From positions 1 to 29,228 of the IMG/VR virus record IMGVR_UViG_3300042731_008050: 29,228 nt of DNA. One strand, given 5' to 3'. A program made the position numbers and the translations under genes. Under the pieces are notes generated by a model. That model saw only the letters and a program-made list of their open reading frames with translations, did no database searches and had not been told where the DNA came from. This DNA comes from a virus. Positions 1-29,228 of the stretch are shown in pieces (within the stretch, counting starts at the first letter, position 1; every line of letters begins with the position of its first letter).

Positions 1-136
1 CTGTTATATAAATACTTTTACTACCTTCTAGATCGTTAATGGTAATACCGGGAAAGTCAAAATCCTCTCTCTTCAATTCATTAAACTCAACACCCCAGCT
101 TTTTAATAATTCTTTATATTTATTATAATCTGTCAT
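1..136 (-). CDS. Phage hypothetical protein, N-terminal part (cut by window edge)
   Basis: The minus strand reads from ATG at 136-134 to the window edge with no stop, giving 45 residues beginning MTDYNKYKELLKSWGVEF. The start is supported by a GGGGG ribosome site about 8 bases upstream, and the ATG overlaps the stop of the preceding small gene as ATGA, so translation is probably coupled. The pattern of a short helix with 'LKSWGVEF' followed by 'GITI' resembles a small family common in phages of anaerobic Firmicutes that has no known function; that resemblance is from memory. The C-terminal part lies outside the window, so no function is assigned. Confidence 0.7.
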   Translation of the reverse strand, partial: MTDYNKYKELLKSWGVEFNELKREDFDFPGITINDLEGSKSIYIT

Positions 137-258
137 ATAGCTAGCCCCCTTTTATATAATTCTATCATACATAAAATAAATATGTATATCAGCCCTGATA
201 AAAAAAGTATACTAAATATAATTATAAATACTTTTATTATATAAGTAAAAACTTTCAT
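133..258 (-). CDS. Small single-pass membrane protein, 41 aa
   Basis: The frame is open further upstream, but the ATG at 258-256 has a good AGGAGA site 7 bases before it, so the 41-residue form is preferred. It starts MKVFTYIIKVFIIIFSILF and holds one continuous hydrophobic helix from about residue 4 to 32, then a short charged tail (ELYKRG). Its TGA overlaps the ATG of the next gene as ATGA. Such peptides are common in phages as membrane-active or regulatory factors. There is no lysis partner nearby, so no role is proposed. Confidence 0.6.
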   Translation of the reverse strand: MKVFTYIIKVFIIIFSILFLSGLIYIFILCMIELYKRGLAI

Positions 259-362
259 AATAATTTCTCCTAAATTTATAGATTTCTTTCTATTATAAGC
301 TATAACTGATTTTTGCACAAGCGTGTTGTGGATGTGATTCCTAAAATTGGCATAATAGTGCA

Positions 363-1110
363 ATGCTCACGTTAGCTATAACAATTTTTACATTAAATAA
401 AAAATATGTAAACTAAAAATTAATTTGTATCAAAATAAGTTAACAAATGTATGCCCCTATTTTACTGAGTGTCCATTTAAGTTACTTTTATTGTAAAAAT
501 AATATTAAAATCGTTGGAACGGTTGTTTTAACCGTTCCATTTTTATATGCCTAATTTTACTGAGTTATATGAAAAGCATGGAACGGTTAAAATTCTAAAA
601 ATGCTCTGTCTAAAAAAACTTTTTAGATAATTATTACATATTTGGAAATTAAGATATTATAATGTTTAATTAATTTGGAATATCATGTTGAATTTTACCA
701 ATATAGTCATTCTGACTACGACTATAATTACCCACTATTATCCATATGATAAAAAATATGTAGATAGTCATCGAAAACCTTAGCATACCGTTCCAACTGT
801 TCCACTAACTGTTACACAGTTTTTGCCAAACTTGGAAATTTCTCCATTGCCCCGAACCTTAGAACATACCTTGTATATATATACTTACTTATATATAATA
901 ATAATAAATATATATACATATGGAACAGTTGGAACGGTTAAAATGATTTTGATATAAATAGAGTTGAAAACATAAGTCTCGTTAATGAGCATGAAAAAAA
1001 AAAGTGCTTTTTTTACAAGTTCAAAATAACCGTTCCAACCGTTCCAAACCGGACAACCTGCATGGTTAAGCGAAAAAATGTGGAACAGTTTGGAACGGTT
1101 TGGAACAGTA
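363..1110. repeat. Non-coding region with ~12 TGGAACGGTT-type iterons (candidate origin or operator array)
   Basis: No credible gene lies between 363 and about 1100. The region carries a 10-bp repeat, TGGAACGGTT or TGGAACAGTT, in both orientations. Forward copies: 515-524, 579-588, 921-930, 930-939, 1081-1090, 1091-1100 and a variant at 1101-1110. Reverse copies: 530-539, 787-795 (9 of 10 bases), 795-804, 1028-1037 and 1037-1046. Several abut or share one base, giving a 9 to 10-bp period. A long run of alternating T and A (about 870-920) sits between repeat groups and could be an unwinding element. Iterons beside AT-rich DNA and next to helicase and nuclease genes suggest a replication origin. 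A binding site for a repressor is the main alternative. Confidence 0.65.
515..545 (+). terminator. Perfect 10-bp hairpin with T tail, built from two opposed iterons
   Basis: TGGAACGGTT (515-524) pairs perfectly with AACCGTTCCA (530-539) across a GTTTT loop and is followed by TTTTTAT. It has the shape of an intrinsic terminator but is made of two head-to-head copies of the iteron, so it may be a protein-binding palindrome instead. No plus-strand gene lies upstream inside the window. Confidence 0.4.
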
Positions 1111-1222
1111 TGCTAAACTTTTCGACATGTCGAATCACCTAGGCTTGTCATATAGCAGCTTCGCGAAAAATGTCGTAGACTATTACTGGACACAATATAT
1201 TTCCAGGGATATTGAGGGAGAA

Positions 1223-1528
1223 ATGGATATATCAGAGAAAAGTATTGAGAAGTACCTAGTTAAGCGGTCTAGGGAGCTGAAATGGTTATGCTATAAATTT
1301 AGTTCTCCTGCTAATGCGGGAGTGTGTGATAGAATATTAATAACTACATCAGGGGATGATTATTTTATTGAGCTGAAGACAAAAAGAGGTAAATTATCTG
1401 TTCTTCAGGAAAAATTTATTAAAGATATGGAGGAGCATGGTAGGAGTGTTTTTGTCTTCAGCTCAAAAGAAGAGATAGATGATTTTATAAGAGTTGTAAT
1501 GATAAAGGAGGGTTTTAATGAGGGTTAA
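1223..1528 (+). CDS. VRR-NUC domain nuclease
   Basis: This is a stand-alone VRR-NUC (PD-(D/E)XK type) nuclease, usually found in phage replication modules beside an SNF2-like helicase, as here. Counting from ATG 1223, the visible family residues are Glu9 in IEKYL, Asp36 in GVCDRI, and Glu50/Lys52 in FIELKTKRGK, followed by the conserved 'LQEKFI'. The frame is open back to a TTG at 1100 (142 aa), but the extra 41 residues lie outside the domain, start inside the iteron array and lack a ribosome site. GAGGG stands just before ATG 1223, though with short spacing. The true start is therefore uncertain between 1100, 1127 and 1223. The 3' end overlaps the next gene by 11 bases. It probably cuts branched or single-strand-flanked DNA during phage replication. 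Confidence 0.85.
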   Translation: MDISEKSIEKYLVKRSRELKWLCYKFSSPANAGVCDRILITTSGDDYFIELKTKRGKLSVLQEKFIKDMEEHGRSVFVFSSKEEIDDFIRVVMIKEGFNEG

Positions 1529-1718
1529 AAAGAAAAGAATTACCTGTACATATAATGTAGCTTTGCCTAATAATACTGTTAAAAGTAATTTAACTTTTAG
1601 TAAAATTATGTTGGATAAGGCTGATAGGCTCGATGATATAAAAAAAGAAATTGCTTTTTCCTGGGGTGTTGGTACCTGGAATATAAATATTACAGATATG
1701 GAGGAGGAAGATGTTTAA
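1518..1718 (+). CDS. Small hypothetical protein in replication module, 66 aa
   Basis: The ATG at 1518 follows a strong AAAGGAGGG site and overlaps the VRR-NUC gene; the stop overlaps the helicase start by 8 bases. The three genes therefore form a tightly coupled unit. The protein starts with a basic stretch (MRVKKKRITC) and ends with an acidic one (DMEEEDV), with 'SWGVGTWNINI' near the C terminus. I recognise no family. Its fixed position between nuclease and helicase suggests an accessory factor for one of them, which is inference only. Confidence 0.75.
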   Translation: MRVKKKRITCTYNVALPNNTVKSNLTFSKIMLDKADRLDDIKKEIAFSWGVGTWNINITDMEEEDV

Positions 1719-3015
1719 ATACCAGAAAAGAGCTGTACTTAAATTAGTTTCTAATTGGTTTTATGGATTGTTTTTTGATATGGGTTTAGGTAAGACTTTG
1801 ATTGTGCTAGAAGCAATTTCTAAACTAAAAAAGATGAGGTGTATAGATAAAGTACTTATTATAGCGCCTCCTATGGTTGTTAAGTATGTTTGGGAGCAGG
1901 AGGCGGAAAAATTTGGATATGATTTTAAGTTTATTAAGCTTAATGTTTCAGCTCCAAAAAGGCTGAAATTATTGGAGCAGAAGGCTGATATATATTTGCT
2001 TCCTACTTCACTGGTTTCATGGTTTGTGGCTGTTAAAATGGAGGCTAAATTTAAATATGCAGTTATCGATGAGTTATCAATGTTTCGTAACTCATCGACT
2101 GCCAGGTTTAAGGCTATGAAAAAAATTAGGTGTCATTTAGATTTGCTGTGGGGGCTAACAGGTACGCCTACCCCTAACGGATTACATAATATTTGGCCTT
2201 TAATTTATTTACTTGACCAGGGAAACCGACTTGGCCGATTTAAAAAAGATTTTCAAGCTGACTATTTAGAGCCAGATATTATTATGCGACAACAAGTAGT
2301 TAAATGGAAACTTAGAAAAGGTGCAGCAGATAGAATATATAGTAAGATAGATGATATATGCTGTTCTATGGAAGCATCGGATTATCAGGAACTACCAGAT
2401 TTTCAGACTATTGTTTATAGTTGTGAATTTGATGATAAAACTAAAAAGAAGTATAAACAATTTATTAAGGATAATGTAATTTTTTATCCAGATGGAGACC
2501 TGGTTGCTCAAAATCCAGGAGTTCTTGTAAATAAACTACAACAGTTTTCAAATGGGGTGACTTATTTGGATACTGGTAATATTAAGTACCAGCATTCTAT
2601 AAAGATTGAAACTCTTTTAGAGCTTTTAAATTATATAGGTGAGAAAAATGTATTAATTTTTTATACTTTTAAAACTGATTTAGAATTTATATTAAAAAGT
2701 GTTCCTGGATCGGAAATACTAGATGTAGATAAGTGGAATGAAGGTAAGCAAGGGATAGCTCTTTTACATCCTGCTTCTGGCGGGCATGGTCTTAACTTAC
2801 AATATGGAGGGAATATATGTATATGGTTTTCGCCTACATGGAATTTAGAGTATTATATGCAGGCTACTAAAAGACTTCATAGAAAAGGGCAGCAGCAAAA
2901 AGTATTTAATTATATAATAACTATGAGAGATAGTATAGATGTAAAAATAATAAAAGCTCTGGATAAGAAAAAGTTAGATCAAGAAGAGCTTATTCAGATG
3001 TTAAAGGAGGTGTAG
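1711..3015 (+). CDS. SNF2-family DEAD-like helicase (phage type)
   Basis: An SF2/SNF2-like ATP-dependent DNA translocase of 434 aa, the usual size for the compact phage version. Walker A is DMGLGKT (residues 23-29), Walker B is VIDELS (118-123; phage members often have DELS where cellular ones have DEAH), motif III is LTGTPTPNG (149-157), and motif VI contains QATKRLHRKGQQQ near residue 390. The sequence starts directly with the 'YQKRAV' Q-motif-like segment. The start has a GGAGGAGG site inside the end of the preceding gene. Paired with VRR-NUC, it likely remodels replication forks or recombination intermediates. The gene ends at a bidirectional terminator facing the opposite operon. Confidence 0.92.
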   Translation: MFKYQKRAVLKLVSNWFYGLFFDMGLGKTLIVLEAISKLKKMRCIDKVLIIAPPMVVKYVWEQEAEKFGYDFKFIKLNVSAPKRLKLLEQKADIYLLPTSLVSWFVAVKMEAKFKYAVIDELSMFRNSSTARFKAMKKIRCHLDLLWGLTGTPTPNGLHNIWPLIYLLDQGNRLGRFKKDFQADYLEPDIIMRQQVVKWKLRKGAADRIYSKIDDICCSMEASDYQELPDFQTIVYSCEFDDKTKKKYKQFIKDNVIFYPDGDLVAQNPGVLVNKLQQFSNGVTYLDTGNIKYQHSIKIETLLELLNYIGEKNVLIFYTFKTDLEFILKSVPGSEILDVDKWNEGKQGIALLHPASGGHGLNLQYGGNICIWFSPTWNLEYYMQATKRLHRKGQQQKVFNYIITMRDSIDVKIIKALDKKKLDQEELIQMLKEV

Positions 3016-3039
3016 AAATGGGCGGGTAATTAGAATAAA

Positions 3040-3066
3040 ATAGACCAGGTTTAACCTGGTCTATAT
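3040..3066. terminator. Shared bidirectional terminator between convergent operons
   Basis: ATAGACCAGG (3040-3049) and CCTGGTCTAT (3055-3064) form a 10-bp perfect stem with loop TTTAA. It is flanked by A's on one side and ATTT on the other. It lies between the helicase stop and the stop of the minus-strand gene at 3061, whose TAG is inside the stem. It can end transcription from both sides. Confidence 0.75.
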
Positions 3067-3612
3067 TTCATATTTTACATGCATTTTGCAATTTCTACAA
3101 GCAGGATTGTTAAATGTCATGCAGCAGTCGCAGAGGTTTATTCTCTGGGTCTCGCTGAAAGTTTTTCTAAAATGTTCAATAAATATTTTTGTCATCGGGT
3201 CTTTAGGGCCATATTCTTTTAGGCTTATTTCGACTTTTTGGTAGTTATTTAGGGTATAGTCAGTGTTGAAATATTTTTCTTCTTTATGGCATTCACATGA
3301 GCAGTCTAAAAGCCTGCATTTCATTTTATCTTCGCATGAGCATTCTATTTTTGCATTTTTTCTAAGTTTAAAGCATAAGCTTTTAAACATTTTGTATTCT
3401 TTGTTTAAAATTGATAAATGTTTTTTATAGACTTGTAATGTATTATCTGCCCGGGCTATAATATTGATATTTTTAGTTTTTAAAATTTTTATAAATTTTA
3501 AAAACACTATTGTCTGCATTTTTTTAGGGTACATGTCAAGTTCAATTTCAAAGTTAATATAATTTGTTCTTGAATCACTAAAATTATCCTGTGGTAATCT
3601 TATTTTATTCAT
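3061..3612 (-). CDS. Cysteine-rich hypothetical protein, last gene of minus operon
   Basis: A 183-aa protein starting MNKIRLPQDNF at an ATG with a TTGGAGGAC ribosome site; the ATG overlaps the stop of the preceding 59-aa gene as ATGA. The middle carries a cysteine cluster (CSCEDKMKC, then CSCECH) and the C terminus a second one (CDCC ... CRNC), spacings that suggest two small zinc-binding knuckles. The N-terminal half is lysine-rich and helical in appearance. I recognise no family. Zinc knuckles with basic surroundings fit nucleic-acid binding, which is inference. The stop codon is embedded in the terminator stem. Confidence 0.75.
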   Translation of the reverse strand: MNKIRLPQDNFSDSRTNYINFEIELDMYPKKMQTIVFLKFIKILKTKNINIIARADNTLQVYKKHLSILNKEYKMFKSLCFKLRKNAKIECSCEDKMKCRLLDCSCECHKEEKYFNTDYTLNNYQKVEISLKEYGPKDPMTKIFIEHFRKTFSETQRINLCDCCMTFNNPACRNCKMHVKYEI

Positions 3613-3788
3613 TTAAAGTCCTCCAATTTTCTTTTTATTTCGATTATTGTCATGAGGTAAAATAAGGCCATCATGCACATATAAGCGAATATGTTCGATT
3701 TATTAGGTATAGCATTAGTTATTAGGCCTGCTATACAACTTAATAAGTACAATCCTAAAAGTTTGAAATAGTTATCTAATATATTCAT
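3609..3788 (-). CDS. Small two-helix membrane protein, 59 aa
   Basis: Starts MNILDNYFKLLGLYLLSCIA. It has two hydrophobic segments (about residues 9-27 and 33-50) separated by 'NAIPNKSN', and a charged tail (EIKRKLEDFK). The ATG overlaps the stop of the upstream 283-aa gene, and its TGA overlaps the start of the downstream cysteine-rich gene, both as ATGA. Three genes are thus chained by 4-base overlaps, which supports real coding. No family is recognised. A hairpin membrane protein of this size could be a superinfection-exclusion or holin-like factor, but nothing shows that. Confidence 0.7.
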   Translation of the reverse strand: MNILDNYFKLLGLYLLSCIAGLITNAIPNKSNIFAYMCMMALFYLMTIIEIKRKLEDFK

Positions 3789-4636
3789 ATTTTATAGGTA
3801 GTATCCTCCTTTTCTTTATTTATTACACAAGATTTGACTTTAACAAGCCTAAATCCTGTTTTTTCATTTCCTACTCTTCTTAGATGGCTTTTTCTTATAT
3901 GTTTACATTTAGGGCTGGAAGCTCTAGTTATTCCAGTCGGTTCACTATCTATGTATCTGATAGGGTTAAAGTATGTATGTTTTTTAAGATGTTCTTTTTT
4001 GATTTGTTTTTTAGATTTTTTGTATTTTCGCGTACTTACTTTTTTTTCAGTTTGCATATAATATCCTAATTTATTTAGTAGTTCTACCATGAATATCATT
4101 TTTTCGGCATAAGTGTTAAATATAGTGAGTTTAGTATTTTTTCCGTATTTAGCTTGTAAAATTTGCATCATTTTTTCGTCTGGTGTAACTTTTATGCAGT
4201 TGTGCATTACTCTTTTTGTTTTCATGCAAAAACGCATAGAGTTTACTGTTTTAAGTATATTTGCGTGTTTGCAATTACCTATGTGCGTGCATCCTATATA
4301 AATGCGAGGGTATTTAGTTTTATCAATTATTATAGAATCTATATTGAAATCTTCAAAGGTTTTTGTAAATATAGATATGCAATATCCTTCTTTATCTTCT
4401 GTTTCTGAGCATACTACAACTAAGTCTCTTATTTGAATAATATGATTTTGTGGAAATATTGGTGTCTTAGGTAATTCCATGTTTCGTATTTTATCGATAT
4501 TAACTATTTCAATTTTAATGCAGCTTTTTAGCTCGTTGTATGCTTTAGTATAAAACTCTTTGTCTTTTTCTGTTTGTTGTAAAATAATATTTTTATATGT
4601 AAAGTCTAGCACATCTAGAATGGTTAATTTTCCCAT
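3785..4636 (-). CDS. Hypothetical protein with basic C-terminal HIR..H block, 283 aa
   Basis: Starts MGKLTILDVLDFTY with an AAGGAGG site. The N-terminal two thirds look globular and carry a Cys/His group (CTHIGNCKH). The C terminus is strongly basic and holds 'SPKCKHIRKSHLRR' followed by a strand-like 'FRLVKVKSCVIN'. This layout recalls a C-terminal block in a widespread phage family with H-I/V-R-R-G-H-W motifs, some members of which have been annotated as AcrVA2-like. Here the Trp and Gly are missing, so the link is weak and from memory. The gene ends in an ATGA overlap with the next one. Confidence 0.7.
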   Translation of the reverse strand: MGKLTILDVLDFTYKNIILQQTEKDKEFYTKAYNELKSCIKIEIVNIDKIRNMELPKTPIFPQNHIIQIRDLVVVCSETEDKEGYCISIFTKTFEDFNIDSIIIDKTKYPRIYIGCTHIGNCKHANILKTVNSMRFCMKTKRVMHNCIKVTPDEKMMQILQAKYGKNTKLTIFNTYAEKMIFMVELLNKLGYYMQTEKKVSTRKYKKSKKQIKKEHLKKHTYFNPIRYIDSEPTGITRASSPKCKHIRKSHLRRVGNEKTGFRLVKVKSCVINKEKEDTTYKI

Positions 4637-4699
4637 TTTAATCCTCCTTTTTTTTAATAATACCAGACTGCTATTTTACTAGCAGCCCAGTAGGTGTTA
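4637..4699 (-). promoter_or_regulatory. Intercistronic hairpin + SD cassette (copy 9)
   Basis: Read on the minus strand, the upstream gene's stop TAA is followed by CACC, then a CTGCTA/TAGCAG stem (plus-strand 4668-4673 and 4680-4685), an A-rich run and AAAAGGAGG before the next ATG. It is the most divergent of nine such cassettes. Confidence 0.5.
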
Positions 4700-5395
4700 T
4701 TATAGGTCTTTAATTTTTTCAATATCTTCTTTATCTAAATATTCTTTGTTGTCTTCTATCCAGGTGTCAATATTAGATATTTCTTCTATGTGGGTATGTG
4801 TGCCCTGATATTGGTCCCATTCTTTTAGAAGGTATGTATTTTTCCATTTTCCTATTCTTGCATGGTTAAATCTACTTTGCCATTTCCAGTTATTCCCGTC
4901 CCAGGTTTCAATATTTACCCAGGTAATATCATTATCATTAAAGTTAATATTGTCTTCATCAATATCATTTAGCTCTAAGGTTTTGTGATTGTGTCCATCC
5001 CAGTAGGTATAAATATAATCTGAATCATAAGTAGATAGACAACAATATTCAAGGCCATTATTGTCGTACAGAATGTACGTTTCTTCATTGTCATTTATTT
5101 CTTCATAGTAGTCTACATAAGTACATTCATTGTCAAGACCTAATAAGTCGAATATTTTATTAATTATGTCAATGCTGCTTGTATTGGTTTGGTATTCATT
5201 ATCAATAATTAGTAGGTATATTTCATTTATTATGTTTACTTCTATTTCTGATAGTTCATCTTTAAGTTTAAAAGTATCATTGCAGTCACCAAAATATACG
5301 GCTTTTTTAATGTCTTCTTTTTTTAATAGTATGCAATTTGCTTCTTCTGGTAGTTGTTCTGAGGTTACTACTATATTAGTTTTTAAATTTTCCAT
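4700..5395 (-). CDS. Acidic hypothetical protein, 231 aa
   Basis: Starts MENLKTNIVVTSEQLPEE at an ATG 6 bases after TAGGAGGA. The protein is very acidic, with many Asp/Asn/Glu-rich loops and repeated aromatic pieces (YTYWDG, WVNIETWDGNNWKW). It ends with a charged helix. No catalytic motif or family is recognised. The composition is similar to the 181-, 174- and 216-aa proteins of the same operon, all acidic and rich in Tyr and Asn. Acidic early phage proteins often act as inhibitors or nucleic-acid mimics; that is only a possibility here. Confidence 0.75.
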   Translation of the reverse strand: MENLKTNIVVTSEQLPEEANCILLKKEDIKKAVYFGDCNDTFKLKDELSEIEVNIINEIYLLIIDNEYQTNTSSIDIINKIFDLLGLDNECTYVDYYEEINDNEETYILYDNNGLEYCCLSTYDSDYIYTYWDGHNHKTLELNDIDEDNINFNDNDITWVNIETWDGNNWKWQSRFNHARIGKWKNTYLLKEWDQYQGTHTHIEEISNIDTWIEDNKEYLDKEDIEKIKDL

Positions 5396-5475
5396 AAATC
5401 CTCCTATTTAGTTTAAAGCCATTTCGGGCTATTGAATAGAGGAAAGAAGGGCTGTTATACCCATTCTTCCTGGTG
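5396..5475 (-). promoter_or_regulatory. Intercistronic hairpin + SD cassette (copy 8)
   Basis: After the upstream stop (TAACACC on the minus strand) comes a long imperfect stem (plus-strand 5440-5451 with 5460-5471, purine-rich against pyrimidine-rich), then a second small AGCC/GGCT hairpin with loop CGAAAT, then AAATAGGAGGATTT and the ATG. It shares the two-hairpin form with copies 4 and 7. Confidence 0.55.
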
Positions 5476-5628
5476 TTATACTTCTCCTAGTTCTCTACGC
5501 ATATATAATTCTGCTTCTTCTAATTTAGTTTTTACTAATGCCATATAGCGTCCTGGTGGAGGTGTAGGTATTTCATCTTTTGCCTCTAAAATTTTACTTA
5601 AGACTAATAGTTTTTGTTCATTTTTCAT
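5476..5628 (-). CDS. Small hypothetical protein, 50 aa
   Basis: On the minus strand, ATG 5628-5626 follows AATAGGAGGAAAT and opens a 50-codon frame, MKNEQKLLVLSKILEAKDEI, with a proline-rich middle (PTPPPGRY) and a helical end (KLEEAELYMRRELGEV), closed by TAA. It sits between two hairpin-SD cassettes exactly as the other genes of this operon do, so I treat it as a real gene. 'PPPGRYMALVKTKLEEAE' resembles the end of several small phage proteins of unknown role. Confidence 0.75.
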   Translation of the reverse strand: MKNEQKLLVLSKILEAKDEIPTPPPGRYMALVKTKLEEAELYMRRELGEV

Positions 5629-5702
5629 ATTTCCTCCTATTGCGTTTAAAGCCCGTCGGCTATTGAATAAAGGAAAAAAGGGTTGTTATACCCATTTTTC
5701 CT
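5629..5702 (-). promoter_or_regulatory. Intercistronic hairpin + SD cassette (copy 7)
   Basis: The stem at plus-strand 5671-5682 pairs with 5691-5702 (11 of 12 positions). The upstream gene's stop codon lies in its loop. A second stem AGCC/GGCT (5650-5653 with 5658-5661) precedes AATAGGAGGAAAT. Its stems differ in sequence from copy 8 yet keep the pairing. Confidence 0.55.
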
Positions 5703-6231
5703 GGTGTTTTATTTGTTCAGTTTCTTCAAAATCTACACTTATATTTTTTCCTTCTTCTGTTCTGAACAGCAATTGTCCACATTCTTGGTCTATAGTTAGC
5801 AAGTGACAATTATAATATTTTTTGTCTATTTTAACAGTGAATAGATTTTTGTTTTCTTCAATTAAATCAAATATATCACTTATTCTTAAAAATTCTGTAT
5901 CTCTGTAGTAATTAAGATATTTGATTTCACCTGTTAATAGTCTTTCAAAGTCTTCTATTACTTTATCGTTGTATTGTTCTTTGATTATATAGTATCTGTA
6001 ATTGTGTTCGTCTTCTAAGTATGCATAGTTGTTAGTATCAAATTTGTGTAGTATGCAGCAATTTTGGTATAGCTCTTCAAATAACCACATAGTATCGAGT
6101 TTACCAGCGCTATTAAAAAGTGTGTCACCTTGCTTATTGTTATACGCTGTGAATTGTAGCATATCAAGACCTTTTTCGTCCTTTACTTCTTTACATTCAA
6201 TACCATTTAATTTAATTTCCATTCCAATCAT
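5686..6231 (-). CDS. Acidic hypothetical protein, 181 aa
   Basis: Starts MIGMEIKLNGIECKEVKDEK after AGGAGGATTATATA. The early part looks like two short antiparallel strands ('EIKLNGIECKEVKDEKG'), followed by a globular acidic region with several Cys (ELYQNCCILHKF) and a 'YYNCHLLTIDQE' strand. The C terminus runs into the cassette hairpin, so the last residues (HQEKWV) are encoded by the stem and the TAA lies in the loop. No family recognised. It shares gene order, codon use and cassette with its neighbours and belongs to the same transcript. Confidence 0.75.
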   Translation of the reverse strand: MIGMEIKLNGIECKEVKDEKGLDMLQFTAYNNKQGDTLFNSAGKLDTMWLFEELYQNCCILHKFDTNNYAYLEDEHNYRYYIIKEQYNDKVIEDFERLLTGEIKYLNYYRDTEFLRISDIFDLIEENKNLFTVKIDKKYYNCHLLTIDQECGQLLFRTEEGKNISVDFEETEQIKHQEKWV

Positions 6232-6297
6232 TATATAATCCTCCTATTTTTTGGGATAGAACAACTAGAAGCTTTTATACCTCTAGTTATTTAGGTG
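6232..6297 (-). promoter_or_regulatory. Intercistronic hairpin + SD cassette (copy 6)
   Basis: A stem AACTAGA (plus-strand 6263-6269) with TCTAGTT (6282-6288), loop 12 bases, lies between the stop-TAACACC and AAAAAATAGGAGGATTAT before the next ATG. Seven base pairs, no mismatch. Confidence 0.6.
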
Positions 6298-6678
6298 TTA
6301 CATTGTATGTTTCATCATATTTATTTTGCCTATAGTAGTAAAAAGTTTTTCTTTTATTTCCGTTATTATAATTGCTGTTAATTTAGTATTCATAGGTATA
6401 GATATCCAGTGATTTAGAATATTTATACAAGTTTCCTGTTTTATAAATTTTTTTATTCTACTAGGTTCAAAGTCTTCTAAGCATTTAGTATTTTTTGAGA
6501 TAGATAATATTTCTAGTATTTCAATTGCATAGGTTTTACAAAAAGTTTTAGTATCTATATCTTTAATTGTTGATATAATGCTTTTGTGGTATAGTGTGCA
6601 AACATCAATTAGTTGTTTATTTTTGAAGTTATCTAAGTTTAGTATTATTTCATAAGCTACCATTTCATTTAAAGTCAT
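6298..6678 (-). CDS. Hypothetical helical protein, 126 aa
   Basis: Starts MTLNEMVAYEIILNLDNF after TAGGAGGAC. The predicted character is all-helical, with few charged clusters, a Cys in each third (DVCTLYHKS, KTFCKTYA, TKCLEDF) and a basic-hydrophobic C terminus ending MMKHTM. The 'FCKTYAIEILEILS' segment resembles 'FCKTYFHEMLDTLEDY' in the adjacent 174-aa protein, suggesting the two genes are distant relatives produced by duplication. No function is recognised. Confidence 0.72.
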   Translation of the reverse strand: MTLNEMVAYEIILNLDNFKNKQLIDVCTLYHKSIISTIKDIDTKTFCKTYAIEILEILSISKNTKCLEDFEPSRIKKFIKQETCINILNHWISIPMNTKLTAIIITEIKEKLFTTIGKINMMKHTM

Positions 6679-6745
6679 ATCTTTTAGTCCTCCTATTTTT
6701 TGGAATAGAACAACTAGAGTTTATTGAGCTCTAGTTATTTAGGTG
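6679..6745 (-). promoter_or_regulatory. Intercistronic hairpin + SD cassette (copy 5)
   Basis: A perfect 8-bp stem, AACTAGAG (plus-strand 6712-6719) with CTCTAGTT (6729-6736), loop 9 bases. It is flanked on the minus strand by TAACACC and AAAAAATAGGAGGAC. Confidence 0.6.
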
Positions 6746-7270
6746 TTATTCTTCAATATCATAACTTTCTTTTAGTTCTTCTTTAATTTCTTTTATCATA
6801 TCTTCATTAAGTTCATTATCCCAATTTTTCTGGATAGTATCACAGTTATTAAGTATTTTTTCACAAGTTTTTAATGCTATTAAAGAAGCAACATTTTCTG
6901 AATTTTGTATATTTTTGTAGGCTTCGCCGAATTCTTCTTGATAGTCTTCTAAAGTATCCAACATTTCGTGGAAATAGGTTTTACAAAATTCAGCTGCTTG
7001 ATATGTACCAATAATATAATAGTCTTCATTATACATTTTATAGGCTAGTTCTGGTATTTCTACATCTACATGATTATCCAACATACTGTAAATTTCATTT
7101 GCTATAAGGTCAGCTAGTTCTGGTTTTTCAGGTGTGTAACATTTTATTTCTGACATAATATCATTTAGCATTGTATCGAATTGTTTTTCATTTTCTGAAT
7201 TTACATTTAAGTCAAAGTTATTACCTTCTCTAATTATTATACTTTTAATTCTACCTTTTAATTTTTCCAT
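6746..7270 (-). CDS. Acidic hypothetical helical protein, 174 aa
   Basis: Starts MEKLKGRIKSIIIREGNNF immediately after TAGGAGGATTT. The rest is acidic and helical, with 'ELADLIANEIYSMLDNHVD', 'EFCKTYFHEMLDTLEDY' and a C terminus of alternating Glu/Lys (KEIKEELKESYDIEE). The central 'FCKTY' block is shared with the neighbouring 126-aa protein, hinting at paralogy. No catalytic residues stand out and no family is recognised. Confidence 0.75.
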   Translation of the reverse strand: MEKLKGRIKSIIIREGNNFDLNVNSENEKQFDTMLNDIMSEIKCYTPEKPELADLIANEIYSMLDNHVDVEIPELAYKMYNEDYYIIGTYQAAEFCKTYFHEMLDTLEDYQEEFGEAYKNIQNSENVASLIALKTCEKILNNCDTIQKNWDNELNEDMIKEIKEELKESYDIEE

Positions 7271-7355
7271 AAATCCTCCTATTTGTAGTTTAAAGACATT
7301 TCAGTCTATAGAATAGAACAAGTCTAGTATTTTACAAATAGACTTGTTTTGGTGT
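7271..7355 (-). promoter_or_regulatory. Intercistronic hairpin + SD cassette (copy 4)
   Basis: A perfect 9-bp stem, ACAAGTCTA (plus-strand 7318-7326) with TAGACTTGT (7339-7347), followed on the minus strand by a second AGAC/GTCT hairpin with loop TGAAAT and then AAATAGGAGGATTT. Confidence 0.6.
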
Positions 7356-8006
7356 TTATAAGTCACATATGAACTCTAATTCTTTATTTTCCTTTACTTT
7401 GTATATTGCTTTAATTTCAAAGTCTTTACTTTTATTATTTAAGCTTATATCACAATTGTAAGTTTCTGAATAGTCATAGGCATCATTATAACAATAGAAC
7501 ATATCTGTAAAATCATTATTAGTGTTATTACAAATAAATTTGTACTTTTCAGCCGTTCTTATAGCAAATATGCAACAGTCACTACAATCATTATTACCTA
7601 CATAGAAGCTTATATTTTTAGTTTCTAAATCCTTTTGTAACCATTCGCTTATACAGTCACTTAGTTGACTTTCAATTTCAGTATAATGATTCCAATATTC
7701 TTCACTGTCAGGGTCTTGACAATCTTTGATATAAAACATGTTACATAGGTAGCGCGGCATGTATCGACCGTGATAACTATCTACTAGTATTTCTAATATG
7801 CCTTCTTGATATTCTTCGCCACAATCCCAGTCAATACTATCAATGTTTTTTATCAATTTACTTTTATGAAAGATATTATTTAATGTTGAGTCTTTAACAA
7901 GTTTGTCACATTCAGTGTTAATATCTTTCATTACTATATCAAGTAATTTTCCTGTAAAGTGTTTTTTAAGAATCTTTTCAATTTCATAGTTTGATAAATC
8001 ATGCAT
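7356..8006 (-). CDS. Acidic Cys-rich hypothetical protein, 216 aa
   Basis: The frame is open 39 bases further upstream, but the earlier ATG lies inside the cassette hairpin; ATG 8006-8004 has AGGAGGATTATATATT before it and gives MHDLSNYEIEKILKKHF. Near residue 90 is 'YMPRYLCNMFYI', then an acidic region with 'NDCSDCCIF' and 'FICNNTNNDF', ending 'ELEFICDL'. The seven or more Cys could reflect metal binding but show no classical spacing. No family recognised. It shares the hairpin-SD cassette with the genes around it. Confidence 0.75.
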   Translation of the reverse strand: MHDLSNYEIEKILKKHFTGKLLDIVMKDINTECDKLVKDSTLNNIFHKSKLIKNIDSIDWDCGEEYQEGILEILVDSYHGRYMPRYLCNMFYIKDCQDPDSEEYWNHYTEIESQLSDCISEWLQKDLETKNISFYVGNNDCSDCCIFAIRTAEKYKFICNNTNNDFTDMFYCYNDAYDYSETYNCDISLNNKSKDFEIKAIYKVKENKELEFICDL

Positions 8007-8073
8007 AATATATAATCCTCCTATTTTTTGAGATAGAGCAATCAAGGATGGTTAAACCCTTGATTACTAGGTG
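8007..8073 (-). promoter_or_regulatory. Intercistronic hairpin + SD cassette (copy 3)
   Basis: A perfect 8-bp stem, AATCAAGG (plus-strand 8040-8047) with CCTTGATT (8058-8065). Flanks on the minus strand are TAACACC at the upstream stop and TCTCAAAAAATAGGAGGATT before the ATG. Confidence 0.6.
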
Positions 8074-8364
8074 TTATACTATTACTGTATCTGTCATTAT
8101 GCTAAATGATACTACTTTTAAGTAATGCTCACTATATAAGTCTTTAGTTTTATTAACACAATTTTGACATATTTGCATAAGTTTAGCATGTAAAAAAGGT
8201 TTTCTAGTCGATATTTTTTCAAATGTAGTATCCATGAATTGTAATGTAGTTCTATTTGTTTTTATATTTGTTATTCCTACTAGTTCGCAGCCTAAATCCT
8301 TTTCTATAAATCTTATTGCATGAATGCCAGTAAATTGATTAGATAAAGTCAAATTAATAGTCAT
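8074..8364 (-). CDS. Hypothetical protein, 96 aa
   Basis: The ATG at 8364-8362 follows TAGGAGGATTTATATT and is chosen over an in-frame ATG 20 codons upstream, which sits in the hairpin cassette. The protein begins MTINLTLSNQFTGIHAIRF, continues with 'LVGITNIKTNRTTLQFMDTTFEKISTRK' (a beta-strand-rich piece) and ends hydrophobic (VVSFSIMTDTVIV). No family is recognised. Confidence 0.72.
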   Translation of the reverse strand: MTINLTLSNQFTGIHAIRFIEKDLGCELVGITNIKTNRTTLQFMDTTFEKISTRKPFLHAKLMQICQNCVNKTKDLYSEHYLKVVSFSIMTDTVIV

Positions 8365-8430
8365 AATATAAATCCTCCTATTTTTTGAGATAAAACAACT
8401 AAGAGCTGTTAAACTCTTAGTCATTAGGTG
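8365..8430 (-). promoter_or_regulatory. Intercistronic hairpin + SD cassette (copy 2)
   Basis: A perfect 8-bp stem, ACTAAGAG (plus-strand 8398-8405) with CTCTTAGT (8414-8421), loop 8 bases, flanked by TAACACC and TCTCAAAAAATAGGAGGATT on the minus strand. Confidence 0.6.
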
Positions 8431-8700
8431 TTATCTTTTTATTATGTAAAAATGTATACACTTACTAATAATATCGTGATTATAATAACTAAATGCACTT
8501 ATTTGTTGCTTAAACTCTGTTTCTTCCTGTGTATCGTTATCATATTTATTAATTAGTATTGGTATATTTACATGACTACCCGGGATATATTTATCACCTG
8601 TTAAAAATATGCCCTTATGATCGTTATATAGTTTTATAGCTGTTCTTTTTTGTATTCTTTTTAAAGTTTGCCCTTGATAACTAAATTCGTTATAATTCAT
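8431..8700 (-). CDS. Hypothetical protein, 89 aa, first gene of minus operon
   Basis: Starts MNYNEFSYQGQTLKRIQKRT after TAGGAGGATTTATTATT. The phrase 'AIKLYNDHKGIFLTGDKYIPG' reads as a small beta domain; the C terminus is aromatic (YYNHDIISKCIHFYIIKR). It is promoter-proximal: upstream on the minus strand there is only the long hairpin-rich leader. No family recognised. Confidence 0.72.
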   Translation of the reverse strand: MNYNEFSYQGQTLKRIQKRTAIKLYNDHKGIFLTGDKYIPGSHVNIPILINKYDNDTQEETEFKQQISAFSYYNHDIISKCIHFYIIKR

Positions 8701-9060
8701 AATAATAAATCCTCCTATTTTTTAAGATAATGGTATTAGGCGACTTGAACGCCTTCAAGCGAATTAACGCTATTGATAGCCCGGTTTTATCCTCCTATAT
8801 ACCTGATAGCTACTTAATAGATAGCTATTTAACACCAGTACGTTAAGCGTACCACGCTTTACTACTTAAATAGGAGGAGGATATTTTTATACTTATAGCG
8901 ACGTTCTGTATACACCAATTAAGTGTACCTAGTCATATCTGTTAATAGCAGTGTACGCTATTACGACCAAATGTAGTCAAGCATACTTTTATGTAACTAC
9001 TATTTACAAGTGCTATAGTATCTACCAGTATTCAATTTTCAAAGTACCAAATTTGTAAAT
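8701..9060 (-). other. Hairpin-rich, gene-free leader of the minus operon (contains cassette copy 1)
   Basis: About 300 bases without an ORF lie between the candidate promoter near 9015-9042 and the first gene at 8700. Nearest the gene is another cassette: AGGCG/CGCCT stem (plus-strand 8738-8742 with 8750-8754), then CTTAAAAAATAGGAGG on the minus strand. Further out are small perfect stems: AGCG/CGCT near 8760, ATAGCTA/TAGCTAT near 8808-8830, GTACG/CGTAC near 8839-8855, and AATAGC/GCTATT near 8944-8962. Two further GGAGG sequences stand without a start codon. I see a structured RNA leader or decayed cistrons, not a gene. Confidence 0.45.
9015..9042 (-). promoter_or_regulatory. Candidate promoter for the minus-strand operon
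   Basis: On the minus strand TTGAAA (plus 9037-9042) and TACTAT (plus 9015-9020) are separated by 16 bases. It is the best sigma-70-like pair upstream of the operon, but the spacing is one short and the -35 is imperfect. Confidence 0.35.
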
Positions 9061-9170
9061 ACATGAAGTAGGCCAAACAAGTACTGTTGTCGTTGCTGTT
9101 TGTCGCGTCGTCCTTGATGCTAGCATAATCATATCACACAACAAACACATTGTCTATTACAAAATGATAT

Positions 9171-9217
9171 CAAGTTTGTAACAATATTATTTCTATTATG
9201 TTACAAACTTGTTTTTT
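9171..9217 (+). terminator. Strong intrinsic terminator or operator hairpin
   Basis: CAAGTTTGTAAC (9171-9182) and GTTACAAACTTG (9200-9211) form a perfect 12-bp stem followed by six T's, the form of a plus-strand terminator. There is no plus-strand gene upstream, so it may end a non-coding transcript, insulate the divergent region, or be a protein-binding palindrome. Confidence 0.6.
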
Positions 9218-9267
9218 CGCTTCTATAGAAGAAAATCGTTTTTCGCTTAGTCAGAGGCTTTGAGGTT

Positions 9268-9293
9268 ATAAAAGTGTAATTTTACACTTTTAT
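9268..9293. promoter_or_regulatory. 26-bp palindrome, candidate operator
   Basis: ATAAAAGTGTAA (9268-9279) is repeated as TTACACTTTTAT (9282-9293) with only TT between. The loop is too short for a good RNA hairpin, so a dimeric regulator binding DNA is the likelier explanation. Confidence 0.5.
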
Positions 9294-9692
9294 GTATACA
9301 TAAGATGTTTACTCTTGTAAGAATTAGGTAATTATGTTTAACTGTGTGATACCAGGCAGTTCTAGAATATTAATAGGGGTATATTCTTGTATTTAAGTAA
9401 ATGACAAGGCTATAAGTACTATAGGTGGGTAGGGTATATATTCTTATATTGTGTGCTATGCGTGTGTAGTGTGTGTATACTGAGACGTATAGTCATGCAG
9501 TCTATATAACGTGTGTGGTTAGTGCGTGTAGTACGTGTGTGCTGTGTGTGGTGTAGGCTGTGAGTGGGTTTGCTGAAAAAAATTCTCATCGACCCGCATG
9601 CATAGGCGGTTTCGAGTGCATAACATGGTCGGGTACCCCCCTTGGGCAATGAGCCTCTCCAGGCACATGGCCCTCCCTCCATCCTCACAGTC
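9294..9692. other. Gene-free GT-rich tract and GC-rich island (candidate packaging site)
   Basis: About 400 bases with no supported gene. From about 9440 to 9570 the plus strand is dominated by G and T in GTGTG-type runs. It then changes abruptly at about 9580-9690 into the most GC-rich piece of the window, with GGGTACCC (inside a longer C run), CTTGGG and CCCTCCCTCC. A minus-strand frame (9419-9688) crosses both but its product is low-complexity and looks accidental. The island lies upstream of the small terminase gene, where cos or pac sites usually sit. The packaging role is inference from position and composition. Confidence 0.35.
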
Positions 9693-9758
9693 TTTTAGGG
9701 CTAGTCAGCCTGAATTTTAGGTAGGTTTTAGGGCTAGTCAGCCTAAAATTCAGGTAGG
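9693..9758. repeat. Two abutting 33-bp direct repeats with an inverted core
   Basis: Copy 1 (9693-9725) and copy 2 (9726-9758) both read TTTTAGGGCTAGTCAG at the start and TAGG at the end, and each contains a GGCT/AGCC hairpin. Their middle 13 bases are exact reverse complements of each other: CCTGAATTTTAGG (9709-9721) and CCTAAAATTCAGG (9742-9754). A decayed third unit, TTTTAAGACTA, follows at 9759. Possible roles are terminase or integration-host-factor-like binding at the packaging site. Confidence 0.75.
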
Positions 9759-9842
9759 TTTTAAGACTAAAAATTTTTAGTAGATTTTTTAGAATAAAAG
9801 TTGCTTCCATATATTCCCAGGTCAGACTAATAGACTATAAGT

Positions 9843-9871
9843 TTGACAGTTGGCCGAATTTTTGGTACTAT
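9843..9871 (+). promoter_or_regulatory. Sigma-70-type promoter P1
   Basis: TTGACA (9843-9848), 17-base spacer, TACTAT (9866-9871). The spacer GTTGGCCGAATTTTTGG is nearly identical to that of the next promoter, so it may also be an operator. The predicted transcript would run about 120 bases to the terminator at 9969-9997. Confidence 0.65.
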
Positions 9872-9968
9872 AGTATTCAGAGCATTTTTTAAATATTTAT
9901 TAACCTCGGTTAAAAGGGTAATCAAACTATTTTCCAAAACTATTAATTTTTTTCACTATGAACATTCT

Positions 9969-9997
9969 AAAAAAGCCTATATAATATAGGCTTTTTT
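9969..9997. terminator. Bidirectional intrinsic terminator T1
   Basis: Six A's, GCC, TATATAATATA, GGC and six T's form a 13-bp stem with a 3-base loop, perfect on both strands. It lies about 120 bases after promoter P1 and directly before promoter P2. Confidence 0.8.
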
Positions 9998-10000
9998 GCG

Positions 10001-10029
10001 TTGACAGCTGGCCGAATTTTTAGTAAAGT
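10001..10029 (+). promoter_or_regulatory. Promoter-like repeat P2
   Basis: TTGACA (10001-10006), 17-base spacer GCTGGCCGAATTTTTAG, then TAAAGT (10024-10029). The -10 is weaker than in P1, but the -35 and spacer match P1 at all but two positions. The predicted transcript would be about 100 bases, ending at 10103-10135. Confidence 0.5.
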
Positions 10030-10102
10030 ATTTTTAGTGGGGATTTTAATAGCGCTTTTCAAATTAACTATGTTTAATAAAATGATAAAAATGGTTTAAT
10101 TC

Positions 10103-10135
10103 TGACAATATTTTTTGTATATTGTCAATTTTTTT
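10103..10135 (+). terminator. Intrinsic terminator T2
   Basis: TGACAATAT (10103-10111) and ATATTGTCA (10119-10127) form a perfect 9-bp stem followed by A and seven T's. Confidence 0.75.
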
Positions 10136-10136
10136 G

Positions 10137-10165
10137 TTGTAAAATTTTAAGCTAAAAGATATAAT
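10137..10165 (+). promoter_or_regulatory. Candidate promoter P3 for the terminase/head operon
   Basis: TTGTAA (10137-10142), 17 bases, TATAAT (10160-10165), immediately after terminator T2. It is the closest promoter to the small terminase gene and the likely start of late transcription, although a phage late factor could be used instead. Confidence 0.5.
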
Positions 10166-10243
10166 GGAATATAAGACGGGTGTGATATCTTAGTCTGTTG
10201 TTAACAGGATCGTACTTTTTTTTAATTGTTACTTCAATTTTAT

Positions 10244-10276
10244 GCCTTCAGTATTCGAGGCTGAAGGCTTAAATTT
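10244..10276 (+). terminator. Leader hairpin (attenuator-like) before small terminase
   Basis: GCCTTCAG (10244-10251) pairs perfectly with CTGAAGGC (10261-10268), then TTAAATTTTT. It lies 25 bases before the terS start and could act as a terminator or attenuator of the late operon. Confidence 0.55.
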
Positions 10277-10293
10277 TTATAGATGGTGGTATT

Positions 10294-10740
10294 ATGGCTA
10301 AGAAAACTATATATGAGACTAAAATAAAGCCTAATCTTGCTCTTATTACAGATTTAAGGTCTGAGGGTAAAGATATACAATACGTTGCTAATGCAATTGG
10401 CGTATCATATAATACATTTAATAATTATATGGATAGGTATGAAGATTTTATGGAAGCCTGGATAATGGGGGAACATAAAATCGCTGAGAAACTGGAAGCG
10501 GCTGTTATAAGGAGTGCTACTGGATATAAATATATTGAGCGGAAAATTGAAGAGTATTATGATAGTAAAAATAAATTTACAGGCAAAAAGATTACAGTTT
10601 ATGAAAAAGAGCAAGCTCCAAATCCTCAATTATTAATAAAAGCTCTTGAGTCATTAAGAGCTAAAAAGTGGGCCAATTCTAATAAGGCGAAAGAACTTGA
10701 GATTATAATTGATGAAGATTTAATAGAATATAGTGAATAG
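10294..10740 (+). CDS. terS: Terminase small subunit
   Basis: A 148-aa DNA-packaging recognition subunit. Residues 26-47 (KDIQYVANAIGVSYNTFNNY) form a helix-turn-helix typical of terminase small subunits, followed by 'AAVIRSATGYKYIE', an acidic helix, and the family-typical 'PNPQLLIKALESLRAKKW' near the C terminus. The ATG has a GGTGG site. The gene stands alone before a terminator, with the large subunit 550 bases downstream after three small genes. The protein would bind the packaging site, which I place tentatively in the repeats and GC-rich island upstream. Confidence 0.85.
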   Translation: MAKKTIYETKIKPNLALITDLRSEGKDIQYVANAIGVSYNTFNNYMDRYEDFMEAWIMGEHKIAEKLEAAVIRSATGYKYIERKIEEYYDSKNKFTGKKITVYEKEQAPNPQLLIKALESLRAKKWANSNKAKELEIIIDEDLIEYSE

Positions 10741-10746
10741 AAAAAT

Positions 10747-10769
10747 AGCCCCTTTATAGGGGCTTTATT
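10747..10769. terminator. Terminator after small terminase
   Basis: AGCCCC (10747-10752) and GGGGCT (10759-10764), loop TTTATA, followed by TTATT and preceded by A's. A moderate intrinsic terminator separating terS from the following genes, or allowing partial read-through. Confidence 0.65.
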
Positions 10770-10851
10770 ATGTACAAATTTTAAAAAAGGATTTAAAACA
10801 CATACTCCATACCATAAGAGTACGTGGCTGCATAGTTGCATACCTTGATTA

Positions 10852-10868
10852 ATAGTATAGCATACTAT
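10852..10868. promoter_or_regulatory. 17-bp palindrome, candidate operator
   Basis: ATAGTAT, AGC, ATACTAT form a 17-bp inverted repeat in the 120-base gap between the terS terminator and the next small gene. A loose promoter-like TTGATT precedes it. A regulator site or promoter element is possible. Confidence 0.35.
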
Positions 10869-10891
10869 AAAATAAATGTAAAAGGTGAATT

Positions 10892-10993
10892 ATGTTGAAT
10901 TTTATTAAAGGCTTTTTAGCCTGTATATTTATAGTAGGTATGGTTATAGTGATACCATTAATATATTATATTATTACAGAATTTATTAATTAA
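10892..10993 (+). CDS. Membrane micropeptide, 33 aa
   Basis: ATG 10892 follows AAAAGGTGAATT. The peptide MLNFIKGFLACIFIVGMVIV continues hydrophobic to residue 28 and ends TEFIN, so it is one transmembrane helix. It is followed 11 bases later by another small membrane protein gene with its own ribosome site. The spacing and codon use fit real coding, but the length makes it uncertain. No family is recognised. Confidence 0.5.
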   Translation: MLNFIKGFLACIFIVGMVIVIPLIYYIITEFIN

Positions 10994-11004
10994 GGGGTAT
11001 GTCT

Positions 11005-11178
11005 ATGAAAGTAAAATCGATTTCAAGATGGACTGGTACTATAATTGGATATGGTTTAATTGTAATTAACGGTGGTTTAGTTACAGCTCTGGGTATATTA
11101 TGTATTCATGTAGCATTAGTTTTAGAGTTAATAGAAATTATAGGAAAGGTTGATAAAAATGAAAAAAGTAATTTTTGA
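11005..11178 (+). CDS. Small membrane protein, 57 aa
   Basis: ATG 11005 follows AAGGGG. The peptide begins MKVKSISRWTGTIIGYG and has a long hydrophobic stretch (about residues 12-46, with a Gly pair in the middle that could turn it into two helices) and a charged end (GKVDKNEKSNF). Its last 20 bases overlap the next gene in another frame. The close packing between terS and terL supports a real gene. Function unknown. Confidence 0.55.
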   Translation: MKVKSISRWTGTIIGYGLIVINGGLVTALGILCIHVALVLELIEIIGKVDKNEKSNF

Positions 11179-11287
11179 TAAAAGGTTTGTAGCTTCCCGG
11201 GCTGATGCTGGGGCTGGGCTTACCTCTCCTTTAGTTAAAAGAATTGAAAAGATTAAGTGGAGAAAGAAAAATTTTAAAAGGTATTAA
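11159..11287 (+). CDS. Small basic protein, 42 aa
   Basis: ATG 11159 follows TAGGAAAGG. The peptide starts MKKVIFDKRFVASRADAGAG and ends with a strongly basic helix (KRIEKIKWRKKNFKRY). Its TAA shares one base with the ATG of the large terminase (TAATG), so the two are translationally coupled. The basic tail suggests nucleic-acid binding. No family recognised. Confidence 0.6.
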   Translation: MKKVIFDKRFVASRADAGAGLTSPLVKRIEKIKWRKKNFKRY

Positions 11288-12657
11288 TGGGTAAAGTAAT
11301 AAAATTAGATTTTCGTCCAAATAAAAAACAGAAATTGTTTTTTAAAGCTAAGACAAAATATATAGCTTATGGCGGAGCCCGTGGAGGCGGGAAATCGTGG
11401 GCGATGCGGACAAAAGCAGTTTTATTATGCTTAAGGTACAAAAGATTAAAGGTTCTTCTTTTAAGAAGAACTTTTCCAGAATTAGAAGCAAATCATATCA
11501 CACCTCTTCTTGTTATTTTGCATGATATAGCAGAATATATAGTTTCAAAAAAAGAATTTCGATTTCCTAATGGGAGTGTTATAAAGCTTGGTTACTGTAA
11601 AAATGAGAATGACGCGAATCAGTATCAAGGTCAGGAATATGATGTAATAATGTTTGAAGAAGCTACACTATTTACTGAGAGTCAATTAGTGTTTATTTCT
11701 ACATGCTTAAGAAATGTAAGGACAGATTTTGATACTAGAATTTATTATACATGTAATCCTGGTGGCCCAGCTCATCATTATATTAAAAGATTATTTATAG
11801 ATAGAGAATACGAAGGCGATGAGAATGCCGAAGAATATACTTTTATACCAGCTTTAATTTTTGATAATGAAATTTTAATGAAAAATGATTCATCTTATAT
11901 TAAAGTTTTGGATAATTTGCCTGAGGAATTACGTCGGGCTCATAGAGACGGGGACTGGGATGCGTTATCTGGTCAATACTTTAGAGAATTTAGAAGGAGT
12001 GTCCATGTAATAGATGATTTTGATATTCCTGACAGCTGGGTTAGATATTGTACTATAGATTATGGTTTAGATATGATGGCTGCGTTATGGATTGCTGTAG
12101 ACCCTATGGGTAATTGTTATGTTTATAGGGAGCATCATGAGCCTAATCTTATAATTTCAGTCGCAGCCGAAAAAATAAAATACTTGTCAAAAGGCGAAAA
12201 TATAAAAGCTTTTTATGTTCCTCCGGATTTATCTGCAAGTAGGCAGGAAACTGGTAAAAGTGCCTTGCAAATTTTTATAGAAAATGGTATAGTTGGATTA
12301 ATAACAAAAAATAGCAGAATAAGTGGATGGTTGTGTGTGAAGGAGTGTTTAGCTTGGTCTAAGAAAGCGGACCCGGTATTAAAGTTCTTTAAATCTTGTA
12401 AAGTTGCAATAAAACATATTCCGTTACTTCAGAGAGATGAAAAGAACCCTAATGATATAGCTCAAGAGCCACATGAATTTACGCATGTCGCGGATGCTAT
12501 AAGATATTTTTGTTCGACCTGGATTACAAAAACGAATATTCCTGAAGAGGAAGAACTCTCAGGTACATATTTCTACCCCGAATTACGAATGAAAGGGTAT
12601 TCAGATTCAGAGATACGAAAATTAGAGCTAAGCGGCGTTATTTCTGTTATTTCTTAA
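11287..12657 (+). CDS. terL: Terminase large subunit
   Basis: The packaging motor, 456 aa. The N-terminal ATPase shows Walker A GGARGGGKS (residues 29-37), Walker B DVIMFEEA (119-126) and a coupling motif TCNPGG (155-160). 'GDWD' (222-225) marks the link to the C-terminal RNase H-like nuclease, whose first acidic residue is in TIDYGLD (256-262) and whose last motif is HVADAIRYF near residue 400. This is the usual form for phages of Firmicutes. The start is coupled to the preceding basic ORF. In most such phages the portal gene follows at once; here 7 kb of glycan genes intervene. Confidence 0.95.
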   Translation: MGKVIKLDFRPNKKQKLFFKAKTKYIAYGGARGGGKSWAMRTKAVLLCLRYKRLKVLLLRRTFPELEANHITPLLVILHDIAEYIVSKKEFRFPNGSVIKLGYCKNENDANQYQGQEYDVIMFEEATLFTESQLVFISTCLRNVRTDFDTRIYYTCNPGGPAHHYIKRLFIDREYEGDENAEEYTFIPALIFDNEILMKNDSSYIKVLDNLPEELRRAHRDGDWDALSGQYFREFRRSVHVIDDFDIPDSWVRYCTIDYGLDMMAALWIAVDPMGNCYVYREHHEPNLIISVAAEKIKYLSKGENIKAFYVPPDLSASRQETGKSALQIFIENGIVGLITKNSRISGWLCVKECLAWSKKADPVLKFFKSCKVAIKHIPLLQRDEKNPNDIAQEPHEFTHVADAIRYFCSTWITKTNIPEEEELSGTYFYPELRMKGYSDSEIRKLELSGVISVIS

Positions 12658-12677
12658 AGAAAAAGGAGAAGAGGCCT

Positions 12678-13544
12678 ATGAGTCCAAAAGAGTTAAGAAA
12701 TATTGTATTTTTAGACAACTGTGCAAACTTTGATGTATCTAAATTATTTTTAAAGGCAGTTCCTTCAAAAGGTGATGATTCACAGGATACTGTAGAAGTT
12801 ATCTACACGCATTTTTCAAGAATTCACTATGATAAATTTCCAGAGCTTAAAGTGGTTTTATGCCCAGCTTCAGGTGTGTCTCATCTATATGAGGATAAGC
12901 CTGATAATGTTAAGGTTATATACCTTGATAATGAAGCAGAATTAATGGATAGAGCTGTGTCATCAGCTGAGTGGGGGATTACAGCAATGCTTAATCTTTT
13001 ACTAAAAAACCAGGAAAATCTTCTAGGAAAGAAAATAGGTTTTGTGGGTTTTAGCAGAATGGCTCAGCAGATTGCTAAAAGGCTAAATTGTTTTAACGTG
13101 GATATGAAATATTTCGACCCTGATACTAACTTACCTTTATACATTTCTGATAAGCTAGTAAATAAAGTATCTAAAGTTAAGCTTATTTATAATAATAGCG
13201 ATATTATATTTGTTGGTCTTCCAGATGATACTATTTATACAAATTTTATAGATGAGGTAGCTTTTGCGGAAATGAGCAGGGCTTATTTCATTAACTCATT
13301 TAGAGGACATTTAGTTGATGGTTTAGCTTTAGTTGATGCTTTTGATTCAGGTAATCTTAGAGGTTTAGCTATTGATGACATGTCTTCTTATGCTGTAAAT
13401 GTACAGAGTCAGCTTATAGTTTTAAATAAGTTACCACCTAATGTTATAGCATCACAGTATGAGGCGGGAAAAGGACTTCAGTCTAGAATTAATACGGACA
13501 TGTTAATTCTAGATAAATTACAAAAATTTATAGCAGCAGGTTAA
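12678..13544 (+). CDS. D-2-hydroxyacid dehydrogenase-like protein, catalytically degenerate paralog
   Basis: A 288-aa Rossmann protein of the D-isomer 2-hydroxyacid dehydrogenase family, with 'VSSAEW' (residues 94-99) and a nucleotide loop GFVGFSRMA (121-129). Compared with the next gene, its paralog, the second loop Gly is Ser. The catalytic Arg is kept (Arg209 in SFRGHLVDG), but the Glu position is Ser (AIDDMSSYA) and the His position is Tyr (ASQYEAGKG instead of TPHIAGKG). The N-terminal domain is shorter than in cellular members (about 310-330 aa in total). It is probably inactive as a dehydrogenase and may be a structural partner of the downstream paralog. Start has AAAAGGAGA. First gene of the module after terL. 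Confidence 0.8.
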   Translation: MSPKELRNIVFLDNCANFDVSKLFLKAVPSKGDDSQDTVEVIYTHFSRIHYDKFPELKVVLCPASGVSHLYEDKPDNVKVIYLDNEAELMDRAVSSAEWGITAMLNLLLKNQENLLGKKIGFVGFSRMAQQIAKRLNCFNVDMKYFDPDTNLPLYISDKLVNKVSKVKLIYNNSDIIFVGLPDDTIYTNFIDEVAFAEMSRAYFINSFRGHLVDGLALVDAFDSGNLRGLAIDDMSSYAVNVQSQLIVLNKLPPNVIASQYEAGKGLQSRINTDMLILDKLQKFIAAG

Positions 13545-13551
13545 AAATATT

Positions 13552-13575
13552 ACACTCTTTTTAAAAAGGGGGTGT
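13552..13575 (+). promoter_or_regulatory. Hairpin covering the ribosome site of the second dehydrogenase gene
   Basis: ACACTCTTTTT can pair, with several G-U pairs, with the A-rich/GGGGGTGT segment that contains the ribosome site of the gene at 13580. Weaker than the hairpins at 26371 and 27861, and may be chance. Confidence 0.3.
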
Positions 13576-13579
13576 TGAT

Positions 13580-14407
13580 ATGATTTTTTTAGATAATGCT
13601 ACTAATAGAGAGGATATAATAAGAGTAGCTAATAAACTAGGAAATTCTGAATGTGTGTATACACATTTTACTAAGTTAAATTATAAAAATTATGAAAATC
13701 TTAAATTTGTTTTATGTCCATGTACTGATATAAGACATTTAGAGCCTGGCTTAGCACCAGAGGATACTAAATTTATATATTTAACGGACAAGAATGTACT
13801 ATTTGAAAAGGTAGTATCCTCGGCTGAGTGGGTTGTATGGAGTTTGTTAAGATTACTAAAATACGATTTAAATGCTCAAGAAGAGCTGCATCACAAGTCT
13901 ATTGGTTTTGTGGGCTTTGGGCGCATGATGCAAAGAGTAGCGAAAATGTTATCGGGATGCAGGGTAACAATGTATTATTATGATAATGATGCGGAAAATT
14001 ATTATCTTGAAAGAGCGCAAAGATGTGCTGATGTAAATAATATATATTTAAATTGTGATATAGTTGTAATAGGTTTATCACAGAATAAGCAAACTATGAA
14101 TTTTGTAGATATAGATAGTTTTCAACTTATGAAAGAAGGTAAAAGGCCTTACTTTTTAAATAATTCCCGGTCTAGTATAGTAAATGGTGAGGCCCTGGTT
14201 AATGCAATAACGTCTAATGTACTTAGGGGATGTGCATTAGATGTTATTGAAGATTATACTAATGAGGTAAAGACGGATTTATATAGACTGGTGTATAAGA
14301 AAAATTTAATTATTACACCTCATATTGCAGGAAAAGGAATTCAATCTAGGATTAATACGGATAAAATAATATTAGATATATTTAAAAAGGAGGTGCTTCG
14401 TGAATAG
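13580..14407 (+). CDS. D-2-hydroxyacid dehydrogenase, intact active-site paralog
   Basis: A 275-aa paralog of the preceding gene. The NAD loop is GFVGFGRMM (109-117), and the catalytic triad is complete: Arg197 (NNSRSSIVNGEAL), Glu224 (ALDVIEDYTN) and His248 (TPHIAGKG). 'VVSSAEWVVWSLLRLL' (78-93) matches a subgroup that, from memory, often sits in bacterial surface-glycan and neuB loci. It likely interconverts an alpha-keto acid and a D-2-hydroxy acid with NAD(H). The substrate is unknown; a ketoacid sugar made by the neighbouring NeuB-like enzyme is an attractive guess. Start ATG after AGGGGGTG; the end overlaps the next gene by 8 bases. Confidence 0.85.
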   Translation: MIFLDNATNREDIIRVANKLGNSECVYTHFTKLNYKNYENLKFVLCPCTDIRHLEPGLAPEDTKFIYLTDKNVLFEKVVSSAEWVVWSLLRLLKYDLNAQEELHHKSIGFVGFGRMMQRVAKMLSGCRVTMYYYDNDAENYYLERAQRCADVNNIYLNCDIVVIGLSQNKQTMNFVDIDSFQLMKEGKRPYFLNNSRSSIVNGEALVNAITSNVLRGCALDVIEDYTNEVKTDLYRLVYKKNLIITPHIAGKGIQSRINTDKIILDIFKKEVLRE

Positions 14408-15254
14408 GAATAATGATACTTTAGTAATAGTGGGTAATTGCCAGTTTTTAAATGAGAGTATGCCTATTGAAGATGAGTTTGATTATTTTTTTGTAGGCCA
14501 TGCGCTGCATGATAAATGCTTAAAAGATAATAATTATTTAGATCAATTTAATAGGCAAAAAAGTGAAATTATGTTGTTAGAGATACATTCTAGAGAAAGC
14601 AGGGAAGAAAGATATCCAGGATATGTGGATTGGCTAAAAGGTATTAGAGTTAGTAAGTATATGCAGGAATATCATCCAGATTTAGTATTTAGTTATAAAT
14701 ATCCTAAGGCTGAAATAGAAGATTATTTAAGCTTTAAAGATATGGGTGTAAGTTTAGACTATTTTATGTCAAGTTTTGCTTATATGGTAGCCTGGGGTAT
14801 TTATAAGGGTTATCGTAAAATAATGTTATATGGTATAAATATGGTATTTTCAGATGATTATATCCAAAAGTATAATTTTGAATTCTGGCTTGGAATGGCT
14901 TTAGGTAGAGGTATAGGATTACAGCTTACAAAAGAATGTGATTTACTTAAATGTAAGTCTTACGGATATGAAGTAGATAATACATTAGGAGTGTATATGC
15001 AGAGAGCTATTAAAGGTACTCAGCTTAATATACTTAAGGACTTGAATTTTATAAGGCAAATAATAGGTAATCTAGAGGAGTTAGCTAAAAAGATTGATGG
15101 AGATTTAATTGATTTATTAGATAATAGATTAGATAATATAGATAATGCCATTTCTTCTTTATACATAGAAAATCCGAAATTTATGGAGCAGATATTAGAT
15201 CGGCATGGATTAGATATAGAACCCCAGGTCTTTGATCTAGGGGATAAAGATTGA
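14400..15254 (+). CDS. GT42/Maf-like putative glycosyltransferase, divergent paralog
   Basis: GTG 14400 with AAAGGAGGTG upstream gives 284 aa. The fold is suggested by comparison with the gene at 16142: both have a first strand (LVIVGNCQ, residues 8-15, against CCIVGFAPSW), a middle block (MSSFAYMVAWGIYKGYRKI, 123-141, against ISWMIALAICLGYEEI), then LYGINM (143-148, against VYGVDM) and a 'ECDLLKCKSYGYEVDN' end. The GxAPS/GxGPS nucleotide-sugar signature of the first loop is not present here, so it may be inactive or use another donor. The C-terminal 90 residues are helical. Placed in front of the neuB-like gene. Family assignment by motif only. Confidence 0.55.
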   Translation: MNRNNDTLVIVGNCQFLNESMPIEDEFDYFFVGHALHDKCLKDNNYLDQFNRQKSEIMLLEIHSRESREERYPGYVDWLKGIRVSKYMQEYHPDLVFSYKYPKAEIEDYLSFKDMGVSLDYFMSSFAYMVAWGIYKGYRKIMLYGINMVFSDDYIQKYNFEFWLGMALGRGIGLQLTKECDLLKCKSYGYEVDNTLGVYMQRAIKGTQLNILKDLNFIRQIIGNLEELAKKIDGDLIDLLDNRLDNIDNAISSLYIENPKFMEQILDRHGLDIEPQVFDLGDKD

Positions 15255-15303
15255 AAAAAGTACGCAGTTAATATAGATATCACATCCTTATTAAAGGAAA
15301 ATG

Positions 15304-15331
15304 ACAAGTAGGGAAATCCTGCCCTACTTGT
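15304..15331 (+). promoter_or_regulatory. 10-bp hairpin in the neuB leader
   Basis: ACAAGTAGGG (15304-15313) and CCCTACTTGT (15322-15331) pair perfectly around AAATCCTG in the 99-base gap before the NeuB-like gene, 10 bases ahead of its AGGAG. No T run follows, so it is more likely an RNA processing or stability element than a terminator. Confidence 0.5.
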
Positions 15332-15353
15332 CTAATAATAAGGAGTGAGTTTT

Positions 15354-16142
15354 TTGACAAAAATCATATTAGATGTAGCAAATAACCACTTGGGCCAAAG
15401 AGAAATATTGGACAAGTTAATAGGATATCCACCGTCTAATATGGTTGACTACATTAAGTTTCAACTCTATAATCCTGAAAGGCTTAATAAGGATTATCCA
15501 AATTATAGTTCATATAAGAAATTATGCGATAAGTACTATATCAATAAAGAAACTCTTATTCATATTTTTAAAGAGTTTAATTGGACTGCTCAAAAGAAGC
15601 CTATGTTTACTATTTTTTCTGAAGATAGAATTGAGTTTCTGCAAGAAGTTTTAGATGAGTTAGGTTATAGCCTTATCTGGCCTGTCGATTTTGCTTTGAA
15701 AATAGCCAGTCCAGATATGAGTAATTATAGGCTTATAGACAGTGTTTTAAGAGCTTTTCCAGAACTTTTAGTCATAATTTCTACAGGTATGCATTCAGAT
15801 AAAGAAATAGATGAGTGTATAAATAGGTTAAGTGTAGCAGGACATAGGAGTAGGGTTAAGTTTCTCCATTGTATTTCTGAATATCCAACCGATCCCGAAG
15901 ATATTGACTGGGGTAAAATAAAAGATATGGATGGGTTTTCTGATCATACTATAGGAATTGAGACAGCTAAAAAATGCATAGCTCTTAATGTTGAATATTT
16001 AGAGTTTCATTTTACATTATCAAAAGACCTTCCAGGCAAAGACCATACCATCTCAAAAGACATAAAAGAATTAGATAGAATTTTAAGATTTAAGTTGTCT
16101 TTAATGAATAATGAAAATTATAAAGTGAGGTGGTGTGGGTGA
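15354..16142 (+). CDS. neuB: NeuB-like nonulosonate (sialic acid) synthase, barrel domain only
   Basis: Condenses phosphoenolpyruvate with an N-acetylated hexosamine to a nine-carbon 2-keto acid. Family motifs are clear: ANNHLG (9-14), VDYIKFQ (31-37), STGM (143-146), HCISEYPT (172-179), FSDHTIG (195-201) and EFHFTLSKDLPGKDH (217-231). The His residues in SDHT and HFT match the metal ligands of NeuB. The protein is 262 aa against about 345 for cellular NeuB: the C-terminal SAF (antifreeze-like) domain is missing. TTG 15354 is preferred because AGGAG lies 8 bases before it; a GTG at 15345 overlaps that site. Its TGA overlaps the next ATG. Confidence 0.9.
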   Translation: MTKIILDVANNHLGQREILDKLIGYPPSNMVDYIKFQLYNPERLNKDYPNYSSYKKLCDKYYINKETLIHIFKEFNWTAQKKPMFTIFSEDRIEFLQEVLDELGYSLIWPVDFALKIASPDMSNYRLIDSVLRAFPELLVIISTGMHSDKEIDECINRLSVAGHRSRVKFLHCISEYPTDPEDIDWGKIKDMDGFSDHTIGIETAKKCIALNVEYLEFHFTLSKDLPGKDHTISKDIKELDRILRFKLSLMNNENYKVRWCG

Positions 16143-17491
16143 TGAAAAAAAATGATAATGGAAAAATTATTCCTAATAAAGCTAAAAGTGAAGAAATTAA
16201 AGAAACTAAGTCGGTAGATAAGATATTTAGTACTATGGGTAAAAGTACTAAAATGGATTTGCCTGTGAAAGGTAAATGTAGTACAGGGTTGAAGAGTGAA
16301 GAATTAGTACATAAAGAAAAGCAGGAAGGTAAAATAGTTCCCGGTTTTTCTAGAACTGAGTTTAATAAAAATGCATTAATAGAAGAGGGCGAGAGTAATA
16401 AAAAATTTGAGGACTTGAAGTTTATTAAGAAAAATAAGAGATGTTGTATAGTTGGATTTGCTCCTAGCTGGGATATAGCACCATACCAGGATAAAGATGT
16501 AGATTTTTGGGGGATTAATGAGCTTTATCTTAATCTTAAAAAAATTAAGCCGCAGCCTAAATTTTCTGCGTGGTTTGAAGTGCATGATATAGAGAAGTCT
16601 CCGTCTAAGCAAAAGCCTGAGCACCAAGAATTTTTAAAGATGTGTAAAATACCTATAATTACTCAAAAGCATTGGGATAAGTATCCTTCAACGATTGCTT
16701 ATCCGGTAGATTATGTTATTGAATTTTTTAATAAAAATTTTATAATAGATGCCAAAAATACTGGGTTTTCTGATTATTCTAATCAAATATCTTGGATGAT
16801 TGCATTAGCGATTTGTCTTGGATATGAAGAGATAATGGTTTATGGTGTAGATATGGCGCAAGATTCAGAATATCGTTTTCAAAGAGCTAGTTGTCAATTT
16901 TTCTTAGGATATGCGCTCGGTGCTAACATAAAAATAAGAATTCCGGCAGCTTGCGAACTTCTTAAAGCTGGGGCTTTATATGGTTTTGAGTCTGATAATA
17001 CAAATAGGTTCCGAAAGAAGGATAGGATTAAAAGTTGTTCTGAGAATCTTACACATCTTAAATGCAGAAATGCTGAGATTGGGTATTTTAAAGATTATTT
17101 GGATAAACAGTATAACAAAGATTCTTTGCTCATTGATTCTGAAATTGAACTTTTAGAAAAACAGATAACAGATTTAGACTCAATGATTACAGTTGCAGAT
17201 AATATAATTAATTTTATAAATACCATGCCAGAAACCTTGGCTGAAATTGATAAAGCAAAGGTTAAGCTTTTAAATGGTAATATTGCTGGAAGAGATAGAG
17301 CAAAAAAAGATATTGATAAAATTAAGTCTGATATAACTGCTCTTAAAAAGAAAAAAGAGAAGATAGGTGCAGATACTTATGTTAATCATAAGTTATTAGA
17401 TGAGGAGTTTGAAAACAACAAGCATTCTATTAGTAGTCTAGAAGGTTCAATTTATGAGTGTAAGCATGACTTGAATAATAATTTAGTGTAA
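16142..17491 (+). CDS. Phage GT42/Maf-like putative nonulosonate transferase with coiled-coil tail
   Basis: 449 aa from an ATG coupled to the neuB stop (TGATG). Residues 1-95 are a Lys/Glu-rich, probably disordered extension. The catalytic-like domain has GFAPSW (105-110), WGINELY (123-129), ISWMIALAICLGYEEI (216-231) and YGVDM (234-238). The order GxxPS, N-E/Q-xY, S-x(5)-A-x(3)-LGY-x-EI and GxDM parallels CstI-type sialyltransferases (GT42) and Maf/DUF115 flagellin nonulosonate transferases. From about 295 to 445 it is a long coiled coil. Similar phage proteins are usually called hypothetical. Its place between neuB and neuC makes a CMP-nonulosonate donor plausible. Assignment is inference from motifs plus context. 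Confidence 0.65.
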   Translation: MKKNDNGKIIPNKAKSEEIKETKSVDKIFSTMGKSTKMDLPVKGKCSTGLKSEELVHKEKQEGKIVPGFSRTEFNKNALIEEGESNKKFEDLKFIKKNKRCCIVGFAPSWDIAPYQDKDVDFWGINELYLNLKKIKPQPKFSAWFEVHDIEKSPSKQKPEHQEFLKMCKIPIITQKHWDKYPSTIAYPVDYVIEFFNKNFIIDAKNTGFSDYSNQISWMIALAICLGYEEIMVYGVDMAQDSEYRFQRASCQFFLGYALGANIKIRIPAACELLKAGALYGFESDNTNRFRKKDRIKSCSENLTHLKCRNAEIGYFKDYLDKQYNKDSLLIDSEIELLEKQITDLDSMITVADNIINFINTMPETLAEIDKAKVKLLNGNIAGRDRAKKDIDKIKSDITALKKKKEKIGADTYVNHKLLDEEFENNKHSISSLEGSIYECKHDLNNNLV

Positions 17492-17492
17492 T

Positions 17493-18533
17493 ATGGTTCT
17501 GGTTTTCATCGGCTCCAGGGCCAATTATGGTAGGCTAAAAGCAGTAATAGCAGAATTAATAGGACAAAATATAGAATTTGGTATTGTACTTGGATCTTAT
17601 GATATTCCTGAAGAATATCAGAAATATGTAGTATTTAAAGCCGACAATCTTCTATATAAGGATACTACATTTAACATGGTAAATTCTATGTCTTTAGTGG
17701 CAATGAGTATAACAAATTATTTATCAAATTTAAGTAGATTACCTAAACTTGCTATTGTGCATGGTGACAGATTTGAAAATCTGGGTTTTGCTATAGCATG
17801 TAGTTATAATAATATTAAGTTATTGCATACTGAAGGTGGGGAAACTTCTGGAAATATTGATAATAAGGTCAGATATGCTATTACTGCTTTAGCTGATATA
17901 CACTGTGTAACCAGTGAGAATGCCGGAGAGCATCTAATTAAAGCAGGAATTGATGAGAATAAAGTACATGTAGTTGGCTCACCAGCTATTGATGAGGTTA
18001 AGAGAATGAATTTACAGACTTTAAAGCATCTACCTGATATAATCGCAGTTTTATATAATCCATGTCAGGAAGATGACTTTGATGAATTTTTTAAAGCTAT
18101 TTTAAAGCTTAGTCATAAAAATAACATAGTCTGGATTAACCCAAATGTTGATCCAGGTTATAAGATGATATGTAAGCAGGTGCATAGAAGAAAGCAAATT
18201 GAATTTATGAAAAATTTAGTGCCACAAGAATATATTAAGGTATTAAATATGTGCAAAATGCTAATAGGCAATACCTCTTCAGGGATAAAAGAGGGTGCAT
18301 ATATTGGTATACCATATATAATGGTGGGTAGGAGGCAAGCGTTAAGAGAGACTGCGAGTAATGTTATAGTTACATTAGGAAAATGCGATGCTGATGCAAT
18401 ACAATATTATGCTGATTTTATAGATGGGATGCAGTCTCCAGATAAAGGTGGTCGAATTAAGTATGATGGTACTTTTGGCTGGGGTGACGCGGCAGAAAAG
18501 ATAGTAAAGATAGTAAAGGAGGAACTTAAATGA
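17493..18533 (+). CDS. neuC: NeuC-like UDP-N-acetylglucosamine 2-epimerase (hydrolysing)
   Basis: 346 aa of the NeuC/WecB GT-B epimerase family. It removes UDP and inverts C2 of UDP-GlcNAc (giving ManNAc) or of a related UDP-sugar. Motifs: GSRANYGRLK (7-16), VHGDRFENLG (89-98), HTEGGETSGNIDNKVRYA (112-129), GSPAID (162-167) and GNTSSGIKEGA (259-269). The 'EGGE-SG' signature is typical of the NeuC rather than the WecB side. It begins 1 base after the preceding stop without a strong ribosome site, so translation is probably coupled. The last bases overlap the NeuA-like start (ATGA). Supplies the amino sugar for the NeuB-like enzyme. Confidence 0.9.
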   Translation: MVLVFIGSRANYGRLKAVIAELIGQNIEFGIVLGSYDIPEEYQKYVVFKADNLLYKDTTFNMVNSMSLVAMSITNYLSNLSRLPKLAIVHGDRFENLGFAIACSYNNIKLLHTEGGETSGNIDNKVRYAITALADIHCVTSENAGEHLIKAGIDENKVHVVGSPAIDEVKRMNLQTLKHLPDIIAVLYNPCQEDDFDEFFKAILKLSHKNNIVWINPNVDPGYKMICKQVHRRKQIEFMKNLVPQEYIKVLNMCKMLIGNTSSGIKEGAYIGIPYIMVGRRQALRETASNVIVTLGKCDADAIQYYADFIDGMQSPDKGGRIKYDGTFGWGDAAEKIVKIVKEELK

Positions 18534-19237
18534 TAGCTTTAATTCCATTTAGAAAAGGGAGTAAAAGAGTTCCGGAAAAAAATATCAAAATGTTTAATAG
18601 AAATGGAGCAGCACGTACTTTATTTATGCATACAGTGCTTCAAGCTCTAAAATGTGGAAATATTTTTGAATCTGTAGTGGTATCTACAGATTATAGCCTA
18701 GCATTTTTGTTTAGTATAGATGAGTATGTTATGGATAAATGTGTTATACATGTAAGAAATGAGGTAGCTGATGACCAGCCTGCTTCTCATTATATAAAAG
18801 AATTTATTGATTCGCAGAAGTTCGGGAATGCAAGTGATATTTGTTTATTGCAGCCTACATGTCCTTTGAGAAGTCATATAGATATATATGGAGCAGTAGA
18901 TAAGTATTATACGCAAAAAGATGAAAAGCCAACTTTAGTTTCAGTTACTAAAGTTGGTCCAAATAAAAAGTTATATGTTAATGGTATCACAGGCTTTGGA
19001 AGTATTAGTTCTGATAATATATTAGCCTGTGATGAAGAAGGTAAAAAAGCTGAAGAAATTTATGTGAGAAATAGCAGTATTTATATTTTTAATGTTGGAT
19101 ATTTTAGAAAAAATAATACTATCTTTGATAATAAACCAAATTATTATCAAATGCCAGTATCTAGAAGTATAGACATAAATACAGAAGAAGATTTTAAGAT
19201 GGCAGAGGCATTGTCTAAGGTGTGTGATATAGAGTGA
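18530..19237 (+). CDS. neuA: NeuA-like CMP-nonulosonate (acylneuraminate) cytidylyltransferase
   Basis: 235 aa. Activates a nonulosonic acid with CTP to the CMP-sugar. The N terminus ALIPFRKGSKRVPEKNI (3-19) is the family nucleotide loop (R-x-G-S-K-R-x-P-x-K-N). LLQPTCPLR (106-114), YVRNSSIYIF and SIDINTEEDF are the other conserved segments, including the metal-binding Asp region. Length matches single-domain NeuA/PseF/LegF. Its ATG overlaps the neuC stop, with GGAGG upstream, and its TGA overlaps the next gene's GTG. With neuC and neuB it completes the minimal three-step route to a CMP-nonulosonate. KdsB-type CMP-Kdo synthetase is less likely given the neighbours. Confidence 0.92.
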   Translation: MIALIPFRKGSKRVPEKNIKMFNRNGAARTLFMHTVLQALKCGNIFESVVVSTDYSLAFLFSIDEYVMDKCVIHVRNEVADDQPASHYIKEFIDSQKFGNASDICLLQPTCPLRSHIDIYGAVDKYYTQKDEKPTLVSVTKVGPNKKLYVNGITGFGSISSDNILACDEEGKKAEEIYVRNSSIYIFNVGYFRKNNTIFDNKPNYYQMPVSRSIDINTEEDFKMAEALSKVCDIE

Positions 19238-19443
19238 ATGATTTTTGGCTAGGTGTAATATGTACAGTATTATTTTTATTAATAAGTTTTGATGTTATTT
19301 TATGGAGCTTAGTAATAAAGAATTTAAAAAAATCAGAAGAGTTAGATGAACAACTTAAAAAGTTACAGGATAATGTTCCGCAGAGTGGAATAGATAAATA
19401 TAGAGATGAGGATGGATTATTAAGTGGGAAAAGAAAGACCTGA
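19234..19443 (+). CDS. Small membrane-anchored protein, 69 aa
   Basis: GTG 19234 overlaps the neuA stop (GTGA). The product begins MNDFWLGVICTVLFLLISFD, a single N-terminal membrane helix (about residues 5-27), followed by a heptad-like helix (KNLKKSEELDEQLKKLQDN) and a polar tail. It resembles small spanin-like or envelope-anchored phage proteins in shape only. Its place between the glycan genes and the Com-like gene suggests that it belongs to the module, perhaps as a membrane tether, which is inference. Confidence 0.65.
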   Translation: MNDFWLGVICTVLFLLISFDVILWSLVIKNLKKSEELDEQLKKLQDNVPQSGIDKYRDEDGLLSGKRKT

Positions 19444-19633
19444 ATTAGCATCCGATATAAGATGTCCGCGATGTAAGCGGATGATAGGCGATGATATAAA
19501 AGGGAATATTTATATTGTTCACTCAACTGATTTTGTTTCAAAGAGATTTTCAAAAGTAGATTTTATTTTAGAGGTAAAGTGCTCTAAGTGTAGAATTTAT
19601 AATACAATTTTTGCGGGAGGTGTGGATATATAG
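19424..19633 (+). CDS. Com-like zinc-ribbon protein, 69 aa
   Basis: GTG 19424 lies inside the end of the preceding gene with GAGGATG upstream. The product has IRCPRCKRMIGDD (12-24), and near residue 50 LEVKCSKCRIYNTI: two C-x2-C knuckles in the pattern of the phage Mu Com family (IRCxxC ... LEIKCPRC). In Mu, Com is a zinc finger RNA-binding activator of mom translation; Com homologs also occur alone in phage genomes, often near the portal. Here the intervening segment is longer than in Mu Com. An RNA-binding role is inferred from family. Confidence 0.6.
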   Translation: MGKERPELASDIRCPRCKRMIGDDIKGNIYIVHSTDFVSKRFSKVDFILEVKCSKCRIYNTIFAGGVDI

Positions 19634-19636
19634 GCC

Positions 19637-21703
19637 ATGAAGACTAGCAGTTATGTAAAAGCTGCGAAAGATATGGTCCGTAGAGAAAGCCAGGATGGTC
19701 AAAAAGGCCAGGAGAGCTTCGACTTAAAAAGAAAAGAGTTAATGACACAAGATGAAATGAAAAGAATTGATGATTATTTATCAACTTTATATCATAATGA
19801 AGGTTCAATGTCTTCTTATTATACAGAATGGGAGGATATTGAAGAAAAATTTTCTAATTGTCAGCCTGAAGAGTCAGACATGCCCAATACTCGTGCAAAT
19901 ATTATGGTAAGTACGATAGAAGGTATGATTACTCAAACGGTTGATAAGCAAATAAATACGGTTACTCAGGGTGTGGGTCCTGAAGATGAGCATTTTGCTA
20001 ATAGTGCTCGTGTAGGATTAAATTGGATTTTTAAGAGCAATAGTATAACAGATAGGGCAGCTACTTTTATTCGCAGGCGTTTTAAGTTCGGGGTAGCTTG
20101 GTTTAAAGTGGTTTTTGACGATGAATATGCTGGGGGTTTTGGTTTATCTAAAATTCAGGCAGTTCCTATCGATAGAATTTATATTGATGGAAAGATTACA
20201 GATGATGATAGAATACAAGAAGCCGAATATATTTGTGAGATTATTGATTGTTCCAGGTCTTATGCTGAAGTAGTATATGGCAAGGAAAAAGCTTCGGCTA
20301 TACAGTATGGTTATAATGAATTCCATTCGTCTGAGGCTTTTGATAAAGATTTTCCTATTCCAGATGGAGATAGGTTGTGGGCTTTGATTCAGTGGTGGAG
20401 TAGGCAGGACGGAAAGCTTCGGCTTGAAGAATTTTCGGCTTGTGGGGTTCTTCTTTATGATAGCCATAAAGAAGGAAATAGGAGAGATAATCAGCGGCAA
20501 ATGGCTGAAAGTATTAAGTCATATTATAAGTATGTATCAGATGAGTACCCATATTTTTTAACTGTTAAGTACCCTAAGGAAGGGCATTTATACGGATTTG
20601 GAGATGGATGGTTACTTCTTTCTATACAAAAACTTGTAAATGAGTTGTATGATAAGATTAGAATTCAGGCTAGGCCTAATCTTGTTATGGTAGATATATT
20701 TTCAGATGTTGATGTAAAATCTTTTGATGATAATAGTTATTCACCTACACCTTTTGATGGTGCGCGGCTTAATAACAGGCCCCCAGTTATTAGTGTTCCC
20801 TGGGGCACTGTGAACAAAGACATGTATGAGTTATTAGAAAGAATACGAGTGGAGATGCAGAGGATTGTCCGCTATTCAGATTTGATGATGGGGCAGTCTA
20901 AGTCGGCTGATACAGCTACAGAAGCAGCTATACAACAACAGCAAGGTAATTCTCATATTGACTGGGAAAAAGGAGTATTAGAGCGTATTCTTGCTAAAGT
21001 GGGTAAATACTGTATTAATTTAATGATGGAGTTTTCAAAAACAGGTAAGTCACTTCGTATAGGGGAAGACAATGAAGAGTATAAGTGGGTAGATTTCAGG
21101 AATTTTGCAAGTATTCCTGTACAAAAACCAGCTACGAAGGGCTTTCAGGATAAGTATAAAGATGAAAATCCAGGGGTTCCGATTCCTAAATATGAAGGTG
21201 TAGAGGAAGATGGAAAGCCAGTAACTAAGAATTTAGACCTTGACCTTACTATAAATGTTGGTTCAGGATTACCTAAAAATCCAGCATTTTTATGGTCAAT
21301 GATAGAGAAGTTATCACAGATGTTTGTTGTAGATACAGATGAGGAGCCCCCTGTTCCTAAGCCAGCAATAAATTTTAAAGAGATTAGAAAATTCTTAAAA
21401 GACTATTTGGGAATACCAATTAAGTCTGATGAACAAATGAAAAAGTTTGTTGAAGAATTTAAGAAAATGCAGCTTCAAATGATGAAAAAGAAAATGGGTC
21501 AGTCAGGTATGAGTCCAGGTGGATTTACAGGGGATCAAGCCACTACACCGATGCCTGGTAATGCTGAGGTTATGGGCCCAGGGGGACCTGGTGGAAATCA
21601 GCCAGCAGAGCAGCCTGGAACAGCAGGGATGACAGTATCAGGAGGTGCACCGGCTGACCAGATGAATAATCCAGCAAATGTGGGAGGATTAAGGAATGGA
21701 TAG
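19637..21703 (+). CDS. Portal protein
   Basis: 688 aa, the size of large P22-type portals, directly upstream of head genes and in the normal late position. The N-terminal third is charged and helical, followed by mixed regions such as 'KFGVAWFKVVFDDEYAGGF' and 'AVPIDRIYIDGKITDDDR', typical of the portal wing/stem. The segment 'SADTATEAAIQQQQGN' with following long helix fits the stem/crown. The last 80 residues are Gly/Pro/Gln-rich and flexible (PGGPGGNQPAEQPGTAGM). The start ATG lies 16 bases after GGGAGGTG, a long spacing. Its end overlaps the next gene by 8 bases. The family is judged from length, composition and context. Confidence 0.85.
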   Translation: MKTSSYVKAAKDMVRRESQDGQKGQESFDLKRKELMTQDEMKRIDDYLSTLYHNEGSMSSYYTEWEDIEEKFSNCQPEESDMPNTRANIMVSTIEGMITQTVDKQINTVTQGVGPEDEHFANSARVGLNWIFKSNSITDRAATFIRRRFKFGVAWFKVVFDDEYAGGFGLSKIQAVPIDRIYIDGKITDDDRIQEAEYICEIIDCSRSYAEVVYGKEKASAIQYGYNEFHSSEAFDKDFPIPDGDRLWALIQWWSRQDGKLRLEEFSACGVLLYDSHKEGNRRDNQRQMAESIKSYYKYVSDEYPYFLTVKYPKEGHLYGFGDGWLLLSIQKLVNELYDKIRIQARPNLVMVDIFSDVDVKSFDDNSYSPTPFDGARLNNRPPVISVPWGTVNKDMYELLERIRVEMQRIVRYSDLMMGQSKSADTATEAAIQQQQGNSHIDWEKGVLERILAKVGKYCINLMMEFSKTGKSLRIGEDNEEYKWVDFRNFASIPVQKPATKGFQDKYKDENPGVPIPKYEGVEEDGKPVTKNLDLDLTINVGSGLPKNPAFLWSMIEKLSQMFVVDTDEEPPVPKPAINFKEIRKFLKDYLGIPIKSDEQMKKFVEEFKKMQLQMMKKKMGQSGMSPGGFTGDQATTPMPGNAEVMGPGGPGGNQPAEQPGTAGMTVSGGAPADQMNNPANVGGLRNG

Positions 21704-22034
21704 GCTTATAGCTAATTATGCAGGTAATTTAGCTGATAGTGTAATAGCAAATACTGAGGATAATATTGATATTTTAGTTATATGTGAAAATTTTGAGCAT
21801 TTAGTTAAAATATTTAAGGCAGTTGGTGAAAAATGTAGAGATTCTATAATAGATTATAGGCCTAATAGGCATTTAGCTTTACCAAATGGTGCGTCAATAA
21901 CTTTTATGGTTGATGATGCTGAAAGGTTAAAAGGCTTAAGATTTGATAAAGTAGCTACTTTTGGTTTTATTAGTAATAAAACAAATGATTATATACCAAG
22001 TATACTAAATAAAAAAGAAAATAGGAGTGAGTAA
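21696..22034 (+). CDS. P-loop-less terminase/helicase-like fragment protein, 112 aa
   Basis: ATG 21696 with GGGAGGATTAAGG upstream, overlapping the portal end. The protein has 'DILVICENFEHLVKIFKA', then 'ALPNGASITFMVDDAERLKG' and 'LRFDKVATFGFI'. This order mimics the strands between Walker A and Walker B of large terminases (compare FPNGSVIKL and VIMFEEA in this window's TerL), but there is no Walker A and the acidic Walker B pair is gone. It also aligns by eye with the 192-aa protein at 23190. Role unknown; a decoy or regulator of packaging is conceivable. Confidence 0.65.
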   Translation: MDRLIANYAGNLADSVIANTEDNIDILVICENFEHLVKIFKAVGEKCRDSIIDYRPNRHLALPNGASITFMVDDAERLKGLRFDKVATFGFISNKTNDYIPSILNKKENRSE

Positions 22035-22595
22035 ATGAGTAAAATTCAAAGAAATGATAAGTGTCCATGTGGCAGTGGGCTTAAATATAAGCATTGTTGC
22101 TTGAATAAAAGGGAGGAAGGCAATATGAAAGAATATATAGGTGTTAAAATTATAAAAGCTGAGCCTTTTACAAAAGAAGGTGAGGAGGGTTATAAGGTTA
22201 GATATCAAGATGGCTATGAATCTTGGTCACCTAAAGCTATATTTCAAGAAGCTTATAGAGTAATAGAAGATGGGTGTATGACTTTTGGGCTTGCTATAGA
22301 AGCTATTAAAAAAGGATTTAGAGTAGCTAGAAAAGGCTGGAATGGCAAAGATATGTTTATAGTATATATGCCGCCTTTAAAGTTACCTCCGTTTAATACG
22401 CAGGGAACAGAAAGAAAGGTTAATGATAGGACTGCTAAGTGGATAGGTGAAGATGCGCCATTAGACTGTCAGCCATACATAGCTATGTATAATGCACAAA
22501 AACAATGGATACCGGGTTGGGTAGCTTCACAATCTGATATGCTGTCAGAGGATTGGTATGTAGTTCGTAATGAAAGTAATGATAAAAATGACTGA
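22035..22595 (+). CDS. SEC-C motif + DUF2829 (Tad2-like anti-Thoeris) protein
   Basis: 186 aa from ATG 22035, one base after the previous stop. Residues 7-22 (NDKCPCGSGLKYKHCC) are a classic SEC-C zinc motif. From Met31 on, the sequence is a DUF2829 protein: 'EYIGVKIIKAEP', 'VRYQDGYESWSPKAIF', then MTFGLAIEAIKKGFRVARK, GWNG, 'QPYIAMYNAQKQWIPGW' and ASQSDMLSEDW. DUF2829 includes Tad2, a phage protein that sequesters the cyclic-ADP-ribose-type signal of Thoeris defence. A strong GGGAGGAAGG precedes Met31 at 22125, so a second product without SEC-C (156 aa) is likely. The anti-defence function is family inference. Confidence 0.85.
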   Translation: MSKIQRNDKCPCGSGLKYKHCCLNKREEGNMKEYIGVKIIKAEPFTKEGEEGYKVRYQDGYESWSPKAIFQEAYRVIEDGCMTFGLAIEAIKKGFRVARKGWNGKDMFIVYMPPLKLPPFNTQGTERKVNDRTAKWIGEDAPLDCQPYIAMYNAQKQWIPGWVASQSDMLSEDWYVVRNESNDKND

Positions 22596-22830
22596 ACAAG
22601 ATAAAAAGTATTATGAGAGAATGGATGCTGATGAGAGTATACCTATGTTAGAAGAAGGTCAGCTATACCAAGGCGTATTAACTGGAAAAGTATATGAAGT
22701 ATATAAGCATTCAACAGGTAGGATAGCTTTAAGGTCAAAAGGCAAAAAATCAGAGTGTATATTTGATACCCATCTTGATATGTTTGAGTGGGATAAAATG
22801 ATAGAGGTGTGTGATTATGCAGCAGAATAG
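22588..22830 (+). CDS. Hypothetical protein, 80 aa
   Basis: ATG 22588 (MTEQDKKYYERMDADES) overlaps the previous stop by 8 bases; an in-frame ATG at 22570 is possible but lies deeper in the neighbour. The protein is charged, with a small beta-like segment 'GQLYQGVLTGKVYEVYKHSTGRIALRS' and a helical end. No strong ribosome site is visible, so translation may depend on the upstream gene. No family recognised. The end overlaps the holin gene by 14 bases. Confidence 0.65.
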   Translation: MTEQDKKYYERMDADESIPMLEEGQLYQGVLTGKVYEVYKHSTGRIALRSKGKKSECIFDTHLDMFEWDKMIEVCDYAAE

Positions 22831-23014
22831 ATTTAAATCTAAAGTAGTCTGGGGCTCAGTTTTAAGCCTTATTCTACTAGTATTGAATAATTATGGCATA
22901 TTTGATAAGATAGGCATGTCCAGCAGTACTGCTGAGACTATTGGCATATCTATTTTATCAATACTAGTAGGATTTGGAATTTTAAATGATCCTACTAATA
23001 GGAGTGGGTTTTAA
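22817..23014 (+). CDS. Phage holin, phiLC3-type
   Basis: 65 aa starting MQQNRFKSKVVWGSVLSLIL; a GTG two codons upstream is the alternative start. The pattern of two membrane segments (about 11-28 and 43-58), 'NNYGIFDKIGMSSSTAETI' between them and the ending GILNDPTNRSGF is that of the phi LC3 / Phage_holin_1 family, which permeabilises the membrane for endolysin at the end of infection. It is unusual that it sits among head genes with no endolysin gene near it in this window. Ribosome site GAGGTG. Confidence 0.85.
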   Translation: MQQNRFKSKVVWGSVLSLILLVLNNYGIFDKIGMSSSTAETIGISILSILVGFGILNDPTNRSGF

Positions 23015-23088
23015 TGTATGCTGAGGCAATAATAATTATAATTATTTTGATACTGGTAGTAGTAGAATGTAAGAATGAGAGGGATTAG
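23014..23088 (+). CDS. Membrane micropeptide, 24 aa
   Basis: ATG 23014 shares one base with the holin stop (TAATG) and has AGGAGTGGG upstream. The peptide, MYAEAIIIIIILILVVV followed by ECKNERD, is one hydrophobic helix with a charged tail. Its coupling to the holin hints at a small lysis accessory, but the short length leaves it uncertain. Confidence 0.4.
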   Translation: MYAEAIIIIIILILVVVECKNERD

Positions 23089-23172
23089 ATGGGTATTAGT
23101 TATTTATTAGGCTTGGTGTTAATAGCAGGTATAGTATCTATAATAGTTATTATATTAGTAGGGGATGAATAA
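23089..23172 (+). CDS. Membrane micropeptide, 27 aa
   Basis: ATG 23089 follows the previous TAG immediately with AGAGGG upstream. The peptide MGISYLLGLVLIAGIVSIIV continues to GDE and is a single hydrophobic helix. Second of two tandem membrane peptides after the holin. Real translation is plausible, not proven. Confidence 0.4.
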   Translation: MGISYLLGLVLIAGIVSIIVIILVGDE

Positions 23173-23189
23173 AGAAAAGGAGATAAAAA

Positions 23190-23768
23190 ATGAGTAAAGA
23201 AGCAGTTTGTATTAAGGCATTAGCTGATAGAATTTTGGCCCAAAATGATTTTAAAAAATATCAGATGTTAATAGCTTGTGCTGATGCTAAAGATGTTAAT
23301 AATATTTTTAGATTTTTGCCTAATTTTCTAGGAGGGCGTGTAGTTAAAGATGTTAGTATATACCCACCCAGGATAATACTTACAGATGATTCAGTAATTC
23401 ATATAAGGCTTATAGACAGTGTAAGGGATGCTTATTATTTGGCGGGTATGGAGGTACAGTATATAGAAGAAATAGGTGAATTAACGCCTAAATCTAGGTT
23501 GTATATAAGTACCCTTAAAAGGATAAGAGTACCCCAAGAGGAGGTTAGTGATATGGAGATTTTATCTACTCATATAGATGATAGTACTTTAAAAAGATTG
23601 CCTTTACTTGAAGTATACGAGCATTGTGCGGATGCAAGTCTTTATTCCAAGGAATTAGGAAGAAGGCTTGAAGGTATAAGAGAATTGCATTTTAATAAAG
23701 ACTCAGATTTATATTCAACAGATAGGCAAGCCATAATGGCTAGATATCTTGAAGGGGAGGAAAGTTAA
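23190..23768 (+). CDS. P-loop-less terminase-like protein with Walker B-like remnant, 192 aa
   Basis: ATG after AAAAGGAGAT. Residues about 20-95 contain 'YQMLIACADAKDVNNIFRF', 'RIILTDDSVIHIRLID' and 'YLAGMEVQYIEEIGEL', which parallel the central strands of terminase ATPases; the EE pair at 'QYIEEIGEL' sits where the Walker B acids would be. No Walker A is present, and the C-terminal half is helical and charged. It aligns by eye with the 112-aa protein at 21696. I cannot say whether it binds nucleotide. Placed between holin and small head-region genes. Its stop shares a base with the next ATG. Confidence 0.65.
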   Translation: MSKEAVCIKALADRILAQNDFKKYQMLIACADAKDVNNIFRFLPNFLGGRVVKDVSIYPPRIILTDDSVIHIRLIDSVRDAYYLAGMEVQYIEEIGELTPKSRLYISTLKRIRVPQEEVSDMEILSTHIDDSTLKRLPLLEVYEHCADASLYSKELGRRLEGIRELHFNKDSDLYSTDRQAIMARYLEGEES

Positions 23769-23947
23769 TGGGTTGGTGTGCAATAGAGTTTTGTAATGAT
23801 ATATGGGAAATAGTAGAACCTTTTATATCAGAGAAAAGGAAAAAAGAAATAGCTACAAAAATATATAAAAGATTTAGAAATGAAGATATGGATGATATTT
23901 GTGGTGATACTCCCATAGAAAAATATATATCAAAAAAGGATGTTTAG
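23768..23947 (+). CDS. Small hypothetical protein, 59 aa
   Basis: ATG 23768 overlaps the preceding TAA (TAATG) with GGGGAGG upstream. The product MGWCAIEFCNDIWEIVEPFI is followed by a basic helix (SEKRKKEIATKIYKRF) and an acidic tail (NEDMDDICGDTPIEK). The 'IEFCNDIWEIVEPFI-x-RKKEIA' layout is reminiscent of short phage proteins of the DUF-type found beside HExxE proteins, but I recognise no named family. Its stop overlaps the next frame by chance or coupling. Confidence 0.65.
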   Translation: MGWCAIEFCNDIWEIVEPFISEKRKKEIATKIYKRFRNEDMDDICGDTPIEKYISKKDV

Positions 23948-23948
23948 T

Positions 23949-24245
23949 ATGCAAGATAAATTAAAAATAGCAGGGCTTGATTATGAGATAAAGCTAGAAA
24001 AATATATTGCTAGAGATAGTGGGGCTTTAGGTATGCACTGCGGAAATTCTGCTATTATAAAGGTAGATGCGGACTTACGGGGTAGCGTGAAGCAAAAAGT
24101 ATTATTGCATGAAGTATTAGAGGCTATAAATTATGAGTATGAGTTAAAACTAGAGCATGAGAAGTTATCTGTTCTAGATTCAGCTTTATTTGAAATAATT
24201 AAAAACAAAGAAAATGCCTGGTTATTAAAGTATATAGGAGAATAA
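23949..24245 (+). CDS. Putative phage metallopeptidase-like protein (HExxE)
   Basis: ATG 23949 (MQDKLKIAGLDYEIKLEKYI) is chosen because the AAAAGG site overlaps the alternative ATG at 23940. The protein is 98 aa. 'KVLLHEVLEAINYEYELKL' carries HEVLE, a zinc-peptidase-like HExxE, and 'LEHEKLSVLDSALFEIIKNK' follows, with another His-Glu pair. This arrangement is a recurrent phage family of unknown substrate, usually annotated as a putative metallopeptidase. HExxH is the canonical form, so activity is uncertain. It is packed tightly with neighbours on both sides. Confidence 0.7.
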   Translation: MQDKLKIAGLDYEIKLEKYIARDSGALGMHCGNSAIIKVDADLRGSVKQKVLLHEVLEAINYEYELKLEHEKLSVLDSALFEIIKNKENAWLLKYIGE

Positions 24246-24247
24246 GT

Positions 24248-24640
24248 ATGGCTACTGATGGAGAACATAATAAAATAATAGGTTATCATTTTAGTGGTAA
24301 TAAGCATTTAAAGCATGTGCTTTCCAGTAAAGAAATTAAGGAAATGACCATGATAGAGCAGCGTTTTCCGCTGTCTAAATTACCTGTCTGTGCTCATTGT
24401 GAGAAGTTAGGGTTGTGGACTAAAGATTTTTTAACTGGAAAGCCTTGTGGTTACTGTAAGTCTTGTGGGAGTATTACCAGGCAACCTGTGACTTATGCTA
24501 CATATCTTGCCCAAAAAATGGATATTGATGCTACAGGTACGGCTTTTAGGCAGATGAATGAAGTTGACAAAAAGTGTGAAGATTATAAGAGAATGGTGTA
24601 TTTACCTGATTTTACAAGACTGGAGGAAAGTTGTAAATGA
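24248..24640 (+). CDS. Zinc-ribbon hypothetical protein, 130 aa
   Basis: ATG 24248 follows ATAGGAGAATAAGT. Middle of the protein: 'LPVCAHCEKLGLWTKDFLTG' then 'CGYCKSCGS', giving C-x2-C and C-x2-C-x2-C groups that could hold zinc. The N terminus has two His-containing stretches (YHFSGNKHLKHVL) and the C terminus is helical. Zinc ribbon proteins near phage head genes often regulate or assist assembly; no family is recognised. The stop overlaps the next start as ATGA. Confidence 0.7.
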   Translation: MATDGEHNKIIGYHFSGNKHLKHVLSSKEIKEMTMIEQRFPLSKLPVCAHCEKLGLWTKDFLTGKPCGYCKSCGSITRQPVTYATYLAQKMDIDATGTAFRQMNEVDKKCEDYKRMVYLPDFTRLEESCK

Positions 24641-24900
24641 AAGATCTATTTTTCTGGGCTGCTGAGTATAAATTTTTTAATAAGATTTCTGGTAAGATTG
24701 ATGAATGTAAAATAAGTGGTGTCTGTGAGCACTACATTAATTTAAAGGCTAATTTGCCAACTGAGGGCGCAAAGCTAGTTAGAAGTATACAGGAGCATAT
24801 AGCAACAGGAAGAGGCGTAGATGTAGATTCTGTAATTGTAACGAGTCTATCAAGATTAACCCATATAAGTGATGTAGGAGGTACTACACGTGGGCATTAA
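24637..24900 (+). CDS. Hypothetical protein, 87 aa
   Basis: The ATG overlaps the previous TGA (ATGA) with GGAGGAAAG upstream. The product starts MKDLFFWAAEYKFFNKISGK, has 'CEHYINLKANLPTEGAKLV', and a C-terminal 'VIVTSLSRLTHISDVGGTTRGH'. The length, with no membrane segment or Cys pattern, gives no clue to function. Its end overlaps the next gene by 11 bases. Confidence 0.65.
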   Translation: MKDLFFWAAEYKFFNKISGKIDECKISGVCEHYINLKANLPTEGAKLVRSIQEHIATGRGVDVDSVIVTSLSRLTHISDVGGTTRGH

Positions 24901-25072
24901 AGATCATGATAAATTATTTGTATATTTTACTGGTGAAGAAAATGAAAAAGAATTTTTATCAAAATGTATTGAGCAGTGGGATAAGTTAGAAGGCTGGGAA
25001 ACTGAAACACAAAAATTAATATGTCTAGGTGGCTTATTCTCTGAAATAAGGCATAGATTGGAGGAGTTATAA
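24890..25072 (+). CDS. Hypothetical protein, 60 aa
   Basis: GTG 24890 with a strong TAGGAGG site 9 bases upstream inside the previous gene. The product starts MGIKDHDKLFVYFTGEENEK and continues as a helical acidic protein with 'EQWDKLEGWETETQKLICLG' and a final 'EIRHRLEEL'. No family recognised. The next gene starts 1 base after its stop. Confidence 0.65.
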   Translation: MGIKDHDKLFVYFTGEENEKEFLSKCIEQWDKLEGWETETQKLICLGGLFSEIRHRLEEL

Positions 25073-25073
25073 A

Positions 25074-25487
25074 ATGAGAAGTGATCCACCTGAAGTTCAG
25101 AATAAGTTTGAACAAATAATAAATAAGACAGCTAGTCAATCTCAGTTATATGAAGATAATACCGCAAAGAAGATTATATTAACTGAGAACCAATGGTTGG
25201 AAAAGTACCCTTATGCTACTACAAAGTTAAAAGGGAAAGTAAACCCTATAGTTTATGGGTTTACTGATGCGTATTTTGGGGGTAATATAGACAGTTGTGC
25301 TATAGTAAAAGGTGAGCCTTATATTCTTTTAGTTGATGCAGATTTAAAAACTATAGGGATTTATATCCCTAATGAAGATTTAGATAAGTTAAAGCTTCAG
25401 GAATTAAGAGATTTATGTGATAAATATAAAAAGAAGTATAAGGTTGATGATACAAAGGCGAGGTTAATAGAATTATTGACAAAATAA
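25074..25487 (+). CDS. Hypothetical protein with C-terminal SAP/HeH-like segment, 137 aa
   Basis: ATG 25074 follows TTGGAGGAG. The middle holds a strand-rich stretch ('PIVYGFTDAYFGGNIDSCAI', then 'PYILLVDADLKTIGIYIP'). The last 30 residues (LKLQELRDLCDKYKKKYKVD, then 'TKARLIELL') resemble a SAP/HeH-LEM helix-extended-helix DNA-binding tail, common at the C terminus of small phage head-region proteins. This placement before the scaffold gene suggests a head assembly or DNA-end role, but this is weak. Confidence 0.65.
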   Translation: MRSDPPEVQNKFEQIINKTASQSQLYEDNTAKKIILTENQWLEKYPYATTKLKGKVNPIVYGFTDAYFGGNIDSCAIVKGEPYILLVDADLKTIGIYIPNEDLDKLKLQELRDLCDKYKKKYKVDDTKARLIELLTK

Positions 25488-25504
25488 TTTTTTTTGCCTA
25501 TAAT

Positions 25505-25536
25505 TAAGGTAGTAGTATTTAGTACTACTCTTCTGC
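25505..25536 (+). promoter_or_regulatory. Structured leader ahead of the scaffold gene
   Basis: In the 98-base gap before 25586, AGTAGTA and TACTACT pair around TTTAG, and an outer TTAAGG pairs with CCTTAA. A T-run precedes the structure, so it is not a standard terminator for the upstream gene. Possibly a translational or processing element. Confidence 0.4.
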
Positions 25537-25585
25537 CTTAAGTCAAAGGTGTCACTCCTAATAATCTAAAGGGAGGTTAAAAATT

Positions 25586-26365
25586 TTGGATGATAAAAAA
25601 AAGAAAAATGATGAAAATTTAGAGCCCGAAGAGGTCGAAGAAAATGAAAACCCAGACGCTACGGATATTGAAGAGCCCGAAGAACATGAAGAGGCCGATG
25701 ATAATGAGGAAGTAGTTGAAGGTGAAGAGCCCAAAGAGGTCAAGGAGGAAAGTGTACCCTTGGCTACTTTTTTGTCTGAAAAAAAGAAGAGAAAAGCTTT
25801 AGAGACAAAATTAGCTGAGAAAGAAGATGCTGAATTTGATAATAGTATTAAAGCTAAAAAAGCTATTATTAAAAAGCAGTGGCTTGATAATGGTTTTGAT
25901 GAGCCTACTGCTACAGCAGCAGCGGAGATGGCTGCTACTATATATAGTGATTTTGGTACACTTAGGCAGTCTAAGAAAGATATGATTCTTGATACCCAAA
26001 TAGATGAATTATCGACGGATAATTTTTATTCCGATATTAAGAATTATAAAGCACAAATTAAGTCAAAAATTAAAAGTTTTTCTAAGGCCGGAGAAACTTT
26101 ATCAGTAGAAGAAGCTTATTTAATGGTTGTTGGCCCTCATACTAAAATGAGGGAAGCAAAAATCGACCAGGAAGTTAAAAAAGCTGCAAATTCTTCTAAT
26201 AAAGGTACGTCTAGTAAAAAGTCTAATGTTGCGACAAGTTCAGGTTCTAGTACAAAAAGTACTAAGTTAAGTCCTGAAGATGCTAAAAATTTAAAGACAC
26301 TTCAGAAAATTCAGCCAGATTTTGAATGGACAGCTGAAAAATATCTTAAAAGAATCAACTCTTAG
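25586..26365 (+). CDS. Head scaffolding protein
   Basis: TTG start 25586 with AAAGGGAGG upstream, giving 259 aa. The first 65 residues are a highly acidic low-complexity stretch (many Glu, Asp, Asn), followed by a helical region ('LATFLSEKKKRKALETKLAE') and an Ala-rich stretch ('WLDNGFDEPTATAAAEMAAT'). The end is a Ser/Thr/Lys linker and a short helical C terminus. This composition, length and place just before the decoration and capsid genes are typical of scaffolds of HK97-fold capsids. It probably directs prohead assembly and is then removed. Confidence 0.8.
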   Translation: MDDKKKKNDENLEPEEVEENENPDATDIEEPEEHEEADDNEEVVEGEEPKEVKEESVPLATFLSEKKKRKALETKLAEKEDAEFDNSIKAKKAIIKKQWLDNGFDEPTATAAAEMAATIYSDFGTLRQSKKDMILDTQIDELSTDNFYSDIKNYKAQIKSKIKSFSKAGETLSVEEAYLMVVGPHTKMREAKIDQEVKKAANSSNKGTSSKKSNVATSSGSSTKSTKLSPEDAKNLKTLQKIQPDFEWTAEKYLKRINS

Positions 26366-26422
26366 CTAGTTGGCATTTAAGCCTCCTAGCTAGAAGGGAG
26401 ATGAGGCTTAAATGCCAGCTAA
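26362..26422 (+). promoter_or_regulatory. Long hairpin that buries the start codon of the decoration gene
   Basis: TGGCATTTAAGCCTC (26371-26385) pairs perfectly over 15 bases with GAGGCTTAAATGCCA (26403-26417). The loop (26386-26402) holds the AAGGGAG ribosome site; the ATG at 26412 is inside the stem. TTAGC (26362-26366) and GCTAA (26418-26422) can extend it beyond a 4-base bulge. Such a structure could hold translation until scaffold translation or a protein opens it. Confidence 0.75.
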
Positions 26423-26918
26423 TATAATTAATCCTATAAATACTAAAATTACAAGTTTAGTTCCAGGTTTAGTTTATGCTTCAGCAGCGCAATCTATTAT
26501 GAGTACTGATGTTGGCCGTTTATTATTTAAAACTGCTAATACTGTTACTTTAGGTACTGGTGGTTCTAGTTTTTCTACATCCTTATTTGCTGGATATGTA
26601 GCAAAAGTAGATACTACAGGGGGTTCTAGTGCTGGGAGTACTATTCCTATTTATTATAGAAAGTTTGACCCTACAGAAAAAATAGAAATGGATTATTCTA
26701 CTCTTTATTCCGCGACTCATCCTGCAACAACAGACATTGGTAAATATATAGGTTTGTCTACTGCGGCTACAGTTGCAGGGGCGGTATTGGATATGGATAA
26801 TTTAGGTACAGCACCCGGTACTTCGAATGCTAGATTTTTGAAAATATCCGGGTTTAGTACGAATAGACGGAAAATAGAAGGTTTCCCAGTTAGAAATAGC
26901 TCAGTAATAGCTTGGTAA
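26412..26918 (+). CDS. Head decoration-like structural protein, 168 aa
   Basis: ATG 26412 gives MPANIINPINTKITSLVPGL. It is rich in Ser, Thr, Gly and Ala with short strand-like segments ('TVTLGTGGSSFSTSLFAGYV', 'STIPIYYRKFDPTEKI') and no charged clusters, typical of capsid surface (decoration) proteins, and it lies between scaffold and capsid genes as decoration genes often do. No named family is recognised. Translation should be controlled by the hairpin that contains its start codon. The capsid gene follows 12 bases later. Confidence 0.7.
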   Translation: MPANIINPINTKITSLVPGLVYASAAQSIMSTDVGRLLFKTANTVTLGTGGSSFSTSLFAGYVAKVDTTGGSSAGSTIPIYYRKFDPTEKIEMDYSTLYSATHPATTDIGKYIGLSTAATVAGAVLDMDNLGTAPGTSNARFLKISGFSTNRRKIEGFPVRNSSVIAW

Positions 26919-26930
26919 AGGAGGGGTAAT

Positions 26931-27827
26931 ATGCCATATACATTGAGTGATGATATCAGCAGGATGTTACTTGCTGGTCAAAAAGAAATATTTACAAGAA
27001 ATTTTGATAGTTACCCTTTAGAATATACCAAGTTTACGACTAAAAAGTCTTCTTCTAAAGAGACTGAGACTTATGATAGCATGGGTAACTTAAAAGCTGC
27101 ATCACAAAAAATCGAAGGTGATGCAATAGAATACGGTAAGATAAGGCAGGCTTACCAGACCAGGATAACTAATAAAACCTGGGCGAACGGGTATGAATTT
27201 ACCATGGAGGCCATGAAGTACGACTTGTATGGTTGTATAAAGTCAGCTAAGGCTAAAGAACTTTCAAGAACAATGAGAGAATTAGAAGAAGCCAGGGCGA
27301 TATATTGGATAGATAATGCGGCTACGATTAATTTAGCTGATGGTGTTCCATTAGCTTCTAACTCGAAGCCACTTAGAGATTCAGCAGCTACTAATGATAC
27401 TTTAGCTACAGCTTCTAGTTTAGCTGATCCTGATAATCATAAAACCATGATAAATATGTTTTATTCATTTAAGAATCATGCTGGTGGACCGATGAAAGCG
27501 AGGCCTGATAGAGGGCTTACGCATTTTGTTAATCAGCTTACAATTGAAGAAGTTTATAGGAGTATGAATAAGGCTAATGAAATGAGTAATACTAAAAATA
27601 CACTGCCAAATATCTCATGGTCTTACAGTACTTATATGAGTTCTCAAACTGCATGGATGATGTGGGACCCTTCATTTGAGCACATATTATTCCAGTGGTT
27701 TATGAAAACTGATTTTGATAATGACTATGATAAAAGGTATACAAAAAATATGTATTTTAATTCTATAGCGATGTATCAGACTGGGTGTTTACCTAACATT
27801 GGTATAGTTTATAATGCAGGAGTATAA
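26931..27827 (+). CDS. Major capsid protein
   Basis: ATG 26931 with AAGGAGGGGTAAT. The 298-aa protein follows scaffold and decoration genes. N-terminal helices with 'MLLAGQKEIFTRNFDSYPLE', a charged stretch 'TKKSSSKETETYDSMG', 'RITNKTWANGYEFTMEAMKY' and the later 'LTHFVNQLTIEEVYRS' are in the style of HK97-fold coat proteins, some of the Mu gpT-like type. No protease gene is present in the window, so maturation by cleavage is not supported. It would form the icosahedral shell. Assignment is by position, length and character. Confidence 0.8.
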   Translation: MPYTLSDDISRMLLAGQKEIFTRNFDSYPLEYTKFTTKKSSSKETETYDSMGNLKAASQKIEGDAIEYGKIRQAYQTRITNKTWANGYEFTMEAMKYDLYGCIKSAKAKELSRTMRELEEARAIYWIDNAATINLADGVPLASNSKPLRDSAATNDTLATASSLADPDNHKTMINMFYSFKNHAGGPMKARPDRGLTHFVNQLTIEEVYRSMNKANEMSNTKNTLPNISWSYSTYMSSQTAWMMWDPSFEHILFQWFMKTDFDNDYDKRYTKNMYFNSIAMYQTGCLPNIGIVYNAGV

Positions 27828-27860
27828 GTTTTTATATTAATGAAAACAGAGAGGCTAGAC

Positions 27861-27878
27861 CTCCTTTTCGGAAAGGAG
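27861..27878 (+). promoter_or_regulatory. Hairpin covering the ribosome site of the 166-aa structural gene
   Basis: CTCCTTT (27861-27867) and AAAGGAG (27872-27878) pair across TCGG. The AAAGGAG is the ribosome site of the ATG at 27886, so the hairpin hides it. A smaller GAGG/CCTC hairpin stands just upstream. Confidence 0.6.
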
Positions 27879-27885
27879 AGATAAT

Positions 27886-28386
27886 ATGCCTAAAAATATA
27901 TTAGGTACAACTTTGTCTACTACATATCATGGTAGTTCAGATTATAAGCTTGTAGGTACAGATGGTTCTTTGTATTTAAGACATAAATTTGAGACCTTAA
28001 CTTGGTCAAGTTCTGGTTTAGATGTGTCTACTATGAGTCCATATGGTATAACAAGAATTATATCTACAGGCGGTAATCCATCTACTTCACCAGCTACTGT
28101 TACGCTTGCTGCACCTGTAGTAGGCTGCGAAAAGACAATTATTCAGGAAACAACAGCTGCTTATGCTAACACTCTGGACATTGACCTTGGAGCTAATGTT
28201 AGGGTGCAAGGTACTTCAGATGCCAGATATATTGCGCTTTCATCTTTAGCTGAAGACCATCAAAGTATTACTTTAATAGGTCTTACTACATCTAAGTGGG
28301 GTGTTAAGTCAGTTGATTCTACGCTTGGCTGTTTTGGCATAGCTACGGGTATAAGAGCTACTACGGCTGCTAGGTCGTCTGGATAA
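27886..28386 (+). CDS. Head/surface structural protein, 166 aa
   Basis: ATG 27886 gives MPKNILGTTLSTTYHGSSDY. It is Thr/Ser/Gly-rich with strands ('SLYLRHKFETLTWSSSGLDV', 'TVTLAAPVVGCEKTIIQ') and a 'LDIDLGANVRVQGTSDARYI' segment, resembling virion surface proteins such as head fibres or decoration proteins. It shares MP- start and general style with the 168-aa decoration-like gene. Ends before a terminator. No named family. Confidence 0.65.
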   Translation: MPKNILGTTLSTTYHGSSDYKLVGTDGSLYLRHKFETLTWSSSGLDVSTMSPYGITRIISTGGNPSTSPATVTLAAPVVGCEKTIIQETTAAYANTLDIDLGANVRVQGTSDARYIALSSLAEDHQSITLIGLTTSKWGVKSVDSTLGCFGIATGIRATTAARSSG

Positions 28387-28392
28387 TAAAGT

Positions 28393-28420
28393 GAAAGTCC
28401 CCCTTAGCGGGGCTTTCTTT
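28393..28420 (+). terminator. Intrinsic terminator within the head operon
   Basis: GAAAG (bulged T) CCCC pairs with GGGG CTTTC around CTTAGC, followed by TTTG. The run of T is short, so it may only reduce read-through, setting lower levels for the following genes. Confidence 0.6.
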
Positions 28421-28458
28421 GTATATGGGTGTTTATATTAAGTAAAGGAGGTTTTTTA

Positions 28459-29228: not shown

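Follow-up and report, generated by a model that had tools for sequence, protein, structure and literature searches.

Why would a phage carry what appears to be a route to a sialic-type sugar between its large terminase and its portal? The locus lies in the window, by which we mean the whole stretch analysed, the 29,228 nucleotides of viral record IMGVR_UViG_3300042731_008050. A reading made from the sequence alone had described positions 12678-19633 as a coupled, co-oriented set of genes running from terL to the portal, and the open reading frames (ORFs) and family models confirm that description. The features are listed below, with the related contig L005 for comparison.

11287..12657, plus strand: terL, large terminase, left cassette border (Terminase_6N 2.5e-12, Terminase_3 1.1e-11; 86% identical in L005)
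12678..13544, plus strand: dhA, 2-hydroxyacid-dehydrogenase-like paralog without the catalytic His (2-Hacid_dh_C 4.8e-20, 72 bits, cut-off 25.1)
13580..14407, plus strand: dhB, 2-hydroxyacid-dehydrogenase-like (2-Hacid_dh_C 3.3e-29, 102 bits, cut-off 25.1; alignment)
14400..15254, plus strand: gtA, second protein of predicted GT42 fold (AlphaFold2 model, pLDDT 73; GT42 rows in VIA-align)
15284..15344, plus strand: predicted structured RNA leader of NeuB (folding z -5.7; z -5.3 in L005)
15345..16142, plus strand: NeuB-like nonulosonate synthase, TIM barrel only, without SAF domain (PF03102 7.7e-33; TIGR03569 1.1e-32)
16130..17491, plus strand: gtB, putative transferase of GT42/Maf/MptE fold with a long C-terminal helical hairpin (predicted-structure comparison)
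17493..18533, plus strand: NeuC-like hydrolysing UDP-HexNAc 2-epimerase (TIGR03568 1.8e-63; human GNE 4zht 3.8e-36)
18530..19237, plus strand: NeuA-like CMP-nonulosonate synthetase (CTP_transf_3 2.3e-8; TIGR03584 5e-20)
19234..19443, plus strand: small ORF with a hydrophobic N-terminus, probably one membrane helix (sequence; 32% identical in L005)
19424..19633, plus strand: small Cys-rich, zinc-ribbon-like ORF (weak zinc-ribbon matches; 61% identical in L005)
19637..21703, plus strand: portal, right cassette border (phrog_156 1.3e-9)
26931..27827, plus strand: major capsid protein, MCP (phrog_371 1.5e-8; lineage family, 33 contigs)
27886..28386, plus strand: Ser/Thr-rich (28%) protein directly 3′ of the capsid gene, candidate acceptor (S+T share, conserved family)

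The cassette thus reads terL, dhA, dhB, gtA, NeuB, gtB, NeuC, NeuA, two small ORFs and portal, all on the plus strand, and adjacent ORFs overlap or lie less than 40 bp apart, with the exception of a 90-bp structured leader in front of NeuB. The identity of terL comes from two Pfam models, and those of the portal and the small terminase from PHROGs. The SAF-less NeuB, the dhA lacking its His and the two small pre-portal ORFs are additions to the earlier gene list.

Family models also uphold the complete NeuC-NeuB-NeuA route that the sequence-only reading had proposed. The window NeuC scores 155.2 bits against Epimerase_2 (cut-off 30.6) and 214.6 bits against TIGR03568, which is below the equivalog cut-off of 235.9; the NeuC of another lineage member, L043, lies above it at 330.2 bits. 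NeuA reaches 34.5 bits against CTP_transf_3 (cut-off 22.6), has PseF as its top NCBIfam match, and aligns along its length with the CMP-Neu5Ac synthetases 6ifd (9.1e-13) and 1eyr (5e-12), while NeuB reaches 114.4 bits against PF03102 (cut-off 22.1). This NeuB, whose probable start is a TTG at 15354, ends at 265 amino acids, and the C-terminal SAF/antifreeze-like domain, an Arg of which contacts the substrate in known NeuBs, is absent from the window and from all lineage members (234-278 amino acids). A SAF domain concealed in the next gene was considered and rejected, the N-terminus of gtB being of low confidence in the model and having no domain match. Residues H201, H222, K38, K119 and S122 are invariant in an alignment of 10 lineage members; by their counterparts in NmNeuB, we take the two His to be metal ligands and the Lys and Ser to bind substrate. 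Among chains of known structure, the phage NeuB profile matches 6ncs best by sequence (1.4e-16); this is a similarly short chain of 290 amino acids that is named sialic acid synthetase and has no phage link, and the phage NeuBs are shorter still. In the leader, an 11-bp hairpin is predicted to sit within a stem in which the AAGGAG ribosome-binding site is paired, and the stem changes between the window and L005 are compensatory.

Both dehydrogenase-like paralogs exceed the 2-Hacid_dh_C cut-off, as the first reading would have it. In the catalytic stretch of dhA, TPHIAG is replaced by SQYEAG (window) or SQYKAG (L005), and from its sequence dhA is probably a pseudo-enzyme partner. In contrast, dhB retains the NAD motif, the Arg and the His, with a Tyr at the Glu position of the Arg-Glu-His triad. 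A dhB-type dehydrogenase is conserved in the lineage, upstream of NeuB in its contigs; it is superfluous to a simple NeuC-NeuB-NeuA pathway, and may tailor the sugar.

What would transfer such a sugar? The two putative nonulosonate transferases of the earlier reading both model as a fold common to GT42 sialyltransferases, Maf and MptE. The gtB Rossmann domain is modelled at a pLDDT of about 90 and matches the GT42 chains 2p2v (Z 10.9) and 1ro8 (Z 10.5), Maf 5mu5 (Z 10.9) and MptE 8sd5 (Z 10.4); the fold is therefore not exclusive to GT42. Foldseek alone was swamped by the gtB coiled coil, and it was the VIA-align comparison that proved informative. The top VIA-align rows of gtA are GT42 (9c08 Z 10.2, 2p2v Z 10.1, 1ro7 Z 9.8), with no Pfam or NCBIfam family match and nothing under 0.001 by Foldseek alone. 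By sequence, the nearest solved chains to gtB are mostly GT42 sialyltransferases, in weak matches, and it scores 18.1 bits against PF01973, the MptE-like core of Maf/DUF115 flagellin glycosyltransferases, below the cut-off of 34.6. Besides the fold, the likeness to GT42 enzymes (CstI, CstII, PmST) extends to an aligned stretch, A-x-A-I-x-L-G-Y-K-E-I-x-x-x-G-x-D, and to the Tyr of a subsequent S-x-Y-x-F stretch. Of the catalytic Tyr pair of GT42, gtB Y248 aligns with a CstII Tyr, in a weak sequence alignment. Unlike GT42, neither window protein matches PF06002 up to an E of 1 (3 of 18 transferase-family members do, at best 4.9e-4), the gtB alignment has no clear equivalent of the general-base His, and the phage family has a conserved WFE-x-H motif and an almost phage-only spread (188 IMG/VR loci and a single GTDB contig, from a MAG labelled Dehalococcoidia that falls outside the lineage of the window).

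Is the cassette a passing acquisition? L005 has the same cassette genes in the same order, its cassette proteins being 50-76% identical, and the long genes give dN/dS values of 0.15-0.29 between the two, indicating purifying selection; gtA is at its cassette place in both. Chance or misassembly can be ruled out, as divergent contigs repeat the order and L005 has it complete. NeuB, NeuC, NeuA and the transferase occur together with a portal in 16 lineage contigs, the phage of the window included; one lineage member (L135) has no cassette at this place and another (L053) lacks NeuC. Cassette distances correlate with portal distances (r 0.68-0.74, p 0.0005) and more weakly with those of the MCP (r 0.12-0.41, partly from cut MCP genes), and the lineage NeuBs form one clade with support of 100/100. 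Recent cargo insertion is ruled out because of the portal correlation and the single clade. The position between terL and portal thus stands, and the one-off insertion of the first reading does not: judging from the contigs, the NeuC-NeuB-NeuA and transferase set is a core module of an uncultured phage lineage.

Beyond the lineage, NeuB is found in 13 of 15 transferase-family contigs of at least 28 kb, and CTP_transf_3 in 12 of the 15, compared with NeuB in 3 of 50,697 GenBank phage records, a background obtained by single-protein tblastn, which is less sensitive than the Pfam model applied to the 15 contigs. Contig L041 has, in the midst of its head genes, two such transferases as well as PseB (above cut-off), PseC and PseG-like genes. 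Narrow scans, in which viral contigs were sought by NeuB or gtB pairs, retrieved just the two closest contigs. Such a set had been called rare, which holds for isolated phages only, because several further phage lineages combine the transferase family with NeuB; in uncultured lineages it is fixed.

Which molecule, then, would receive the sugar? The protein at 27886-28386 has the highest S+T share of the 33 window ORFs, and the lineage conserves its family; a sub-lineage has the transferase gene relocated, in the order MCP, Ser/Thr-rich protein, transferase. At 48 other transferase loci the upstream gene has an S+T content of at least 20% in 69%, compared with 26% of other ORFs, and the downstream gene is also enriched (51%). 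Three phages with related capsids and no such transferase have 17-26% S+T in the corresponding gene. Ser/Thr richness is a weak clue to an acceptor. From these gene neighbourhoods, the acceptor is possibly the Ser/Thr-rich protein adjoining the capsid protein.

We consider it fairly probable, from the genes, that the cassette is a phage-encoded nonulosonate glycosylation module, whose CMP-nonulosonate would be used in the cytoplasm to O-glycosylate a head protein. From a UDP-sugar of the host, NeuC would release ManNAc or a similar 2-epimerised HexNAc; NeuB would join this product to PEP, NeuA would convert the result to a CMP-nonulosonate, and gtB (with gtA in the sub-clade of the window and L005) would move the sugar onto Ser or Thr of a virion head protein. 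Transfer would take place in the host cytoplasm during assembly, most likely to the Ser/Thr-rich protein by the capsid protein, and the particle might gain shielding, adsorption or stability. Neu5Ac is the simplest candidate for the sugar, and a legionaminic type made from host precursors is also possible. The sequences show the enzyme families, the conservation of their active sites and of the module, and its co-occurrence with the transferase. The families and the linkage of the genes are well supported; the exact sugar, acceptor, particle benefit and dehydrogenase role we infer. The SAF-less NeuB, the missing PF06002 match and clear GT42 His, the lineage members without cassette or NeuC, and the unneeded dehydrogenase count against such a module.

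The first reading had offered a virion component, DNA or the host surface as target; the tie to virion assembly stands, and a head protein fares better than the other two. It is unlikely, and still the foremost alternative, that host glycans or wall polymers receive the CMP-nonulosonate, which would mask receptors and so guard against superinfection or against progeny being lost to debris, the place between terL and portal being a convenient late transcription slot. Phage sugar genes often alter serotype, the L045 cassette includes a secreted LPXTG-like protein, and one small ORF of the window has a putative membrane helix. However, the moved transferase adjoins the capsid gene, the module runs in the same direction as the head genes, which in L041 have the pathway genes interspersed among them, and a head protein is preferred because no flippase or polymerase, nor any lipid-carrier transferase, is seen in the cassettes. 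Less probable again is that the enzymes yield some other 3-deoxy-ulosonic compound or a soluble metabolite, be it legionaminic, Kdn-like or a reduced sugar acid, and that the dehydrogenase step defines it, gtA and gtB then being MptE-like pyrophosphokinases or structural Rossmann proteins; the dehydrogenase in the conserved core, the truncated NeuB, the PseF match of NeuA and the MptE-like proteins among the top fold and Pfam matches of gtB would suit this, but the transferase co-occurs with NeuB and NeuA in unrelated phages and the gtA structure list is headed by GT42 chains. A very improbable reading, and one set aside, is that phage DNA or a hypermodified base receives the sugar, in the way that T4-like and other phages carry glucosyl and other glycans on theirs: virus-encoded glycosyltransferases do attach diverse glycans to DNA (Pyle 2024, as summarised in PMC12619734), but a head protein is the better target because 10 lineage contigs of 28-53 kb hold no PF00303 thymidylate-synthase/hydroxymethylase relative, the cassette lies among head rather than replication genes, and the closest folds are sialyltransferases, Maf and MptE.

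The proposed head glycosylation has its nearest likeness in the bacterial O-glycosylation of flagellin by Maf and FlmG, in which a cytoplasmic CMP-nonulosonate is put directly on Ser or Thr of a self-assembling surface protein; Maf enzymes are described as O-linking Neu5Ac or Kdo to these residues (PMC7591256, citing Khairnar 2020), and gtB is predicted to share their fold. The phage system differs in being encoded between terL and portal, in its short phage-specific transferases and SAF-less NeuB, and in its presumed head-protein acceptor. Mycobacteriophage virion glycosylation uses other transferase families. In those phages, capsid and tail-tube proteins of the particle bear glycans (Freeman 2023, as related in PMC12619734 and PMC12691614, whose accounts report no dedicated nonulosonate pathway). 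A search of open-access papers brought up no account of nonulosonate synthesis by phages, nor of particles decorated in this manner. For the host, an MCP profile search of GTDB contigs gave no relative, and the AGGAGG sites and a tail lysin are only a hint of a Gram-positive; a promoter scan gave sites no more numerous than in shuffles.

If the head glycosylation is real, this would be, as far as we found, the first phage group shown to equip its particle with a sialic-type sugar of its own making. More tentatively, with slightly less than even confidence, we suggest that a widespread and so far undescribed phage class makes several nonulosonic acids (NeuBCA type here, PseBCG type in L041), and that sialyltransferase-like enzymes of a phage-specific family O-link them to decoration proteins of the head that are rich in Ser and Thr, giving free virions sialic-type coats. 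The members of the transferase family would be small enzymes of the cytosol, possibly able to O-link nonulosonates to proteins directly, and the Ser/Thr-rich product encoded next to the capsid gene is a concrete candidate acceptor. Sialic-type coats affect the charge of a particle, its stability and its adsorption, as well as how lectins and antibodies recognise it in animal hosts, and therefore a virion bearing one would matter for phage ecology and therapy.

Between the terminase gene terL and the portal gene of the window, an IMG/VR virus record of 29,228 bases, the ORF map places seven long and two small ORFs, all co-oriented. The borders and the long genes are as follows.

11287-12657: terL, left border of the cassette
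12678-13544, + strand: dhA, first 2-hydroxyacid-dehydrogenase-like paralog
13580-14407, + strand: dhB, second such paralog
14400-15254, + strand: gtA, sialyltransferase-like protein
15345-16142, + strand: NeuB
16130-17491, + strand: gtB, sialyltransferase-like protein
17493-18533, + strand: NeuC
18530-19237, + strand: NeuA
19637-21703: portal, right border of the cassette

Family models match NeuB to PF03102 (7.7e-33), NeuC to Epimerase_2 (2.7e-45) and TIGR03568 (1.8e-63) and NeuA to CTP_transf_3 (2.3e-8), and identify two proteins as 2-hydroxyacid-dehydrogenase-like, confirming the gene set that the sequence-only reading had described between terL and portal; its statement that no dehydratase or aminotransferase is present was also borne out within the cassette. 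In the dehydrogenase alignment, the first paralog has lost the catalytic His and the second keeps it, while the catalytic Glu position is Tyr in most members.

Among ten aligned NeuBs of the lineage, that is, the uncultured phages with this terL-portal cassette, H201, H222, K38, K119 and S122 are invariant, presumably binding metal, PEP and sugar. All ten lack the C-terminal SAF domain, and the best solved relative, 6ncs, is likewise short (290 aa). Human GNE is the nearest solved structure to the window's NeuC, and one lineage NeuC scores 330 bits against an equivalog cut-off of 235.9. NeuC and NeuB favour a Neu5Ac-type route. The window's NeuA aligns with CMP-Neu5Ac synthetases over its full length; its top NCBIfam model is PseF, scoring below cut-off, so a Neu5Ac-type product is tentative.

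In a close relative, L005, whose terL is 86% identical, all cassette genes are present in unchanged order; the long ones give dN/dS of 0.15-0.29 and pN/pS of 0.30-0.48 against the window, and terL and portal give lower values. Further contigs came from later scans and from a search with a DNA pattern that combined two motifs of gtB, bringing to 16, the window's phage counted, those that carry the full set; since some are near-identical pairs (3300035138 / 3300042731), distinct phages number slightly fewer.

Contigs carrying NeuB, NeuC, NeuA, a transferase and portal
3300036975_000123 (window's own phage), 3300035211_000214, 3300035138_000093, 3300042731_004814
3300031364_000003, 3300007352_000007, 3300029258_001862, 3300035670_000332
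3300044849_000022, 3300031651_000010, 3300035670_000339, 3300025010_000093
3300002733_000105, 3300027819_000163, 3300038436_000004, 3300001605_001868 (portal and major capsid protein, MCP, broken)

Other lineage contigs are cut, yet consistent with the cassette. Across the whole lineage, a nonulosonate gene stands upstream of portal in every contig extending at least about 0.5 kb there except L135, and L053 is missing NeuC. Distances between cassette proteins track those between portals (Mantel r 0.68-0.74, p 0.0005) and lineage NeuBs form a single clade (support 100/100); the module is therefore old and retained. Its variable neighbours, methyltransferases, an MT-A70 protein and an NAD-binding protein, may tailor the sugar. 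Near NeuA, L029, L036 and L024 encode an NAD-binding protein of 235-244 aa with an IGGHCV motif as in UDP-sugar 6-dehydrogenases; that of L036 has no Pfam match. In L135, a recoded lineage member, the portal ORF (4901-6838) is open only if TGA is Trp, and large repeated proteins occupy the place of the cassette upstream of it. The MCP of L153 (8901-10642) is interrupted by about 860 bases containing an ORF. Related ORFs, possibly mobile endonucleases, directly follow MCP in L138 and L148, and L153 has them downstream as well.

The roughly 60 bases 5' of NeuB (15284-15344) fold into an 11-bp hairpin inside a stem covering the ribosome-binding site (z -5.7), and in L005 both stems are preserved with compensatory changes (z -5.3). 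This leader, which has no Rfam match, is a candidate regulatory RNA and suggests translational control of NeuB. Elsewhere in the window (6237-8775), a leader some 70 bases long recurs at no fewer than four small genes of the - strand. It consists of a hairpin and then AAAAAATAGGAGGATT, with several stem pairs altered on both sides.

Turning to the transferases (TRANSFERASES), gtB has few sequence matches to solved chains, mostly GT42 sialyltransferases and weak (E 0.05 and up). In its AlphaFold2 model, residues 95-290 or so form a Rossmann domain predicted with confidence, and there is also a long hairpin of helices; by VIA-align the Rossmann domain resembles Cst-I (Z 10.9), CstII (Z 10.5), Maf (Z 10.9, with a large rmsd) and MptE/HPPK (Z 10.4). 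The gtA model is poorer (pLDDT 73) and places GT42 enzymes on top (Z 9-10), MptE among them, followed by eukaryotic GT29 sialyltransferases (Z 6.4-6.9). Pfam CST-I matches 3 of 18 family members (best 4.9e-4) and MptE-like 7 of 18 (best 0.0024), which places the gtB family between the two; it is named GT42-like, not GT42. With 188 relatives in IMG/VR, one weakly matching GenBank phage record and a single GTDB contig, it is nearly phage-only.

Outside the lineage, 15 transferase-bearing contigs of at least 28 kb lack its terL-portal cassette (one, G005, shares the MCP); 13 carry a PF03102 NeuB and 12 a CTP_transf_3 protein, whereas tblastn searches with two different NeuBs match only 3 of 50,697 GenBank phage records, a very large contrast for NeuB, inexact since the search methods differ. 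L041 (3300033141_002294) belongs to a second phage lineage; interleaved with its head genes are two GT42-like transferases, PseB, PseC and a PseG-like protein, along with a formyltransferase and a long NeuB. Its PseB scores above the NCBIfam cut-off. A 473-aa protein in L071 (2409-3830), adjoining a long NeuB, resembles a NeuA-PseG-like fusion.

In one sub-lineage the transferase has moved out of the cassette to a place behind MCP, while NeuB, NeuC and NeuA remain upstream of portal. Immediately following MCP is a gene whose family occurs in the lineage members examined and at two other loci (L084, L102); it has 23-30% Ser+Thr, ranking first to third within its own contig. In other lineages (48 dereplicated loci), the gene preceding the transferase, drawn from several unrelated families, reaches at least 20% Ser+Thr in 69% of cases, compared with 26% for other ORFs (permutation p 5e-5). 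This clue is tempered because downstream neighbours are enriched too (51%) and post-MCP genes of three transferase-less phages with related capsids reach 17-26%. The L045 cassette includes a secreted protein (oriented 11254-11691) whose end is LPXTG-like, which hints at a Gram-positive host.

PMC7591256, citing Khairnar 2020, reports that Maf enzymes O-link Neu5Ac or Kdo to flagellin Ser/Thr, and PMC12619734 cites Freeman 2023 for the finding that phage capsids can carry glycans. Of the targets first proposed, a virion component, DNA or the host surface, the first fits best, as a head protein that would be O-nonulosonylated in the cytosol. Among the rival readings (ALTERNATIVES), modification of the host surface is possible, but no export genes were seen in the cassettes and the relocated transferase adjoins capsid genes; the enzymes may also make another product, or gtB may do something other than transfer a sugar. 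Transfer of the sugar onto DNA loses ground, as the expected companion enzyme, a PF00303 relative, is absent from 10 lineage contigs. We found no description of phage nonulosonate synthesis in open-access papers. Glycosylation of virions is already known, and so is O-transfer of nonulosonates in the cytosol; cytosolic O-nonulosonylation of a head protein would unite both in one phage module, a union that is, as far as we found, new.
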